Shown here: piece after piece, positions 1 to 64,000 of the stretch | Layout: each line of letters opens with the position of its first letter | How positions within the stretch are numbered: the stretch's first letter is position 1 | Source: Cochleicola gelatinilyticus | GTDB lineage: Bacteria; Bacteroidota; Bacteroidia; Flavobacteriales; Flavobacteriaceae | Direction: 5' to 3' | Assembly (NCBI RefSeq): GCF_001637325.1 | Contig: NZ_LRXL01000026.1 | Coordinates: forward strand, 806,001-870,000 | DNA length: 64,000 bases | Translations under genes and position numbers: made by a program | Notes under the pieces: model-generated | What the model was told of the DNA's origin: nothing | Seen by the model: only the letters and a program-made list of their open reading frames with translations | Databases searched by the model: none

Positions 1-511
1 TTGGAATTAATAAAGGGGTAAAGAGTAAGCATAGAAATGGAAGGCTGAGTTTTTGAAAGAGACTCGTTACATTTCTAAGAGTTAGAATAATTATGTTAGA
101 AACTAATAAAACAGCTGGTAAAAAATAAATTACATAAATTGAAAACACATACCACCCAAAAGAAAGACCAAAGAGCTTATTTAATGGTGCTATGAATAAG
201 TTCGCTAAGAAATTATATTCTGCGTGTCGTATTGTATTATAAACCTCCTCGAATGCTACAAAAGGCTTTTCAAAATAAAGTTCGGTAAAATCTATAGCCC
301 GTATCCAATACCCTGAAAGATCCCAGTAATAAACAAATTTTTCATCGTGTAAAATCCATACTAAATAAAATCCTGGTAACAGCATGGTTAAAAAATAAAC
401 GATTATTCCAGTTGTAGGTAACTTTCGAATCTCTAGAATAAATGCTCCAATGGATTTATAAATTAGAAAAAAATAAGCGGCCAAAATTAACACCGAAATA
501 AATATAGCCAT
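1..511 (-). CDS. partial polytopic membrane protein of the polysaccharide cluster (C-terminus outside window)
   Basis: An open frame reads on the minus strand from an ATG at 509-511 to the window edge with no stop, about 170 codons. The visible N-terminus (MAIFISVLILAAYFFLIYK) is a membrane segment, followed by a second segment, an acidic-aromatic loop (FVYYWDLSGYW) and two further hydrophobic stretches. An early extracytoplasmic loop with Asp and aromatic residues is seen in GT-C type lipid-linked sugar transferases, so a PMT-like glycosyltransferase is possible, but I do not recognise the family. It lies next to polysaccharide genes, which fits a role in surface glycan assembly. The function is unassigned. 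Confidence 0.6.
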   Translation of the reverse strand, partial: MAIFISVLILAAYFFLIYKSIGAFILEIRKLPTTGIIVYFLTMLLPGFYLVWILHDEKFVYYWDLSGYWIRAIDFTELYFEKPFVAFEEVYNTIRHAEYNFLANLFIAPLNKLFGLSFGWYVFSIYVIYFLPAVLLVSNIIILTLRNVTSLFQKLSLPFLCLLFTPLLIP

Positions 512-758
512 GCTTGGTAGGGTTTATGAGTATTTTATCACTATTAAATTAAACTTGAGGTATTCTAGGTAAAATTGATTGAACCACTTTTAAGATTAAA
601 AAGGATGTACTATTTCTTTAGCGTTCAAATGTAATAAATTGCATATACAAATTGCTAGAAAGCATACTTTCTTACTACGTTTCATAAAAAAGAATCATAT
701 CAAAATAAGTATCTTTGTCATTCGAAATTAAAACAAATACTGGGGTTTATAAGCATTT

Positions 759-1865
759 ATGAAAATAATTTTTGAAGGTTTCTATGGATTTAAAAACGCA
801 GGTGATGATGCTTTTGTTGAAGTAGCTTCATGGGGAGCTAAAACGTATTGGAACTGCACAAAAAATGTTTTTATCGGCACTAAGTTACCAGAAACAAAAT
901 ACCCTATAATAGCAAATGAACCTACTGACGCTCTAAAAGGAATTGACCGACTTCATTTTATGCGTCATTTTTTTAATTCCAATTATCTTATTTCTGCAGG
1001 AGGATCTACCTTTAGTGATATTCCTTTTCACAGCAACCGAGCATTGGCAAAGAAATATGCTTCTCTTACCCAATCCCTTACATTAGGAGCAATAGGTGTT
1101 TCGATAGGGCCTTTTCAAAATGTTGAAGCTGAAAAAAATGTGGTGAAATACCTTCAGTCGTTGTCTTTTCTTTCTCTTCGCGATCGACGCTCTTTCGAAT
1201 ACGCCATGTCATTACAACTTCCATACACACCCGTTGACGCCTTCGATCTTGCGGCATTGTTACCATCGGTATATCAAGCTGAATCGCTTCCGAAGCAAAC
1301 CATGAGAACCCAAAAAACCATAGGAATAAGCATTTGCAATTATGAGCGTTACAAAGGAGGGGATTTATCGAAAGAAAAACACAGAAACCACTTTTTTAAA
1401 TTGGTGGTTCATGAGTTATTACAACAGGAAAATGTACTTCTGAAGGTTTTTATCATTAACGGAAATGAAGCCATTGGTGATATGGAAGCCACACAAGAGT
1501 TACTTCAGGGAATTGATGCAAACCGATACACTATTGTGCCGTATTCTAGAAACGTAGAAACTACATGGCGCAACATTGAAACTTGCGATTTTATGCTCTC
1601 TACCCGGTTGCACGCCAGTATTTTTGCCTGTTATGCGAAAGTGCCATTTGTTCTAATTGAATATCATAGAAAATGTTCCGATTTTTTAACAGATGTGGGA
1701 CAAGCTGATGATTTGCGCGTGTACGATGCTGAAAAAGACCCTAAACAAATTGCACATACTATTCTTGAAACCATACAGACTCATTATACCGCACCAAAAA
1801 ACATTTCTAAAACTATAGAAAAATCTAAAAGGAACTTTACAAAAACATTGATGCTTACTAAGTAA
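759..1865 (+). CDS. polysaccharide pyruvyl transferase family protein
   Basis: This 368-residue protein resembles the CsaB/WcaK family, which adds pyruvate ketals from phosphoenolpyruvate to sugars of surface polysaccharides. The N-terminus has the family's G-x-(Y/F)-G-x-x-N-x-G-D pattern (FYGFKNAGDDAF, residues 8-19), and the C-terminal half has the STRLHASIFA motif (about 286-295) followed by VPFVLIEY, the nucleotide-binding-like half of the GT-B-type fold. There is no signal peptide, so it is probably cytoplasmic. It is transcribed convergently with the Wzy-like gene. The family is well supported; the substrate is unknown, and some members are not proven pyruvyl transferases. Confidence 0.8.
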   Translation: MKIIFEGFYGFKNAGDDAFVEVASWGAKTYWNCTKNVFIGTKLPETKYPIIANEPTDALKGIDRLHFMRHFFNSNYLISAGGSTFSDIPFHSNRALAKKYASLTQSLTLGAIGVSIGPFQNVEAEKNVVKYLQSLSFLSLRDRRSFEYAMSLQLPYTPVDAFDLAALLPSVYQAESLPKQTMRTQKTIGISICNYERYKGGDLSKEKHRNHFFKLVVHELLQQENVLLKVFIINGNEAIGDMEATQELLQGIDANRYTIVPYSRNVETTWRNIETCDFMLSTRLHASIFACYAKVPFVLIEYHRKCSDFLTDVGQADDLRVYDAEKDPKQIAHTILETIQTHYTAPKNISKTIEKSKRNFTKTLMLTK

Positions 1866-1899
1866 AAGGAATATTTAGTAGTGGTTTCCTCCGTGTTTT

Positions 1900-3345
1900 C
1901 TACTCTATTTCTTTTTGAGTAGAAAAATCGTCTTCAGCATCTTCCCTCTTTAAATCAAGGTGTCGTTTATAAAGTATTAAAATAGCAAGACTTAACCAAA
2001 AACCATAAATCCGCATGGAATCTGTTTGAAACCAATTGAGTAGAAGTCCCGTAAAATTAACCAGTAATATTAGCGTGATAAAATTCAATTCTTTCCCTCT
2101 TTTGTATACTATGAGCGTAGTACGAACAATCGAAAACAGAAAGAACAGGAAAACGAATAACCCAAATATGCCCGTTTCTACTAATATTCGAAAGTATAAG
2201 TTATAACCAGGCGGAAAAGATTTTAAATCTTGATTAAGGTAAAATAAACGGAATTCAAAATTATTTCGTGTTGCCCAAGTAGGATAATGATGCCTTGACT
2301 CATAAAATTGTTGTCCCCATCCCGTTCCGAAAATAGGTTTTTCTTTAAAAACCTCCAGCATAGCAAGTTGAATACCTATACGAGACTTGTTTGAAATAGC
2401 ACTAATGTTATTTTTCGTGTCTATTTTTGAAAAGTTTAGAGATTCTATTCGTTCTAATCCAGCTTCATAAATTGGTTTTCCAAAAAACACCAACAGCACC
2501 ACAAGTGCGATAGAACCAAAAATCAGTACTTTATTAAATAAATTTCGAAAACTTTTATACTTATAAAAGGCAAATACTACCCCGGCAATTGCCTGTAAAA
2601 TAGTAACTACCAGTGCGGTTCGTGATTTTGAAAGGATAGCAAGAAGCATTAACAATGCAAAAGGAACAAAGCGCGTAACTTTTTTTGAAGTAAAAATATA
2701 ACTGAAAATAAAACCAGAAACGGTAATAAGATAAAGTCCAAGAGCAGGAGGTTCGTACGTTATAGAAGACAATCGCTCCATATAATGGGTAAATTTTACT
2801 TCTACAAAAGGAAGGTATCCGTATAGATCAAGAATAGAGGTGAGAAATGTAAGGTTCAATTTAATAATCGCATATTCAAGCATACCATACGAGAATACAA
2901 TGTAAAAACTATATAAAAATGTTTTACGAACCGCTAAAACAAATCGTTCAATTCCATAATCGCGTCCTACATTAATAAATAAATAAAGAAATATCACACC
3001 TGAAATAAGTACCGATATAAACTGTCTAATAAAGCGATATATGCCTGATGTTTGTTTATAATAATACTCTACTATACTAGGAAGATTAATTAATGTAGTA
3101 ATAATTATCGCTACAAGAAATAATAAAAAAAGGCGATACGTTTTAGATTGAACAGGAAAATATAATTTCCCGATTATGCATTGATAACAAAACAAGAACA
3201 AAAAACCAATTAAAAAGAAAATTGGTGAAGAGTCGGCACTTAATTCACCCAAAAAACCAAGCCAATCGGGAATATCACTATTAAACGGAATTAAGAAAAG
3301 TCCGATGAAGAAAAATACCTGATATGCTCGTTTAAGTAATAACAC
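1900..3345 (-). CDS. O-antigen ligase / Wzy-type polymerase family membrane protein
   Basis: This is a 481-residue protein made almost wholly of hydrophobic segments, with about 10-12 predicted membrane helices. A large periplasmic loop near residues 330-390 contains the GTGWGQ and FPPGYNLYFRILVETGIFG signatures typical of the Wzy_C (O-antigen ligase) family. Members polymerise repeat units or ligate glycan chains at the periplasmic face of the inner membrane. The gene starts with GTG; no ATG is close. It is the last gene of the rmlC-rmlD-Wzz-Wzx-Wzy operon, 28 bp after the flippase. Polymerase and ligase cannot be told apart from sequence alone; the neighbouring Wzx and Wzz favour polymerase. 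Confidence 0.85.
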   Translation of the reverse strand: MLLLKRAYQVFFFIGLFLIPFNSDIPDWLGFLGELSADSSPIFFLIGFLFLFCYQCIIGKLYFPVQSKTYRLFLLFLVAIIITTLINLPSIVEYYYKQTSGIYRFIRQFISVLISGVIFLYLFINVGRDYGIERFVLAVRKTFLYSFYIVFSYGMLEYAIIKLNLTFLTSILDLYGYLPFVEVKFTHYMERLSSITYEPPALGLYLITVSGFIFSYIFTSKKVTRFVPFALLMLLAILSKSRTALVVTILQAIAGVVFAFYKYKSFRNLFNKVLIFGSIALVVLLVFFGKPIYEAGLERIESLNFSKIDTKNNISAISNKSRIGIQLAMLEVFKEKPIFGTGWGQQFYESRHHYPTWATRNNFEFRLFYLNQDLKSFPPGYNLYFRILVETGIFGLFVFLFFLFSIVRTTLIVYKRGKELNFITLILLVNFTGLLLNWFQTDSMRIYGFWLSLAILILYKRHLDLKREDAEDDFSTQKEIE

Positions 3346-3373
3346 TAATCTTTATTAAATTTTACCTGTTGCA

Positions 3374-4681
3374 TTAATTTTTTGTTTGAGTATTATGATG
3401 TCCAACTACAACAACCTTACGAAAATAAAAATAACCTATTACTATTGCATACATAATATTACAGAGAATAAATGTTGCCGCCATTCCTGTATATTCAAAC
3501 CGGTCGATTAATACATAACCCGCACCAAGCATTGTAAGTACCGCAATAATATGAGCTATAAAAAAGGGATAGGTTACCTCAACAGATTTCAATGAAATAA
3601 TATAGGGTCTCATGGCGAGTAATAATAATTGGGTAATTGTAAAAAGTACAATGATAAAAAATCCTGCACCATACTTAATTTTATATACTAAAGAGTAAAA
3701 AACTACGGCAAAAATAAAAACACCAATTATGAGCCCAAGAATTTTTAAATAATTCTTTTGAAAGAGCTGTTTTACTAAACTTCTTAATTCTTGATGCGGT
3801 TTGTTTTTTATATAATTTGAGAAATAAGGGGTGTAAAAATTCTCTATGGAAATAATAAAAATGTTAACGATTCCTAGAATATTTTGAATGGTCTTTACTT
3901 TACTTAATCCAAAATCTGAAACATGTAACGCTTTTGCATAAATGTAAAGCCCTTGACTATAACCCCAAAAAGCAATTCCTCCAAGAATAATCCATTTAGA
4001 GTAGTTAAAATGTTGGTGAATAATTTGAGAAGTAATTATGCGCCGTTCTTTACTAAAGTTAAAGAACTCTAAATCTAAAACTCTATAATAAATGAGAATA
4101 AAAATTAAATAAGAGGTGGCTATGGCATAAGCGATTGCGTATAATGACAAAATCACAGATAACGAAAGTGATTCTCTTAAAATTAAAACAGGTATAAAAA
4201 AAGATACATTGAGCAGAGTCGATGCTATTACTGCATGTTTAAGGTCTATTTTAAAACTGCTGAAGAAATATTTTTTTATAATATCGAAAGCAGACATAAG
4301 AAGTGGAACCAATAAAGCATAAATAAATGCTACTTCGATACCTTGTTGTTTCATAAAAAAATAACACAATAAGGCAATTATGAAGCTTATAATAAAATTG
4401 GTGCTAAGTAAGGTTGAGACATAAACCGATTGCCGCTCTTTCCAATTTTTTGCCAATAAAACTAGAATTGGTGCCGAAAGAAAGAACGTAGAGAATATAA
4501 AGCTAAAAAAAATATAACTCTGAAAGACAACAAAAGTCCCAAAAACATCAACATCAGCTAATTTGGAAAGCAAAAAGATAGACGTAAAATTGAACAGCGA
4601 AAATAGTGCCTGATCAAATAAAATTAAAGACTTATTACTTGATAAGCTCTTTAAAAAAGAAAGAATGTTTGTCTTTATCAT
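3374..4681 (-). CDS. Wzx-type polysaccharide flippase (MOP superfamily)
   Basis: This 435-residue integral membrane protein has about 12 hydrophobic segments evenly spaced along its length, the architecture of lipid-linked oligosaccharide flippases of the MOP superfamily. The charged N-terminal stretch before the first helix (MIKTNILSFLKSLSSNK) and the FDQALFSLFNF segment are typical of Bacteroidota members. It would move undecaprenyl-PP-linked repeat units across the inner membrane for the neighbouring Wzy-like protein. It sits 41 bp downstream of the Wzz-like gene in the same operon. Sequence identity across this family is always low, so the assignment rests on topology and context. Confidence 0.8.
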   Translation of the reverse strand: MIKTNILSFLKSLSSNKSLILFDQALFSLFNFTSIFLLSKLADVDVFGTFVVFQSYIFFSFIFSTFFLSAPILVLLAKNWKERQSVYVSTLLSTNFIISFIIALLCYFFMKQQGIEVAFIYALLVPLLMSAFDIIKKYFFSSFKIDLKHAVIASTLLNVSFFIPVLILRESLSLSVILSLYAIAYAIATSYLIFILIYYRVLDLEFFNFSKERRIITSQIIHQHFNYSKWIILGGIAFWGYSQGLYIYAKALHVSDFGLSKVKTIQNILGIVNIFIISIENFYTPYFSNYIKNKPHQELRSLVKQLFQKNYLKILGLIIGVFIFAVVFYSLVYKIKYGAGFFIIVLFTITQLLLLAMRPYIISLKSVEVTYPFFIAHIIAVLTMLGAGYVLIDRFEYTGMAATFILCNIMYAIVIGYFYFRKVVVVGHHNTQTKN

Positions 4682-4722
4682 TGCTCGCGCATCTTTTTTA
4701 ACCTTTACAAAAAAAGGTAGGA

Positions 4723-5706
4723 TTAACGCGCTTCACTCAACTGCTTCGCTTTTTTAAACAAGTAGATCGCAAAAGAGACCATAAAGAATAAGAATAAGAG
4801 CGTTATCGGATATATAATTCTCTTCTTTCCTAGGAACGATTGTTTTTGTGTTAGCATGGGCTTATTAAGAACCACCACTGTATCTGTGGCATTGGCAAGT
4901 TCAATTTCTAACTCCTGATTTTTCTGCATGATTAATCCCTTCTCTTGAAAGACCAAGTGTAAGTTTGTAAGATTAATATCAAAGAAAGTTACATCTCCTT
5001 CACGTTCAGATTTTCTGTTTTCTGGATTAGTACCATAAGCTTTAAACAACGAGTCCATGTAGGCTACACTTTTTTTATTTTCATTGATTCGGTATCTTAA
5101 GTTTTGTTTTGCCGTTTCTTTTAAACGATTTAAACTTTCATTTCCGTTTAAATAGTCAACAAAACGATCGATGGTTCCTTGATTCGACCATGGAGATGTG
5201 TGTAATTTTATTCGGTGCATTTTATAAGCTGGTAAAAACACATCAGATGTAAGTAATTCATCTTCATACTGTGCTTCGTCAAGGATTACTTCCAAGTTGC
5301 GGTCGTTTTCACGAGTATTCGAGATTATGTCCATCACACTCACAATAGGTTCCATCTCAATTCCGCTAAGGTAAAAAACTTCATTATTATAAAGTCCCAT
5401 TGGTTTAAGTAAAGAAGTATCGCGTTCTTTAATTTTGAGATCTAGCTGTGTAGCTGCATCATAGATTAAGTTGGCTGCTCCATAATTAATTTGTACAATC
5501 AATTCGGTTTCTCGCCCCTTATTTGCATTGGCATCTTTGTATATTCCATAGCCAATACCAATTACCAATAGCACCAAAATAATAATCCAGCTTGAAAGTA
5601 CAAACTGTAGCAAACCGTATAAAAAAACTAAAAACGCATGATAAATCTGTTTTAATTTATCGTACAGCATTCCAAGATCTAATTCTTCGTTATCTTTTCG
5701 TTCCAT
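4723..5706 (-). CDS. Wzz-like chain length determinant protein
   Basis: This 327-residue protein has the polysaccharide co-polymerase layout: a cytoplasmic N-terminus, one membrane helix at about residues 33-55, a long mainly helical periplasmic domain, then a second membrane helix at about 295-315 with a short basic tail. Such proteins control the modal length of chains made by Wzy. No kinase domain (Walker A) is present, so it is a Wzz rather than a Wzc type. It begins 7 bp after the rmlD stop codon, so translation is probably coupled. The assignment rests on topology and its position between rmlD and the flippase. Confidence 0.8.
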   Translation of the reverse strand: MERKDNEELDLGMLYDKLKQIYHAFLVFLYGLLQFVLSSWIIILVLLVIGIGYGIYKDANANKGRETELIVQINYGAANLIYDAATQLDLKIKERDTSLLKPMGLYNNEVFYLSGIEMEPIVSVMDIISNTRENDRNLEVILDEAQYEDELLTSDVFLPAYKMHRIKLHTSPWSNQGTIDRFVDYLNGNESLNRLKETAKQNLRYRINENKKSVAYMDSLFKAYGTNPENRKSEREGDVTFFDINLTNLHLVFQEKGLIMQKNQELEIELANATDTVVVLNKPMLTQKQSFLGKKRIIYPITLLFLFFMVSFAIYLFKKAKQLSEAR

Positions 5707-5713
5707 AATACCC

Positions 5714-6574
5714 TTAATGGTTTTTAATATATTTGACCGTATCTTTTAAACTAACCTTCCAATTAAACATTTCAATATTAAACTTCGTTTTAAATTTAAT
5801 AAGTTCTAGAACACTATTCTTAGGCCTTGCAGCAAAAGTACGGTAATGGTCGGTTTTTGCAAGTTTTACGGTATCAATTTGTTGTGTGAATTCTAGAATC
5901 GCTTCAGCAAAATCGTACCAGGTCGCTTTTCCTTTGTTGCTAAAATGATACAACCCATATGCTTCACTTTCAGAAGTAATAATATGCAACAACATTTCTG
6001 CTAGATCATTTGCATTTGTGGGTGTACCAGTTTGTTCTGTCGTTATTGTTAACGAGGCTCCTTCCGAAGCTTTCTTTATTATAGTGTTCAAAAAATTATG
6101 TCCGAATTGTGAATACAGCCAGGAGGTTCTAAAGATAAAATAGCGTTCACAGTTTTCTATAACCGCCAATTCTCCCGCAAGTTTCGATGTTCCGTATACA
6201 TTAATGGGATTTGTTGCGTCCAATTCGTTATACGGCTCGCTTTTTTTTCCATCGAATACATAATCGGTAGATATATGAAGCAACACAACTCCAAAAGTTT
6301 GGCACGCTTGGGAAAGGTATTTTACTCCTTCTGCATTTACACCAAAAGCTAACTCTTCTTCCTTTTCAGCTTGTTCAACATTGGTATACGCTGCAGCATT
6401 AATACAATAATCAAATGTATTTTTTTTGAAAACTTCTAAAATTTCTCCATTATTAGTAATATCAAGCTGTTGTCTATCAAGAAAATGAAATGTTACCTTC
6501 GGAAACTGTTTCGACGCCAACGCAATACATCGCCCTAATTGTCCATTTGCTCCCGTAACCAATACTTGTTTCAT
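5714..6574 (-). CDS. rfbD: dTDP-4-dehydrorhamnose reductase (RmlD)
   Basis: RmlD catalyses the NAD(P)H-dependent last step of dTDP-L-rhamnose synthesis in the cytoplasm. The protein begins MKQVLVTGANGQLG with the Rossmann GxxGxxG motif, and has the SDR active-site pair in YGTSKLAGE. The length of 286 residues fits the family. A longer reading to 6649 is open, but it would run into rmlC; the ATG at 6572-6574 overlaps the rmlC stop by 4 bp (ATGA), a classic translational coupling, and matches the conserved N-terminus. The rmlA and rmlB genes for the first two steps are not in this window. Confidence 0.93.
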   Translation of the reverse strand: MKQVLVTGANGQLGRCIALASKQFPKVTFHFLDRQQLDITNNGEILEVFKKNTFDYCINAAAYTNVEQAEKEEELAFGVNAEGVKYLSQACQTFGVVLLHISTDYVFDGKKSEPYNELDATNPINVYGTSKLAGELAVIENCERYFIFRTSWLYSQFGHNFLNTIIKKASEGASLTITTEQTGTPTNANDLAEMLLHIITSESEAYGLYHFSNKGKATWYDFAEAILEFTQQIDTVKLAKTDHYRTFAARPKNSVLELIKFKTKFNIEMFNWKVSLKDTVKYIKNH

Positions 6575-7116
6575 GCAGTTGCCGCTTCGAATGAAGGTAA
6601 TTGTTTGTCTTTTTCTGAAATTCGAATGTCTTCCTTCGGAAGATGCCAATCGAGCGATAAGGTTGCGTCGTTATAGATAATGCCCCCTTCTGAAGCTTTA
6701 TCGTAATAATTATCACATTTATACGCAAAAATTGAAGTTTCAGACAAGGTAATAAAACCATGAGCAAATCCTCGTGGAACGAATAATTGTAGTCCTTCGG
6801 AAGCATCTAGCACTTTAGAAAAATGGTGCCCAAAAGTTGGTGAGCCTATGCGTACATCAACTACAATATCTAATACTTTTCCTTGAATTACTCGAACAAG
6901 TTTTGATTGCGCCATAGAACCCGTTTGAAAATGAAGTCCCCTTAATATACCGTAAGTAGATCGCGATTCGTTATCCTGCACAAAATTTGTTGAAAGACCT
7001 GTTAAAGCTTCGAATGCCTTTTTGTTGAAAGTTTCAGAAAATTGCCCTCTTTCATCTTTAAAAATTGTTGGTTTTAATAAAAAACAACCTTCTAATGGGG
7101 TAGGTAAGTATTTCAA
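6571..7116 (-). CDS. rfbC: dTDP-4-dehydrorhamnose 3,5-epimerase (RmlC)
   Basis: RmlC converts dTDP-4-keto-6-deoxyglucose to its L-lyxo epimer, the third step of dTDP-rhamnose synthesis. The 181-residue cupin shows the family signatures PTIFKDERGQFSETF, RGLHFQ (catalytic His about residue 62), LDIVVDVRIGSPTFG and FAHGF. It starts with TTG at 7116, which puts the N-terminus where the family begins; no in-frame ATG lies near. It is the first recognised gene of the minus-strand polysaccharide operon and overlaps rmlD by 4 bp. No clear TAnnTTTG box is seen just upstream, so its promoter is not located. Confidence 0.93.
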   Translation of the reverse strand: MKYLPTPLEGCFLLKPTIFKDERGQFSETFNKKAFEALTGLSTNFVQDNESRSTYGILRGLHFQTGSMAQSKLVRVIQGKVLDIVVDVRIGSPTFGHHFSKVLDASEGLQLFVPRGFAHGFITLSETSIFAYKCDNYYDKASEGGIIYNDATLSLDWHLPKEDIRISEKDKQLPSFEAATA

Positions 7117-7343
7117 ATTTATTTTATATTAATGGTAATTGTAATAAAAATCCGTTTATTAAATATACGATGAAGCTTCAAATGAAATTGAAAATCAATG
7201 CCATTTTTTAAGTAATCTCAATTCAGTTTGTAAGACTTTACGTGTTATTATTGAAATGCCCGTTATACAACATACTCTTCTGTAAAAACTAATTAAATAA
7301 GTAGTGAGAAGTTATTCTTGCTGTAACTAAACATCTAACGAAA

Positions 7344-9041
7344 TTATTTTTTAGACGCTCCTAAAATCTGATTTAACATCTTTTCGGTGATCAAATACGT
7401 AGGTTTTACCCCACTTGTACCCAATCCGCCACTCGCTAATGTACTTCCCGTTTCTAACGGATTATCCGACGCATAATACGCATACATAACCTTTACTTTC
7501 GAACTAATACTTCCTCGTATCTTTGCCGCCGCTTGTATGGCTTTTTGATAATGTGCTCCTTCCATTTCAAGTCCAATAACATTCCATGTCGAACGGTGAA
7601 AAAATCGTAATACATCTCGGTTTTGAAGTGATGTTCCCAATACAGAGATCATAGTACCTGTACATACTTTTATATCATCATCATCAAACATAGACTTTTT
7701 TAATTTGTTTTTAAACGGGTAGTTGTCTGCAGTACCTTCAAAAACGTGTGCAGAAGGAATCATAATATCTCCTTTTCCCCCTTCCAGAATTCCAGCTTTT
7801 CCCATGATCGATACCGAAACCACATTTAAAAAGAAGTTATCTTTTTCTTTGCCGTACGGTTTCAGTAATTCATCCATGGTTTCATACGCTTGTTCTCCAA
7901 ACGCATAATCCATCACTACGATAACTGGTTTTAAATCTTCTTCAACACCTTCATTTTCAGAAATATAACTGTTTTTATCTAATTTATTAGTATCAAAAAT
8001 TTGAACGTTGATATTCGCTCCACTCGTATCTTCGATATAGGTCATTCCGTGCTTTAAGGCATACTTTAAGACAGTCTCGCGCTGTTTCGAGTTTTTAGAG
8101 TTACTAAGGCTTTCATATAGCTCCATTTTAGAGTGCTCTTTGGCATCTTTTATCAATGCTTTATCTGCAAACAATGTGTTCATCACACTGTGCATGTTTG
8201 CACTAATAATATGTATAGGTCGGTCTAAAAGACCCTTTTCGTCTAAGGTTCTTTTAATTTTCATGGCCCAACGTTCCCCATGAATATGATGCCCTAAACG
8301 CTCTCGAAGCACCGGACTAAAAGTTATGATGCGTTTTTCATCATTCAAAATTTCTTCTAAAGCTCCTTTACCTAGATAATAAATTATCTTGAGAAATCTA
8401 TTTTCGTCTTCTTTACAAGAAAACTGAGGAAAAACAGTGCTAACTTCTTCAAAAGTTCTTCCTAAAAAATTCGCGGTATGCGTAAGAGCAATTTCTTTTT
8501 CTTCTTTCGTAAGCTTACCTTTCTTTAAAACTGCCGCTTCCAATTTCGTCCAATCTCTAACTACTGCACCTTCATCACTAATCAAGATCTGTTTCATGAT
8601 TTTATGCGATTCGATATAGAGAAACGTTAAGTGGGTTAGTACATCATAAATTTCAGAACGTCCACGAGTAACCTCAATATTCATTTGTTCATCATCAATG
8701 CGATAACAATTTCTGCGACGCTTTAATGGAACAATTGGTTTAAAATGGGAGTCTTTGTAACCTTCATCACTCGTTAGGTTAATATATCGGCATTCTTCAA
8801 TTCCGTAAGGCAACCGATCCATAACATACAGTAACCCCTGTAGTTCTATTTTTTCTTCTGCTATAGAACCATAGATCTCGGGACGCAAAATTAATAACGA
8901 TTCTCGCAACGTGGCTCCCGAAACCCCCATTGGTTTATAGTACCCGCGATTAAAAAGGTGTCGCATGGTAATGTACATTCGTTCTATAGCTCCCGTACTT
9001 TCTTGTGCACGAGTTCTGGTGTGTGATTTTAATAAAGTCAT
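7344..9041 (-). CDS. conserved Bacteroidota protein (DUF6909-like) with nucleoside-phosphorylase-like C-terminal domain
   Basis: This 565-residue cytoplasmic protein resembles a widely conserved, uncharacterised Bacteroidota family (I believe DUF6909). The first 400 residues are mixed helical with no motif I know. The C-terminal 150 residues carry patterns of the PNP/UDP phosphorylase (nucleosidase) fold: GKAGILEGGKGDIMIP (414 onward), like the family's G-x-A-G-x-L...G-D-I-V-I; GLEMEGAHY (about 490), like the Met-Glu ribose-binding motif; and YYASDNP (about 522), which places an Asp where the family has its catalytic SD. AMP nucleosidase or a related nucleotide hydrolase is therefore plausible. 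It follows the GH3 gene by 12 bp, so the two are co-transcribed. Function is inferred only. Confidence 0.7.
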   Translation of the reverse strand: MTLLKSHTRTRAQESTGAIERMYITMRHLFNRGYYKPMGVSGATLRESLLILRPEIYGSIAEEKIELQGLLYVMDRLPYGIEECRYINLTSDEGYKDSHFKPIVPLKRRRNCYRIDDEQMNIEVTRGRSEIYDVLTHLTFLYIESHKIMKQILISDEGAVVRDWTKLEAAVLKKGKLTKEEKEIALTHTANFLGRTFEEVSTVFPQFSCKEDENRFLKIIYYLGKGALEEILNDEKRIITFSPVLRERLGHHIHGERWAMKIKRTLDEKGLLDRPIHIISANMHSVMNTLFADKALIKDAKEHSKMELYESLSNSKNSKQRETVLKYALKHGMTYIEDTSGANINVQIFDTNKLDKNSYISENEGVEEDLKPVIVVMDYAFGEQAYETMDELLKPYGKEKDNFFLNVVSVSIMGKAGILEGGKGDIMIPSAHVFEGTADNYPFKNKLKKSMFDDDDIKVCTGTMISVLGTSLQNRDVLRFFHRSTWNVIGLEMEGAHYQKAIQAAAKIRGSISSKVKVMYAYYASDNPLETGSTLASGGLGTSGVKPTYLITEKMLNQILGASKK

Positions 9042-9053
9042 GGTGTAAAGGTA

Positions 9054-10559
9054 CTATTTATTTAAAGGCTGAAGTTGCTGCAATGCATCTGCGATCTTAC
9101 GATCGTTAGCCAATCTTGGGATCTTATTTTGTCCTCCCAATTTGCCCTGTGATTTCATGTACTGCTGAAAACTATCCTTTTTTAACGAAGTAATTTTTAA
9201 TTTCTGAAGCACTTTTCCGTCGATAAGGTCTTTGTAATATGAATTCTGTCGTTGCATCGAAGCGTCTATGGTTTCAATAATTGCTGCTACTTCTGAAGGT
9301 TCCTGTTCAAATTCAACCAACCATTCGTGGTAGGGCAGTTCGCCTTCTTTTGTATTGGTTTGAGGTGCTACCGTAAATTCTGAAATTGAAAAATTATACG
9401 CTTGTTGAGCCTCCTGCATCGCTTGTTCTACTTCTTTCCCAATAACATGTTCCCCAAATGCGGAGATAAAATGTTTAATACGCCCCGAAACAAGTACTCG
9501 ATATGGCTGTAAGGATGTGAATTGCACCGTATCGCCCACGTTATACGCCCATAGACCAGCGTTCGTTGAAACAATCATTACATAGTTCACATTTTTCTTT
9601 ACATCGCCTATAGTAAGCCGTATCGGGTTTTCGTCGAAAAAGGTAGTAGCTTCAATAAATTCATAGAAGATTCCACTATTTAGCTGAAGTAACATTCCTT
9701 TTTTATGTTGTGAATCTTGAAAAGCAAAAAACCCTTCACTTGCGGGATACAATTCGATACTAGGTACTTTTCTTCCTATTAATTTTTCAAACTTTACGCG
9801 ATAGGGTTCGTAATTAACTCCACCGTAAATAAAAAGTTCGAAATTGGGAAAAAGGGTTCCCACATTCTTTCCTGTGGCGGTTTTTAAGCGTTCAAAATAC
9901 ATTTGCACCCAGGAAGGAATTCCGCTAATTACCGTCATGTTTTCCTGCTTTGTTTCTTGAACAATAGCATCTACTTTGGTTTCCCAATCATCAATGCAAT
10001 TAGTTTCCCAGCTTGGCAATCTGTTCTTCTGAAGATAGCCCGGAACATAGTGTGCCACAATTCCAGAAAGTCTCCCTAATTTAATACCGTTCTTCTCGGT
10101 CATTTCTGGGCTTCCTTGTAAGAAGATCATTTTTCCATCCACGAAAGATGCATTGCCGGTTTCATGGATGTAACTTAAAATAGCATTTCTCGCGGCCTTT
10201 ATATGTGAAGGCATGGAGGCTTTTGTTAGCGGAATATATTTAGCGCCAGAGGTGGTTCCAGATGTCTTGGCAAAATACAGTGGTTTACCAGGCCAGAGAA
10301 TATCTGCTTCTCCCGCTACTACCCGTTCTACATATGGTTTTAAAGCTTCATAATCGCGAACAGGAACCTTTGCTGCAAATGCTTCAGTAGTGGTGATATT
10401 GGAAAAATCATGGTCTTTTCCGAAGGCAGTTTCCGAAGCCATAGAAAGCAATTCTCTAAAAACTTTTTGTTGCGTTTTTACAGGAGAATGGGACCAACGA
10501 TTCATGCGATTTACGACGAATTTGGCAAAAATTTTAGCGGCAACTGCTTTTAATGACAT
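9054..10559 (-). CDS. GH3 family acyl-adenylating protein
   Basis: This 501-residue protein belongs to the GH3 (auxin-responsive promoter) family, which in plants adenylates carboxylates and joins them to amino acids. The acyl-adenylate P-loop-like motif FAKTSGTTSGAKYIPLT lies at residues 97-112, the YPASEGFFAFQD motif near 275 and the hinge-type SGRIKHFISAFGEHV near 360, in the order expected for the ANL-like fold. Bacterial GH3 homologues are common in Bacteroidota, and their substrates are mostly unknown. The gene lies 6 bp after the M23 peptidase and 12 bp before the nucleosidase-like gene, suggesting one transcript. Family is firm; reaction partners are unknown. Confidence 0.85.
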   Translation of the reverse strand: MSLKAVAAKIFAKFVVNRMNRWSHSPVKTQQKVFRELLSMASETAFGKDHDFSNITTTEAFAAKVPVRDYEALKPYVERVVAGEADILWPGKPLYFAKTSGTTSGAKYIPLTKASMPSHIKAARNAILSYIHETGNASFVDGKMIFLQGSPEMTEKNGIKLGRLSGIVAHYVPGYLQKNRLPSWETNCIDDWETKVDAIVQETKQENMTVISGIPSWVQMYFERLKTATGKNVGTLFPNFELFIYGGVNYEPYRVKFEKLIGRKVPSIELYPASEGFFAFQDSQHKKGMLLQLNSGIFYEFIEATTFFDENPIRLTIGDVKKNVNYVMIVSTNAGLWAYNVGDTVQFTSLQPYRVLVSGRIKHFISAFGEHVIGKEVEQAMQEAQQAYNFSISEFTVAPQTNTKEGELPYHEWLVEFEQEPSEVAAIIETIDASMQRQNSYYKDLIDGKVLQKLKITSLKKDSFQQYMKSQGKLGGQNKIPRLANDRKIADALQQLQPLNK

Positions 10560-10565
10560 AGGTTA

Positions 10566-11438
10566 TTAATCAAAATCAATGAAATTAGTGGGGTCTACAG
10601 GGTATCCATCTCTCCAGATCTCAAAATGTAAGTGAGGTCCCGTGGTAAATTCTCCTGAGTTTCCTACTGAAGCAATTACTTCTCCCCCTTTTACAACCTC
10701 ACCCTGTTCTTTGCTTACGGAAGCATTGTGCTTATAAACCGTGAGAATGTTATTGGCGTGTTCTAAAATAATTACATTCCCGGTATCGGCAGTCCAACCC
10801 GCAAAAATTACAGTTCCGTCTGACGCTGCTTTAACGGGTGCATTTTTAACAGTTACTACATCGACAGCAAAATGCTTGTTTTTTGGATCGTAACCTTCAG
10901 AAATAGTTCCTTTTACTGGAGCAAACAAAACAAGATTTACAGCACCATTTCCTTCTGTTAACGGATTGTATTTGTCTTCTCTCGACACTTTCTCTCTAAG
11001 TAATGAATCTTGTCTTGAAGGCAGCAAATTTACCTGTGACGCTTCCAATTGTGCTGCCTCAAGGATCGAGTCTTTATTGAAATTAACGGTTTTAACGTCT
11101 CCTGTGAGTACTTTTCTTATAGAAGCTAGGTATTGTTCATTTACATTAATAATCTGTTGTAACGAGTCGGTTTTATAGGTAAGGTCGGTTGCTTTTTTCT
11201 TTAATGCGGTAGACGAATACCCTGGAATGTATTCCCGCAATGGAGAAAATGCGATTAAAAGGGTTGTGATTACAATTAGAAAGAGAGCAAAAATTGTACT
11301 GAATACAAATACATTTAATCGGTTTAATTTAAACGAAAAGCGCTCTTCGAAGGTGTCTTCATTTAGCACCACTAGACGATACTTATGCAGCAACTTCTTC
11401 TTTATCTTTTTTCTTCTCTTTTCTTTTGTTTTTGCCAT
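10566..11438 (-). CDS. M23 family peptidoglycan peptidase, membrane-anchored
   Basis: This 290-residue protein has a lysine-rich cytoplasmic N-terminus, one membrane helix at about residues 44-68, a coiled-coil-like periplasmic stretch, and a C-terminal LytM/M23 domain. The zinc motifs are present: HFAVDVV (H-x3-D) and GPHLHFEIW (HxH), with the second-domain GNVIILEHANN. Such proteins hydrolyse peptide cross-links in the cell wall or activate amidases. It is the first gene of the M23-GH3-nucleosidase-like operon, with a TAnnTTTG box 20 bp upstream of its ATG. All metal ligands look intact, so it is probably active. Confidence 0.9.
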   Translation of the reverse strand: MAKTKEKRRKKIKKKLLHKYRLVVLNEDTFEERFSFKLNRLNVFVFSTIFALFLIVITTLLIAFSPLREYIPGYSSTALKKKATDLTYKTDSLQQIINVNEQYLASIRKVLTGDVKTVNFNKDSILEAAQLEASQVNLLPSRQDSLLREKVSREDKYNPLTEGNGAVNLVLFAPVKGTISEGYDPKNKHFAVDVVTVKNAPVKAASDGTVIFAGWTADTGNVIILEHANNILTVYKHNASVSKEQGEVVKGGEVIASVGNSGEFTTGPHLHFEIWRDGYPVDPTNFIDFD

Positions 11439-11457
11439 GGTGCAAGGTTGCGTTTTA

Positions 11458-11465
11458 CAAATATA
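11458..11465 (-). promoter_or_regulatory. Bacteroidota -7 box for the M23/GH3 operon
   Basis: TATATTTG on the minus strand, ending 19 bases before the M23 peptidase ATG, matches the Bacteroidota sigma-ABfr consensus TAnnTTTG. I see no clear TTG at the -33 position. Confidence 0.5.
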
Positions 11466-11610
11466 ATTGAATTGGGATTACTACTTCAGAAATTGTGATT
11501 TGAAAATAGTAGCTACCAAACGATACTGGGCATTTATCCTATACTATTAGCATTATGCCATTCTATTACAGGAAGTCAATTTCAAAACGTAGTATGTGGC
11601 AAATTCTTGT

Positions 11611-11618
11611 TACCTTTG
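11611..11618 (+). promoter_or_regulatory. Bacteroidota -7 box for tatA
   Basis: TACCTTTG matches TAnnTTTG and ends 18 bases before the tatA ATG, a normal leader length in this phylum. No convincing -33 element is visible. Confidence 0.5.
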
Positions 11619-11636
11619 CGCTATAAATTTAAAATC

Positions 11637-11825
11637 ATGAATGCACTATTTATCCCATTGGCGATTGGTCCCTGGCAAATTGTATTAGTAGTTTTGGTTG
11701 TATTGCTTCTTTTTGGAGGTAGAAAAATACCCGAATTAATGCGTGGTCTTGGAAGTGGTATCAAAGAATTTAAAGATGCTTCAAAAGATGAATCGGAAGA
11801 AAAGAAAATTGATGAAACAAAATAA
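11637..11825 (+). CDS. tatA: Sec-independent protein translocase subunit TatA
   Basis: This 62-residue protein has the TatA plan: a short periplasmic N-terminus, a membrane helix ([20 protein letters not shown]) ending in the FGGRKIPEL hinge, an amphipathic helix ([12 protein letters not shown]) and a charged acidic tail. With TatC it exports folded proteins; tatC is not in this window. The ATG at 11637 is preferred over an upstream ATG at 11607 because the -7 promoter box overlaps the longer reading. The gene is monocistronic: it has its own promoter and is closed by a strong hairpin at 11851-11886. Confidence 0.93.
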
Positions 11826-11850
11826 GTTTCAGATAAAATCTATCTCATAA

Positions 11851-11886
11851 AAAAACCCGTTACTCTTAGGAATAACGGGTTTTTTT
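11851..11886. terminator. bidirectional Rho-independent terminator between tatA and the DUF4837 gene
   Basis: An 11-bp stem (AAAACCCGTTA / TAACGGGTTTT) with a short loop and a T run on both strands. It lies between convergent genes ending at 11825 (+) and 11900 (-), so it can serve both. Confidence 0.88.
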
Positions 11887-11899
11887 ACGTTAACTGTAA

Positions 11900-12877
11900 T
11901 TATTTTAGTTTTGTGGAAAGAAGAATAGATTCTAATTCGAATTGTAAATCCCGTTTCGAAACAGAAGGTGCATAACTAAAGCCTTCTAGTATTACATATC
12001 GATTGTTTTTCTCGTCGCGAACCGCATAATTTATAAAAGGTCCAGACATAAATTCGTCTTTTACTTCCCAAATTCCTTTCGTTTCGTACGCAAATTTCCC
12101 ATCGATCTCAGCATTAAACAAATACGGTGCGTAGGCTTCTTCAGTAATAAATTGACTGTCATCTTCTACAGGCAGTTGTTTGCCACCAATCGAATCTCTA
12201 ATTTTTATAATATCTCCAACAGCAGTACTATCGCTACTAATCATAGACAGAGGAACATCATACACGATTATATTTGTGGTTCCTGACTTTAAGTCTTTAC
12301 GTATCCAATAAAAATCATCGTTCGCTTTGGCAATGCGGTATGCAGAAGGAATTTTTAAAGTAACTCCTAATTGGTTTTCTATAGAGTCCAACTCTAAAAG
12401 AGAAACTCGGGTTCTTTTTTGACGTTCTTTTATTTCTGAAGTATGAAACGCATCAATGATGGCTTCATGATTTTCTTTTAACAGCTCGATAAGTTTTTCT
12501 TCGGAAGTAGCAGTAATTATGGCTCCCGTCTGGGGCTTCGCATATAAATCATGCACCAAGTTCACTTTGTTTTCTGTTCCGATGGTGGCATGTAAAAACA
12601 GACGGTATTTTCGAGCAAAATCGGTATACGTTGCTGGCGGCATCTGATTCATAGAGTACAATGGTTCCTCTTGTGGAAGTCCATCCACAGGGGCCGCAAA
12701 CTCGTTGCGAATTTCCTCTCCAACGGTGCCATTCCAGAGGTCGTTAGCAATAATAACTTGAAGGCTATTAATATTTCCCACCGATTTTGAAAGATAACTC
12801 GTGTCTCTTTTCCCGTTGGTTTCATTACAGGATATGAACGTAAGAAGCGATATCATCGCAATAAGAAATGGTTTCAT
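11900..12877 (-). CDS. DUF4837 family lipoprotein
   Basis: This 325-residue protein starts with a lipoprotein signal peptide; the lipobox is FISC near residue 17. The remainder matches my memory of the DUF4837 family of Bacteroidota, including the DLWNG and FYWIRKDLK segments. The function is unknown, and it is presumably anchored in the outer membrane or facing the periplasm. It begins 20 bp after the stop of the LysM transglycosylase, so the two are probably co-transcribed, which hints at a cell-envelope role. Confidence 0.75.
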   Translation of the reverse strand: MKPFLIAMISLLTFISCNETNGKRDTSYLSKSVGNINSLQVIIANDLWNGTVGEEIRNEFAAPVDGLPQEEPLYSMNQMPPATYTDFARKYRLFLHATIGTENKVNLVHDLYAKPQTGAIITATSEEKLIELLKENHEAIIDAFHTSEIKERQKRTRVSLLELDSIENQLGVTLKIPSAYRIAKANDDFYWIRKDLKSGTTNIIVYDVPLSMISSDSTAVGDIIKIRDSIGGKQLPVEDDSQFITEEAYAPYLFNAEIDGKFAYETKGIWEVKDEFMSGPFINYAVRDEKNNRYVILEGFSYAPSVSKRDLQFELESILLSTKLK

Positions 12878-12897
12878 GGAGTGTTTTTTTGGAGAAA

Positions 12898-14457
12898 TTA
12901 GCTTTTTGAAACTTTTAGCTTCATTCCCGGTTTAAGTTTGTTACCACTAATATCGTTCCAATTTTTTAAATTTTGAACGGTAACACCAGGAAATTTTTTA
13001 GAAATACTCCACAATGAGTCTCCACTACGTACTGTATATGAGGCTTTCGCACTACTCGAACTTGTCGTGGAAGATTTACTCTTAGTTGTCGCAACTGGCT
13101 TTCTTGGGTGAATCGTTAAACGCTGTCCAATCTTTAAGCGATTGCTTCGTAGTCCATTCCACCGTTTAATCTGGCTTACAGAAACACCATATTTTTCAGC
13201 AATCTTTCCTAAAAAATCTCCACTTCTAACCCGATATCGTATCTGGTCTTTCGAAACTAATAATTCTGGAAGCGGTTTTTCTTTTTTATTGAACTCCTTT
13301 TCAGCATAGGCATAGATAGCACTTTCATTAGCTACAAATTTTCCTATAATATCAACTGGTAACCGAAGTATCATTGTTTCATTTTCTAAAACAGGTATAA
13401 TTCCTAATTTGTATGATGGATTTAAAAACTCTAATTCAGCTTTGTCTAAACTCGCTACGGTTGCGATTTGATCTAAACTAATTTGTTTTTTTACATGTAT
13501 GGTATCTGTTGCGATATACGGTATACGTGGACCATGACTTTTAAAACCGTGTTCTTCTGCGTATTCAAAAATGTACATGGTAGCTAAAAAAGCAGGAACA
13601 TAACCAGCCGTTTCACGTGGAAGATGGGTACGAAGATTCCAATAATTGGTACGTCCTCCAGAACGGCGAATCGCTTTTGAAACATTCCCTGGACCCGAGT
13701 TATATGCCGCTAATGCCAGATCCCAATCATTAAAACTTTTATATAGTGAGTTTAAATATTTACATGCAGCTTCGGTAGCAAGAATGGGGTCACTACGTTG
13801 GTCTACATACGAATTTACATCCAATCCAAACATCTTTCCGGTAGCAAACATAAACTGCCAAAGTCCTGTTGCCCCAACTCTTGAGCGAGCTCTTGGATTT
13901 AATGCAGATTCTACAATAGCGAGATATTTCATTTCTAGTGGCAATCCCTGTTTGTCGAGTTCTTGTTCGAACATGGGAAAATAATAATCGCTTAAAGCCA
14001 TTAACTTACCCAGACTTTGTCGTCTGTTCTTCAAATATCCTCGAATTACGTTTTCGAGCGATGGATTGTATTCAACATTAAATGGGGTTCGTGCATTAAG
14101 TGCTTCTAGTCGTTGTTTAAGAACTTCAGTGGGTAATTCTTCGTAAGGAACTACGTCGTAAGTTGCATTAGTAACACTTCCGTAAACTTCTTCAAAAAGA
14201 TCGTTATTGTATAATTGCTTAAGCCAAATACTATCATATTTTCTGGCATTTGCCATATCTTCAAGTACAATGACTGTGGTATCTTTAAGTTGGGTTGCCA
14301 CCACTTTTTCGGGCAAATCTGACGAAATTTTTTGAACCTTTATCGAATCCACAATTTGAATATGCTGTGGTTGGATCGCTTCTGTTTGTGGCGTTTCCTG
14401 CGCATGTAAAGTGGTACAAGAAATTAAAAATAAAAAGAATGTTTGTTTGAAAGTCAT
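12898..14457 (-). CDS. membrane-bound lytic murein transglycosylase, MltD-like, with LysM repeats
   Basis: This secreted enzyme cleaves peptidoglycan glycan strands to anhydro-muropeptides. From the ATG at 14457 (or 14463) the protein starts with a clean signal peptide (MTFKQTFFLFLISCTTLHAQ); a longer TTG reading to 14523 adds an unlikely basic extension. The SLT catalytic domain lies in the middle: the catalytic Glu in AIVESALNPRARSRVGATGLWQ-type context, then the Y-N-S-G-P-G motif (LALAAYNSGPGNV). Two LysM domains (RYRVRSGDFLGKIAEKYGV and SYTVRSGDSLWSISKKF) end the protein and bind glycan. It sits between pgk and the DUF4837 lipoprotein gene, all on the minus strand. Confidence 0.9.
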   Translation of the reverse strand: MTFKQTFFLFLISCTTLHAQETPQTEAIQPQHIQIVDSIKVQKISSDLPEKVVATQLKDTTVIVLEDMANARKYDSIWLKQLYNNDLFEEVYGSVTNATYDVVPYEELPTEVLKQRLEALNARTPFNVEYNPSLENVIRGYLKNRRQSLGKLMALSDYYFPMFEQELDKQGLPLEMKYLAIVESALNPRARSRVGATGLWQFMFATGKMFGLDVNSYVDQRSDPILATEAACKYLNSLYKSFNDWDLALAAYNSGPGNVSKAIRRSGGRTNYWNLRTHLPRETAGYVPAFLATMYIFEYAEEHGFKSHGPRIPYIATDTIHVKKQISLDQIATVASLDKAELEFLNPSYKLGIIPVLENETMILRLPVDIIGKFVANESAIYAYAEKEFNKKEKPLPELLVSKDQIRYRVRSGDFLGKIAEKYGVSVSQIKRWNGLRSNRLKIGQRLTIHPRKPVATTKSKSSTTSSSSAKASYTVRSGDSLWSISKKFPGVTVQNLKNWNDISGNKLKPGMKLKVSKS

Positions 14458-14561
14458 GAGCATACAACGGGGATATCTTCTAAAAAATTTTCTTAAAAAT
14501 ACATAAATGGACCGAATAGACAATAATTTAACACATTTGGGGTGTTGTTGTCTCTGTTGGG

Positions 14562-15749
14562 TTATTCTGTAAGAGCTTCAATACCAGGTAAACTTTTACC
14601 TTCTAGCATTTCTAACATGGCTCCTCCTCCTGTAGAAACATAGCTTACTTTATCTGCAAAATTAAACTGTTTTACAGCTGCTACAGAATCTCCTCCTCCT
14701 ACAAGAGAGAAAGCACCATTTCTAGTAGCGTCTACAATTGCATTACCTAATGCAATGGTTCCTTTAGCAAAGGGTTCCATTTCAAAAACCCCTACGGGCC
14801 CATTCCATAGAATAGTCTTTGATTGAGAAATTACTTCAGCAAAAGTTCTATTTGTTTCTGGTCCTACATCCAGCCCCATCCAACCTTCTGGAATTGCGTC
14901 TGCAGCATCTACTTCGGTACTAGCAAATTCAGAAAAGCTATTGGCTGCAATAACATCAATAGGAAGGTGAACAGTTACATTTTTTTCTTTAGCTAATTTT
15001 AAAATTTCAAGAGCAACATCTTGTTTATCATCTTCCACTAAAGAACCACCTACATTGCCACCCTTTGCTTTTATAAATGTAAAAGCCATTCCACCACCAA
15101 TAATTAAATGGTCTACAGTGTCAAGTATATTTTCAATGATTGTAATTTTAGAGGAAACTTTTGCCCCTCCAATAATAGCTGTTATAGGCCTGTTATTATC
15201 CTTTAACACCTTGTTAACGTTCTGTATTTCAGACTCTAGCAATAAACCGACGCATTTGTTATCGGGAAAGAAATTAGCTATTATAGCAGTAGAAGCATGT
15301 GCTCTGTGAGCTGTTCCAAATGCATCATTAATATATATATCGCCTAGTTTAGAAAGCTTTTTAGCAAACTCACTATCTCCCTTGGTTTCCTCTTCATAAT
15401 AACGAAGGTTTTCTAATAGTAATACCTCTCCTGGCTTTAGCTCTGCCACAGCATTCTCCGCAATTTCACCTACACTGTCGGATACAAATTTAACCTGTAA
15501 CCCTAAAATTTCACGTACTTCTTTAATTATATGTTCTAATGAAAACTCTGCTTCTTTATTTTTAGGGCGTCCTAAGTGCGACATTAATACACAGCTTCCT
15601 CCATCTTCTAATACTTTAATGATGGTTGGCTTAGCCGCTTCTATCCGAGTGCTGTCTGTTACATTAAAATCTGTATCTAATGGAACATTAAAATCTACAC
15701 GGATTAGCGCCTTTTTATTATTAAAATTGAAGTCATTTACTGTTTTCAT
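14562..15749 (-). CDS. pgk: phosphoglycerate kinase
   Basis: This 395-residue glycolytic enzyme transfers phosphate between 1,3-bisphosphoglycerate and ADP. The substrate-binding RVDFNVPLD (about 17-25), SHLGRP (about 59-64), the hinge segments and the C-terminal GGGDSVAAV nucleotide motif are all present, and the length is normal. It has its own TATATTTG box just upstream and probably heads a run with the transglycosylase and DUF4837 genes, although the 100-bp gap after it could hold another promoter. It is divergent from holB. Confidence 0.97.
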
Positions 15750-15767
15750 AGCTCAAATTTTCAGTGA

Positions 15768-15775
15768 CAAATATA
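15768..15775 (-). promoter_or_regulatory. Bacteroidota -7 box for pgk
   Basis: TATATTTG on the minus strand, 18 bases before the pgk ATG, matches TAnnTTTG. The -33 element is not clear. Confidence 0.55.
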
Positions 15776-15846
15776 GCTAAAATAAGTATTTCACAGGGGA
15801 AGATGGTTACTAACTAACTGCATCATTTTTGAAGGTAAAATTTGTG

Positions 15847-15854
15847 TAGTTTTG
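15847..15854 (+). promoter_or_regulatory. -7 box placed almost on the holB start codon
   Basis: TAGTTTTG fits TAnnTTTG, and only 3 bases (CGT) separate it from the holB ATG. If used, transcription would start at or next to the A of the ATG, giving a leaderless mRNA. Confidence 0.45.
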
Positions 15855-15857
15855 CGT

Positions 15858-17003
15858 ATGGATTTTTCTGAAATTGCCGGACAAGTACACCTAAAAGCAC
15901 ATTTGCTTAAGACCATCGAAAATGGTCGTATTCCACACGCACAATTATTTGTAGGTAATGCAGGCAGTGGTCTATTGCCAATGGCGATTGCCTATGCTCG
16001 TGAATTACTATGTAGTGAAGCTAATACGGCCGAAAAAAAGGAGCTCTGTGCTAAAAAAATAGATAAACTTGCACACCCAGATCTTCACTTTGTATATCCA
16101 GTAAACACAAGTTCTGTAGCAAAAAAGAACGCTATTTCGGTACATTATACCGAAGAATGGAGAAAATTCGTTCAAACCAACCCGTATGCTTCTTTATTTG
16201 AATGGCTTCAATCGCTTGGAATTGAAAAAAAACAAGGTAACATTAGTAAATTTGAAGCAGAAGATATTGCAAAGCGGCTTTCACTAAAATCGTATGAGGG
16301 TGGATCGAAGGTTCTCATCATGTGGATGGCAGATAAAATGAATACTGAGTGCGCTAATAAAATTCTTAAATTAGTCGAGGAACCACCCAAAAAAACAATA
16401 TTGCTCTTATTAACTGAACATGAAGAACAAATTATTACGACCATTCGTTCCCGGTGTCAGACATTAAATTTCCCATTGCTTTCAGAAGAAAATATTTCAA
16501 CAACACTCGTAAAAAATCACAACATAAAGGAAAGTATAGCCCGTACCATTAGCCGTCAATCAAACGGAGATCTCAATAAAGCGCTTCAATTTATATCTAA
16601 TGAAGGAGATGATTTACAATTTGAGAAATGGTTTATCGATTGGGTACGTACAGCGTTTAAAGCAAAAGGAAATAAAAAAGCTATTAATGATTTGTTACAA
16701 TGGAGTGAGACATTAGCGAGTCAAGGAAGAGAAACACAGAAAAAATTTCTTTCGTACTGCATGGAAACTTTTCGACAAGCGTTATTAAAAAACTATAAAG
16801 CAGATTCTTTATTGTTTTTCTACGCAGTTGATGAAAAATTTTCTATTGAAAAGTTTGCCCCATTTATTCATCAAAATAATATTTTCGAAATAGATACAGC
16901 ATTACAAGACGCATCGTATCACATTGAAAGAAACGGAAACGGAAAATTAATATTTACAGATCTTTCAATTCAATTAACGAGGCTAATTCACAAACCAGAA
17001 TAA
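15858..17003 (+). CDS. holB: DNA polymerase III delta-prime subunit (HolB)
   Basis: This 381-residue protein is a clamp-loader subunit. It opens with the AAA+ type phrase FSEIAGQVHLKAHLLKTIE and IPHAQLFVG, and carries the NILKLVEEPPKKT and TIRSRCQ (sensor/arginine) motifs of delta-prime. The usual zinc-binding cysteines are not obvious apart from scattered Cys residues near 55-70, and the P-loop is degenerate (VGNAGSGLL), as is normal for the non-ATPase delta-prime. The ATG at 15858 is used; the extended TTG start at 15852 lies inside the probable promoter. It is transcribed alone, divergent from pgk. Confidence 0.88.
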   Translation: MDFSEIAGQVHLKAHLLKTIENGRIPHAQLFVGNAGSGLLPMAIAYARELLCSEANTAEKKELCAKKIDKLAHPDLHFVYPVNTSSVAKKNAISVHYTEEWRKFVQTNPYASLFEWLQSLGIEKKQGNISKFEAEDIAKRLSLKSYEGGSKVLIMWMADKMNTECANKILKLVEEPPKKTILLLLTEHEEQIITTIRSRCQTLNFPLLSEENISTTLVKNHNIKESIARTISRQSNGDLNKALQFISNEGDDLQFEKWFIDWVRTAFKAKGNKKAINDLLQWSETLASQGRETQKKFLSYCMETFRQALLKNYKADSLLFFYAVDEKFSIEKFAPFIHQNNIFEIDTALQDASYHIERNGNGKLIFTDLSIQLTRLIHKPE

Positions 17004-17152
17004 TTATAATTAAATTTTATTAATTAAATAAACTCTTATAAATGATTTCTATATAAAAGACGTCATTTACACCGCCCCTAAGAGCGTTTATTAGTTTTTC
17101 CTATATATCACCAAGTAATTTACTTAGAAACCCCTCAAATAGCTTTAAAACG

Positions 17153-17986
17153 CTATTCCACTCTTCTGAAGATGTAAATAAGAGAAGAATACTCTTTAGA
17201 ACGCCAAGCGAGTATATTAGACCATAGTCCTATGAAGATGGCGCGAATTGAAAATCTGGAATTAGATTTATGTTTTTCTGAAAGCAAGCTCACATAAAAA
17301 GAATCGAAAATCATGGGCAATGATTTTTTATACTTAATATTTTTTGAAAATAATTGCTTCATAGAGTTTCTTGAAAAGTGCCACAAATGTCTTGGCACGT
17401 CAAAAGCAGCCCAATACATTTTATAGAATTTCGCATCGTACGAATTAAAATTAGGAACCGCAATAATGACACTTCCCCCTGGTCGGACCAGATGTTCGAT
17501 TTTTTGTAATGTAGCGTCTAAATCTGGCAGGTGCTCTAAAACATGCCAAAGCGTAATAATATCATATTGTTTTTTGGGAAGTGAATCGAATGTAGAAAGT
17601 AAATCAATTCCCTTTTCGTTTGCCAGCCTTCGTGCATTTTTATTAGGCTCAATTCCGTCTATTTCCCAATTACTATTTTTTGCTACTTTTAAAAAATCTC
17701 CTGTCCCTGCTCCAATATCTAAAAGTGTTCCGTTACCTCCATTTAGATTTTGAATTAATTTTAATTTTTTCTTTAGAGCATATTTCTTTACCGTTTGATA
17801 TAAAAAAGACACCAATCCCTTGTCCTCATCAGTATGAGAAATATAGGCATCACTATTGTAATATTTTTCAAGTTCAGTGAGTTTAGGTTGCGGAGATGTT
17901 ACCAGCATTTCTCTTTCTGTATTGTATAATAATTCGAAATACTCCCCAGTTACTAAGTGATCTTTAACTTTCAATTTTGAATGCAT
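17153..17986 (-). CDS. class I SAM-dependent methyltransferase
   Basis: This 277-residue protein has a methyltransferase domain with motif I LLDIGAGTGDFL (about residue 86-97 region), the acidic GIEPN loop, and motif IV ITLWHVLEHLPD, matching the Methyltransf_23 group. A C-terminal segment of about 60 residues, rich in basic and aromatic residues, follows. It starts best at the ATG at 17986; a TTG five codons upstream is possible. It lies 75 bp after mnmG, with a parS site in the gap. The substrate is unknown; this group often acts on small molecules, lipids or glycans, and nothing here narrows it. Confidence 0.8.
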   Translation of the reverse strand: MHSKLKVKDHLVTGEYFELLYNTEREMLVTSPQPKLTELEKYYNSDAYISHTDEDKGLVSFLYQTVKKYALKKKLKLIQNLNGGNGTLLDIGAGTGDFLKVAKNSNWEIDGIEPNKNARRLANEKGIDLLSTFDSLPKKQYDIITLWHVLEHLPDLDATLQKIEHLVRPGGSVIIAVPNFNSYDAKFYKMYWAAFDVPRHLWHFSRNSMKQLFSKNIKYKKSLPMIFDSFYVSLLSEKHKSNSRFSIRAIFIGLWSNILAWRSKEYSSLIYIFRRVE

Positions 17987-18039
17987 TACAGTCCGTGCCA
18001 ATGATATAATTTATAGTTTTAAAAAACAGTAGGTGAAAA

Positions 18040-18055
18040 TGTTCCACGTGAAACA
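18040..18055. other. parS-like ParB-binding site, downstream of mnmG
   Basis: The 16-mer TGTTCCACGTGAAACA differs from the bacterial parS consensus TGTTTCACGTGAAACA at one position. It lies in the gap between mnmG and the methyltransferase gene. ParB binds such sites near the replication origin to build the partition complex. A second site lies 1.9 kb away on the other side of mnmG, which makes a chance match unlikely. Confidence 0.85.
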
Positions 18056-18060
18056 ACTTT

Positions 18061-19932
18061 CTAACGCCCCATGTATACAAGCATTACTGAAATATCGTTA
18101 GGTGACACCCCGCTAATTCGCGAAGCTTGCGAAACTGTCGCTGGTTTTATTTCTGAAAGTTTTTCTCGCGCTTCATATGAGAGAGATTTCAGTTTATAAT
18201 AATCGAATGTTTCGGGTATTTTAATGCCCTCTAGACGATTCAATTTATCTGCATTATTTTTTTCCTTTTCAATGTAACCAGCGTACTTAACTTGTATTTC
18301 GGTCTGCTGAAGCACATCGTAATCTAAATTATTTTCAGAAACAAAAAGATCTACCTCTGGTACTTTTCGCATATCCTCCATCGTAATATTTGGTCGTGAA
18401 AAAACTTTATACATTTTATCACTTTGTTTTACGGGAGCCGAATCACGTTCCGTTAAGATTGGATTAATAACTTCGGGGGCTACACTGGTATCTTTAAAAA
18501 ATTGAATAAATTGATTCGATTGCATTTCTTTTTGCTCCATCCGCTTTAAACGTTCATCGGCTGCCAAACCAATTTCATGTGACCGTGGTGTAAGTCTAAA
18601 ATCGGCGTTGTCTTGTCGCAACAAAGTTCTATACTCTGCTCTTGAAGTAAACATTCGGTAAGGCTCTTCGGTTCCCTTTGTAATTAGATCATCAATTAAA
18701 ACTCCAATATACGCTTCATTACGCTGCAAAATAAATGGGTCCTTTTCATGTACTTTTAAATGTGCATTAATACCTGCCATTAATCCTTGAGAAGCTGCTT
18801 CTTCATATCCTGTAGTACCGTTAATTTGACCTGCAAAATATAAACCTGAAACCAATTTTGTTTCTAAAGTGTGCCGTAGTTGTGTGGGTGGAAAATAATC
18901 GTATTCGATGGCATATCCAGGGCGAAAGAATTTTACATTCTTAAATCCGTCACACTGTTGCAACGCCTTAAACTGAACATCTTCTGGAAGCGATGTTGAA
19001 AAACCGTTAATATAATACTCCACCGTATCCCAACCTTCAGGTTCAACAAATAGTTGATGTCTATCTTTATCGGCAAAACGATTAATTTTATCTTCTATAG
19101 ATGGACAATATCGTGGACCAATACTTTGAATAGCACCGTTGAACATCGGACTACGATCAAAACCCTCCTTGAGTAAATCGTGAACCAAAGGACTTGTATA
19201 GCTCATATGACAAGCTCGTTGGTGTTCTAATGGCTGAGTTTGGTCTGAAAAAGAAAATTTCTCAGGAATATCATCTCCTGGTTGAAGACTCATTTTAGAA
19301 AAGTCTAGAGAACGACCATCAACTCTTGGAGGCGTTCCTGTTTTCATCCTTCCAGTTTCAAAGCCAAGATCAACGAGTTCTTTTGTAATTCCGGTTGCAG
19401 CTCTTTCTCCAGCTCGACCTCCGCCGAATTGTTTATCTCCTATATGAATAAGTCCGTTTAGAAATGTACCATTTGTAAGAACAACAGATTTACCTTTAAT
19501 TTTTAACCCTAGCGAAGTGCGAACTCCGACTATCTTTTCATTTTCCACTAAAATTCCAGAAACCATTTCTTGATAAAAATCAAGGTTCTTCGTTTGCTCA
19601 AGCATCAGTCTCCATGTTTCAGAAAACCGCATTCGATCACTTTGCACTCTCGGGCTCCACATTGCAGGACCTTTCGATTTATTAAGCATCTTAAATTGGA
19701 TAGCTGTTTTATCAGATATAATTCCGCTGTATCCTCCCATTGCATCGATCTCACGAACAATTTGCCCTTTAGCAATACCACCCATAGCGGGATTGCAGGA
19801 CATCTGACCGATATTTTGCAAATTCATAGTAATAAGCAGTGTGCTAGACCCCATATTGGCGGCGGCAGCAGCAGCTTCAGATCCGGCGTGACCCGCACCT
19901 ACAACAATAACATCATACTCTTTATCAAACAT
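18061..19932 (-). CDS. mnmG: tRNA uridine-5-carboxymethylaminomethyl modification enzyme MnmG (GidA)
   Basis: This 623-residue FAD protein works with MnmE to modify the wobble uridine (U34) of several tRNAs. The FAD-binding VVGAGHAGSEAA motif is at about 10-21, SCNPAMGGIAKG at about 45-56, and the second signature GYEEAASQGLMAGINAH near 372; the C-terminal helical domain is complete. It is flanked on both sides by parS-like sites, and in many bacteria this gene is close to the chromosome origin. It is preceded by its own promoter box and follows ybeY on the same strand. Confidence 0.97.
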   Translation of the reverse strand: MFDKEYDVIVVGAGHAGSEAAAAAANMGSSTLLITMNLQNIGQMSCNPAMGGIAKGQIVREIDAMGGYSGIISDKTAIQFKMLNKSKGPAMWSPRVQSDRMRFSETWRLMLEQTKNLDFYQEMVSGILVENEKIVGVRTSLGLKIKGKSVVLTNGTFLNGLIHIGDKQFGGGRAGERAATGITKELVDLGFETGRMKTGTPPRVDGRSLDFSKMSLQPGDDIPEKFSFSDQTQPLEHQRACHMSYTSPLVHDLLKEGFDRSPMFNGAIQSIGPRYCPSIEDKINRFADKDRHQLFVEPEGWDTVEYYINGFSTSLPEDVQFKALQQCDGFKNVKFFRPGYAIEYDYFPPTQLRHTLETKLVSGLYFAGQINGTTGYEEAASQGLMAGINAHLKVHEKDPFILQRNEAYIGVLIDDLITKGTEEPYRMFTSRAEYRTLLRQDNADFRLTPRSHEIGLAADERLKRMEQKEMQSNQFIQFFKDTSVAPEVINPILTERDSAPVKQSDKMYKVFSRPNITMEDMRKVPEVDLFVSENNLDYDVLQQTEIQVKYAGYIEKEKNNADKLNRLEGIKIPETFDYYKLKSLSYEAREKLSEIKPATVSQASRISGVSPNDISVMLVYMGR

Positions 19933-19941
19933 AGTCTATAA

Positions 19942-19957
19942 TGTTCCACGTGGAACA
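19942..19957. other. parS-like ParB-binding site, upstream of mnmG
   Basis: TGTTCCACGTGGAACA is a perfect 16-bp palindrome and a known natural variant of parS with symmetric changes to the TGTTTCACGTGAAACA consensus. It sits in the mnmG leader, between the promoter box at 19996-20003 and the start codon at 19932, so ParB bound here could also affect mnmG transcription. Confidence 0.88.
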
Positions 19958-19995
19958 TCCAAATTTGTTGTATTTGTAATTAATTTTTCGGAGCG

Positions 19996-20003
19996 CAAAG
20001 GTA
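19996..20003 (-). promoter_or_regulatory. Bacteroidota promoter for mnmG
   Basis: TACCTTTG on the minus strand is a good TAnnTTTG box. A TTG lies 17 bases further upstream (CAA at 20021-20023 on the plus strand), a plausible -33 element. Confidence 0.65.
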
Positions 20004-20058
20004 GGTAAAATACTGTAAATCAATTTGTTAATACTTTATTAAATTGACAATCAGACAC

Positions 20059-20496
20059 TTATATAAGTTTTACTAGGCTTAAAGCCTTGTCTTCTCTCTT
20101 ACGCATCTCTTTCACTTCAGTTTCAGATTTGTCTTTATAACCACAGTAATGTAGTATTCCATGGATTATTACGCGATGTAGTTCTTCTGTAAAAGAAGCA
20201 TTGAATTCTTCCGCATTTTCCTTTACGCGTTCTATCGAAATATAAATTTCTCCGTTTATTTGATTTCCCAAGCTATAGTCGAAACTAATAATATCTGTCA
20301 ACGTATCGTGCTCTAAAAATTTTACATTTAGGGAGTGTAAATATGCATCGTCACAAAATACATAGGTAATTTCTCCTTCTTCAAAACCTTCCGAAGAAAT
20401 TACTTCAGAAATCCAAGCAGAAACGTCTTTCTTATTAAAAAGCGTAAAATCCCTATCCGATTCTTTGCTGTCTTCAGTAGTAAAAAAATTAATCAT
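20059..20496 (-). CDS. ybeY: endoribonuclease YbeY (rRNA maturation factor)
   Basis: YbeY is a metal-dependent RNase that takes part in 16S rRNA 3-prime end maturation and ribosome quality control. The 145-residue protein has the family's core HRVIIHGILHYCGYKDK. Two zinc-ligand histidines (H112 and H116) are present, but the third family ligand position holds Asp122 in KDK rather than His. The start is the ATG at 20496, which overlaps the stop codon of the DUF4175 gene by 8 bp; the longer reading to 20679 runs inside that gene and is not real. It is the second gene of the operon DUF4175-ybeY-mnmG-methyltransferase. Confidence 0.92.
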   Translation of the reverse strand: MINFFTTEDSKESDRDFTLFNKKDVSAWISEVISSEGFEEGEITYVFCDDAYLHSLNVKFLEHDTLTDIISFDYSLGNQINGEIYISIERVKENAEEFNASFTEELHRVIIHGILHYCGYKDKSETEVKEMRKREDKALSLVKLI

Positions 20497-23400
20497 TTTT
20501 ATTTTTAAAATATGTTTGAACCTTTTGCTTGTATTCCTGGCGCAAAGGTAGCGCCTCTCGGTTAAGAATTTCTGTAGTATTAAAATATTTTTTAATATCC
20601 TCGGGTGAAAGCCGCAACGTATTTTCAAAAGAATTTCGATTGGTTTGAGATTCTCTTTTTTCCTCTTGACCTTGTTCAAGATCGGCCTCTTTCAATTTTA
20701 ATAATTCATAATTTAAATTCAACATTTCCTGAAGCGTTCGCTCATTAAATCCTTTATCTAACAATTGCTGTTCTACATTCTCCATATTTTTAAGCAAATC
20801 TCCTCCTTTACCCTTTAAGCCTTCTTTGCTTAATCGATCTTCTAATTGTTGTCTTAATTGTTGTTGTTGTTTGTAAATTTCAAAAAGTTCTCCATTCATT
20901 TCCTCATTACGACCTTCATTACCTTCCCCTTCTTTTTCGCCATTACGACCATTTTCTCCAGATTGTCCCTCTCCTTCGCCTTTACCATCTCCTTCTCCAC
21001 TTTGACCTTCCCCACCTTGACCTTCACCTTCTTTTCCTTTTTCTCCTTGCTTTCCTTTTTCCATGCCTTCTTTCATTTGTTCAGAAAGGCTTTCTTGTTT
21101 CTTAATTATATCAGGTAGCTGGAATCCTTGCCCTTGTCCTTCACCCTCACCCTGTCCTTGACCACTTTTACCAGATCCTTGACCCATCATTTGCATTGCG
21201 TTTTGCATATTTTTTAAAAGATCACTTAATAGTACCGCAAGTTCATTAGCTCCAGTTACGGTATACTGTTGACTAGCTGTACCAGAACGCATCTGATTTT
21301 CAGCAAGACGCTCCATAGATTTATCTATGTTATAACTAACCTCTGTCAACGATTCATTAATCTTTTCACTTAAAAGAGGTTGCCGTAAGGATAATGTAAA
21401 AAGACTATCATCGATGTGCTGAAAATTTTGCTTGAGGTCGTTTTGAATATTCAATTTCCTTCCGAAAACAGGATTTCCATAATCTGTCTTTTTAAATTGT
21501 TCCATAAGGTCTTCCTGTTCAAAAGAAAACACTACTAAATTATCTAATATTTGACGTAACATCTCAACATCCTCATCGATCCCATCCATTTGCCCAGATT
21601 GCATTTGCGATTGCATTTGCTGACCCATTTGCTTCATTTTTTGTCCCGCTTTTTTTTGATTTTGTTTAGCGCCACTCGGACTTTGTCCTTTAAGCTTGTC
21701 GGTCGCCTTTTGTTGTTCGCTATCTACATCCTCTTCCCCTTTTTTGTCTTTAGGAATATCCATCGGCTCTTTTAGATCATCATTTTCCTTATCTAATTTC
21801 TCCTTTTCTTCTTTATAATCTTCAAATTTTTCATTTAATTCCTCTTGCTTCTCCTTTGTATTTTCATCCTCTGGCGCATCTGCCAACTTTTCTTGCTCTT
21901 CTCCTAGTTTAAAAAGGTCATCAGCTAGCTTCTCAGCCTTTTTAGTCACATAATAGCGCTTGGTAAGTTCAACCAATTGTTCTAAGTTCTTCTCTTGGTT
22001 CTTATTCTGTTTGGCAAGTCGTTCAAGCTTTTCGGTAAGGTCCTCCTTTTTAATTTTATCTTGAAGTCGTTCTAGTTCTTTTAAAAGTTTTTCGTTTTCA
22101 TCAAGTTTCTTTTCGGTGTCTTCTAAACGCTTTTCTAATTGTTCTTTAAATGGGTCGTTCTCGTTGTTATTAGGTTGAAATTCTTCGAGGTTCTTTTTTA
22201 ATTCCTTGGAGAAATTCTTCATCATCTCCTCTTGTTGCTTTTGTCGTTTTAAGAAATTATCGAGTTTCTTTTTATCGTTCCAGTTAAGTTCATTTTTTTC
22301 TTTCTGAAGCTTGGACAATTCTTCCAACTTTTTATCCTGATCTTTTAAGTTCTCTAATGTTTTATCTAACCCCTTTATAGAATTTTCTTGATCTTCAAGT
22401 TGTTTGTTTTCTTGTTCGTCTTTTGTTCTTTTTCTGAAAGAAAACACGCCAGATTTACTGGATTTAAAGTTGTGAATCGCATCGTTATCGAAAACCTCAA
22501 AATAATACTCGTAAGAAACACCGTCGGTTAACAGAAGCGTACCTGGAAACGAATACACAAATTGATCGAAATTAGTTTTGTTTAAAGGCAACGGAGCTAC
22601 TTGTTTCTTTTCCTCTTCTCCCTGAGGAAAATACACCAATCGTAATTTTGTAAGTCCGTAATCATCACTAACACGACCTAAGAAATAAATGGTTTGATCG
22701 TCTAAACTGTCCTTTTTAGTCTCTACTTCAATTTCTGGATAGGCATCTTTAATCACTCCTAGTGTAAAGGAAAGGTTTTCGTAATCTTTTAACTTTTGGT
22801 TAGAAGTAGTTACAGCATAGTCTAACCTAGAATAGATTCCCTTCTTAAAATTGAAAGTTCTATCGGTTTCAGTAAATTGATAGGTACTATCTTTTGTTTT
22901 TAAAGCAACATTTGTAGTGTTTTTGGTTTGAACCTTCCAAGTAACGGTTGTTCCTTCGGGAATAGTAGCATTACCCGTACTTTTTAATGTTTCGTTTTGT
23001 TTTCCAGTATACCTCGGATATTTCAGAAATAATTCGAATCCAACAAGTGATGGTGTTTTTACAACCTCAATGCGATACGGTTTTGAAAGGACCTTATTAG
23101 CTTTCAATTGAAAGTCTATCGCTTCTGAAGGCTGTAAAAAAGTATATTCGAAATGTCCGGGAGTGGTTTGTTGTAAATAGTATGTTTCATTGTTATAGGA
23201 AATACTGGCGTTTTCAGGAATCGCAGTTCCTTCTGTCTTTACTTTTAGTGTAAAACTTTTATTTTCTATCGCATTCAGCTCTGAGTTTTCTACATAAAAA
23301 GTAAAAGGCGCCGGTGGTTCGTAGGCCGTATCATAATTTACTACCCGTTCGTAACTCGTTGAAAACAGATCTTTTTCGCCCAACACACTAAATAGTATAA

Positions 23401-23887
23401 AAATAACTACCGGAATCGCCGCATATTTCAAGTACTTCGCATTCTTCTTAAAATTTACTGCCATTTGAAAAGGAATAGGTTGCAAGTCTTCGGCCTTTTG
23501 ATCGATGCTCGCTGCCAGTAACTCAGATTCTCGCTGATTCCTATTTAATTGAATGACATTTAATAATTTATCACTAACATTCGGAAAGTGATTCCCGATG
23601 ATACGGGATGCTTCTTCGTGGCCAATGCCTTGTTGTAGTTTAAATAATTTTGCCAATGGGAAGGCTATAAACCGAACAAACAGTGCGGCTTCTACCAATA
23701 CAAAAAGCCAGAATAGTACGGTGCGCCCCATAGGACTTAACCATAGAAAGTATTCAATAAGCAAGGTGATTAGAAAATAAAGGAGTCCGATCGCAAAAAA
23801 AAGAATGGTCCCTTTAATGAGTTCGTTGGTGTAATACTTTCTTATAAATTGTTCCAGCTTCTGCTGAATAATACTAAATGTGCTCAT
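20489..23887 (-). CDS. large DUF4175 family membrane/coiled-coil protein
   Basis: This 1132-residue protein has two membrane helices in the first 75 residues and a third near 155-172, then an extracytoplasmic region of about 330 residues with Ig-like character. A long, highly charged coiled coil (about 490-740) follows, then a Gln/Met-rich stretch and a low-complexity Gly/Glu/Gln region (about 895-985, repeated GEGQG units). The layout matches the DUF4175 family of Bacteroidota, whose function is unknown. The low-complexity region gives spurious antisense open frames. It heads the operon with ybeY and mnmG. No catalytic motif is seen. Confidence 0.85.
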   Translation of the reverse strand: MSTFSIIQQKLEQFIRKYYTNELIKGTILFFAIGLLYFLITLLIEYFLWLSPMGRTVLFWLFVLVEAALFVRFIAFPLAKLFKLQQGIGHEEASRIIGNHFPNVSDKLLNVIQLNRNQRESELLAASIDQKAEDLQPIPFQMAVNFKKNAKYLKYAAIPVVIFILFSVLGEKDLFSTSYERVVNYDTAYEPPAPFTFYVENSELNAIENKSFTLKVKTEGTAIPENASISYNNETYYLQQTTPGHFEYTFLQPSEAIDFQLKANKVLSKPYRIEVVKTPSLVGFELFLKYPRYTGKQNETLKSTGNATIPEGTTVTWKVQTKNTTNVALKTKDSTYQFTETDRTFNFKKGIYSRLDYAVTTSNQKLKDYENLSFTLGVIKDAYPEIEVETKKDSLDDQTIYFLGRVSDDYGLTKLRLVYFPQGEEEKKQVAPLPLNKTNFDQFVYSFPGTLLLTDGVSYEYYFEVFDNDAIHNFKSSKSGVFSFRKRTKDEQENKQLEDQENSIKGLDKTLENLKDQDKKLEELSKLQKEKNELNWNDKKKLDNFLKRQKQQEEMMKNFSKELKKNLEEFQPNNNENDPFKEQLEKRLEDTEKKLDENEKLLKELERLQDKIKKEDLTEKLERLAKQNKNQEKNLEQLVELTKRYYVTKKAEKLADDLFKLGEEQEKLADAPEDENTKEKQEELNEKFEDYKEEKEKLDKENDDLKEPMDIPKDKKGEEDVDSEQQKATDKLKGQSPSGAKQNQKKAGQKMKQMGQQMQSQMQSGQMDGIDEDVEMLRQILDNLVVFSFEQEDLMEQFKKTDYGNPVFGRKLNIQNDLKQNFQHIDDSLFTLSLRQPLLSEKINESLTEVSYNIDKSMERLAENQMRSGTASQQYTVTGANELAVLLSDLLKNMQNAMQMMGQGSGKSGQGQGEGEGQGQGFQLPDIIKKQESLSEQMKEGMEKGKQGEKGKEGEGQGGEGQSGEGDGKGEGEGQSGENGRNGEKEGEGNEGRNEEMNGELFEIYKQQQQLRQQLEDRLSKEGLKGKGGDLLKNMENVEQQLLDKGFNERTLQEMLNLNYELLKLKEADLEQGQEEKRESQTNRNSFENTLRLSPEDIKKYFNTTEILNREALPLRQEYKQKVQTYFKNKND

Positions 23888-24106
23888 AACTATGTCTGGA
23901 AACGTTCGTACCGCTCTGAAACTACCAAATTACAATAATTTGTTCAGTAAACAGAATGTTAGAGAATGCGACTATCGTATCTCAAAAATTACTCCAAAAA
24001 TATTCCCTTTAATTTTTATACATATTAGGGTACTATAAATGCTTTTCAACCTGATCTCGGTTCTTAGAATATACCATTTCTTATACATTATCACATTGAT
24101 AATTCC

Positions 24107-24114
24107 TACCTTTG
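24107..24114 (+). promoter_or_regulatory. Bacteroidota -7 box for gltX
   Basis: TACCTTTG matches TAnnTTTG and ends 24 bases before the gltX ATG. No clear -33 TTG is found. Confidence 0.55.
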
Positions 24115-24138
24115 CGCCTTTAAAATAGGAAGTTTTTT

Positions 24139-25653
24139 ATGGACCAACAAGTTAGAGTACGTTTTGCACCAAGTCCTACGGGACCTTTACATATTGGTGG
24201 AGTTAGAACCGCATTATTTAATTATTTATTTGCAAAAAAACACGGTGGGGATTTTATTCTTAGAATAGAAGACACCGATCAAACTCGATACGTTGCAGGT
24301 GCAGAAGAATATATTATAGAAGCCCTAAATTGGCTAGGACTTCCCTTCGATGAAGGTCCAGGAATAGGTGGTGATTTTGGTCCTTACCGTCAAAGTGAAC
24401 GTAAAGAAATGTATCGTAACTATGCTGATACACTTATTAAAAGTGGACATGCGTACTATGCCTTTGATACTTCTGAAGCGTTAGATGCACACCGGAAAGA
24501 TCACGAGGCAAAAGGAAAAACCTTCATATATAACTGGCACAACCGACTAAAACTTGAGAATTCGTTGGCGCTTTCTTCCGAAGAAACCCAAAAAAGACTT
24601 GATAACAACGATGCCTATGTAATTCGGTTTAAGACACCTGAAAACGAATCGCTTCCTTTAAAAGATATGATTCGTGGAGGCATGCAAATCGACACGAGCG
24701 TATTGGACGACAAAGTACTCTTTAAAAGTGATGGAATGCCAACCTACCACTTAGCAAATATTGTTGATGATCATTTAATGAAAATTACTCACGTAATTCG
24801 GGGGGAAGAATGGCTTCCTTCTTTGGCGTTGCATATCTTATTATACCGTGCTTTTGGATGGGATGCACCTAAATTTGCACACCTTCCGTTGATTATGAAA
24901 CCCGTTGGAAAAGGAAAGTTAAGCAAACGGGATGGTGATAAAATGGGCTTTCCCGTGTTTCCGTTGCAATGGAAAACTGCAGAAGGAGAGTTGTACTCAG
25001 GATATCGTGAAGATGGATACTTACCCGAAGCTGTAGTTAATATGCTTGCGTTTCTAGGATGGAACCCTGGTACCGAACAAGAACTTTTCGCTTTGGAAGA
25101 TCTCATTAAGGCCTTCGAATTGGATCGGGTGCATAAATCGGGTGCAAAATTTGATCCCGATAAAACAAAATGGTTTCAGCACCAATACCTTCAAACCATG
25201 GATGAAGGCGTTTTAGTGAAACAATTCGAATCGTATTTAAGTGACAAAGGTATTTCAACCACCAAAGATCTTGGTGTAATAGTTTCAATGCTAAAAGAAC
25301 GTGCTACCTTTTTAGAGGATCTCTGGGAGCAGGGAAGTTTCTTTTTTGAACAACCCACCTCTTATGATGAGAAAGCTTCAAAAAAGGCGTTTAAAGAAGA
25401 TACAGCAGACTTATTTACCGAACTTGTAGCAAAAATGAAGGCGATCGATGTTTTTTCTGCGGCAGACTTATCTTCAGAAATAAAAGGATGGATTACTGAA
25501 AAAGAAATTGGCTTCGGAAAAGTAATGATGCCACTTCGTTTGGCTCTGGTGGGTGAAATGAAGGGACCCGATGTGTTCGAAATCGCTTCCATTTTAGGGA
25601 AAGAAGAGACATTAACACGTATTGAAAATGCAATTCGGTTTATGAATTCGTAA
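24139..25653 (+). CDS. gltX: glutamyl-tRNA synthetase
   Basis: This 504-residue class I synthetase charges tRNA-Glu. It has the HIGH-type PLHIGGVRTALFN (17-28), the IEDTDQTR motif (about 43-50) and the KMSKS-type KLSKR at 260-264. The length is typical. It has its own promoter and ends 4 bp from the convergent stop of the next gene, leaving no room for a separate terminator. The separate glnS in this window fits a discriminating GluRS. Confidence 0.97.
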   Translation: MDQQVRVRFAPSPTGPLHIGGVRTALFNYLFAKKHGGDFILRIEDTDQTRYVAGAEEYIIEALNWLGLPFDEGPGIGGDFGPYRQSERKEMYRNYADTLIKSGHAYYAFDTSEALDAHRKDHEAKGKTFIYNWHNRLKLENSLALSSEETQKRLDNNDAYVIRFKTPENESLPLKDMIRGGMQIDTSVLDDKVLFKSDGMPTYHLANIVDDHLMKITHVIRGEEWLPSLALHILLYRAFGWDAPKFAHLPLIMKPVGKGKLSKRDGDKMGFPVFPLQWKTAEGELYSGYREDGYLPEAVVNMLAFLGWNPGTEQELFALEDLIKAFELDRVHKSGAKFDPDKTKWFQHQYLQTMDEGVLVKQFESYLSDKGISTTKDLGVIVSMLKERATFLEDLWEQGSFFFEQPTSYDEKASKKAFKEDTADLFTELVAKMKAIDVFSAADLSSEIKGWITEKEIGFGKVMMPLRLALVGEMKGPDVFEIASILGKEETLTRIENAIRFMNS

Positions 25654-25657
25654 CTCC

Positions 25658-26311
25658 TTAAAAATACACATAGATAGCTAAAACAACATTCGAACTATTC
25701 CCTTTAAAATTTGATTCTTCAAGGTTTTTATCATTTAAACTATTGAACATATTATTAATACCATACTGGTATTGTGCACTAAGTCTTACATTTTCGATTC
25801 CTGCCATTATTCCTCCCACAGCATGGACATTAAAAGTACTTATATCTTGAATATCTTGGGTTCTAATCGTTGTATATCCGTCGATGATGTAGTCTTCGAA
25901 TGATTCCGATTTTAAATTCATTTTTCCATTAACGTTAAGTACAGGACCGGCTTCAATGCTTAAGTGGTTTCGAATAATATTATAACTTCCCAGTACATTC
26001 AGCTGCACACCTTGAATTTGGTAATCGACAAATTGTGTGTTGAGTGCGTTGCTTGCTTTTATACCTAATTCCGAATTTGAAAAACTTATTCCGTAGAGAA
26101 TATCGAACGATCCATAAAATTCACCTCGCGTTGTAAAACCAGCAACAAACCCTGTTCCTGACTCTGTTTCGAAATTAGGAGTCGTAATATTGTATATTGA
26201 AATCCCTCCATTGATACCTAAATGATTATATCCTCCATAATTGCGCTGAGCATTCAATGTTAGAATAAAGACACAAAAAAAGGTAACAAAAAGGAACGAT
26301 TTAAGACTCAT
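25658..26311 (-). CDS. predicted outer-membrane beta-barrel protein
   Basis: This 217-residue protein has a signal peptide (MSLKSFLFVTFFCVFILTLNAQ) and alternating short beta strands with Gly/aromatic patterns, such as YGGYNHLGINGGISIYNI, GFTTRGEFYGSFDILYG and the C-terminal NVVLAIYVYF ending in Phe. This is the profile of small porin-like (outer membrane beta-barrel) proteins. No specific family is recognised and the function is unknown. It is convergent with gltX and its stop lies 4 bp from the gltX stop. Confidence 0.7.
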   Translation of the reverse strand: MSLKSFLFVTFFCVFILTLNAQRNYGGYNHLGINGGISIYNITTPNFETESGTGFVAGFTTRGEFYGSFDILYGISFSNSELGIKASNALNTQFVDYQIQGVQLNVLGSYNIIRNHLSIEAGPVLNVNGKMNLKSESFEDYIIDGYTTIRTQDIQDISTFNVHAVGGIMAGIENVRLSAQYQYGINNMFNSLNDKNLEESNFKGNSSNVVLAIYVYF

Positions 26312-26343
26312 AGAGAGAAGGTTTGGGACCGCTAAAATAGCTT

Positions 26344-26351
26344 TATTTTTG
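26344..26351 (+). promoter_or_regulatory. Bacteroidota promoter for the SPFH gene
   Basis: TATTTTTG matches TAnnTTTG, with a TTTG at 26322-26325 giving an 18-base spacer, a good -33/-7 pair. The leader would be about 35 bases. Confidence 0.65.
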
Positions 26352-26389
26352 TATCTTCAATCTTTTCTAACCACTAAAATATCGAACAT

Positions 26390-27391
26390 ATGAACTTTGG
26401 ATTTATTTTTCTTATCCCCTTTATCATTCTCGGAATATTTATTTTATTTTCTGGAATTTTTACCGTTAAGCAACAGACTGCTGCTCTTATAGAACGTTTC
26501 GGTAAGTTTCAAAGCACTCGTAACTCGGGCCTTCATTTTAAAATTCCAGTCTTCGATAGAATTGCAGGGCGTATCAATTTAAAAATTCAACAGTTAGATG
26601 TTATTGTTGAAACTAAGACTAAAGATGATGTATTTGTACGCTTAAAAATATCGGTGCAATTTCAAGTGTTAAAAGCTAAGGTCTATGATGCATTTTATAA
26701 GCTTGAAAATCCGCACGATCAGATCACTTCGTATGTTTTTGATGTGGTTCGTGCAGAAGTTCCTAAAATGAAGTTAGATGACGTCTTTGAACGTAAAGAC
26801 GATGTTGCAATCGCGGTAAAACAAGAATTAAATGAAGCTATGTCTGATTATGGATATGACATCATTAAAACTCTTGTAACAGATATTGATCCAGACGTAC
26901 AAGTAAAGGCAGCTATGAACCGAATTAATGCCGCAGAGCGTGAAAAAGTTGCTGCCGAATTTGAAGCGGAAGCTGAACGTATTAAGATTGTAGCTAAAGC
27001 TAGAGCGGAAGCAGAAAGTAAACGATTACAAGGGCAGGGTATTGCTGACCAACGTAGAGAAATTGCACGTGGATTAGAGGAAAGTGTAGATGTTTTAAAT
27101 AACGTAGGGATTAATTCGCAAGAAGCTTCTGCTTTAATCGTAGTGACACAACATTACGATACGTTGCAATCTATTGGTGAGGAAACCAATACGAACCTTA
27201 TCTTACTTCCTAACTCTCCTCAGGCGGGAAGTAATATGCTGAACGACATGATTGCTTCTTTTGTAGCAAGCAACCAGATTGGTGAACAGATGAAAAAAGA
27301 AAACGAGGCACGGGGTATTGGTAAACCAAAACGGAAAAAACGCACCCCACCACCAACCTCTCCTTTGGACGATAGTGATATTGATTACTAA
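26390..27391 (+). CDS. SPFH domain (stomatin/prohibitin-like) protein
   Basis: This 333-residue protein has one N-terminal membrane helix (residues 5-24), then an SPFH/band-7 domain starting FTVKQQTAALIERFGKF and continuing through GLHFKIPVFDRI and the LDVIVETKTKDDVFVRLKISVQF core. An Ala/Glu-rich coiled coil (INAAEREKVAAEFEAEAERI) follows. It belongs with the slipin/stomatin and HflK/C-like scaffolding proteins of membrane microdomains. The C-terminal tail is basic (KPKRKKRTPPP). It is monocistronic, with its own promoter and terminator. A partner NfeD-type gene is not adjacent. Confidence 0.9.
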   Translation: MNFGFIFLIPFIILGIFILFSGIFTVKQQTAALIERFGKFQSTRNSGLHFKIPVFDRIAGRINLKIQQLDVIVETKTKDDVFVRLKISVQFQVLKAKVYDAFYKLENPHDQITSYVFDVVRAEVPKMKLDDVFERKDDVAIAVKQELNEAMSDYGYDIIKTLVTDIDPDVQVKAAMNRINAAEREKVAAEFEAEAERIKIVAKARAEAESKRLQGQGIADQRREIARGLEESVDVLNNVGINSQEASALIVVTQHYDTLQSIGEETNTNLILLPNSPQAGSNMLNDMIASFVASNQIGEQMKKENEARGIGKPKRKKRTPPPTSPLDDSDIDY

Positions 27392-27404
27392 CTTTTATAA
27401 ACTT

Positions 27405-27433
27405 AAAAACCCGCTAGATTAGCGGGTTTTTTG
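27405..27433. terminator. bidirectional Rho-independent terminator
   Basis: An AACCCGCT / AGCGGGTT stem with a 5-base loop and flanking A and T runs, between the convergent SPFH gene and the 82-residue gene. Confidence 0.87.
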
Positions 27434-27449
27434 TGTTCTTTAAATACTT

Positions 27450-27698
27450 TTATTCTTCGTATTCTTCTTTTTTAACTGGTTTCATTCCTACCAACCAATC
27501 TACAGCCTTGTACACAAATGCTTTCTTGGCAACTGCTCCAATTGTGCTTGCTATCATATTCATTGGTGAAAGAGATTCTTTAAAAGAATCTTTCGTATGA
27601 TGTAAACCCAACTTTAATTCTTCTTGATCTATTTGAGATTTAAGTTTCAAATATTTTAAATCGCGGTTTATTTCGTCAAAAGAAGTATAGGTTTTCAT
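27450..27698 (-). CDS. small conserved protein of the YtxH-holin trio (DUF6327-like)
   Basis: This 82-residue protein begins with a charged helical stretch (YTSFDEINRDLKYLKLKSQIDQEELKL) and ends with a weakly hydrophobic segment and a Glu-rich tail. I believe it matches DUF6327, which is found beside YtxH and holin-like genes in flavobacteria; the assignment is from memory. Its ATG overlaps the stop codon of the holin-like gene by 4 bp, so the two are translationally coupled. The function is unknown, probably at the inner membrane with its neighbours. Confidence 0.75.
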   Translation of the reverse strand: MKTYTSFDEINRDLKYLKLKSQIDQEELKLGLHHTKDSFKESLSPMNMIASTIGAVAKKAFVYKAVDWLVGMKPVKKEEYEE

Positions 27699-28126
27699 GA
27701 CAATTTCTTTTCATTAGTAAGAGTTTCGGAATAACTATTTAATTCTTCTTCAGCAGCTTCTTTAGGAGTTAAATCGTTTTCGTCGTATAACAACTTAGAA
27801 AATTTTATTAATAAATTCTTCTCGATTAAAGGTCTTCCGAAGATAAATAATAGAAGTAATATAATTCCGTAAAAAGCGCCTACTATAAAGAATCCGTAAG
27901 AAACTTTTCCTAATTCGTTTCCTATAAGAAATGCTGCTGCTATTGAGATGAACAATAGTACAAATAGAAAGATACTTCCAAAAATTAATAGATTAACTAG
28001 CGAAATTGCACCCTTCATCGTAGACTTGAACAGGAGGAGTTTATAATACTCCGCCATGCTCTCTATATAGTCTTGCGTCTTGGTGCTAACGCCTTTAATA
28101 TTTTCAGAAATAGTTTCGAATGCCAT
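27695..28126 (-). CDS. phage-holin-like (Phage_holin_3_6 / DUF1469-type) membrane protein
   Basis: This 143-residue protein has an N-terminal amphipathic stretch and two strong membrane helices (about 38-68 and 74-98), followed by a charged cytoplasmic tail. It resembles the Actinobacteria-type holin family (Phage_holin_3_6), which despite its name is chromosomal and not linked to lysis. It is the middle gene of the YtxH / holin-like / small-protein set, 3 bp from YtxH and overlapping the third gene. A membrane-stress role is often suggested for such sets but is not shown here. Confidence 0.8.
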   Translation of the reverse strand: MAFETISENIKGVSTKTQDYIESMAEYYKLLLFKSTMKGAISLVNLLIFGSIFLFVLLFISIAAAFLIGNELGKVSYGFFIVGAFYGIILLLLFIFGRPLIEKNLLIKFSKLLYDENDLTPKEAAEEELNSYSETLTNEKKLS

Positions 28127-28129
28127 AAA

Positions 28130-28507
28130 TTACGCAGTTGCCTTTTTAGCTGTTGTCTTTACCTGTTCTTTAGCAACTTCTTTTTGTAATTTAGAATTTT
28201 GCTTACGCAATGCTTCTAGTTTATCTTCCATTGCTAATAGAATATCGTCCGCTTTATAACTTGCTGAAGATAAAGTGCTTTCTAATTTTTGTTCGAAATT
28301 TAAGCGTGCTTTTTGTGCTTTATCACTTAAATTGCTTGAAGTTTCTTTTACTTGCTTATCCAGCTTTTTTCGCGCTTTCTTAGCTTCTTTACTAATAGTG
28401 TTTCTTGTTTTAGACCCTTTTTCTGGAGCATAAAGAATTCCTATTCCTGCTCCAATTGCTGCTCCTGTGAGTAGTGCTAAAAGTGTTTGTCCGGTATTAG
28501 ATGCCAT
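28130..28507 (-). CDS. YtxH domain protein
   Basis: This 125-residue protein starts with a Gly-rich membrane segment (LLALLTGAAIGAGIGILYAPEKGSKTR), the signature of the YtxH (general stress protein) family, followed by a long, lysine-rich amphipathic helix that may act as a coiled coil. It is the first gene of the three-gene operon and has a TAACTTTG promoter box about 40 bases upstream. Family members are induced by general stress in Bacillus; the role in Bacteroidota is unknown. Confidence 0.88.
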   Translation of the reverse strand: MASNTGQTLLALLTGAAIGAGIGILYAPEKGSKTRNTISKEAKKARKKLDKQVKETSSNLSDKAQKARLNFEQKLESTLSSASYKADDILLAMEDKLEALRKQNSKLQKEVAKEQVKTTAKKATA

Positions 28508-28547
28508 GATTTTTTCGTTTTTAAATTATTACTAGTTGTTATGCTAA

Positions 28548-28555
28548 CAAAGTTA
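28548..28555 (-). promoter_or_regulatory. Bacteroidota -7 box for the YtxH operon
   Basis: TAACTTTG on the minus strand matches TAnnTTTG, about 40 bases before the YtxH ATG. No -33 element is obvious. Confidence 0.5.
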
Positions 28556-28694
28556 CTTCTAAACCTATGAGGTCGTTGTTAATAACCGGTTAATAGTTGA
28601 TTTACAACACATAAAGTTATCTTAAAATGGTCTATATTTAGCCAATTTCAGTTAATTACAGAACTGTAAATCTTAAAAAACGAGTAGTTAAGAA

Positions 28695-30377
28695 TTAATC
28701 TTCAGCAATCTTCTTCCAAGAGTCTCGAAGTGGTACAGTACGATTAAAAATAATTGAATTGCTCGTGGAGTCTTTATCAACTACGAAATACCCCAAACGT
28801 TGAAACTGAACTTTATCTTCTGGCCGAAGTTCTTTTAGACTTGGCTCAGCATATCCAGTAATCACCTCTAAAGAGTTAGGATTTATAAATTCCATAAAAT
28901 CTTTTTCTTTATGAGTATCTGGAGAAGCTTCCGTAAACAAGCGATCGTATAAACGAACTTCTACAGGAAGTGCATGTTCGGCAGAAACCCAATGCAATGT
29001 ACCTTTAACCTTACGCATAGAAGCTTCAGTACCGCTTCCACTTTTACTATCGGGATCGTAGGTACAGTGGATCTCGGTTATATTTCCTTCTGCATCTTTT
29101 ACAACAGATTCTCCTTTAATGATGTATCCATTTTTTAGTCGTACTTCTCTTCCTAACGATAATCTAAAATATTTTCGATTTGCCTCTTCTTTAAAATCAT
29201 TTCTTTCAATAAAAAGATTTTTCGAAAAAGGAACTTGTCGGCTACCAGCATTTTCATCTTCTTGATTATTTTCAGCTTCCAACCATTCTGTTTCTCCTTC
29301 AGGATAATTGTCGATCACTAGTTTAACAGGATCTAAAACTACCATAACACGATCTGCTTTTTTATTAAGATCTTCACGAATGTTGTATTCTAAGTGAGAA
29401 ACATCGATTAAATTTTCTCGTTTTCCTACACCAATACTGTCGGCAAAATTTCGAATAGAAGCTGGTGTATACCCTCTTCTTCTTAAACCAGAAATCGTTG
29501 GCATTCTAGGGTCGTCCCATCCTGTAACAACACCTTCTTCAACCAATCGTGCCAACTTACGTTTGCTAACGACAGTATGACTTAGATTTCTACGTGCAAA
29601 TTCTCGTTGCTTAGGGCGTATTTTATCGTTACTATACACTTGGTCTAAAAACCAGTTATAAAGCTCTCTATGGGGTAGAAACTCAAGCGTACAGAATGAG
29701 TGTGTCACTTGCTCGATATAATCACTTTCGCCGTGGGTCCAATCGTACATCGGGAAGATTTTCCAATCGGTTCCAGTTCGGTGATGGCTTTTATGAAGGG
29801 ATCGGTACATTACAGGATCCCGCATAAGCATGTTTCCAGAAGACATATCGATCTTTGCTCTTAGAACATGTGCTCCCTCAGCCGCTGTACCATTTTTCAT
29901 TTGCTCAAACAGCTCGAGGCTTTCTTCAATAGGTCTGTTTCTGAAAGGACTATTTGTACCAGGTGATGTCGGGGTTCCTTTTTGCTCTGCAATAGCTATA
30001 GATGTTTGCGAATCTACATATGCTTTTCCGTCTTTAATTAACTGAACTGCCCAATCGTATAATTGCTGAAAATAATCTGAAGCATAGCGTTCTTCAGCCC
30101 ATTTGAAGCCCAACCATTCGATATCTGTTTTTATAGCATCAACAAATTCTTGTTCTTCTTTAGCTGGATTGGTATCATCGAAACGAAGATTTACGGGAGC
30201 GTCGTATTTTAAACCCAACCCGAAATTTAAACAGATTGACGATGCATGCCCAATATGTAAATATCCGTTAGGTTCTGGTGGAAAACGAAATCTAAGATCG
30301 TCTATACCATGTGTACTACTAAGATCATCTTCTATTATATGCTCAATAAAATTCAGCGATTCTTTCTCTTCAGACAT
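28695..30377 (-). CDS. glnS: glutaminyl-tRNA synthetase
   Basis: This 560-residue class I synthetase charges tRNA-Gln directly. It has the HIGH-type PEPNGYLHIGHASSI motif near residue 32-47, the KMSKS-type VVSKRKLARL near 262, and the C-terminal anticodon-binding beta barrels expected for GlnRS. The ATG at 30377 (MSEEKESLNF) is preferred; a start seven codons upstream is also open. Bacteroidota carry GlnRS as well as GluRS, consistent with gltX being 3 kb away. It stands alone and is divergent from folB. Confidence 0.96.
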   Translation of the reverse strand: MSEEKESLNFIEHIIEDDLSSTHGIDDLRFRFPPEPNGYLHIGHASSICLNFGLGLKYDAPVNLRFDDTNPAKEEQEFVDAIKTDIEWLGFKWAEERYASDYFQQLYDWAVQLIKDGKAYVDSQTSIAIAEQKGTPTSPGTNSPFRNRPIEESLELFEQMKNGTAAEGAHVLRAKIDMSSGNMLMRDPVMYRSLHKSHHRTGTDWKIFPMYDWTHGESDYIEQVTHSFCTLEFLPHRELYNWFLDQVYSNDKIRPKQREFARRNLSHTVVSKRKLARLVEEGVVTGWDDPRMPTISGLRRRGYTPASIRNFADSIGVGKRENLIDVSHLEYNIREDLNKKADRVMVVLDPVKLVIDNYPEGETEWLEAENNQEDENAGSRQVPFSKNLFIERNDFKEEANRKYFRLSLGREVRLKNGYIIKGESVVKDAEGNITEIHCTYDPDSKSGSGTEASMRKVKGTLHWVSAEHALPVEVRLYDRLFTEASPDTHKEKDFMEFINPNSLEVITGYAEPSLKELRPEDKVQFQRLGYFVVDKDSTSNSIIFNRTVPLRDSWKKIAED

Positions 30378-30449
30378 AAATTTAGTGTTGTAAAACAATT
30401 AAAAATTGATTCCTTTAAACATACAGTTCCCCAATAAATAACGGATTTG

Positions 30450-30457
30450 TATCTTTG
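30450..30457 (+). promoter_or_regulatory. Bacteroidota -7 box for folB
   Basis: TATCTTTG matches TAnnTTTG, 14 bases before the folB ATG. Confidence 0.55.
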
Positions 30458-30471
30458 CAAAAATAGTTGAA

Positions 30472-30828
30472 ATGAGTACGATACGCTTAAAAAATATTAA
30501 AATATATGCGCACCATGGTTGTTTGGTAGAAGAGGAAAAAATTGGATCGGATTATCTCGTTAATCTTTCGATAAAAGCGGATTTAATTAAGCCTGCCACT
30601 ACCGATACCCTTAGCGATACAGTAGATTATGTGCATCTACAGAAGATTGTTCGTGAAGAAATGGCTATCCGTTCAAAACTATTAGAACATGTGGGTCAAC
30701 GAATTATAGATAGTGTCTTTGCGCAAATTGCTATGGTTGATATGGTGAAAGTAACCGTTTCAAAAATTAATCCACCCATAGGCGGAGATGTGGCTGAAGT
30801 ATCGGTTACAATGAAATCTGAACGGTAA
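30472..30828 (+). CDS. folB: dihydroneopterin aldolase
   Basis: This 118-residue enzyme splits 7,8-dihydroneopterin to 6-hydroxymethyl-dihydropterin in folate synthesis. The family features are visible: IRLKNIKIYAHHGCLVEE at the N-terminus, the TDTLSDTVDYVHL segment that binds the pterin, and the C-terminal VTVSKINPPIGGDVAEVSV strand. The length is normal. It is followed directly by the tRNA-Cys gene, which has its own promoter. Confidence 0.93.
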   Translation: MSTIRLKNIKIYAHHGCLVEEEKIGSDYLVNLSIKADLIKPATTDTLSDTVDYVHLQKIVREEMAIRSKLLEHVGQRIIDSVFAQIAMVDMVKVTVSKINPPIGGDVAEVSVTMKSER

Positions 30829-30863
30829 ATGCGTTTTTATAGGAATTTATAGTTTAATCTTTT

Positions 30864-30871
30864 TATATTTG
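30864..30871 (+). promoter_or_regulatory. Bacteroidota -7 box for tRNA-Cys
   Basis: TATATTTG matches TAnnTTTG and lies 29 bases before the mature tRNA start, leaving a short 5-prime leader for RNase P. Confidence 0.55.
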
Positions 30872-30900
30872 CCCTCGCATAAGAATTTTGTGCACACATT

Positions 30901-30971
30901 GGCATCATGGCCGAGTGGCTAGGCAGAGGTCTGCAAAACCTTCTACAGCGGTTCGAATCCGCTTGATGCCT
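30901..30971 (+). tRNA. tRNA-Cys (anticodon GCA)
   Basis: The cloverleaf is complete: acceptor GGCATCA pairs with TGATGCC, the anticodon loop CTGCAAA carries GCA, and the T arm has GGTTCGAATCC. The discriminator base is T (U), as expected for tRNA-Cys. CCA is not encoded. Confidence 0.96.
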
Positions 30972-30977
30972 CTAAAA

Positions 30978-31007
30978 AACCTTCAACATTTTGTTGAGGG
31001 TTTTTTT
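30978..31007. terminator. Rho-independent terminator after tRNA-Cys
   Basis: A CCTTCAACA / TGTTGAGGG stem with a TTT loop followed by seven T. It may also serve the convergent LysE-type gene, given the A run on the other side. Confidence 0.87.
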
Positions 31008-31061
31008 ATTTTATAGTACTCGTAGTAAATAATTTACCCTGTTATATCTCTCAAGAAATTA

Positions 31062-31778
31062 TTATTCTACAGGTGCTTCAATTGGTGGAATGGGTTTTTC
31101 TATAGGAAGGGTGGGTTGTGGAATTTTCTCTAATTCAGCATTTATTCTGTTCGGAAAAATTCCTTGCAACAGCATGGTAACTCCGAAAATCATAATTAAA
31201 ATACTTACCCACTTTTTTGTTTTTACCGTGAAGCGGGGTGTCATTTTATTTTTAAGTTTTTTTGCCAACGAAATTTTTAAAATATCGGTAGTGATAAAAA
31301 CAACTAATACCGTAGTGATAAAATAAAATACACCATTTTCTGAAGTAGCGTGAGCATTGGCTAAAATGATCATCCCAATCCACCCGGCAAGTACACCAAA
31401 GTTGACAAAATTTAGAAAAAAACCTTTCAAAAATAAGCTACCTAAATTTTTCTTTACTTGAATGGCATGATGCTCTCGTACAATCTTGAATAATGAGCGA
31501 TGTGTTCTTATATAGGAAATTATTCCGTAAGCAATTAATAATCCACCCCCAAAGATGAGTAGTGCAGGATCGTTTTTAACTCGGTCTAATAATTTGGTGG
31601 TACTAAAGTAGGCAATAAGAATAAAGATGATATCGGCAAAAATTGCACCTCCGTCGAATGCAATCCCCGCTCTAAATCCTTTTGTAATACTTGTCTCTAT
31701 AAGTGTAAAAAAGACGGGGCCCACGGCAAAAGCCATGATAAAACCATAAAATGCTGCAAAAAGAAAACCATCGAACAT
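31062..31778 (-). CDS. LysE/RhtB family amino-acid exporter
   Basis: This 238-residue protein has six membrane helices and the family's N-terminal GFIMAFAVGPVFFTLIETSITKGFRAGIAFDGGA phrase (split here between helices 1 and 2), with the conserved G-P and the F-x-x-G-x-D pattern. Members export amino acids or related metabolites from the cytoplasm. The C-terminal tail after helix 6 is Pro/Glu-rich (PQPTLPIEKPIPPIEAPVE), which is unusual but not disabling. It follows the DUF2807 gene by 55 bp. The substrate is unknown. Confidence 0.87.
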   Translation of the reverse strand: MFDGFLFAAFYGFIMAFAVGPVFFTLIETSITKGFRAGIAFDGGAIFADIIFILIAYFSTTKLLDRVKNDPALLIFGGGLLIAYGIISYIRTHRSLFKIVREHHAIQVKKNLGSLFLKGFFLNFVNFGVLAGWIGMIILANAHATSENGVFYFITTVLVVFITTDILKISLAKKLKNKMTPRFTVKTKKWVSILIMIFGVTMLLQGIFPNRINAELEKIPQPTLPIEKPIPPIEAPVE

Positions 31779-31833
31779 AGAAAGTAAAAGTACAAATTCC
31801 CTTATTTCTGTTCGATGGTTTTAGAAATTAATT

Positions 31834-32511
31834 CTACTCGATAACCTCTATAATTTTTCCACCTGCGAATTTCCTTTCATCTAATTCTCTCGGGTTACCA
31901 TAGACAGTTACTTTACCACCTGCGGTAATACGAATTGTTGCCTTATCTGTAGCATGAATTTCTGCTTCTCCAGCAGCTGTAATTCTAACATCGGTATCTT
32001 TTGTTTTAAGATCAGGACCTTTAAATATACCGCCAGTATTTAGTTTTATTTCCTGTTTGGTTGCAAGACCAGTTGCCTCCACTATTCCCCCAGACACCGC
32101 TTTAATTTTTGTGTAATTAACTTGTAATCCTACACGGATCATTGCACCCTCCTGGGCTCGTAATTCGATATTGTTTTGCTGAATTGCTTCATTCGTGACG
32201 ATTTTAGCTCCTTCATTAGCATCGATAATTTTAATTTTCTTATAAAAGACTTCAACAAACGTTTTGTTTCCGTCGAACCGCTCTTCTAATTCCATACGAA
32301 GTTTCAATGTTCCGTCTTCATTAATAATTTTTACCGATTGGGTATTATCCCCCTTAATCACAACTTTATTTGTTTCCGAAGCAATTAAATTAACTTCAAT
32401 AAGGTCGAAAACTTTTATTTCAGAAAAATCTCCTACTTCCTTTTCTACAGTTGTTTGTGCAAATGTTGAATAAGAAATAACTAAAGCGCATACTAGTCCA
32501 AATAATTTCAT
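31834..32511 (-). CDS. DUF2807 (head GIN domain) secreted protein
   Basis: This 225-residue protein has a signal peptide (MKLFGLVCALVISYSTFAQ) followed by a repetitive beta-strand region with regular Gly and hydrophobic spacing, such as GDFSEIKVFDLIEVNLI and the later VRITAAGEAEIHATDKATIRITAGG. This is the DUF2807 putative auto-transporter adhesin (head GIN) beta-helix. It is exported, probably to the cell envelope, and its function is unproven. It lies downstream of rnr in a possible operon with the exporter. Confidence 0.85.
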   Translation of the reverse strand: MKLFGLVCALVISYSTFAQTTVEKEVGDFSEIKVFDLIEVNLIASETNKVVIKGDNTQSVKIINEDGTLKLRMELEERFDGNKTFVEVFYKKIKIIDANEGAKIVTNEAIQQNNIELRAQEGAMIRVGLQVNYTKIKAVSGGIVEATGLATKQEIKLNTGGIFKGPDLKTKDTDVRITAAGEAEIHATDKATIRITAGGKVTVYGNPRELDERKFAGGKIIEVIE

Positions 32512-32564
32512 CTTGTTATCTTTTATATTTCTTTAAAGAGTCAGCTGTATATAAAATGTTACAC

Positions 32565-34787
32565 TTAGTTTTCAATTTCGTCCCGATGTCCTAACATGGT
32601 AAAATCTAAATGTTTTCGTACTAGATCTGCATTCTTCACTTTTACATATACTTCATCACCCAGTGTATATGTTTTTTTAGATTTCTGACCAACCACTGCA
32701 TACTCTTCTTGAATAAATTGATAATGATCATCCCGAAGGTCCTGTATACGCACCATTCCTTCGCATTTATTTTTCATGATTTCAATATAAATTCCCCAAT
32801 CGGTCACTCCAGAGATCACTCCTACGAATTCTTCATCCTGGTGATCTTGCATGTACTTTACCTGCATGTATTTAATACTATCACGTTCGGCGTTGGAGGC
32901 AAGATTTTCCATGTCACTACTATGTGCACATCTGTCTTCGTATTTATCTTGCTTGGCAGAGGATTTTCCATCTAAATATCGTTGCAATAGACGGTGTACC
33001 ATTACATCTGGATACCTTCTAATGGGCGATGTGAAGTGAGTATAATAATCGAATGCCAGTCCGTAGTGCCCAATATTATTAGTGGTATATACGGCTTTGC
33101 TCATGCTTCGAATCGCAAGGGTATCGATTAAATTTTGTTCTTTTTTACCTTGAACATCACTAAGTAATTTATTTAATGAAGTTGCTGTACTATTTTTATC
33201 CTTGGTATTTAATTTATATCCAAATTGTTTGATGATATTTTCTAAAGCAGCAATTTTTTCATCATCTGGTTCGTCGTGAACGCGGTAAACAAAGGTTTTA
33301 CTTTCTCCTTCTTTCGATTTCTTTTTACCAATAAATTCTGCTACACTTCGGTTGGCTAATAGCATAAATTCTTCAATAAGTTTATTAGCATCTTTACTTT
33401 CTTTAAAATAGACACCATCGGGATTTCCGTTGTCACTTAAAATAAATTTCACTTCTACTTTATCGAAAGAAATTGCTCCCTGCCGCATTCTGTTTGTACG
33501 CAAAATTTTAGCCAAACGATCCATTTCAAGAATAGCTTCACCAATGGATTTATCTACATGGTAAGCTTTATCGGTAATGCTTATTTCTGAAGGAATTAAA
33601 TAAGAACTATCCTTCGGATTCTCGATAATATGTTGTGCTTCTTCGTAAGCAAAACGAGCATCACTGTACGTTACGGTTCTTCCGAACCATTTATCTACAA
33701 CCTCTGCTTTATCATTCATTTCGAAAACGGCAGAAAAAGTATACTTTTCTTCATGAGGGCGCAGAGAACATGCTCCATTAGAAAGAATTTCTGGTAACAT
33801 CGGTACTACTCTATCTACAAGATATACAGAAGTAGCACGTTCATACGCTTCATCATCAAGTATAGTTCCCGGTTTAAGGTAATGAGAAACATCGGCAATA
33901 TGGATTCCTATTTCGTAATTTCCATTTTCTAATTTTTCGAACGAAAGTGCATCATCGAAATCTTTCGCATCTTTCGGATCTATAGTAAAAGTGAGCGTTT
34001 TCCGCATGTCGCGGCGCTTCTTAATTTCTTCAGAATGTATTTTTGTGTCTAGTGTATTAGCATATTCTTCCACTTCTGGAGGAAACTCGTAGGGCAGTCC
34101 GTATTGCGCTAAAATAGAATGGATTTCTGTATTATGTTCTCCAGGCATTCCCAGAACTTTAAGAACACGTCCAAATGGGGAATCAGCTTTTTCGGGCCAG
34201 TCTTCCATTTCAACCAATACTATTTCGCCATTTTTTGCACCATTAATTTTTCCTTTCGGAATAAAAATATCGGTATGCATTTTATGATCGGTACTGTTCA
34301 TAAAAGCAAAATTTTCTTGTACATCTATAGTACCAACAAATTCGGTCTTTTTCCGTTCGATGATTTGCGTAATTTCACCTTCAGTTTTTCCTCCTTTTTT
34401 ACGTTTAAATACATATACCTCTACAGTATCTCCATGCAAGGCTTTATTTAAATTTTTATTGCTTACAAAAATATCGTTTTCTAGATCGTCAACAATAATA
34501 TATCCTTGTCCGCGGCCTGCAATATCTACACGACCCGTATAATAATTTTGCGAAGGTGTTAATATAAATTTTCCTCTTTCGAGTTCTTTAATTGTTCCTT
34601 TTCCCTGAAGCTCTTTTAATTTTTTTATGATCTGGTTTCTACTACTGGGATCATCTACACCAAGCTTTGCCGCAATTTGTTTGTAGTTATAAGGGGCAGC
34701 GTGGTCTTTTCTGAAGATTTTTAAAATACTCTGGGTTAAGCCTTCTATTTTATTATTTGATTTTTTCTTTCTTTTGTGTTTGGGCAT
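32565..34787 (-). CDS. rnr: ribonuclease R
   Basis: This 740-residue 3-prime to 5-prime exoribonuclease degrades structured RNA. In order it has an N-terminal basic winged-helix region (IKEL..GTIKELERGKF), cold-shock/OB domains (YTGRVDIAGRGQGYI), the RNB catalytic domain with the Asp cluster DPKDAKDFDDALS (about 276-288) and HYGLAFDYYTHFTSPIRRYPD-type signature, then a C-terminal S1 domain (EFVGVISGVTDWGIYIEI). All catalytic acids appear intact. It is followed by the DUF2807 gene on the same strand. Confidence 0.96.
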   Translation of the reverse strand: MPKHKRKKKSNNKIEGLTQSILKIFRKDHAAPYNYKQIAAKLGVDDPSSRNQIIKKLKELQGKGTIKELERGKFILTPSQNYYTGRVDIAGRGQGYIIVDDLENDIFVSNKNLNKALHGDTVEVYVFKRKKGGKTEGEITQIIERKKTEFVGTIDVQENFAFMNSTDHKMHTDIFIPKGKINGAKNGEIVLVEMEDWPEKADSPFGRVLKVLGMPGEHNTEIHSILAQYGLPYEFPPEVEEYANTLDTKIHSEEIKKRRDMRKTLTFTIDPKDAKDFDDALSFEKLENGNYEIGIHIADVSHYLKPGTILDDEAYERATSVYLVDRVVPMLPEILSNGACSLRPHEEKYTFSAVFEMNDKAEVVDKWFGRTVTYSDARFAYEEAQHIIENPKDSSYLIPSEISITDKAYHVDKSIGEAILEMDRLAKILRTNRMRQGAISFDKVEVKFILSDNGNPDGVYFKESKDANKLIEEFMLLANRSVAEFIGKKKSKEGESKTFVYRVHDEPDDEKIAALENIIKQFGYKLNTKDKNSTATSLNKLLSDVQGKKEQNLIDTLAIRSMSKAVYTTNNIGHYGLAFDYYTHFTSPIRRYPDVMVHRLLQRYLDGKSSAKQDKYEDRCAHSSDMENLASNAERDSIKYMQVKYMQDHQDEEFVGVISGVTDWGIYIEIMKNKCEGMVRIQDLRDDHYQFIQEEYAVVGQKSKKTYTLGDEVYVKVKNADLVRKHLDFTMLGHRDEIEN

Positions 34788-34905
34788 AATTGTTTATTAA
34801 GTACGGTAAAAGTAACGTTTCTACGGTAATGTGATAGGCTTATTAGGAAAGATTTAGTACCTTAGAAATAAGGATAACAGTAGGTTAATAATTCTGAAAC
34901 ACCTT

Positions 34906-35148
34906 ATGAAACATTTTAAAACCATCGCATTTTTTACATTTCCAAGTGAGTACGCAGTGTTAAAATTATTGCTAGAGCAACACGAGATTCGTTTTGTTTT
35001 TTTAAATGAAACTATGATTGGTGTTCTTCCGTTTCATTCTAATGCATTTGGAGGAATTCGCCTTCAAGTACATGAAGAAGATATTTCAGCTGCTCAAAAA
35101 ATACTTCGCGATCTTGACGGAAGATCAGATACTTTAAAGATTGTATAA
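34906..35148 (+). CDS. DUF2007 family protein (putative signal-transducing protein)
   Basis: This 80-residue protein has the DUF2007 pattern: a first strand (KTIAFFTFPSEYAVLKLLLEQHEIRFVFLNE), a Gly-containing middle, and the closing VHEEDISAAQKILRDL helix, a ferredoxin-like small domain. Related PII-like or GlnB-like roles are often quoted but not established. It is divergent from rnr and sits at the left edge of the AT-rich gap that may hold the origin. Confidence 0.82.
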   Translation: MKHFKTIAFFTFPSEYAVLKLLLEQHEIRFVFLNETMIGVLPFHSNAFGGIRLQVHEEDISAAQKILRDLDGRSDTLKIV

Positions 35149-35403
35149 TCCTGTTTTTTATTTCAGAAGAATATATTTTTTTTAAAATAAATTACTCAAA
35201 TAACACTTATCAACAACTATAACATAATCCACCTTTCTTTTTTTAAAATTTAAAATAAAAATGATGTTGATTATGGTGTGTTAATAGCTGGCATAACTTT
35301 TTATGAATTTGTTTTTAATTAAAGTTATGGTTCCTTTTTATAGGGTTATTAACAAGATATAAGAATGTATTTCTATTGATAGATAAGATTTTAAAGAAGG
35401 TAA

Positions 35404-35430
35404 TTAACAACTGTCGATAACCGTTGTTGA
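35404..35430. repeat. inverted repeat with embedded DnaA-box-like word
   Basis: TTAACAAC (35404-35411) and GTTGTTGA (35423-35430) form arms that pair at 7 of 8 positions around an 11-base centre containing TGTCGATAA, one mismatch from a reverse DnaA box. A short GTTGACAAC palindrome follows directly. Confidence 0.6.
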
Positions 35431-35592
35431 CAACACATTTTTAATAAATAGTTTTCAATTATGTGTTAGGAAGACATAAAATTTATTCTATAACTTAGCT
35501 ACAAATCGATGGGTTAAAATTAGGTTTCTAATTAAAATTTTTAAAACAAGAATTAGATTGTGATATGCAACTTTTTTTATGGTTTTTAAATG

Positions 35593-35614
35593 AACAACTA
35601 TCAACACAGTTGTT
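35593..35614. repeat. perfect inverted repeat AACAACT / AGTTGTT
   Basis: Arms at 35593-35599 and 35608-35614 pair perfectly around 8 bases (ATCAACAC). The left arm and centre overlap CTATCAACA, two mismatches from a DnaA box. It repeats the AACAAC/GTTGTT theme of the other inverted repeat in this region. Confidence 0.6.
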
Positions 35615-35727
35615 AACTAAATGTTACAATAATGTTCACTGAGTTTAAAGAATTGAAAATCAGATTTATTTTATTTCACATTCACAGAATGTTATAAACC
35701 ATTCCTTAATATATATTGAAGAACGAG

Positions 35728-35735
35728 TATATTTG
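35728..35735 (+). promoter_or_regulatory. Bacteroidota -7 box for rpiB
   Basis: TATATTTG matches TAnnTTTG and ends 16 bases before the rpiB ATG at 35752. Its position rules out the longer rpiB reading from 35716. Confidence 0.55.
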
Positions 35736-35751
35736 CACAAAATCAGCACAC

Positions 35752-36183
35752 ATGAAATTAGCTATCGGAAATGACCACGCAGGAACAGATTATAAAAATA
35801 CCATAGTCGACTATTTAACTTCACAAGGGCATGAAGTAAAAAATTATGGAACCGACTCTGAAGAAAGTGTGGATTACCCAGATTTTGTACACCCAGTCGC
35901 CACTGATGTAGAAAAAGGTAATGCAGATTTCGGAATAATTATCTGCGGAAGTGGAAATGGTGCAAACATGACAGCTAATAAACATCAAAAAGTGCGTTCT
36001 GCATTATGTTGGACAAAAGAAATTACAGCCTTAGCACGAGAGCATAACGATGCAAATGTATTAAGTATCCCAGCACGTTTTACAAGTGAACCGCAAGCCT
36101 TAGAAATGGTAAAAACCTTCCTAGAAACTTCTTTCGAAGGAGGCCGTCACCAGCGGAGAGTAGATAAAATTGCCTGCTCTTAA
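35752..36183 (+). CDS. rpiB: ribose-5-phosphate isomerase B (RpiB/LacA family)
   Basis: This 143-residue enzyme interconverts ribose-5-phosphate and ribulose-5-phosphate in the pentose phosphate pathway. The family motifs are present: GNDHAGTDYKN at the N-terminus, SVDYPDFVHPVA, and IICGSGNGANMTANKHQKVRSAL with the active-site Cys, and LSIPARFT later. The ATG at 35752 gives the conserved start MKLAIGNDHAG. It is followed by a CDF transporter 10 bp downstream, which may be co-transcribed. Confidence 0.93.
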   Translation: MKLAIGNDHAGTDYKNTIVDYLTSQGHEVKNYGTDSEESVDYPDFVHPVATDVEKGNADFGIIICGSGNGANMTANKHQKVRSALCWTKEITALAREHNDANVLSIPARFTSEPQALEMVKTFLETSFEGGRHQRRVDKIACS

Positions 36184-36193
36184 TTCCTTTACA

Positions 36194-37105
36194 ATGGATC
36201 ATCAACATACTCATATACACTCCCACGCAGATCTAAAAGGGAGAAAACTGTTATTGTCTATATTTTTAAATATTATTATCACAGTCGCCCAGATAATTGG
36301 TGGAATTATCTCTGGGAGTCTTTCATTATTAAGTGACGCGTTACATAATTTTAGTGATGTGCTTTCTCTTACGGTAAGTTATGTTGCAGATAAATATGCT
36401 AAAAAAGAAGCGTCTTTCGATAAAACATTTGGGTACAAACGCGCCGAAATAATTGCTGCTTTTGTAAATGCCGCCTCTTTACTTATAGTAGCAGTTTATT
36501 TAATTTATGAAGCTGTTATTCGATTCATGAATCCGCTGCCTATCGAAAGCGGCATTGTTATTTGGTTGGCCATGTTGGGTATATTAGCAAATGGATTTAG
36601 TGTATTATTACTTCGGAAGGATTCTAAAGAAAACATGAACATGCGTTCTGCATACCTCCACCTTTTTACAGACATGTCTGCATCGGTAGCAGTATTAGCA
36701 GGTGGTTTTTTAATGAAATATTTCGGGTGGTTTTGGATAGATAGCGTATTAACTGTTTTAATAGCATTGTATTTGTTGGTTATGGGAACTTCATTACTAA
36801 AATCATCCTATAAAATATTAATGCTATTCACACCAGACGACGTAAATCTAGAACATATACGCAATGCAATTTCTACATTTCCGCACATTAAAAACGTACA
36901 CCACATGCATATATGGCAACTGAATGAACAAGAAACACATTTAGAAGCACATATAGATTTTTCTAAAGATATTAAACTATCAGAATTCGATGCTATCTTA
37001 GACGATGTGGAAGAAATGTTATACGATAACTTCGGAATAAATCACGTAAACATTCAACCTGAATATCAAAAGGATGATGCTAAAGATGTGATCGTTCAAG
37101 ACTAA
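36194..37105 (+). CDS. cation diffusion facilitator (CzcD/ZitB-like) metal exporter
   Basis: This 303-residue inner-membrane protein exports divalent metals such as Zn(II) in exchange for protons. It starts with a His-rich head (MDHQHTHIHSHADLKG), then six membrane helices. The metal site residues are visible in SLSLLSDALHNFSDV (helix 2) and LHLFTDMSASVAV (helix 5), and a C-terminal cytoplasmic ferredoxin-like domain follows (MHIWQLNEQETHLEAHIDF). The ATG at 36194 is used instead of an upstream TTG. It belongs to a plus-strand run rpiB-CDF-GNAT. Confidence 0.92.
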   Translation: MDHQHTHIHSHADLKGRKLLLSIFLNIIITVAQIIGGIISGSLSLLSDALHNFSDVLSLTVSYVADKYAKKEASFDKTFGYKRAEIIAAFVNAASLLIVAVYLIYEAVIRFMNPLPIESGIVIWLAMLGILANGFSVLLLRKDSKENMNMRSAYLHLFTDMSASVAVLAGGFLMKYFGWFWIDSVLTVLIALYLLVMGTSLLKSSYKILMLFTPDDVNLEHIRNAISTFPHIKNVHHMHIWQLNEQETHLEAHIDFSKDIKLSEFDAILDDVEEMLYDNFGINHVNIQPEYQKDDAKDVIVQD

Positions 37106-37128
37106 AATAACCTATTTGAAACCGTTTT

Positions 37129-37572
37129 ATGGATGCTATTACTGTTAAAACATTTGAAGAGTTAACTATTTATGAATTGCACGATCTTCTTCAGTTACGA
37201 AGTGAAATTTTTGTTGTAGAACAAGATTGTGTATATCAAGATATCGATGGAAAGGACCACAAAGCACTTCATATTATTGGTTATAAAAACAAAAAAATAG
37301 TCGCCTATACACGCTGTTTTCCTCCAGGAATTTATTTTTCGGAAGCTGCAATAGGAAGGGTTGTCGTTGATGCCTCTCAACGTAAGTTTGGTTATGGTCA
37401 TGAAATAATGAAAGCCTCAAAAGAGGCGATAAAAAATAGGTTTAAGACTGAAGCAATAAAGCTATCAGCTCAAACCTATCTTATAAAATTTTATGAAGTT
37501 CATGGCTTTACAACCACGGGTACAGAATACCTTGAAGATGGTATACCGCACATTGCAATGATCACAACTTAA
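37129..37572 (+). CDS. GNAT family N-acetyltransferase, ElaA-like
   Basis: This 147-residue protein resembles ElaA of the GNAT superfamily. The ELHDLLQLRSEIFVVEQDCVYQDIDGKD N-terminal half is typical of ElaA, and the acetyl-CoA site follows in IGRVVVDASQRKFGYGHEIM (R/Q-x-x-G-x-G/A type). The substrate is unknown. It overlaps the convergent gene at 37562 by 11 bp at the 3-prime ends. Confidence 0.88.
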   Translation: MDAITVKTFEELTIYELHDLLQLRSEIFVVEQDCVYQDIDGKDHKALHIIGYKNKKIVAYTRCFPPGIYFSEAAIGRVVVDASQRKFGYGHEIMKASKEAIKNRFKTEAIKLSAQTYLIKFYEVHGFTTTGTEYLEDGIPHIAMITT

Positions 37573-37933
37573 TTAAGTTTTTTTCTAAATTAAGATCTTC
37601 CAACATTTCATTGGTAAATTTATAATGACCCCGACGAGTAATTATTCTAAAACGTTCGTTGCGCATACGAGTAAGCACATCTAAAAAACGCCATTTCGAT
37701 TTTAATAAATTGGGTTTCTCGCTTTTTAAACTAATTTCAAAATAGTGACGAATTCCAGCTCTTTCCGCAACAATATCGGGGGTTATAGAAATATCACTCC
37801 CTTTTTTCTTATACGATTTAGGAGTGTCATACCCCTCAATATCGGCCTTAATATTTTCGAATCCTTTGTTCTCTAAATAACTAACCGATTCTTTAATTGT
37901 CTCTGTGCTTTCCTGTTTGTCTATCTGTACCAT
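37562..37933 (-). CDS. small protein with a possible PD-(D/E)xK-like nuclease core
   Basis: This 123-residue basic protein is not a family I recognise. The centre reads SDISITPDIVAERAGIRHYFEISLK, with a Pro-Asp followed about 13 residues later by a Glu in a hydrophobic strand and then a Lys, loosely like the active site of PD-(D/E)xK nucleases; the spacing from Glu to Lys (ExxxK) is not canonical. The C-terminal part is Arg/Lys-rich (RMRNERFRIITRRGHYKF), which would suit nucleic-acid binding. Its start is the ATG at 37933. The overlap with the GNAT gene at the 3-prime ends is unusual but both frames look real. Confidence 0.65.
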   Translation of the reverse strand: MVQIDKQESTETIKESVSYLENKGFENIKADIEGYDTPKSYKKKGSDISITPDIVAERAGIRHYFEISLKSEKPNLLKSKWRFLDVLTRMRNERFRIITRRGHYKFTNEMLEDLNLEKNLIKL

Positions 37934-38003
37934 AACCAATATAATACTATTAATTTGGTAATTATTGCGTTAAAGGATTGTTAATTAGTTAAAAGTAAGC
38001 TGT

Positions 38004-38828
38004 TTATGCTTTAGTTTTTGAATGTATCGTTTTGTTAAATGGCATCCCAATTTGTGTACGTAGGCTTGTGTCGTTTGTATGATCTGCAATATCAACCCCA
38101 TATTTAATCTGTCTAACATCTTCGTACACGAACGTGCCAAATAAACGATCCCATATAGAAAACATATTACCATAATTAGAGTCGGTCCAAGGCAATTCGA
38201 AGTGGTGATGAAATTTATGCATATTGGGTGTTACAATAACGTAGCTAAGAGCTTTATCGAGCGATTTTGGTAAGGAAATATTTGCATGGGTAAAATAAGT
38301 AAAAAGCACGCTTAAAATACGGTAGAATAAATAAAAAGCAATTGGCATGCCCATGATAACTACCGCAATTAAAGCAAATGTTTCACGTATTATAAAATCG
38401 ATCGGGTGATGTCGCGTACCAGTAGTGGCATCTACATGTTTATCGCTGTGATGTACCAAATGTAATCGCCACATCCATGTTACTTTGTGCAATAGATAAT
38501 GAACACCATACTGTGCTATAAAATCCAAGACAAGTAAAGACAAGAGCAACTCAACCCAAATGGGGGCGTCAAATAAATGAAGAAGCCCGAACTGTGATTC
38601 GTTTAACCAAACAAATACTCCGATCGTTACAATTCCGAAGAAGGCATTTATAATCATAACAAAAAGTAAAAGAATGAGGTTCACTTTCGCATGCTTCCAT
38701 TTTTTATAAGGTGTTACTATAAGACTGTAATATCCTTCTAAGATCCAAAATAGGGCTAAAACAAAAAATACCCATCCGGCTTTCATCCAGATAGGCATAG
38801 TTTCAAAAAAACGCAGAAAACTCTCCAT
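38004..38828 (-). CDS. sterol desaturase / fatty acid hydroxylase family membrane protein
   Basis: This 274-residue membrane protein carries the histidine boxes of the di-iron fatty-acid hydroxylase superfamily: HYLLH, HLVHHSDKH and, near the C-terminus, HKFHHHFELPW followed by NYGNMFSIWDRLFGT, a segment strongly conserved in the family. It has about five membrane helices. Such enzymes hydroxylate or desaturate lipids; the substrate here is unknown. It begins 5 bp after the S41 peptidase stop, so the two are co-transcribed. Confidence 0.9.
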   Translation of the reverse strand: MESFLRFFETMPIWMKAGWVFFVLALFWILEGYYSLIVTPYKKWKHAKVNLILLLFVMIINAFFGIVTIGVFVWLNESQFGLLHLFDAPIWVELLLSLLVLDFIAQYGVHYLLHKVTWMWRLHLVHHSDKHVDATTGTRHHPIDFIIRETFALIAVVIMGMPIAFYLFYRILSVLFTYFTHANISLPKSLDKALSYVIVTPNMHKFHHHFELPWTDSNYGNMFSIWDRLFGTFVYEDVRQIKYGVDIADHTNDTSLRTQIGMPFNKTIHSKTKA

Positions 38829-38833
38829 TTTAA

Positions 38834-40456
38834 TTATTTCAGAATCTTCGCATATTTACTTTCATTTTTTAATACGTCTACACCCGCTAAGATCTCAGGA
38901 TTGTGCTGGGTTTGGTATTCGTACATCCCATCTCGATAAAAATATCGCTTTAAAATCTCATCACTTAACAACGATACGATTTCAGCCTTTTTAGCTTCCA
39001 CCGCTTTATCCTTTGCGGTATCTATGGCTTGCATAAGATTGGTGTAACTTGCGGCAATCTCTTTGCTTAGATCATCATCTTCGGCTCTACGAAGAGCTTC
39101 CGCAAATTCTTTTTCAGTTTCGGTTTCATATTCGAAATTATTATCCTTCAGAAAACGTAAAAAATCCTGAAAATCGGAATCTTTAAACTTAAAATCATTC
39201 CAATTTTCCATCGAATTGCTGTAATAGTATTTAGTTGCATAATCAAAGATCACGTTGTCCTTTAATAGTGCTGTAGTTATGGGACTAAATACAGCTGTTT
39301 CTACTTCGATATCTGGTAAAATTCCACCTCCGTCAAAAACGCTTCTACCTCCTTTGGTCTTAAACTCATTATACTCTTTAGCATCCACCCGAATAGGATC
39401 TCCATTTTCATCCCGATTCCAGTAATCTAAGGCTTGAATACAACGTCCACTTGGGGTGTAATAACGAGAAATTGTAACTTTTAACTGTGTGCCATACGTT
39501 AATTTTTTAGGGCGCTGTACGAGTCCTTTTCCAAAGCTTCGGGCACCCACTACCACACCTCTATCTAGGTCTTGAATACTTCCCGAAACAATTTCACTTG
39601 CCGAAGCACTTCTACCATTAACCAATACAACTAAAGGAATTTCCGTGTCTATGGGTTCTTTATTGGTTTTATAGACTTTATTGTATTTTTCAATCACCGA
39701 TTTAGTTGTAGTAATTACCTCTCCTTTTGGTACAAAAAGATTTACGATACTAATTGCTTCATTTAAAAGTCCTCCAGGGTTTCCACGAAGGTCTAAAATA
39801 AGCTTGGTAGCTCCCTGAGATTTTAAATCTTCTAGTGCCGCTTTGGTTTCTACGGTAGTTTTGCGATTAAATTTTGTGAGAACAATGTACCCAATATTAT
39901 CGTCTAATAGTTTATAGAAAGGAACCGCATGCACATCGACAGCACCTCGTGTAATAGTTGCAGTGTTGGTTTTTCCTTGTCGGTTATACGTTACTTCAAC
40001 AGTAGAGCCTGCAGCACCTTTTAATAATTCTCCTGCATCATCATCAAAATCGGAAATTTTAATGGTTCCAATCTTTGTTATTTCATCACCCGCTTTTAAT
40101 CCGGCTTTATCTGCGGGAAAATCTTTAAAGGGCTCCATGATGATAAGTTTGTCTTCTTTTACACGAACTGTAGAGCCAATCCCGGTATACGTCCCCGAAT
40201 TATTAATTCGCGCGTCTTCTACCTGTTGTTCGTTCCAATAGACAGTATACGGATCTAAATCGGCGAGCATTCCCTTTACAGCTTTGTCCATAAGCGTAGC
40301 GGGTGTTACCTCGTCGACATAATTCATGTTAAGTTCTTTATACAGCGTGGTAAAAATTTCGATCTGTTTAGCGATCTCAAAAAAATCGCTTTTAAAACTA
40401 ACAGTAGTAAAGAAGATTCCAATGGCTAGTATGGGCAGTATTATTTTCTTTTTCAT
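38834..40456 (-). CDS. S41 family C-terminal processing peptidase
   Basis: This 540-residue protease has a signal peptide or anchor (MKKKIILPILAIGIFFTTVSF), a PDZ domain (about 85-165: TYTGIGSTV, DFPADKAGLKAGDEI), and the S41 catalytic core with LDLRGNPGGLLNEAI. The Ser-Lys dyad is intact: the middle Ser of GRSASASEIV (S285) and K310 in SFGKGLVQ, spaced 25 residues apart as in Prc. A C-terminal helical region follows. It degrades or trims periplasmic proteins. It shares an operon with the downstream sterol-desaturase-family gene. Confidence 0.93.
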   Translation of the reverse strand: MKKKIILPILAIGIFFTTVSFKSDFFEIAKQIEIFTTLYKELNMNYVDEVTPATLMDKAVKGMLADLDPYTVYWNEQQVEDARINNSGTYTGIGSTVRVKEDKLIIMEPFKDFPADKAGLKAGDEITKIGTIKISDFDDDAGELLKGAAGSTVEVTYNRQGKTNTATITRGAVDVHAVPFYKLLDDNIGYIVLTKFNRKTTVETKAALEDLKSQGATKLILDLRGNPGGLLNEAISIVNLFVPKGEVITTTKSVIEKYNKVYKTNKEPIDTEIPLVVLVNGRSASASEIVSGSIQDLDRGVVVGARSFGKGLVQRPKKLTYGTQLKVTISRYYTPSGRCIQALDYWNRDENGDPIRVDAKEYNEFKTKGGRSVFDGGGILPDIEVETAVFSPITTALLKDNVIFDYATKYYYSNSMENWNDFKFKDSDFQDFLRFLKDNNFEYETETEKEFAEALRRAEDDDLSKEIAASYTNLMQAIDTAKDKAVEAKKAEIVSLLSDEILKRYFYRDGMYEYQTQHNPEILAGVDVLKNESKYAKILK

Positions 40457-40525
40457 AAAGGGTAATATTTATTCTGAAAGTATTCCGAAGATACCAATTT
40501 TAGTATAATTCTTTTAAAACAAACG

Positions 40526-40533
40526 CAAAAATA
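40526..40533 (-). promoter_or_regulatory. Bacteroidota -7 box for the S41 peptidase gene
   Basis: TATTTTTG on the minus strand matches TAnnTTTG, about 70 bases before the S41 ATG. No clear -33 element is seen. Confidence 0.45.
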
Positions 40534-40612
40534 CAAACAGTGGTATGTGTTTCATTACATTACTGAAGCAACTATTACAAGAGTAAAATCTATTACTCTA
40601 TTAACGTAGGTG

Positions 40613-41458
40613 CTAGTTGTTGGGCTTTTTATTTTTTCGTTTCCGAAGTACTATAATGCGTACAAATAACAGCACCAGTACAGCAAGAACAAATAGGGGC
40701 CACAAATAAATGATGCCCAAAAAGAACACCGATACGCCATCCCAACCTCCTTGCAACGCATTTTTTATTTTTTGTCCGTACGATTGAGTGATACCTGTTT
40801 CAGCCGTAATTTTATAAAATTCAATATGTACGGTACTCATGCTTACCCTGCTTTGAAGATATTTTAATCTACCTTGCTTTGCTTCGATCTCTTCACGAAT
40901 CTTAGAAAGCTCCCGTTCGATCTCAAGCATTTCTTTTACATTTTTTGCTTGACTTAATAATTCTAAGTATCGTTTTTCAAGTTCTCGTTTCGCTTTCAGT
41001 CGAGCTTCCAGATCCACAAACTCTTCGGTAACATCTTGTCTTGAAATATCTTGAAGGTCGAAGTAAGCAACTCCTTCAGAAACACCGTTTATAAACGACT
41101 GAAAATTTTCAGTAGGGACTCGCAACGTAATATTTTGCGTAATTCGGTTGTAGCCCTTGCCTGAATTATCATTTTGAATAATTGCTTTGTGTTGTTCAGC
41201 AAGCTGAATAATTCGGTTATAGGTTGCTACTACTTCCTGTGTTTCGAACGAAAGTCGTGCGGTTTTAATAATTTTTTGCTCACTTATTTCTGAAGATTCA
41301 TTAGAGATCGTTTCTTCAACCATTTCTACAGAAGGAGAAAGTTCATCTGCAGCGTCTTTGTAAACAATTTCTGCCGTTTCTGAAGCATAAGGTGGCGGGG
41401 ATCCTCCTTGTGAGCACGCAAGTACAAATCCAAATAAGAATAGACTAATTGTTTTCAT
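40613..41458 (-). CDS. DUF4349 lipoprotein
   Basis: This 281-residue protein has a lipoprotein signal peptide (lipobox FVLAC near residue 15), a periplasmic domain with two long helical stretches (VDLEARLKAKRELEKRYLELL and VKEMLEIERELSKIREEIEA) and a C-terminal membrane helix with a Lys/Arg-rich tail. This is the DUF4349 arrangement. The function is unknown. Its start overlaps the 3-prime end of rnpA by 14 bp on the same strand. Confidence 0.82.
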   Translation of the reverse strand: MKTISLFLFGFVLACSQGGSPPPYASETAEIVYKDAADELSPSVEMVEETISNESSEISEQKIIKTARLSFETQEVVATYNRIIQLAEQHKAIIQNDNSGKGYNRITQNITLRVPTENFQSFINGVSEGVAYFDLQDISRQDVTEEFVDLEARLKAKRELEKRYLELLSQAKNVKEMLEIERELSKIREEIEAKQGRLKYLQSRVSMSTVHIEFYKITAETGITQSYGQKIKNALQGGWDGVSVFFLGIIYLWPLFVLAVLVLLFVRIIVLRKRKNKKPNN

Positions 41459-41810
41459 CTTGAAGATTTTTAAGAAGTGTTTTTACTGATTTTTCAAGGG
41501 TATTATAATTAGGCATATCGCTCCCAATGTATAAAAATAACAACGCAAATTTCTTGCCGTTATTGGTTAAAACCTCTTGTTTTTGAATACGATACGCTTC
41601 CCGAATTTGTCGTTTAATACGATTTCTAGTAACGGCGAGTTTAAATTTTCGTTTTGGAACTGCAAAGGCTACCTGTGTAATATCAGCATTTTCAGGTACT
41701 ACATATAGCATTCGTAACGGATACTTTTTAAAAGATTTTCCTTCAGAAAAAAGTGTCTCGATCGTTTTTCGGCTTTTTAGTCTTTCGCTTTTTGGAAATT
41801 TAAAACTCAT
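41445..41810 (-). CDS. rnpA: ribonuclease P protein component
   Basis: This 121-residue basic protein joins the RNase P RNA to mature tRNA 5-prime ends. The family signature is clear: PKSERLKSRKTIETLFSEGKSF, then TRNRIKRQIREAYR in the RNR helix region. The length is normal. It does not neighbour rpmH here, unlike in many bacteria, and precedes a DUF4349 lipoprotein gene with which it overlaps. Confidence 0.93.
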   Translation of the reverse strand: MSFKFPKSERLKSRKTIETLFSEGKSFKKYPLRMLYVVPENADITQVAFAVPKRKFKLAVTRNRIKRQIREAYRIQKQEVLTNNGKKFALLFLYIGSDMPNYNTLEKSVKTLLKNLQDENN

Positions 41811-41821
41811 GCGATAAAGAT

Positions 41822-41859
41822 ATAAAAAGACCCCGTAGCATGCAGTGCCTCGGGGTCTT
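41822..41859 (-). terminator. Rho-independent terminator for the M1 peptidase gene
   Basis: The stem AAGACCCCG / CGGGGTCTT, read on the minus strand, has a T run after it. It lies just past the 3-prime end of the M1 peptidase gene at 41885. Confidence 0.8.
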
Positions 41860-41884
41860 AATCAAAAAAAGGATTTTATAGAAT

Positions 41885-43723
41885 TTATTCTTCTATTCCG
41901 TAGGTATTATTTGCTGGCTCTACATCTGCCATGCGATCACTAGCATCGATCTTCATAGTTTTTACTTTCTTACCGCTAGGAATCGTGAAATCGTAAGTAG
42001 GGTATGCCCATGCCCAATCTTTTAAAACTGTTCGTTTCATATCTGGATACGGATTTGTTTTTTCGCCGCGCATCATTTGTAATGGAATGTAAAATGCTTC
42101 TTGTGTACCATCTTCATACGTTACATACAGGTCTATAGGCATTGGCATTAAACCAATTCGCTCTAAGGTCACTTTAGTTTCGGCTCCGCTCGTTTCCACG
42201 TTCTTAATACCGTAGTCTATTGTATTGGTGGTCTGTGTCCAGTCCATTAAATACCAATCTAACTCTACTCCCGAAACCTTTTCGGCAACCCGAATAAAAT
42301 CATTAGGTGTTGGGTGTTTAAATGCCCATTCGTCAAAATATCGTTTAAGTGTTTTCTGAAGGTTTTCTTTCCCAATTACATATTCCAATTGTGCTAAAAA
42401 CACATTTCCTTTGCTGTAGGCTGTTATTCCGTATGCACGGTTGCTGTTGTAGCGATCTGCATGCGTGGATTGAGGTTGTTCCTTTCCGCTTTTTGCTAAA
42501 AAAGTATACCCGCGATATGATCCAGAGTGTGGATTCGGATTTTTTGAATCCATAATCACATTCATCGCTTCATTCGATATGTAGCTGGTAAAGCCTTCGT
42601 CCATCCATTCATGTTTGCCTTCATTGGTGGCTAGTAAAAACTGAAACCAGGTATGAGCTAATTCATGTGCCGTTACCCCTACCAGGCTTTCGAATTTTCG
42701 CTCTCCAGTAATTAAGGTACTCATTGCATATTCCATTCCACCGTCTCCACCTTGTATCACAGAATATTGATCGTAGGGATATTCCCCGATGTTTTCATTA
42801 AAATATTCAAGTAATTCAGCCGTTTTTGGTTGAAGGTTTTTCCAGTTTTCAAGGATTTCCGGATTGTTTTTATAAAAGAAATGAAGCGTTACTCCATTCG
42901 CACCTTCATAAGTATCGTGAATATAATCGGTATCTGCAGCCCAAGTAAAATCGTGAACATTAGGAGCTTTAAAATGCCAAGTATATTTTCCGTTTTTTGG
43001 CTTCATAGGTTTGTGCCCAGCGGGAGCATATCCTTTACCAATTTCCCCTTCATTTTGAAGGTAGCCTGTGCCACCAATAGTGTAATCAGCATCCATCGTG
43101 ATTTTTACATCGAAATCTCCCCAAACGCCATGAAATTCACGAGCAATGTAAGGATCGGCATGCCATCCTTGAAAATCGTATTCGGCTAATTTAGGATACC
43201 ATTGCGTCATCGAATAAGCAACTCCTTCTGCATTATCCCGACCACTACGGCGTATTTGAACAGGTACTTGTGCATCCCAATTCATATTAAAGGTAGTGCT
43301 TTGTCCTGGAAGTATTGGTGAGTTAAGCGATACTTCTAAAACAGTACCTACCACGTTATAGGTAAGTTCTTTTCCATCTTGAGTTAGCATTGTTGGTTTA
43401 ATATATCCTATTTCATTTGGCTTCAGTTTAGAAATTCGATCTGCAACGCGTCCATCTGCATCTTCAATAGTTAGTGAACGAACATCCATTTCACTTCCCG
43501 GCTGAAAGGCGTTAAAATAAAGGTGATAGAACACTTTTTTGAGTGTGTCTGGAGAGTTGTTTGTATAAACTAATTCTTGTTTTCCTTTGTATTGATGCGC
43601 TTTAGCATCCATGTCGATTTCCATTTTGTAATCAACTTTTTGCTGCCAGTACGATGTGTTGTTCTGAGCTATGGAAACTGCTACAAGACACAAGGTAAGA
43701 ATGCTTCCGAAGAAATATTTCAT
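41885..43723 (-). CDS. secreted M1 family metallopeptidase
   Basis: This 612-residue zinc aminopeptidase-like protein has a signal peptide (MKYFFGSILTLCLVAVSIAQ). The zinc motif HELAHTWF (H353, E354, H357) is followed 19 residues later by Glu376 in HEWMDEGF, completing HExxH-x18-E. The exopeptidase loop reads GGDGGMEYA where aminopeptidases usually have GAMEN. The protein probably acts outside the inner membrane on oligopeptides. It has a terminator downstream and is monocistronic. Confidence 0.92.
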   Translation of the reverse strand: MKYFFGSILTLCLVAVSIAQNNTSYWQQKVDYKMEIDMDAKAHQYKGKQELVYTNNSPDTLKKVFYHLYFNAFQPGSEMDVRSLTIEDADGRVADRISKLKPNEIGYIKPTMLTQDGKELTYNVVGTVLEVSLNSPILPGQSTTFNMNWDAQVPVQIRRSGRDNAEGVAYSMTQWYPKLAEYDFQGWHADPYIAREFHGVWGDFDVKITMDADYTIGGTGYLQNEGEIGKGYAPAGHKPMKPKNGKYTWHFKAPNVHDFTWAADTDYIHDTYEGANGVTLHFFYKNNPEILENWKNLQPKTAELLEYFNENIGEYPYDQYSVIQGGDGGMEYAMSTLITGERKFESLVGVTAHELAHTWFQFLLATNEGKHEWMDEGFTSYISNEAMNVIMDSKNPNPHSGSYRGYTFLAKSGKEQPQSTHADRYNSNRAYGITAYSKGNVFLAQLEYVIGKENLQKTLKRYFDEWAFKHPTPNDFIRVAEKVSGVELDWYLMDWTQTTNTIDYGIKNVETSGAETKVTLERIGLMPMPIDLYVTYEDGTQEAFYIPLQMMRGEKTNPYPDMKRTVLKDWAWAYPTYDFTIPSGKKVKTMKIDASDRMADVEPANNTYGIEE

Positions 43724-43797
43724 ATTGTTTTATATTTAATTAAACTCTTATTTAGGATTGAATTTCAATCTTAAAAGTAACTACTTGATATTATAAC

Positions 43798-43838
43798 TAA
43801 ACCTGTCGAATTCTACAAATATGAAATTTCGACAGGTT
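43798..43838 (-). terminator. possible terminator downstream of the S8 peptidase gene
   Basis: A stem of about 11 bp (AACCTGTCGAA / TTCGACAGGTT) with a 17-base loop lies past the 3-prime end of the S8 gene at 43883. Its trailing T run on the minus strand is short, so it is a weaker candidate than the others. Confidence 0.5.
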
Positions 43839-43882
43839 TTGTATTGGTTTTTTAAATGAATGATGCAATAACAAATATCATT

Positions 43883-45559
43883 TTAGTTTGTCATTTTAGA
43901 CGCCATAATAAATGCGTTGTACATGTTTACCATCTTCCCTGAAGTAGAAATGTTGGTAAATGAATTTTGGTTAGATGGGTCTCCACCTAGAACTACAGAA
44001 GTTTTTGTTGGTAATCCGCTATCCATTAACAGTTGTTTTACTTGCTTTGCAGAAAGTGTTGGATAATAGGAGCGAATCATGGCTGCTACCCCTGCAACTT
44101 CTGGAGAAGCCATCGATGTACCCTGAAGGTATTGGTATTCATTTAAAGGTGTCGTTGACCAAATTTTTACACCTGGAGCAAAAACATCCACATTCGACTT
44201 TCCGAAATTAGAAAAGGTAGCAACCAGTTCACCACCATACTTAAAATTTAAAGCCCCCACGGTTAAGAAGGTTTCAGAAATTTCGGTATTTATCCCTTCT
44301 TGATCGTTTGGATATACTTGTACTCCATCAAGGTCGAAGCCTTCATTTCCAGCAGCATTAACAATAAGCACATCTTTGTCTGCGGCATATTTTATTGCAT
44401 CCCAAACCCATTCTGGATGTGGAGAATAATATTTTCCGAAACTTGTATTTATTACTTTAGCTCCATTGTCTACAGCATATCGAATTGCATTTGCAATATC
44501 TTTATCGTATTCGTCGCCATCTGGTACGGCACGAACCACCATGATCTCAACATTTTTTGCGACTCCATTCATTCCAATACCATTGTCTCTTTCGGCAGCG
44601 ATAATTCCCGCTACATGTGTACCGTGCATGGCGTCCTCTTTTTTAGGATCTGGACCATCTACATCATTATTTCCATAAGCTTTTCCGTCCATCATATCAG
44701 GATTATCTCCTAAAACGCCTCTAAAATCGGTTTCCATATCGAAATGGCTTTTTAATCGACCGTCGAAATAATGCACTCCATCTTCTAATTGATTAATAAC
44801 TTCGGGTACCGAATCTCCGAAACTTAACATTTGTTTAAGCCCAGCAATTTGCCCTTGTTGTTCCACGGTAGGGTTTTGTATGGCGTCTAAGTCTTTACTT
44901 GTGTAGTCTTCTTTACCGAGTTTTTTAGAAATGGCTTCATGTGCTGGCTTCACATTTGCTAAAATTCCTTGATAGCGAGTTAAATTTCCGTTTAATTCTT
45001 GGAATTCTTTTTCGTATTCAGCTTTTGCGCGTTGGTAAATCGCAAATTCTTCACGGTCTGCGGCACTAATAGAAGTTTCTGTTTTTCCTTCGTACTTAGA
45101 CCCTAATTTTCTCATGTATCGCACATATTCCATGTTTTCTGCAACAATGTCTCCAAGAAAATTCCATCCGTGAATATCATCAATATATCCATTGTTATCA
45201 TCGTCTTTTCCGTTTCCAGGGATCTCATCTTGGTTCGTCCAAATCACATTTTTTAGATCTTCATGCTCAATATCGATTCCACTATCGATCACAGCAACGA
45301 TTACTTTTTCTCCTTTTCTGTTCTTAATGAGTTCGCTATACGTTTTGTCAACGCTCATCCCAGGAATCGTATCGGCTACGAGATCTTTTGCCGGCCATTG
45401 CTTTGTTTCGGCATCCGAGAGCGGAGCAATTTTTAACGGGATGGTGTCTATGTTTTCAATAGGAGTTGAAAGAATGGGTGCAGAAGTGCTTCCACAACCC
45501 GATAAAAATGCTGCAGCTGCTACAGCAAAAAGAGAGGTTTTAATACTTGTCATGTTCAT
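43883..45559 (-). CDS. S8 (subtilisin-like) serine protease lipoprotein with a long insert
   Basis: This 558-residue protein has a lipoprotein signal (lipobox LSGC near 22). The catalytic triad is intact: Asp92 in VAVIDSGIDIEHEDL, His312 in MHGTHVAGI and Ser482 in LQGTSMASPEVAG, with the oxyanion Asn405 in NAAGNEG. The gap from Asp to His is 220 residues, against roughly 30-50 in typical subtilisins; it holds a helical, charged insert (about 130-290). It follows the MBL-fold gene by 4 bp. It probably acts at the cell envelope. Confidence 0.92.
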   Translation of the reverse strand: MNMTSIKTSLFAVAAAAFLSGCGSTSAPILSTPIENIDTIPLKIAPLSDAETKQWPAKDLVADTIPGMSVDKTYSELIKNRKGEKVIVAVIDSGIDIEHEDLKNVIWTNQDEIPGNGKDDDNNGYIDDIHGWNFLGDIVAENMEYVRYMRKLGSKYEGKTETSISAADREEFAIYQRAKAEYEKEFQELNGNLTRYQGILANVKPAHEAISKKLGKEDYTSKDLDAIQNPTVEQQGQIAGLKQMLSFGDSVPEVINQLEDGVHYFDGRLKSHFDMETDFRGVLGDNPDMMDGKAYGNNDVDGPDPKKEDAMHGTHVAGIIAAERDNGIGMNGVAKNVEIMVVRAVPDGDEYDKDIANAIRYAVDNGAKVINTSFGKYYSPHPEWVWDAIKYAADKDVLIVNAAGNEGFDLDGVQVYPNDQEGINTEISETFLTVGALNFKYGGELVATFSNFGKSNVDVFAPGVKIWSTTPLNEYQYLQGTSMASPEVAGVAAMIRSYYPTLSAKQVKQLLMDSGLPTKTSVVLGGDPSNQNSFTNISTSGKMVNMYNAFIMASKMTN

Positions 45560-45563
45560 GGGT

Positions 45564-46469
45564 TTAATTAAAAAGTTCGTTCCAGGTAAAGCGTTCGTTA
45601 AGCCGAACTCCTTTCTCTGTATGTTTTACGGTTATAATTGGATTATGAGCATCATGCTCTAAAAATAAATAGTAGTCTTCATCGGCGGCTACATTTAAAA
45701 ATTTTTCCTTTTCAGGCAATGTTAATAGAGGACGTGTATCGTACCCCATAACAAAAGGAAGTGGTAAATGACCAACCGTTGGTAAGAGATCTGCCATAAA
45801 AGCGATTTTTTTACCTTGATATTCTAATAGCGGAATCATTTGTTTATCGGTATGTCCATCTGCAAAGAAAATGCCGAAATCTAATGGTGATTCTTTTAGC
45901 CAGTCCTTTTTTTCTTGGTTTGCTTCAGAAGGAGTTGCACTTGTTAAAGACAATTCGGGTTGGCTTACAAATTTAAGTTGTCCACTTTTTTCCATAGGTA
46001 AAATGTTTTCCTTCAGAAAAGAAGCTTTTTCTCTTTTATTGGGTTGTGTAGCCCATTGCCAATGTGCTTTATTACTCCAAAAGGAAGCATTTTTAAAAGC
46101 AGGCTCATAACCTGTTCGGTCTTTGTTCCATTGTATACTTCCGCCACAATGATCGAAATGAAGGTGTGTCATAAAAACATCGGTAACATCATCACGATGA
46201 AATCCATGAGCTTTTAAGCTTTTATCGATAGAGTCGTCACCCCATTGAAAATAATAACCAAAAAATTTATCACTTTGTTTGTCACCCATACCGGTGTCTA
46301 CAAGTGTTAAACGATCACCGTTCTCAATGAGTAAACAGCGCGCCGCTATGTCTATCATATTATTAGAATCGGCAGGGTTTGTTCTGGCCCATAAAGATTT
46401 AGGGACAACCCCAAACATAGCACCACCATCTAACTTAAAATTACCAGACTCTATAGGATATAATTTCAT
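45564..46469 (-). CDS. metallo-beta-lactamase fold hydrolase
   Basis: This 301-residue protein has the MBL-fold zinc motif THLHFDHCGG (H102, H104, D106, H107), with the further ligands in FFADGHTDKQMIP and a later Asp/His in the C-terminal part (FLEHDAHNPII). It resembles quorum-quenching or general MBL hydrolases rather than a beta-lactamase. There is no signal peptide. It is the upstream partner of the S8 protease, separated by only 4 bp. The substrate is unknown. Confidence 0.88.
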   Translation of the reverse strand: MKLYPIESGNFKLDGGAMFGVVPKSLWARTNPADSNNMIDIAARCLLIENGDRLTLVDTGMGDKQSDKFFGYYFQWGDDSIDKSLKAHGFHRDDVTDVFMTHLHFDHCGGSIQWNKDRTGYEPAFKNASFWSNKAHWQWATQPNKREKASFLKENILPMEKSGQLKFVSQPELSLTSATPSEANQEKKDWLKESPLDFGIFFADGHTDKQMIPLLEYQGKKIAFMADLLPTVGHLPLPFVMGYDTRPLLTLPEKEKFLNVAADEDYYLFLEHDAHNPIITVKHTEKGVRLNERFTWNELFN

Positions 46470-46596
46470 ATCGCTGCAAATTACTAAAAGCGTTACATAC
46501 TGTTGACGACGGTCTTAATTAATTATACTATTTTTAACAAAAAGTTAGCGTTTAAGAAGTTCGAAAAGAACGTATTTTACCAAAAAACCAATCAAC

Positions 46597-48462
46597 ATGC
46601 TGGAACTAGCAGGAATTATTGTACTCGGAATATTAGCGCAATGGGTTGCGTGGAAATTTAAAATTCCGGCTATATTACCTCTTATATTAATCGGTCTTTT
46701 TGTGGGACCTATATCTACGTTACTGTCTGAGGACGGTTCTCAATGGATTCAACCTATCTGGAATGGTGAAAAAGGCCTATTTCCAGGGGAAAGTTTATTT
46801 TATTTCGTTTCACTCGCTATTGGAATTATTCTTTTTGAAGGAGGACTTACTTTGCGTAGGGGAGAGATTTCGAAGGTAGGATCGGTAATAGGTAAACTAA
46901 TTAGTTTAGGGTCTACCATTACATTTTTAGGTGCTGGAGTTGCCGCGCATTATGTGTTCGGTCTAGACTGGCGAATCTCATTCTTATTTGCTGCACTAAT
47001 AATAGTTACGGGGCCTACCGTTATCACTCCGATATTACGAAACATCCCGCTAAAGAAAGATGTATCCGCAGTTCTAAAATGGGAAGGAATACTAATTGAT
47101 CCAATTGGAGCATTAGTGGCAGTATTGGTCTTCGAATTTATTAGTGTGGAAGGAGATGCCGGATATACCAAACAAGCATTAATAGAATTTGGTAAAATTA
47201 TTCTTATTGGTTTTTCCTTCGGAATCACCGCCGGATACGCACTTTATATTTCCATCAAGAAAAAATTTATTCCCCACTATTTATTAAATGTTGTATCGTT
47301 ATCGATTGTGCTATTAATCTTTGTATTAAGCGATCAGTTTGCACATGAATCTGGTCTGTTAGCTGTTGTGGTCATGGGGATGTTTTTAGGAAACAGCGAT
47401 CTGCCTAACTTAAAAGAGTTACTGTATTTTAAAGAATCGTTAAGTGTATTATTAATCTCGATTCTGTTCATTTTACTTTCAGCGAATATTAGCATTGAAG
47501 ACCTTCTACTAGTGTATAACTGGAAAACCGCAATCTTATTTGCAATTATCATATTTGTACTACGTCCGCTGGGAGTGTTTGCGAGTACCGTAGGATCTTC
47601 ACTACAAACGAACGAAAAGATTTTTATTAGCTGGGTTGGTCCTCGAGGTATTGTAGCAGCAGGTATTGCCTCACTTTTTGGAACAAAACTTGTAAACGAA
47701 GGGGTTCCAGGAGCTGAGTATATTACACCTTTAGTATTTGGTGTTGTACTTATTACCGTATTATTAAATGCAACAACTGCTCGAATGGTTGCGTCTGCAG
47801 TTGGAGTGTTTTTAAAAGAATCTGAAGGGGTAATGATTGTTGGAGCTTCAAAGGTATCGCGCCTTATAGGATCGTATCTTCAGAAGAATGACCGACATGT
47901 AGTTCTAGTAGATTCCAACCGATTAAATATTAACAAAGCCAAAGAGCTAGGATTGGATGCAATTAATGCCAATATCTATGCAGATGATCTTACCGATAAT
48001 ATCGAATTAAATGATGTCGGATTTTTAATCGCTATGACAGGAAATGATGAAATAAATCGGCAAGCCATTAATCGCTTCGGAAACGTATTTGGTGAAAATG
48101 GAACTTTTAGATTAATAACCTCTCAAGAGCTACGAACAAATACCCATAGTGATTCTGAAGAAATACTCTCTCATACTCATGACTACAATCGCATTACAGA
48201 AGTAGCAAATAACTTTCCTTCAATTCAGGAAATTCCCGTAGATTCTCAAGCTCAGTTCTTAAAACTTTTAAGTATTATTGAAGAAGATGCGAATGCATTA
48301 GCCATCTTTCTGAAGGATCCAAATGGAAAACTTCAATTACTTGCAGCAACCGATAAGATGGAAGTAAGTGAAGGTTCTAATTTAGTGTATTTAGGAAAGC
48401 CAATGGATTTCGAAGACGTATTAAATGCCACTAAAGATGAGGACAAAAAGGAAGCATCTTAG
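46597..48462 (+). CDS. cation/proton antiporter with C-terminal TrkA-type regulatory domain
   Basis: This 621-residue protein has about 13 membrane helices of the CPA1 monovalent cation/H+ antiporter family (Na+/H+ exchanger fold), with IILFEGGLTLRRGEI and SWVGPRGIVAAGIASLFG as characteristic stretches. The C-terminus (about 410-530) is a TrkA-N-like Rossmann domain beginning VMIVGASKVSRLIGSYL, with the first Gly loop degenerate compared with GxGxxG. A further TrkA-C-like part (FLKDPNGKLQLLAATDKMEVSEGSNLVYLG) follows. It likely exchanges Na+ or K+ for protons. It is followed by a small lipoprotein. Confidence 0.9.
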   Translation: MLELAGIIVLGILAQWVAWKFKIPAILPLILIGLFVGPISTLLSEDGSQWIQPIWNGEKGLFPGESLFYFVSLAIGIILFEGGLTLRRGEISKVGSVIGKLISLGSTITFLGAGVAAHYVFGLDWRISFLFAALIIVTGPTVITPILRNIPLKKDVSAVLKWEGILIDPIGALVAVLVFEFISVEGDAGYTKQALIEFGKIILIGFSFGITAGYALYISIKKKFIPHYLLNVVSLSIVLLIFVLSDQFAHESGLLAVVVMGMFLGNSDLPNLKELLYFKESLSVLLISILFILLSANISIEDLLLVYNWKTAILFAIIIFVLRPLGVFASTVGSSLQTNEKIFISWVGPRGIVAAGIASLFGTKLVNEGVPGAEYITPLVFGVVLITVLLNATTARMVASAVGVFLKESEGVMIVGASKVSRLIGSYLQKNDRHVVLVDSNRLNINKAKELGLDAINANIYADDLTDNIELNDVGFLIAMTGNDEINRQAINRFGNVFGENGTFRLITSQELRTNTHSDSEEILSHTHDYNRITEVANNFPSIQEIPVDSQAQFLKLLSIIEEDANALAIFLKDPNGKLQLLAATDKMEVSEGSNLVYLGKPMDFEDVLNATKDEDKKEAS

Positions 48463-48511
48463 AAAATAATATACAATTCGTTGCGTTTTTAGAAAACCAA
48501 ATAAAGTCGTT

Positions 48512-48748
48512 ATGTTTAAAAGAATTGGGTTTATTATAAGTGTTTTGGGTTGTATAACACTCGCTTCCTGCGGTAGTGATGACAGCCGGTCTTGTACTAC
48601 GTGTACCTCGGACCAATCTCCTACGGCTTTCGAAGTATGTCAAGAAAGTAGTGGAAATGCATCAGTAAATGGTGAGAATACAGGAACACCTTACGATGCT
48701 TATATTTCAGGACTTCAAGATGCTGGAGCGACATGCGGAGGTTCTTAA
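48512..48748 (+). CDS. small Cys-containing lipoprotein
   Basis: This 78-residue protein has a lipoprotein signal peptide with lipobox LASC at residues 17-20; the mature part is about 58 residues, rich in Ser, Gly and Thr, with four further cysteines (CTTC pair, one in EVCQE and one near the end in ATCGG) that could form disulfides. I do not recognise the family. It starts 50 bp after the antiporter and ends at a bidirectional terminator. Confidence 0.65.
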   Translation: MFKRIGFIISVLGCITLASCGSDDSRSCTTCTSDQSPTAFEVCQESSGNASVNGENTGTPYDAYISGLQDAGATCGGS

Positions 48749-48760
48749 AGAAATAGATAT

Positions 48761-48793
48761 AAAAAAAGGTTCCTACAACAGGAACCTTTTTTT
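48761..48793. terminator. bidirectional terminator overlapping the lepA stop codon
   Basis: The 8-bp perfect stem AGGTTCCT / AGGAACCT with a 5-base loop has A and T runs on both sides. It ends the lipoprotein transcript; its right flank overlaps the lepA stop codon at 48792-48794, so for lepA the hairpin forms directly after the stop. Confidence 0.87.
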
Positions 48794-50588
48794 AGTCATT
48801 TAGTTTTAGAACTGCCATAAATGCTTCTTGTGGAATTTCAACATTCCCTACTTGTCGCATTCGTTTCTTTCCTTTCTTCTGCTTTTCTAATAACTTCCTT
48901 TTCCGTGAAATATCTCCACCATAACATTTAGCGGTTACATCTTTCCGAAGTGCTTTTACGGTTTCTCTCGAAATAATTTTTGCCCCGATTGCGGCCTGTA
49001 TTGGAATATCAAACTGTTGTCTTGGAATTAATTGGCGCAATTTTTCGCACATTTTCTTTCCAATATCATAGGCATTGTCTTTATGAAGTAGTGCAGACAG
49101 CGCATCTACAATATTTGCATTTAATAAAACATCCACTTTCACGAGTTGGGATGTTTTCATTCCGATAGGAGAATAATCGAAAGACGCATAACCTTTTGAA
49201 ACTGTTTTTAAACGGTCGTAGAAATCGAATACGATCTCTGCTAAAGGCATGTCGAACGTTAATTCAACCCGTTCAGTAGTTAAGTACGTTTGATTTGTAA
49301 TAACCCCGCGTTTTTCGATACATAAAGACATCACATTTCCGACAAAATCTGATTTTGTAATGATTGTTGCTTTAATATATGGTTCTTCCACACGATTTAG
49401 TGAGGATGGCTCTGGAAGATCGGAAGGGTTATTTACTAATATGGGAGTGTCGGGATCACGATGGGTATATGCTAAATACGATACGTTAGGTACGGTAGTA
49501 ATAACCGTCATATCGAACTCACGTTCTAGTCGCTCTTGAATGATCTCTAAATGAAGCATTCCTAGAAAACCACAACGAAAACCAAAACCTAGTGCAGCGG
49601 AGCTTTCGGGTTGGAATACTAAAGAAGCATCGTTTAATTGAAGCTTTTCCATAGAGTTTCGAAGCTCTTCATAATCTTCGGTATCTACTGGGTAAATTCC
49701 TGCAAAAACCATTGGTTTTACATCTTCAAACCCTTCAATCATATTTGTTGTAGGCGATTTAGCATCGGTAATCGTATCCCCCACTTTTACTTCTTTCGCT
49801 TCTTTGATACCAGTAATTAAATACCCAACATCACCTGCTTTTATACTTTTTCGAGGAACCTGCTTTAATTTTAAAGTACCTACTTCATCTGCAAAATAAG
49901 TATTTCCAGTGGCCATAAATTTAATTTGCTGGCCTTTGGTGATCTCTCCATTTAGAACCCGAAAATAAGTTTCCACACCACGGAAAGGGTTGTATACAGA
50001 ATCGAAAATTAGTGCTTGCAACGATTCGTCTGTATTTCCTTTTGGAGCAGGAACACGCTCTATAATTGCTTTTAAAATTTCTTCAATTCCTAGACCTGTT
50101 TTGGCGCTGGCAGGAATTACTTCCTCTGGTTTACACCCTAGTAGATCGACAATATCATCGGTAACTTCTTCGGGATTAGCAGAAGGAAGATCAACCTTAT
50201 TTAACACTGGAATGATTTCTAAATCGTTTTCAAGAGCTAAGTATAGGTTTGAAATAGTTTGTGCTTGAATACTTTGTGCTGCATCAACGATTAATAATGC
50301 CCCTTCACAGGCAGCAATAGATCGGGAAACTTCGTAAGAAAAATCTACGTGACCTGGTGTATCGATTAAATTTAAAATATAATCTTCACCCTCATAATGG
50401 TAATCCATTTGAATGGCGTGACTTTTTATAGTAATACCACGTTCCCGTTCTAGATCCATGCTGTCTAATAGCTGTTCCTGTTTTTCTCGGGAAGTTACCG
50501 ATCCAGTAGCATCGAGCAATCTATCTGCTAGTGTACTTTTACCGTGATCGATGTGTGCAATAATGCAAAAATTTCTTATATTCTTCAT
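48792..50588 (-). CDS. lepA: elongation factor 4 (LepA)
   Basis: This 598-residue translational GTPase back-translocates or rescues stalled ribosomes. It has the GTPase motifs [10 protein letters not shown] (G1), DTPGHVDF (G3) and NKVDLP (G4), the EF-G-like domains II, III and V, and the LepA C-terminal domain ([25 protein letters not shown]). The start is the ATG at 50588; a longer TTG reading to 50594 adds two residues. It is monocistronic with its own promoter. Confidence 0.97.
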
Positions 50589-50617
50589 AATCAAATATCC
50601 GGGGTATCATTAAGCTG

Positions 50618-50625
50618 CAAATATA
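50618..50625 (-). promoter_or_regulatory. Bacteroidota -7 box for lepA
   Basis: TATATTTG on the minus strand matches TAnnTTTG, about 30 bases before the lepA ATG. Confidence 0.5.
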
Positions 50626-50830
50626 ACTTAAAAAGTGTGCTTTAGCACTATAGGGGTGAATTCCACTAAAAAATCGCTTATTATTCTTTCAGTTTAAGAA
50701 AATTATAACATCTTTGTGTTAGTATTAGTTCAAAACCAACCTTTCAACTCCCCTCTTGGCTTAATACATTAAAGAAAATTAGCAAACCAACTAGGCTGCT
50801 TAGCAGTCCTTTTAATCCCTGTAATTGGAT

Positions 50831-53236
50831 ATGAAAAAACTCATACTCCTTCTTATTATAGCACCTACCTTTTTCGTTTTTTCTCAAAACGGAACTATTG
50901 TCGGACACGTCTTCGATATAGAAAACCAACCGCTATCGTATGTCAATGTGTTACTTTTTGAGGAGGAAGCTTTAGAAGCATTTAAAGGTGTAACAACAGA
51001 AGAAGATGGTAGTTTCAAGCTAACGGAACTTGAAGATAAAACTTACCGTATCTCTTTCAGTTATATTGGATTTACAACTAAAGATCAATTAATCACATTA
51101 GTTTCCGAAGAAAATATTGGAAATATACTATTGGAAGAAAACACAGAATCGCTTGGCGAAACTATAATTACTGCTAAAAAACCAACGATAAAAAGAACAG
51201 CATCTAAGCTTATTTTTAATGTAGAAAACACCTCTCTATCTACAGGAAGCACATTCGATTTGTTAAAAAAGACACCAGGAGTTGTGGTCGTTGGCAATGA
51301 TATAAAAGTAAAATCTATAATTCCAGAAATTTATATTAATGACAAGCGAGTTTATCTAAGCACAGCAGAAACCATTGCCCTTCTTGAAAATACAGATGCT
51401 GCAAATATTAAATCTGTTGAGGTTATTACAAACCCATCAGCGAAATATGATGGAGCTGCGGGAGCTGTATTAAATATTAATACTTCTAAAGCAATTTCTA
51501 TTGGCTATAAAGGAGCAGTAAATGGTTCCTACAAACAAGGTGTATATCCTAAGTATCAATTAGGAACTTCTCATTTTTATAAAAACAATTGGTTAGATTT
51601 TTACGGGAGTTATAGTTTTAATACCCGAAAAAACCTTAAAGAGGATATAAACTATACACGTTTTATTGACCCTAATGGAAGCACGAATTCTTTTTGGAAT
51701 ACAGATTTTAACAAAATTACACGTACAAACGCACATCAAGGAAACCTAATTGCTGATTTTACTATTAACGAGAAAGAAACAATTAGTCTTGCTACAACAT
51801 TTTCGGTGAACCCGAATGAAACATTTAAGAATAATGGTTTTACAGATATTAAAAATATAGAACGTGTAACAGACAGCACTTTTTCTACACGAAGTGATTT
51901 AGCAACAGACACTCATACACTTTCTATAACTGGAGATTACAAAATTGTTTTAGATAAAGAGAGTTCTAGCCTTACGCTTTCCGCAAACTATACAGATTTT
52001 AATAATGAACGACTTCAGAATGTAATGACTAATTACAATGATCCTGTCGGAAATTTACTTCGTCGAAATAGTTTTTCAACAAATGCAGATCAAAGCACCA
52101 ATATTTTTACTGGACAGGGAGATGTTACATACCCATTTTGGAAAGGAAGTTTAGAAGGAGGACTAAAGTATAGCTTTATAAATAGTAATAGTAAGTTAGA
52201 TTTTTTTGATACGGATATGGGGGTAGAGTTTAACGCAGCCCTATCCGACGATTTTAACTATCGTGAAAAGGTGTATGCTGAATACATACAGACCGAACAA
52301 ACTTTCGGTGCTTTTAGCATAAATGCTGGGTTACGCGGCGAGTATACAGATGTTGAAGGTATTTCTAGAGTGTTGGGAGAAACAAACACAGACGATTACT
52401 TTAAGCTTTTTCCACGAATTTCTGGGCAGTATGAATTTTCCGAAAAACACAGTGCAGGGTTCGCTTATACAAAAAGCATTTCAAGGCCAGGTTACCAAAA
52501 CCTAAACCCTTTTAAATATTTTATAAACGAGAATAACTTTAATGAAGGAAATCCTAGCTTAGTTCCGGCAATTACAGAAAGAATAGCACTTAATTATTCT
52601 TATAATAATGTGTGGACTTTCGAATTATATTATAAAACAACAGATAACTCATTGAGTGCCTTAACTTTCCAAGATAATATAAACCGAACACTTAGAAATA
52701 GCGAAGCTAATCTTTTACAAGATTTCGAATACAGTTTAGACCTGCAATACACGCCTTCAAATTTACCCTCTTGGTTATATCTTTATGTAATTCTTTCTGG
52801 GTTTTATATGGAGAATGAATTTTTAGCTGTAGAAAGTGAACCAAGAACGTACACCAACCACACTCCTGGGTTTTATGGATATGTGTACTCTAATTTCACC
52901 CTTTCGAAAGACAGAACTTGGACCGTTGATCTTTCGTCAAATTATATTTCTAATATAATTTATGGATCTTCTTTTTATAAGAACAGCTTTTTCTTGAATT
53001 TATCTGCTCGAAAATCTTTATGGAATAAAGCAGCCAACATCACTGTTGGGGTAGACGATATATTTAATACCTCATTTAATTTTCCCGTAGTTTCAAATTA
53101 TTACAATCAAGACAACTTTTATATTGCTCAATCTGAAACTAGATTATTTACTATTGGATTTACATACAACTTCGGAAACTTTAGAATTCGCGACAATAAT
53201 AAGAATCTAAACACAGACGAAAAAGACAGGCTATAA
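50831..53236 (+). CDS. outer-membrane beta-barrel receptor (CarboxypepD_reg-like plus plug plus barrel)
   Basis: This 801-residue protein has a signal peptide (MKKLILLLIIAPTFFVFSQ), an N-terminal CarboxypepD-regulatory-like domain (GTIVGHVFDIENQPLSYVNVLL), a plug-like segment (LLKKTPGVVVVGNDIKVKSIIPEIYINDKRV), and a C-terminal region of repeated beta strands typical of outer-membrane beta-barrel family 3. It ends with short strands and a charged tail. It is a TonB-dependent-receptor relative; no TonB box is clear, and no SusD partner is adjacent. The start is the ATG at 50831 rather than a TTG at 50825. The substrate is unknown. Confidence 0.87.
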   Translation: MKKLILLLIIAPTFFVFSQNGTIVGHVFDIENQPLSYVNVLLFEEEALEAFKGVTTEEDGSFKLTELEDKTYRISFSYIGFTTKDQLITLVSEENIGNILLEENTESLGETIITAKKPTIKRTASKLIFNVENTSLSTGSTFDLLKKTPGVVVVGNDIKVKSIIPEIYINDKRVYLSTAETIALLENTDAANIKSVEVITNPSAKYDGAAGAVLNINTSKAISIGYKGAVNGSYKQGVYPKYQLGTSHFYKNNWLDFYGSYSFNTRKNLKEDINYTRFIDPNGSTNSFWNTDFNKITRTNAHQGNLIADFTINEKETISLATTFSVNPNETFKNNGFTDIKNIERVTDSTFSTRSDLATDTHTLSITGDYKIVLDKESSSLTLSANYTDFNNERLQNVMTNYNDPVGNLLRRNSFSTNADQSTNIFTGQGDVTYPFWKGSLEGGLKYSFINSNSKLDFFDTDMGVEFNAALSDDFNYREKVYAEYIQTEQTFGAFSINAGLRGEYTDVEGISRVLGETNTDDYFKLFPRISGQYEFSEKHSAGFAYTKSISRPGYQNLNPFKYFINENNFNEGNPSLVPAITERIALNYSYNNVWTFELYYKTTDNSLSALTFQDNINRTLRNSEANLLQDFEYSLDLQYTPSNLPSWLYLYVILSGFYMENEFLAVESEPRTYTNHTPGFYGYVYSNFTLSKDRTWTVDLSSNYISNIIYGSSFYKNSFFLNLSARKSLWNKAANITVGVDDIFNTSFNFPVVSNYYNQDNFYIAQSETRLFTIGFTYNFGNFRIRDNNKNLNTDEKDRL

Positions 53237-53244
53237 TGAGCAGA

Positions 53245-53254
53245 CAGCCGGCTG
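53245..53254. repeat. GC-rich palindrome after the outer-membrane receptor gene
   Basis: CAGCCGGCTG is a perfect 10-bp palindrome in AT-rich surroundings, and it extends to 16 bp with one mismatched flanking pair. It lies 9 bp after the receptor stop codon. It resembles in composition the hairpin at 61449-61465. Confidence 0.45.
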
Positions 53255-53335
53255 CCTTTGTACGATAATACCTAAAATTTTTTTCAATTCTCTTCCCTTT
53301 TAAAAAAGGTTTCATTTTTAATGCACGTATTCTAT

Positions 53336-53343
53336 TATATTTG
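53336..53343 (+). promoter_or_regulatory. Bacteroidota -7 box for dusB
   Basis: TATATTTG matches TAnnTTTG. Transcription from it would begin near 53350, just upstream of the conserved dusB N-terminus at about 53370 and well upstream of the first in-frame ATG at 53424. Confidence 0.5.
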
Positions 53344-53369
53344 CATTCTAAACCATTAGTAATAACGTT

Positions 53370-54362
53370 ATCGCAAAAATAGGAAACATAGACGTTGGAG
53401 AGTTCCCATTACTACTTGCTCCCATGGAGGATGTGAGTGACCCACCATTTCGTGCATTGTGCAAAGAACAAGGAGCCGATGTAGTATATACCGAATTTAT
53501 TTCTTCGGAAGGGCTTATCCGTGACGCGGCTAAAAGTGTCATGAAATTAGACATTTACGAAAAAGAACGTCCTGTAGGAATCCAAATCTTTGGAGCTGTA
53601 TTAGAATCTATGTTGCGTAGCGTTGAAATTGTAGAGGCGAGTGGTCCAGATATTATAGATATTAATTTTGGATGCCCTGTAAAAAAAGTGGTTTCTAAAG
53701 GTGCTGGCGCAGGAATTCTTAAAGACATAGATCTTATGGTTTCGCTAACTGAAGCTATGGTAAAACACACCAAACTTCCCGTCACGGTAAAAACCAGATT
53801 AGGTTGGGATGACAATTCTATTCGTATTGTTGAGGTAGCCGAACGTTTACAAGACGTAGGATGTCAAGCGATTTCAATCCACGGTCGTACTCGTGCACAA
53901 ATGTATAAAGGGGAGGCTAATTGGGCGCCGATAGCAGACGTAAAGAACAATCAACGAATGCACATACCCGTTTTTGGAAATGGAGATGTCGACAGTCCAG
54001 AAAAAGCAATGAAAATGCGAGATGAATACGGACTGGATGGGGCGATGATAGGACGCGCTAGTATCGGGTATCCTTGGTTCTTCAAAGAAGTAAAACATTA
54101 TTTCGAAACAGGAACTCATTGTGCTCCTCCCACAATGGCAGAGCGTGTTTCGGCAGCAAAACGTCATTTAGAAATGGCGATAGCGTGGAAAGGAGAAACA
54201 TTAGGTGTATTCGAAACTAGACGGCACTATACCAATTATTTTAAAGGCATACCACATTTTAAAGAATACCGAATGAAAATGGTAACTAGTGATGACTCAG
54301 CATCAGTGTTTGCCGCTTTCGATGAGGTATTAGAAAAATTTGGAGATTTTCAATTTGTTTAA
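53370..54362 (+). CDS. dusB: tRNA-dihydrouridine synthase (DusB-like), non-canonical start
   Basis: This FMN enzyme reduces uridines in the tRNA D-loop. The protein has the family signatures LLLAPMEDVSDPPFRALC, INFGCPVKKVVSKGAGA (with the active-site Cys), the KTRLGW and SIHGRTRAQMYKGEANW motifs, and IGRASIGYPWFF. The first in-frame ATG (53424) is the Met of APMEDVS, which would delete the first beta strand. The conserved N-terminus (AKIGNIDVGEFPLLLAP) reads upstream in the same frame with no ATG, GTG or TTG before the in-frame stop at 53349-53351. The best start is the ATC at 53370, one base from the ATG seen in homologues. It meets lolE tail to tail with overlapping stop codons. Confidence 0.82.
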   Translation: MAKIGNIDVGEFPLLLAPMEDVSDPPFRALCKEQGADVVYTEFISSEGLIRDAAKSVMKLDIYEKERPVGIQIFGAVLESMLRSVEIVEASGPDIIDINFGCPVKKVVSKGAGAGILKDIDLMVSLTEAMVKHTKLPVTVKTRLGWDDNSIRIVEVAERLQDVGCQAISIHGRTRAQMYKGEANWAPIADVKNNQRMHIPVFGNGDVDSPEKAMKMRDEYGLDGAMIGRASIGYPWFFKEVKHYFETGTHCAPPTMAERVSAAKRHLEMAIAWKGETLGVFETRRHYTNYFKGIPHFKEYRMKMVTSDDSASVFAAFDEVLEKFGDFQFV

Positions 54363-55576
54363 TTTAGTAAAGCACTTCTTACCCTGCTGGAGGCAATTTT
54401 AGAAGCAATAATTCCCAAAAGGGTAATGGTTACAAATACAATTAAAACATTCAGAAGTGTTAATTGTACAGGATAGGGAAGTGTACTTGTAATGTTTACA
54501 TATTTAAACTGAAGTTGTCCCCAAACAGCAATAACTCCCAGAAGAATACCAAATAATCCTGCAAGAGTCGTCATAATAGTTCCCTGCCAGAAGAATATTT
54601 TTCGCACAGATTTTAATTCTGCTCCCATACTATGAAGGGTTTTAATATCCTTCCGCTTGTCGAGAATCATCATAATTAGTGACCCTACGATATTAAAAAC
54701 GGCGATGATGAGAACAAGAGTACCCACAAAATAAACAACCAAATTTTCAGAATTCAGCATTTTGTAGAGCGCGTCGTTTTGTTGAATTCGGTTTTTAATC
54801 TGTATGTCTTGTCGACCTACTCCATTAAACAAAGCTTCTACATCACCCCGCACTTTTTCTTCGGAAGCAGTTGGGGTTAATTTAAGTTCTACCGAAGAAA
54901 CAGTGGTACTATCTAATTGAAGCAGCGTTCGAGCAAACTCTAAATCACTAAAAACATATTTTCCGTTGAGGTCTTCATTTACAGCGTAAATTCCTGAAAC
55001 AATTGCATTCTGTTTAGTAAAAGCATTTGTAGGATCTAAAGCATTAATTTGTCCTGTACCAGGTTTTGGAACATAAATCTCTAACAAACTAGAATAATCA
55101 CGAACACCTAAAGAAAGTTTATGCGCTGTGTTTAGGCCAATTACAACTTCTTCTCTATTGGGAACAAACCACTCTTGGTGAAACAAAATACTATCGATAG
55201 GATTTACAGTTCCATAGTTTTCATCAACTCCTTTTATATAAGCAATGTGGTTTTTCCCTTTAAAATTTAAGAAAACACGCTCCTCAATAACTCTAGTATA
55301 GCTTGCAATACCCTCAATATCATTAAGCGACTCTTCGGTATTTACCGCGAAAGAGAGGGTTTTGCCCGAAGCGGGAAGTACTTTTAAATCACTATCAAAA
55401 ACATTGGTAAATTGAAGACTAAAATCTTTAAGCCCTGCAAATCCCGAAAGCACAATAAAAAGCGCCATAGCACCCACAACTACCCCTAATGCTGCAATTA
55501 TTGTAATAATATTAATGGCATTGTTACTGCTCCTAGAAAACAGATATCGTTTTGCAATATAGAGCGGAAATTTCAC
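54359..55576 (-). CDS. LolC/LolE-type ABC transporter permease (FtsX-like)
   Basis: This 405-residue protein has the FtsX/MacB permease architecture: membrane helix 1 (about 18-48), a long periplasmic domain, then three more helices (about 280-400). The beginning KFPLYIAKRYLFSRSSNNAINIITIIA is characteristic of LolC/E-type permeases for lipoprotein release. No ATPase gene is adjacent. It starts with GTG at 55574-55576, 1 base after the rbfA stop, so translation is probably coupled; a longer reading to 55681 would lie inside rbfA. Confidence 0.88.
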   Translation of the reverse strand: MKFPLYIAKRYLFSRSSNNAINIITIIAALGVVVGAMALFIVLSGFAGLKDFSLQFTNVFDSDLKVLPASGKTLSFAVNTEESLNDIEGIASYTRVIEERVFLNFKGKNHIAYIKGVDENYGTVNPIDSILFHQEWFVPNREEVVIGLNTAHKLSLGVRDYSSLLEIYVPKPGTGQINALDPTNAFTKQNAIVSGIYAVNEDLNGKYVFSDLEFARTLLQLDSTTVSSVELKLTPTASEEKVRGDVEALFNGVGRQDIQIKNRIQQNDALYKMLNSENLVVYFVGTLVLIIAVFNIVGSLIMMILDKRKDIKTLHSMGAELKSVRKIFFWQGTIMTTLAGLFGILLGVIAVWGQLQFKYVNITSTLPYPVQLTLLNVLIVFVTITLLGIIASKIASSRVRSALLN

Positions 55577-55577
55577 C

Positions 55578-55973
55578 CTACGACCGTTTTCTTTTTGGAA
55601 GTAACTCTGGATTTTCAATAGGATCTTCACTTCCCTTAACTGCTTTCTCGATTTTCTCAATATATTCAAGAGAGTCGTCATTAAAAAAAGTGAGCTCTGG
55701 CATTTTTCGAAGCTGATGCTTTGTGAGCTGAGCGATCTGATGTTTTATTTTAGGTTTTAGAACATTTAATTCGTTTACCATTGTTTCTGCCTTATCTGCT
55801 GGAAAAACACTAACATAAACTTTAGCTATAGAAAGATCTACGGTAACACTAACTTTGCTTACCGAAATTATAATACCCATTTGCCCCGACTCACGCAACA
55901 TTTGCTGCAATACATTTGCAAGATCATTTTGAAGGACTCCCGCAATTTTCTTTTGTCTGTTACTTTCTTCCAT
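55578..55973 (-). CDS. rbfA: ribosome-binding factor A
   Basis: This 131-residue protein helps 16S rRNA maturation and 30S assembly under cold conditions. The KH-like RbfA fold is indicated by EESNRQKKIAGVLQNDLANVLQQ, the strand VSVTVDLSIAKVYVSVFP and LKPKIKHQIAQLTKHQLRKMPELTFFNDDS. It is the first gene of a pair with the LolC/E-type permease. Its -7 box lies only a few bases before the ATG, suggesting a leaderless mRNA. Confidence 0.94.
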   Translation of the reverse strand: MEESNRQKKIAGVLQNDLANVLQQMLRESGQMGIIISVSKVSVTVDLSIAKVYVSVFPADKAETMVNELNVLKPKIKHQIAQLTKHQLRKMPELTFFNDDSLEYIEKIEKAVKGSEDPIENPELLPKRKRS

Positions 55974-55977
55974 ATTG

Positions 55978-55985
55978 CAAAAATA
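55978..55985 (-). promoter_or_regulatory. -7 box almost touching the rbfA start codon
   Basis: TATTTTTG on the minus strand matches TAnnTTTG, with 4 bases between it and the rbfA ATG. As for holB, use of this box implies a transcript with little or no 5-prime leader. Confidence 0.45.
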
Positions 55986-56080
55986 CTACATTCTGTTATT
56001 TTCAGAACTATGTTTTCTTTAGATGTTTAAAACCGTTTTTTCTGAAAGCGTACGAATCTACACTCGCAGTAAAGTTTTTG

Positions 56081-56088
56081 TATTTTTG
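56081..56088 (+). promoter_or_regulatory. Bacteroidota -7 box for methylmalonyl-CoA epimerase
   Basis: TATTTTTG matches TAnnTTTG, 20 bases before the ATG at 56109. No clear -33 element. Confidence 0.5.
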
Positions 56089-56108
56089 ATTGAAGAAATC
56101 TTAGCAGA

Positions 56109-56522
56109 ATGAAAAAAATCGAACATATAGGAATAGCCGTTGCCAATCTGGACGAAGCAAATAAAACATACACAAGCCTTATGGGAGCCCCTCCTTATAA
56201 AACCGAAGAAGTTACTTCAGAAGGGGTAATAACCTCATTTTTCGCCTGTGGTGAAAGTAAGATCGAACTTTTACAGGCAACGACCAAAGAGAGTGCTATC
56301 GCAAAATTTATTGAAAAGCGAGGTGAAGGAATTCACCACATCGCATATGGGGTGACCGATATTAATGGAGAGTTAAAACGACTTAAAAATGAAGGATTTA
56401 AAATTCTGAATGAAACCCCTAAAAAAGGAGCAGATAACAAGTGGGTAGCGTTTTTACACCCTAAATCGGCAAATGGGGTTTTAATTGAGTTATGTCAAGA
56501 TAGAAAGATTCCTTTAAAATAG
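56109..56522 (+). CDS. mce: methylmalonyl-CoA epimerase
   Basis: This 137-residue vicinal-oxygen-chelate protein interconverts (R)- and (S)-methylmalonyl-CoA between propionyl-CoA and succinyl-CoA. The motifs MKKIEHIGIAVANLDEA, ESKIELLQAT and GEGIHHIAYGV (a metal ligand His) and GVLIELCQ (metal Glu) are all present, as in the family. It stands alone between rbfA and a tRNA gene. The mutase genes are not in this window. Confidence 0.92.
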   Translation: MKKIEHIGIAVANLDEANKTYTSLMGAPPYKTEEVTSEGVITSFFACGESKIELLQATTKESAIAKFIEKRGEGIHHIAYGVTDINGELKRLKNEGFKILNETPKKGADNKWVAFLHPKSANGVLIELCQDRKIPLK

Positions 56523-56546
56523 TTTTGATGTGCTGATAAAGTGTTT

Positions 56547-56554
56547 TACATTTG
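56547..56554 (+). promoter_or_regulatory. Bacteroidota promoter for the CAT-anticodon tRNA
   Basis: TACATTTG matches TAnnTTTG, with TTTG at 56524-56527 giving a 19-base spacer, a good promoter pair. The tRNA starts about 40 bases later. Confidence 0.65.
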
Positions 56555-56595
56555 CCATCGATTTTATGAAGGTTTAAAATAGCCGTTTGTAAATA

Positions 56596-56669
56596 GGTCC
56601 TATAGCTCAGCTGGTTAGAGCACCTGACTCATAATCAGGGGGTCCATGGTTCGAGCCCATGTGGGACCA
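56596..56669 (+). tRNA. tRNA with CAT anticodon (elongator Met or Ile2)
   Basis: A complete 74-base cloverleaf: acceptor GGTCCTA pairs with TGGGACC, the anticodon stem-loop is CTGA-CTCATAA-TCAG, and the T arm is CATGGTTCGAGCCCATG. It is not an initiator, because the first acceptor pair is G-C and the anticodon stem lacks the three G-C pairs. CAT may be elongator Met or lysidine-modified Ile; the sequence alone does not settle this. Confidence 0.9.
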
Positions 56670-56981
56670 CAAAAATATGATTACGTTCTTTTAATTTTTT
56701 ACTTACCTATATCACTAATACCTAAGGGTAAGCTTTATTGAACTTTAATAATTAAAAAGTAAGATTCTCAATTATATAATTTTTTTAAGAATCATACGTT
56801 TTTAGAGTAATTCGCGGATTATCAAACCGCAACTAAAATATATTATTGAAATTTTAATACTAAACAGGCTTTTTATCGTTTTTTTTTGTACTTTGCCGAC
56901 ATGATTTTGAGTTGATAACTTGTTTATAAGTTTAATTATCAACTAAGAGTTTAAAAAAAAATAGTATTATAGCCCCTTATT
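56670..56981. other. AT-rich gap upstream of the small PID-CTERM-like gene, with inverted repeat
   Basis: About 310 bp with no gene I can support. It contains a perfect 9-bp inverted repeat, AGTTGATAA (56910-56918) and TTATCAACT (56936-56944), with an inner CTT/AAG pairing. A promoter-like TTGTACTTTG lies at about 56886, one base short of the usual -7 box. The repeat is probably in the 5-prime leader of the next gene or is an operator. Confidence 0.55.
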
Positions 56982-57215
56982 ATGCGACCCCAAATCGTAA
57001 CAATATTAATCATGGCACTTAGTGTAATAACCTATGCCCCTATGTTTGGACAAGCCACTAGCGCTGGTTCAAGCCCACCTGCTCCTAGACCTCCCGGCCC
57101 TCCAGAACTCCCTTTACCTTTAGATGACAATCTATATGTATTGTTGATATTAGCGGCCTTATATGGAAGTTTCGTAGCGTATAAAAAAGTTATCGCTAAG
57201 AAAAAGGCTTCATAA
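56982..57215 (+). CDS. small secreted protein with PID-CTERM-like sorting tail
   Basis: This 77-residue protein has a signal peptide (MRPQIVTILIMALSVITYAPMFGQ), a very short Pro-rich middle (PPAPRPPGPPELPLPLDD), then one membrane helix (NLYVLLILAALYGSFVAY) and a basic end (KKVIAKKKAS). The Pro-(x)-Asp plus helix plus Lys-rich tail resembles the flavobacterial PID-CTERM sorting signal. Almost nothing remains besides sorting signals. Its stop lies 20 bp inside the convergent end of ribE. A long leader with an inverted repeat precedes it. Confidence 0.7.
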   Translation: MRPQIVTILIMALSVITYAPMFGQATSAGSSPPAPRPPGPPELPLPLDDNLYVLLILAALYGSFVAYKKVIAKKKAS

Positions 57216-57786
57216 GGCGTTGCACATATTTACCTATTACATCAAACTCTAAATTTACCCGATCGTTTTCTTGCAGGGTTTTAAAATTTGTATGTTCGTA
57301 AGTATATGGGATAATTGCAACCTTAAACTCATCTTTTTTAGAATCTAAAACGGTAAGGCTTACACCATTTACTGTAATCGATCCTTTTTCAATTGTTTTG
57401 TTCTCTGTGCTCGAATCGTAAGAAAAAGTAAAATACCAGCTTCCATTTGCTTCAGAAATATTTTCACAAATCCCTATTTGGTCCACGTGTCCTTGAACAA
57501 TATGTCCATCTAACCGATCGCCCAGACGCATTGCTCTTTCAAGATTTACCCAATCACCTTTTTTTAAAGACCCTAAATTTGTCTTTAGAAGCGTTTCCTT
57601 TATAGCCGTAACTATATAACTATCTTTTAGAATTTTTACAACCGTGAGGCAGATTCCGTTGTGAGACACACTTTGATCAATGCTTACTTCAGAAGAAATT
57701 TTACTTTCCACTTCAAGATGCAGATTGTCACCCTCGGTGGTGAGTGTTTTTATTTTACCTATCGATTCAATAATTCCGGTGAACAT
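57196..57786 (-). CDS. ribE: riboflavin synthase, alpha subunit
   Basis: This 196-residue enzyme makes riboflavin from two 6,7-dimethyl-8-ribityllumazine molecules. It shows the two-fold repeated lumazine-binding domain: MFTGIIESIGKI...SHNGICLTVVK in the first half and GHIVQGHVDQIG...VNGVSLTVLDS in the second. The length is normal. No FMN riboswitch is seen upstream; the leader is only about 25 bases. It is divergent from pdxA. Confidence 0.95.
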   Translation of the reverse strand: MFTGIIESIGKIKTLTTEGDNLHLEVESKISSEVSIDQSVSHNGICLTVVKILKDSYIVTAIKETLLKTNLGSLKKGDWVNLERAMRLGDRLDGHIVQGHVDQIGICENISEANGSWYFTFSYDSSTENKTIEKGSITVNGVSLTVLDSKKDEFKVAIIPYTYEHTNFKTLQENDRVNLEFDVIGKYVQRLMKPFS

Positions 57787-57799
57787 AATAACAATTGGT

Positions 57800-57807
57800 T
57801 ACATTTG
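57800..57807 (+). promoter_or_regulatory. Bacteroidota -7 box for pdxA
   Basis: TACATTTG matches TAnnTTTG, 38 bases before the pdxA ATG. It is interleaved with the opposing ribE box, 5 bases away. Confidence 0.5.
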
Positions 57808-57812
57808 TAGTG

Positions 57813-57820
57813 CAAAAGTA
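57813..57820 (-). promoter_or_regulatory. Bacteroidota -7 box for ribE
   Basis: TACTTTTG on the minus strand matches TAnnTTTG, 26 bases before the ribE ATG. The ribE and pdxA boxes lie within 21 bases of each other, so the two promoters would cross and compete. Confidence 0.45.
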
Positions 57821-57845
57821 AGAATTTAAAACAGCATAGACAGAG

Positions 57846-58907
57846 ATGAGCAAACAGGAAAAAATTATCGTTGGCATATCGATAGGAGACCTTAACGGAA
57901 TTGGAAGCGAAGTCGTTTTAAAGACATTTTTAGACGCTCGTATGTTAGAGTTCTGTACCCCTGTTATTTTTGCATCTGTTAAATTAATGTCTTTTTATAA
58001 AAAAGAGTTTGGACTCGACATGAATTTTCACGGAATCGATACGCTGGATAAAATTATTCATAAGAAAATAAATGTTTTAAATGTGTGGAAAGAGCCAGTA
58101 GAAGTTCACTTCGGAAAGGAAGAAGCAAAGGCTGGTGAGTACGCGATTAAATCATTAACAGCTGCGGTAAAAGCGTTAAAGGATTCGAAAATAGATACAT
58201 TAGTAACGGCGCCTATTAACAAATCTAACGTACAATCTGAAAGTTTTAATTTTCCTGGGCATACAGATTATCTTGCGAAAGAGTTGAACGGACAAAGCCT
58301 TATGTTGTTAATTTCTGAAACGTTGAAGGTAGGTCTCCTTACCGATCATGTTGCAGTAAAAGACATTTCTAAAAATATAACTAGAGAAGTAATAGAAAAA
58401 AAAATTAATACCATTCATCAAACACTTATTCAAGATTTTGGAATAGAAAAACCAAAAATCGCTGTGTTAGGAATTAATCCACACAATGGAGATAATGGGG
58501 TTATTGGAAATGAAGATGATACAATACTTCGCCCAACGCTCGATAATCTTCGGAATAACGGAAAAATAGTTTTAGGTCCGTACGCAGCCGACAGTTTTTT
58601 CGGAACAGGAAATTACAAAAATTTTGATGTAATTATTGCATCTTACCATGATCAAGGCTTAGTGCCTTTTAAAACTCTTGCATTTGGATCGGGAGTAAAT
58701 TTCACAGCGGGACTTGATAAAATTAGAACATCTCCAGACCATGGTACAGCTTACGATCTAGCGGGAAAAAATGAAGCAAATTATGACTCTTTTAAAGAAG
58801 CTGTCTTTAGCGCAATTAGCATTTATAAAACCCGCGAAGAATACCTCGAAATATCAAAAAATCCACTTAAAACGAGCCGAAGAAAATCCTTTGTAAAAAA
58901 GAAGTGA
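57846..58907 (+). CDS. pdxA: 4-hydroxythreonine-4-phosphate dehydrogenase (PdxA)
   Basis: This 353-residue NAD-dependent enzyme acts in pyridoxal-phosphate synthesis (DXP-dependent route). The motifs are complete: ISIGDLNGIGSEVVLK, LVTAPINKSNV, FPGHTDYLA (metal His), GINPHNGDNGVIG, ASYHDQGLVPFK (metal His) and RTSPDHGTAYDLAG (metal His). The length fits the family. It stands upstream of the yceD operon, with its own promoter. Confidence 0.94.
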   Translation: MSKQEKIIVGISIGDLNGIGSEVVLKTFLDARMLEFCTPVIFASVKLMSFYKKEFGLDMNFHGIDTLDKIIHKKINVLNVWKEPVEVHFGKEEAKAGEYAIKSLTAAVKALKDSKIDTLVTAPINKSNVQSESFNFPGHTDYLAKELNGQSLMLLISETLKVGLLTDHVAVKDISKNITREVIEKKINTIHQTLIQDFGIEKPKIAVLGINPHNGDNGVIGNEDDTILRPTLDNLRNNGKIVLGPYAADSFFGTGNYKNFDVIIASYHDQGLVPFKTLAFGSGVNFTAGLDKIRTSPDHGTAYDLAGKNEANYDSFKEAVFSAISIYKTREEYLEISKNPLKTSRRKSFVKKK

Positions 58908-58936
58908 TAAATTAATTTGCATTTGAAATAATTTTT

Positions 58937-58944
58937 TATCTTTG
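58937..58944 (+). promoter_or_regulatory. Bacteroidota promoter for yceD-rpmF
   Basis: TATCTTTG matches TAnnTTTG, and TTTG at 58916-58919 gives a 17-base spacer. It drives the yceD-rpmF transcript, which may extend into fabH. Confidence 0.65.
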
Positions 58945-58969
58945 CACCCGCCTTATTTGTAAGGTGGTG
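58945..58969 (+). other. hairpin at the 5-prime end of the yceD-rpmF leader
   Basis: CCTTA (58951-58955) pairs with TAAGG (58960-58964) around TTTG, and CACC (58945-58948) can pair with GGTG (58966-58969). The hairpin lies at the predicted transcript start, 20 bases before the yceD ATG, and could regulate translation or stability. I recognise no known leader family. Confidence 0.4.
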
Positions 58970-58989
58970 ATGTTAAAACAGGTGTGAAA

Positions 58990-59541
58990 ATGAAGGATCT
59001 GAAAGAATTTACCATCCCATTTGTGGGATTGAAGCTTGGAGAACACCACTTTAATTTTAAAATTACAAAAACGTTCTTTGAGCATTTTGAGTATGAAGAA
59101 TTTAATGACGTAGCCATTAATCTTGACGTACTGCTGAATAAAAAAACAACACTATTAGAATTTACGCTAACCTTTTCTGGTTATGTAAATGTCGCTTGTG
59201 ATATTTCTAATGAACATTATAATCAAGATGTTTCGGGAACTTATCACTTTATAGTGAAGTTTGGAGATGAATTTAATGATGAAAATGAAGAACTTCTTAT
59301 AATTCCTCACGGAAGCTATGAAGTGAACATTCAGCAATATGTGTATGAAACGATTGTACTATCGATACCTACAAAAAAAATACATCCTGGAATTGAAGAC
59401 GGGACACTGAAGAGTGACATACTTGATAAACTTGAAGAATTAAGCCTTACTAAAAGCGAAACCGATACAGGTAAAGCCAAAGAAGGTGATAAGACAGACC
59501 CAAGATGGGACTCTTTAAAAAAACTATTAACGGATAAATAA
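58990..59541 (+). CDS. yceD: YceD/DUF177 family protein
   Basis: This 183-residue acidic protein matches DUF177 (YceD), usually found just before rpmF and linked to 23S rRNA processing or stability. The GLKLGEHHFNFKI start and the central YVNVACDISNEHYNQDVSG pattern (with a single Cys) fit the family, although the paired-Cys form seen in some members is absent. The ATG at 58990 is used rather than a GTG at 58984. It is followed 9 bp later by rpmF. Confidence 0.87.
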   Translation: MKDLKEFTIPFVGLKLGEHHFNFKITKTFFEHFEYEEFNDVAINLDVLLNKKTTLLEFTLTFSGYVNVACDISNEHYNQDVSGTYHFIVKFGDEFNDENEELLIIPHGSYEVNIQQYVYETIVLSIPTKKIHPGIEDGTLKSDILDKLEELSLTKSETDTGKAKEGDKTDPRWDSLKKLLTDK

Positions 59542-59550
59542 TAAACAGTA

Positions 59551-59748
59551 ATGGCACATCCTAAAAGAAAAATCTCCAAAACAAGAAGAGATAAAAGAAG
59601 AACGCATTACAAAGCTACTGCACCTCAAATCGCTACAGATCCTACAACAGGAGAATCTCATTTATATCACAGAGCGCACTGGCACGAAGGTAAATTATAC
59701 TATCGTGGACAAATTGTGATCGATGCAGTAGAAGAGGTAGAAGCTTAA
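59551..59748 (+). CDS. rpmF: 50S ribosomal protein L32
   Basis: This 65-residue ribosomal protein begins [21 protein letters not shown], the classic L32 start. The zinc-binding cysteine pairs of C+ L32 types are absent, so it is a C-minus form, common in bacteria. It is followed by a hairpin terminator, so expression of fabH may need another promoter or read-through. Confidence 0.95.
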
Positions 59749-59770
59749 ATCATATTTTCTTATAAAATAT

Positions 59771-59800
59771 AAACTCTCGCATTCCTGTGAGAGTTTTTTT
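59771..59800 (+). terminator. Rho-independent terminator after rpmF
   Basis: The stem ACTCTC / GAGAGT, extended by A-T pairs, is followed by seven T. It separates yceD-rpmF from fabH. Confidence 0.85.
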
Positions 59801-59916
59801 GTTTTACTATCGTGAAAATCAAAAACTAGTTAATTTACACCTGTTTTTGATTAATATTTAGTAATTTTCGTTTCTTTTAAAGGTAAACTTTGCCTTTTTA
59901 AATTTAATTGAACTTT

Positions 59917-60915
59917 ATGAGTACAATCACAGCAGCTATTACCGCTGTAGGGGGATATGTTCCAGACTTTGTTCTTTCTAACAAAGTCTTGGAAACAATG
60001 GTAGATACGAACGATGAATGGATTACCTCACGTACAGGGATAAAAGAACGTAGAATATTAAAGGATGCTAATAAAGGGACATCCTATCTTGGTATTCAGG
60101 CCGCTAAAGACCTTCTAGAAAAAAGTAATACCAACCCGGAAGATATCGATATGGTGATTATGGCAACAGCCACACCAGATATGCCGGTCGCAGCAACAGG
60201 CGTTTACGTAGCCACTCAAATAGGAGCCGTAAACGCTTTTTCATTTGATTTGGTGGCAGCTTGTTCCAGTTTTCTTTTTGGAATGTCAACTGCCGCGCGA
60301 TATATTGAATCTGGTAAATATAAAAAGGTCCTTTTAATTGGAGCTGATAAAATGTCTTCTATTATAGATTATGAAGACCGAACAACCTGCATTATATTTG
60401 GCGATGGAGCCGGAGCAGTTCTTTTTGAGCCCAATACCGAGGGCTATGGGGTGCAGGATGAATATTTACGAACCGATGCTGTAGGAAGACCTCACCTCAA
60501 AATAGAGGCTGGAGGGTCTTTGTTACCAGCATCGGCAGAAACAGTTGCCAATAAACAACATTATGTGTTTCAAGATGGTAAAACCGTTTTTAAATTTGCT
60601 GTTTCTAACATGGCAGATGTTTGTGAACGTGTTATGAAACGAAACAACTTGACCGGAGATGATGTTAATTGGTTAGTACCACATCAAGCTAATAAACGTA
60701 TTATCGATGCAGCGGCAAAAAGAATGAACCTTCCAGAAGACAAAGTAATGATGAACATCCATCGGTATGGAAATACTACTTCTGGAACACTTCCACTTTG
60801 TTTGTGGGATTATGAAAAACAATTAAAAAAAGGAGATAAACTAGTCCTCTCAGCTTTTGGAGGCGGTTTTACCTGGGGAGCCATATATGTAACCTGGGCG
60901 TACGACTCAAAATAA
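59917..60915 (+). CDS. fabH: beta-ketoacyl-ACP synthase III
   Basis: This 332-residue condensing enzyme starts fatty-acid synthesis from acyl-CoA and malonyl-ACP. The catalytic triad is visible: Cys116 in DLVAACSSF, His256 in VPHQANKR and Asn286 in YGNTTSG. The start is the ATG at 59917; an in-frame TTG lies 9 bases upstream. A TAAACTTTG sequence, one base longer than the usual -7 box, lies just upstream near 59884. It heads fabH-accB-accC. Confidence 0.96.
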   Translation: MSTITAAITAVGGYVPDFVLSNKVLETMVDTNDEWITSRTGIKERRILKDANKGTSYLGIQAAKDLLEKSNTNPEDIDMVIMATATPDMPVAATGVYVATQIGAVNAFSFDLVAACSSFLFGMSTAARYIESGKYKKVLLIGADKMSSIIDYEDRTTCIIFGDGAGAVLFEPNTEGYGVQDEYLRTDAVGRPHLKIEAGGSLLPASAETVANKQHYVFQDGKTVFKFAVSNMADVCERVMKRNNLTGDDVNWLVPHQANKRIIDAAAKRMNLPEDKVMMNIHRYGNTTSGTLPLCLWDYEKQLKKGDKLVLSAFGGGFTWGAIYVTWAYDSK

Positions 60916-60946
60916 CAAATATCACTTAAGAATTAAACCAAAAAGT

Positions 60947-61435
60947 ATGGAATTAAAAGATATTCAAAACTTAATCAAGTTTGTAGCTAAATCTGGCGCT
61001 AGTGAAGTGAAACTTGAAATGGAAGATATTAAAATTACCATTAAAACAGGTAGTGACGACCATAAAGGGGAAACAACGTATATTCAACAAATCCCTGCCA
61101 TGGGAGCCCCACAACAACAAATGGTGGCTGCTCCTCAACAAGAAGCTCCTGTAGTAGCTAAACCAACCGATACTAAAACCGAAGATGATTCAAAATACAT
61201 CACAATTAAATCACCAATCATCGGAACATTCTATCGCAAACCATCACCAGACAAACCCGTATTCGTAGAAGTTGGAGATACCATTGGAACTGGAGATGTT
61301 CTATGTGTTATCGAAGCAATGAAACTATTTAATGAAATTGAAAGCGAACTAAGTGGGAAGATTGTAAAAGTATTGGTAGATGATTCATCACCAGTAGAAT
61401 TCGATCAACCGTTATTTTTAGTAGACCCATCTTAA
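60947..61435 (+). CDS. accB: acetyl-CoA carboxylase biotin carboxyl carrier protein
   Basis: This 162-residue protein carries biotin on Lys126 in the motif EAMKLFNEIE (most bacteria have AMKM; the Leu variant is also seen). An N-terminal helical part precedes a Pro/Ala/Gln-rich linker (about 50-75), then the biotinyl lipoyl-like domain (SPIIGTFYRKPSPDKP to the end). It lies 31 bp after fabH and before accC, with which its product works. Confidence 0.95.
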   Translation: MELKDIQNLIKFVAKSGASEVKLEMEDIKITIKTGSDDHKGETTYIQQIPAMGAPQQQMVAAPQQEAPVVAKPTDTKTEDDSKYITIKSPIIGTFYRKPSPDKPVFVEVGDTIGTGDVLCVIEAMKLFNEIESELSGKIVKVLVDDSSPVEFDQPLFLVDPS

Positions 61436-61448
61436 TACGTCTAACCCG

Positions 61449-61465
61449 CCTGCCTAACAGGCAGG
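61449..61465. repeat. palindromic hairpin between accB and accC
   Basis: CCTGCCT and AGGCAGG form a perfect 7-bp stem around AAC, just after the accB stop. It is GC-rich in an AT-rich gap and lacks a T run, so it is not a standard terminator. It may be an interspersed repeat (REP-like) or an mRNA-stability or attenuation element between accB and accC. Confidence 0.55.
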
Positions 61466-61536
61466 TCACAAATCTCAATCTATTCAAATCCTGTAAGAAG
61501 GAAAGAGTTATTTGAGATTTGATATGTCAGAAAATT

Positions 61537-62892
61537 ATGTTTAAAAAGATATTAATTGCCAATAGAGGAGAGATTGCGCTACGCGTTATTCGAACGTGTC
61601 GGGAAATGGGAATATTAACCGTCGCTGTATATTCTAAAGCTGATGAAGAAAGCCTACATGTACGCTTTGCCGACGAAGCCGTTTGTATTGGACCTGCTGC
61701 CAGTAGCGAGAGCTATCTTAAAATCTCTAACATTATAGCAGCTGCAGAAATTACAAATGCAGATGCCATTCATCCAGGATACGGATTTCTTTCAGAAAAT
61801 GCGAGATTTTCAAAAATCTGCGACGAGCACAACATTAAGTTTATCGGAGCTTCTGCCGACATGATCGACCGTATGGGAGACAAAGCAATGGCGAAAGCAA
61901 CCATGAAAGAGGCAGGAGTGCCTTGTGTGCCTGGTAGTGATGGGATAATTCCAGATTTTAAAACCTGTAAGATTGTTGCCAAAGAAACTGGATATCCCGT
62001 AATGCTCAAAGCAAGTGCTGGAGGTGGAGGAAAAGGAATGCGTGCCGTTTGGAAAGAAGCAGATCTCCAAGATGCTTGGGAGTCTGCTCGACAAGAAAGT
62101 AAAGCTGCATTCGGCAATGACGATATGTATATGGAAAAACTTATCGAAGAACCACGCCATATAGAAATTCAAATTGTTGGAGATAGCACAGGTAAAGCTT
62201 GTCACTTAAGCGAACGAGATTGTTCTATTCAAAGAAGACATCAAAAGCTTACCGAAGAAACCCCAAGTCCGTTTATGACGAAAAAACTTCGAACCGATAT
62301 GGGGAATGCAGCTGTAAAAGCAGCAGAATATATAAAATATGAAGGAGCGGGAACCGTTGAATTTTTAGTAGACAAACACCGTAACTTCTTCTTCATGGAA
62401 ATGAATACACGTATTCAAGTAGAGCACCCAATTACCGAGCAGGTAATCGATTTCGACCTTATTCGTGAACAAATATTAGTCGCGGCAGGAATTCCTATTT
62501 CTGGAAAAAACTACACACCAAAACTGCATTCTATCGAGTGTCGTATCAACGCAGAAGACCCATACAACAATTTTAGACCTTCACCAGGTAAGATTACAGT
62601 ATTACATGCACCGGGAGGACATGGAGTTCGTTTAGATACACATGTGTATGCAGGGTATACTATTCCGCCGAATTACGATTCGATGATCGCTAAACTCATT
62701 ACTACGGCACAAACTCGTGAGGAAGCCATCAATAAGATGAAACGAGCTTTAGATGAATTTGTAATAGAAGGTATAAAAACCACCATTCCGTTTCACCGTC
62801 AGCTTATGGACGATCCCGCATATGTTGCTGGAAATTACACTACGGCATTTATGAACGATTTTGTTATGAACGAACCGGAAGAAGAGGAATAG
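61537..62892 (+). CDS. accC: acetyl-CoA carboxylase biotin carboxylase subunit
   Basis: This 451-residue ATP-grasp enzyme carboxylates the biotin on AccB. The [19 protein letters not shown]-terminus, [25 protein letters not shown] (ATP loop), the active-site [14 protein letters not shown] and [10 protein letters not shown] signatures are all in place. The start is the ATG at 61537; a TTG reading to 61519 would add six residues. It lies about 100 bp after accB, with the palindrome between them. Confidence 0.96.
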
Positions 62893-62916
62893 GAACTCAC
62901 AATAATCATATAATTA

Positions 62917-62963
62917 AGCACCAAATTCAACAGCATATCGCTTGAGGATTTGGTGTTTTTTTT
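62917..62963 (+). terminator. Rho-independent terminator after accC
   Basis: The stem CACCAAAT / ATTTGGTG with a 20-base loop is followed by a run of T. It closes the fabH-accB-accC transcript. Confidence 0.75.
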
Positions 62964-62981
62964 GAAACACATTCTAATAAA

Positions 62982-64000
62982 ATGAATATTAAAAATGCAT
63001 CGTATTGGGAATATAAAACATGGTTCCACAACATCGATTTTGCGGTAATTGGAAGTGGTATCGTTGGTTTAAATTGTGCTTTAGCTCTTCGGAAAAAACA
63101 CCCCAGGAGTAAAATTGTTATTTTTGAACGAGGCATGCTCCCAAGCGGCGCAAGTACTAAAAATGCTGGATTTGCATGTTTTGGAAGCCTTTCAGAAATA
63201 CTTTCAGACCTTCAAAATCATTCCGAACAAGAAGTGATCGGTCTCGTTCAAGCAAGGATAAGAGGATTGGAATTACTTCGGAAAACTTTAGGGGACGTAA
63301 CATTAGATTTTCAATTGAATGGTGGCTTTGAGCTTTTTAGGAGTTCGGAAAATACCCTATTTGAAACTTGTTTAAATAAAAGAGCATATGTAAATAAGTT
63401 ATTACACCCCGTTTTTGAAGCCGATGTGTTTTCAGAAGAAACCAATACCTTTCAATTTAAAAACATTCAATCGACGATAATTCGTAATCGGTTTGAAGGG
63501 CAGATCGATACTGGAAAAATGGTATCTGGATTGCTTCAAAAAGCTTCAGAAGCACAAATACACATTCTTAACAATGCCGAAATTACCCAATTACATGATA
63601 GTGGAAGTAAAGTAAATTTTCAGTTAAACAATTCCGAAGAACTAACCGCGAAACAAGTGTGCATCGCAACTAACGGATTTGCAAAACAACTCTTACATGA
63701 AAATGTACAACCTGCCCGTGCTCAGGTGCTTATTACGAAACCCATAAAAAATTTGGCTATAAAAGGAACATTTCATTTAGAGGAGGGCTACTATTATTTT
63801 AGAAATATTGACGACCGTATTTTATTAGGTGGTGGTAGAAATCTCGATATAAAAGGTGAAGAAACCACCGTAATGAAAGTTACTAACCTAATTCAGAATA
63901 AGTTAGAGGAATTACTCCATACAACAATATTACCCGAAACTGCGTTTGAAATAGAACGTCGCTGGAGTGGTATTATGGGAGTAGGAAGTAAGAAGAAGCC
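62982..64000 (+). CDS. partial FAD-dependent oxidoreductase (DAO family), C-terminus outside window
   Basis: An open frame runs from the ATG at 62982 to the window edge, about 339 codons. The FAD-binding Rossmann motif VIGSGIVGLNCALAL (about 22-36) is followed by the acidic end of strand 2 (FERG) and ASTKNAGFACFGS, typical of the DAO family (glycine oxidase / D-amino acid dehydrogenase-like). Later segments (TNGFAKQL and the DRILLGGGRN region) also fit. It carries no signal peptide, so a cytoplasmic amine or amino-acid oxidase is likely; the substrate is unknown. It follows the accC terminator. Confidence 0.85.
   Translation, partial: MNIKNASYWEYKTWFHNIDFAVIGSGIVGLNCALALRKKHPRSKIVIFERGMLPSGASTKNAGFACFGSLSEILSDLQNHSEQEVIGLVQARIRGLELLRKTLGDVTLDFQLNGGFELFRSSENTLFETCLNKRAYVNKLLHPVFEADVFSEETNTFQFKNIQSTIIRNRFEGQIDTGKMVSGLLQKASEAQIHILNNAEITQLHDSGSKVNFQLNNSEELTAKQVCIATNGFAKQLLHENVQPARAQVLITKPIKNLAIKGTFHLEEGYYYFRNIDDRILLGGGRNLDIKGEETTVMKVTNLIQNKLEELLHTTILPETAFEIERRWSGIMGVGSKKK

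Follow-up and report, generated by a model that had tools for sequence, protein, structure and literature searches.

The window analysed here, a stretch of 64,000 nucleotides, covers positions 806001-870000 of contig C25 in a 3.39-Mb genome of 53 contigs. Within it, a gene-free gap of 603 bp (35149-35751) separates the DUF2007 gene on the left (34906-35148, plus strand; PF09413, E 6e-07) from rpiB on the right (35752-36183, plus strand; PF02502, E 1.9e-58), with rnr, the gene for ribonuclease R, lying farther to the left on the minus strand (32565-34787; TIGR02063). The original prediction had described an AT-rich, gene-free stretch between the two neighbours, and this is what is found, except that its true right end is 35751, immediately before the rpiB ATG at 35752, and not 35727. 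AT content is 76.8% in the gap versus 64.2% in the whole window, and in the 690 kb scanned (C25:550001-1240000) it forms the sole 579-bp island at this AT level. A nearest-neighbour stability scan, together with a conserved T-rich/AAAATTT block, marks 35155-35274 as a candidate DNA-unwinding element; at a length of 120 bp nothing in the window is less stable, 16942-17061 being level with it, but windows of 50 and 80 bp put the gap region only fourth and fifth, respectively. The inverted repeats with an AACAAC/GTTGTT theme claimed for this stretch are present as TAATTAACAACTGT (35401-35414) and ACAGTTGTTAACTA (35606-35619), which are 93% complementary and constitute one of 33 inverted pairs in all in the AT-rich gap.

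DnaA boxes were scored against the consensus TTATCMACA, and all counts below refer to boxes with at most one mismatch unless stated otherwise. The scan places six of them in the gap: an exact TTATCAACA (35207-35215, plus strand) and, with one mismatch each, the DnaA-like boxes TAATCAACA (35265-35273, minus), TTATTAACA (35346-35354, plus), TTATCGACA (35412-35420, minus; the plus strand reads TGTCGATAA), TTGTCAACA (35425-35433, minus) and CTATCAACA (35598-35606, plus). The first and the fourth of these had been proposed as near matches, with coordinates and motifs that prove correct. A weaker box, CTATTAACA, with two mismatches, occupies 35279-35287 on the minus strand, and a conserved element, TTGTTAAC (35610-35617, plus), adjoins the last of the six. 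This is the highest count of all 600-bp windows in the 690 kb scanned, where the mean is 0.38 and windows not overlapping the gap reach four at best; where the remaining genome was sampled (C36:1-40000 and 15 stretches of 20 kb, including one inside the 690 kb), no 600-bp window holds more than three. The standard box of Escherichia coli cannot by itself locate the origin, because exact TTATCCACA occurs 34 times genome-wide versus 42 times for its reversed control. No run of two or more DnaA-trios lies within 15 nt of any box in the gap; since the DnaA-trio element is not needed in every origin, this leaves the assignment to oriC in place.

Comparison of the gap among related flavobacteria, suggested at the outset as a check, shows that both the gap and its boxes are retained. 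Loci of relatives were taken as the best 80 of 582 by rpiB, the closest named ones being Flavobacteriaceae that include an uncultured Marixanthomonas, Ulvibacter litoralis and an Altibacter. In 58 of these 80, rnr or DUF2007 closes off the stretch before rpiB at a distance of no more than 2.6 kb, and these 58 were kept for gap counts; the other 22 have no rnr or DUF2007 homologue upstream, or have it more than 2.6 kb away, and carry 0 to 6 boxes in the stretch of at most 700 bp that precedes rpiB. As in the window, rnr is directed outward, away from the gap, in 54 of the 58 (towards it in L127, L129, L131 and L134), a DUF2007 homologue is present in 18, gap length is 488-697 bp in 46, and gap GC is below that of its locus in every case, by 0.03 to 0.22. 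Because the boxes themselves are AT-rich, other intergenic DNA from the same loci and order-1 Markov simulations served as controls. The 600 bp upstream of rpiB contain 268 boxes in 34.8 kb (7.70/kb) in the 58 relatives, whose mutual relatedness means that the counts are not independent, versus 42 boxes in 48.7 kb of other intergenic DNA (0.86/kb) and 1.17/kb in the simulations; exact boxes stand at 1.32/kb versus 0.10/kb in other intergenic DNA. In 45 of the 58, no other part of the locus reaches the box count of the gap, which is tied in 8 and exceeded in 5. Exact TTATCAACA occurs in 25 of 58 gaps (1.6 expected) and the weaker box CTATTAACA in 17 (0.9 expected). A search that presupposed no motif returned, among the 11 9-mers most in excess over simulation, TTATTAACA (28 of 58 gaps; 4.5 expected), the same TTATCAACA and GTTATCAAC (18; 0.4), the remainder being shifted or related forms, TAATTAACA and words composed only of A and T.

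An alignment of ten sequences (the window, eight of the best 80 of 582 loci, and L149) resolves several fixed blocks. These are, at the left, the first box, which reads TTWTYAACA in 10 of 10 rows; the T-rich/AAAATTT block; TGTT-AT; ATAACTTTT (10/10); a box zone at about 35401-35420; and, near the right, TTGTTAAC, again invariant (10/10). Loci L146-L175, the group from which L149 comes, stand outside the 58-locus counts, and 14 of them, with rpiB on the minus strand of the locus, were left unread. Among the most distant of the loci, L126-L145, four (L126, L128, L133 and L144) keep 4-5 boxes upstream of rpiB with no rnr found upstream, whereas the count there is 0-1 in L137 and L145, both Prolixibacteraceae, and in L142, from Pontibacter.

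Two parS sites, rightly predicted to lie 15-17 kb from the gap, accompany mnmG (gidA; 18061-19932, minus strand; TIGR00136): a parS-like site with one mismatch just beyond its 3' end (18040-18055) and an exact palindrome just ahead of its start (19942-19957). These are the only parS sites with up to two mismatches in the entire 3.39-Mb genome, where the reversed control gives one site. Out of 60 relatives, 24 were searched for parS and 19 for dnaA, most of them selected because they had few contigs or a close rpiB. Sites resembling parS were found in 22 of the 24, and in 20 they share a contig with rpiB at a distance of 3-63 kb; in G018 they are on contigs other than that of rpiB, in G025 they are near the contig start with rpiB at 3.53 Mb, and in G046 and G047 none were found. 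Further two-mismatch sites, far off or on other contigs, occur in six relatives (G018, G026, G027, G029, G032 and G049), and the reversed control matched in 13 of the 24, so that weight rests on sites with zero or one mismatch; at least one such site is present in 19 of the 20 relatives with parS near rpiB, G040 having two-mismatch sites only.

What could a gap of this kind, with the top AT island and the top box density in 690 kb and kept as such in relatives, be doing upstream of rpiB? We predict that 35149-35751 is the replication origin (oriC) of the chromosome, with a probability of roughly 0.88, and very probably an ordinary origin of the DnaA type, far from dnaA and in a gene neighbourhood common to many relatives. 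DnaA supplied from its distant locus would bind the cluster of about six TTATCAACA-type boxes, whereupon the very AT-rich left part (about 35155-35274) would unwind, helicase would be loaded and two forks would depart in opposite directions. ParB on the parS pair around mnmG may help to separate the new origins, and the right end of the gap would double as the rpiB promoter.

The GC skew, whose minimum had been expected to identify the origin, agrees with this prediction in the three relatives sampled, whereas the switch fitted in the genome's own contig is off the gap. The minimum of raw cumulative skew over the window and contig is broad (about 850-940 kb), and third-codon-position skew, with a correction for gene strand, was therefore preferred. 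For the genome's own contig, this places the minus-to-plus switch at C25:869550 (window 63.5 kb), 28 kb to the right of the gap; when the switch was put at the gap, 1.8% of 1000 simulations yielded a fit at or past 869000; the raw minimum, at 910392, is 69 kb to the right. It is possible that a recent uneven exchange or a nearby rearrangement has displaced the skew switch of this contig. Three of 10 single-contig relatives were sampled by taking twenty 20-kb stretches of each chromosome, giving a resolution of 195-200 kb, and in all three (G014, G021 and G032) the corrected switch falls between the samples that flank rpiB. Raw skew is concordant in G014 and G032, and its best fit in G021 is the next interval to the right. 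At fine scale, the skew minimum of G014 (918.9 kb) is within 8 kb of rpiB (911.1 kb), and over the 235 kb read the windows richest in boxes are those of the rpiB gap; in G021 a switch is near 1190 kb (rpiB at 1187 kb), with a deeper local cumulative minimum at 1126 kb, 61 kb from rpiB.

The fitted switch at 63.5 kb is one reason to ask whether the origin is in the same region but elsewhere, either beside mnmG and parS or on the right of the gap at a distance of about 20-28 kb. The latter position also draws on five box-like sites at 56531-57150, with at most four in any 600 bp and three of them within 56910-56944, which lie between ribE and what is presumably a tRNA gene, recognised by eye. 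These sites, however, fall at a breakpoint in gene order with respect to G014 (between 55.7 and 57.2 kb; 55700-57200), and the ribE-pdxA-fabH block (57-63 kb here) is across rpiB in G014, at 975-979 kb, so that gene order across the origin has changed in one of the two lineages, that of this genome or that of G014. In G014 and G021, moreover, the best box windows are upstream of rpiB (in the G021 gap, up to 8 box-like sites in 600 bp), and the 14 best windows of each include no counterpart of the 56.5-kb sites. A position beside mnmG has the backing of two published Ori-Finder predictions that name mnmG in relatives, in the passages taken up below; against it, the gaps flanking mnmG in this genome measure only about 60 and 130 bp. 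Taken together, an origin elsewhere in the region seems unlikely.

Genes to the left of the breakpoint are collinear with those beside lepA in G014, and those from ribE onward are on the opposite side of the predicted origin there. Gene polarity, which had been put forward as fitting an origin, offers a weak argument for one here: rpiB and the next two genes are on the plus strand as claimed, but the eight main ORFs at 37562-46469 are all on the minus strand and the left neighbour, the DUF2007 gene, is on the plus strand. The minimum of cumulative gene strand, at 1128780, gives no help in placing the origin.

Less probable still is that the gap is no more than an extended regulatory region, or an RNA leader, of rpiB, its boxes being regulatory DnaA sites. 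DnaA can regulate genes, and a conserved promoter-like element does precede rpiB: TATATTTG (35728-35735, plus strand), which we take to be of the Bacteroidetes TAnnTTTG promoter type and in which TTTG is invariant in 10 of 10 aligned rows. An Rfam scan, on the other hand, gave two matches, both far under the gathering scores, and parS and skew also indicate an origin in the region.

An origin adjoining dnaA, although the general rule in bacteria and accompanied here by an exact TTATCCACA at C36:22244 near that gene, is barely credible, given that C36:1-40000 has no more than three boxes in any 600 bp and that dnaA in the three relatives sampled is 0.9 Mb (G014), 1.9 Mb (G021, assuming a circle) and 1.7 Mb (G032) from rpiB, the site of their skew switch. 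The genome does encode DnaA, on another contig (C36:23875-24360, E 2.9e-61). The proposal that the origin is in the gap upstream of rpiB and remote from dnaA is supported by the conserved gap and boxes, by skew in 3 of 3 relatives, by parS near rpiB and by the separate contig of dnaA. Remoteness is nevertheless not constant, G047 being a counterexample with dnaA at 409 and rpiB at 121898.

Among known origins, oriC of Escherichia coli likewise combines an AT-rich unwinding part with DnaA boxes and has gidA/mnmG in its region; there, however, gidA is the direct neighbour and the boxes are of the TTATCCACA type with GATC sites, whereas here they are TTATCAACA-like and parS is near. In Bacteroidetes, oriC is commonly far from dnaA according to a passage of PMC4755523, in which the predicted oriC of Prevotella intermedia chromosome 1 resembles the gap in its multiple DnaA boxes, skew transition and distance from dnaA, but is a 476-bp locus of another lineage. 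The oriC predicted for Elizabethkingia meningoseptica, as outlined in part of PMC8994065, is also alike (649 bp, three boxes, AT-rich elements, 1.87 Mb from dnaA), although in another genus. Within Flavobacteriaceae, passages on Mariniflexile litorale (PMC11278836) and Algorimicrobium bowmanii (PMC12843772) use skew and Ori-Finder to place the origin near mnmG, in Mariniflexile explicitly not at dnaA, which did not fit the skew there (the oriC/ter labels in a figure legend of PMC11278836 are reversed relative to the text). These passages name mnmG alone, whereas in our window the gap with the boxes precedes rpiB, at a distance of 15 kb from mnmG. Elsewhere, oriC is set at dnaA in the Porphyromonas maps of a section of PMC5771137, Blattabacterium is described in a passage of PMC2768785 as being without DnaA boxes and without dnaA, and the text of PMC6323995 has no word beginning with Bacteroid or Flavobacter. 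Remoteness from dnaA is therefore already reported, and the interval upstream of rpiB is a refinement. Among the papers listed by literature searches, no title or opening of an abstract names the rnr-rpiB interval; it may already be catalogued, for example in DoriC, some entries of which are not the true origin according to a passage of PMC13342612.

Extending the prediction beyond this genome, we consider it probable, with less assurance than for the gap itself, that Flavobacteriaceae, and perhaps a large part of Flavobacteriales, have their ancestral and conserved oriC in the rnr(-DUF2007)-rpiB interval, together with a box type peculiar to it, TTATCAACA/TTATTAACA. If so, it would provide a gene-context rule for finding origins in draft genomes where dnaA misleads: this address, conserved upstream of rpiB with parS at mnmG nearby and, in most cases, an outward-pointing rnr on the far side, would locate origins in drafts and aid growth-rate estimates. 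Flavobacterial chromosomes are numbered from dnaA in passages on Mariniflexile (PMC11278836, with the mismatch to skew) and Lutibacter (PMC5219744); both in this genome and in the sampled relatives, dnaA lies a long way from the probable origin. The gap also supplies a 600-bp fragment for DnaA-binding tests and for replicating plasmids in Flavobacteriaceae.

A further element, TNAACANNGTTGTTAAC at the 3' side, was considered as a general origin marker and rejected, as it is present in 4 of 36 genomes, our own included, and its reversed control in 5 of 36; the matches are in this genome, in G027 about 150 bp before rpiB, and in G038 and G040 far from rpiB. The two parS sites flanking mnmG are 1.9 kb apart, and a pair spaced 1.9-2.0 kb recurs in 18 of the 24 relatives searched. 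In G021 (C1, L250-L251, about 1156.9-1182 kb), the block of mnmG and parS is inverted relative to rnr-rpiB, and in both G014 and G021 mnmG is again found between two parS sites, a conserved parS-mnmG-parS arrangement.
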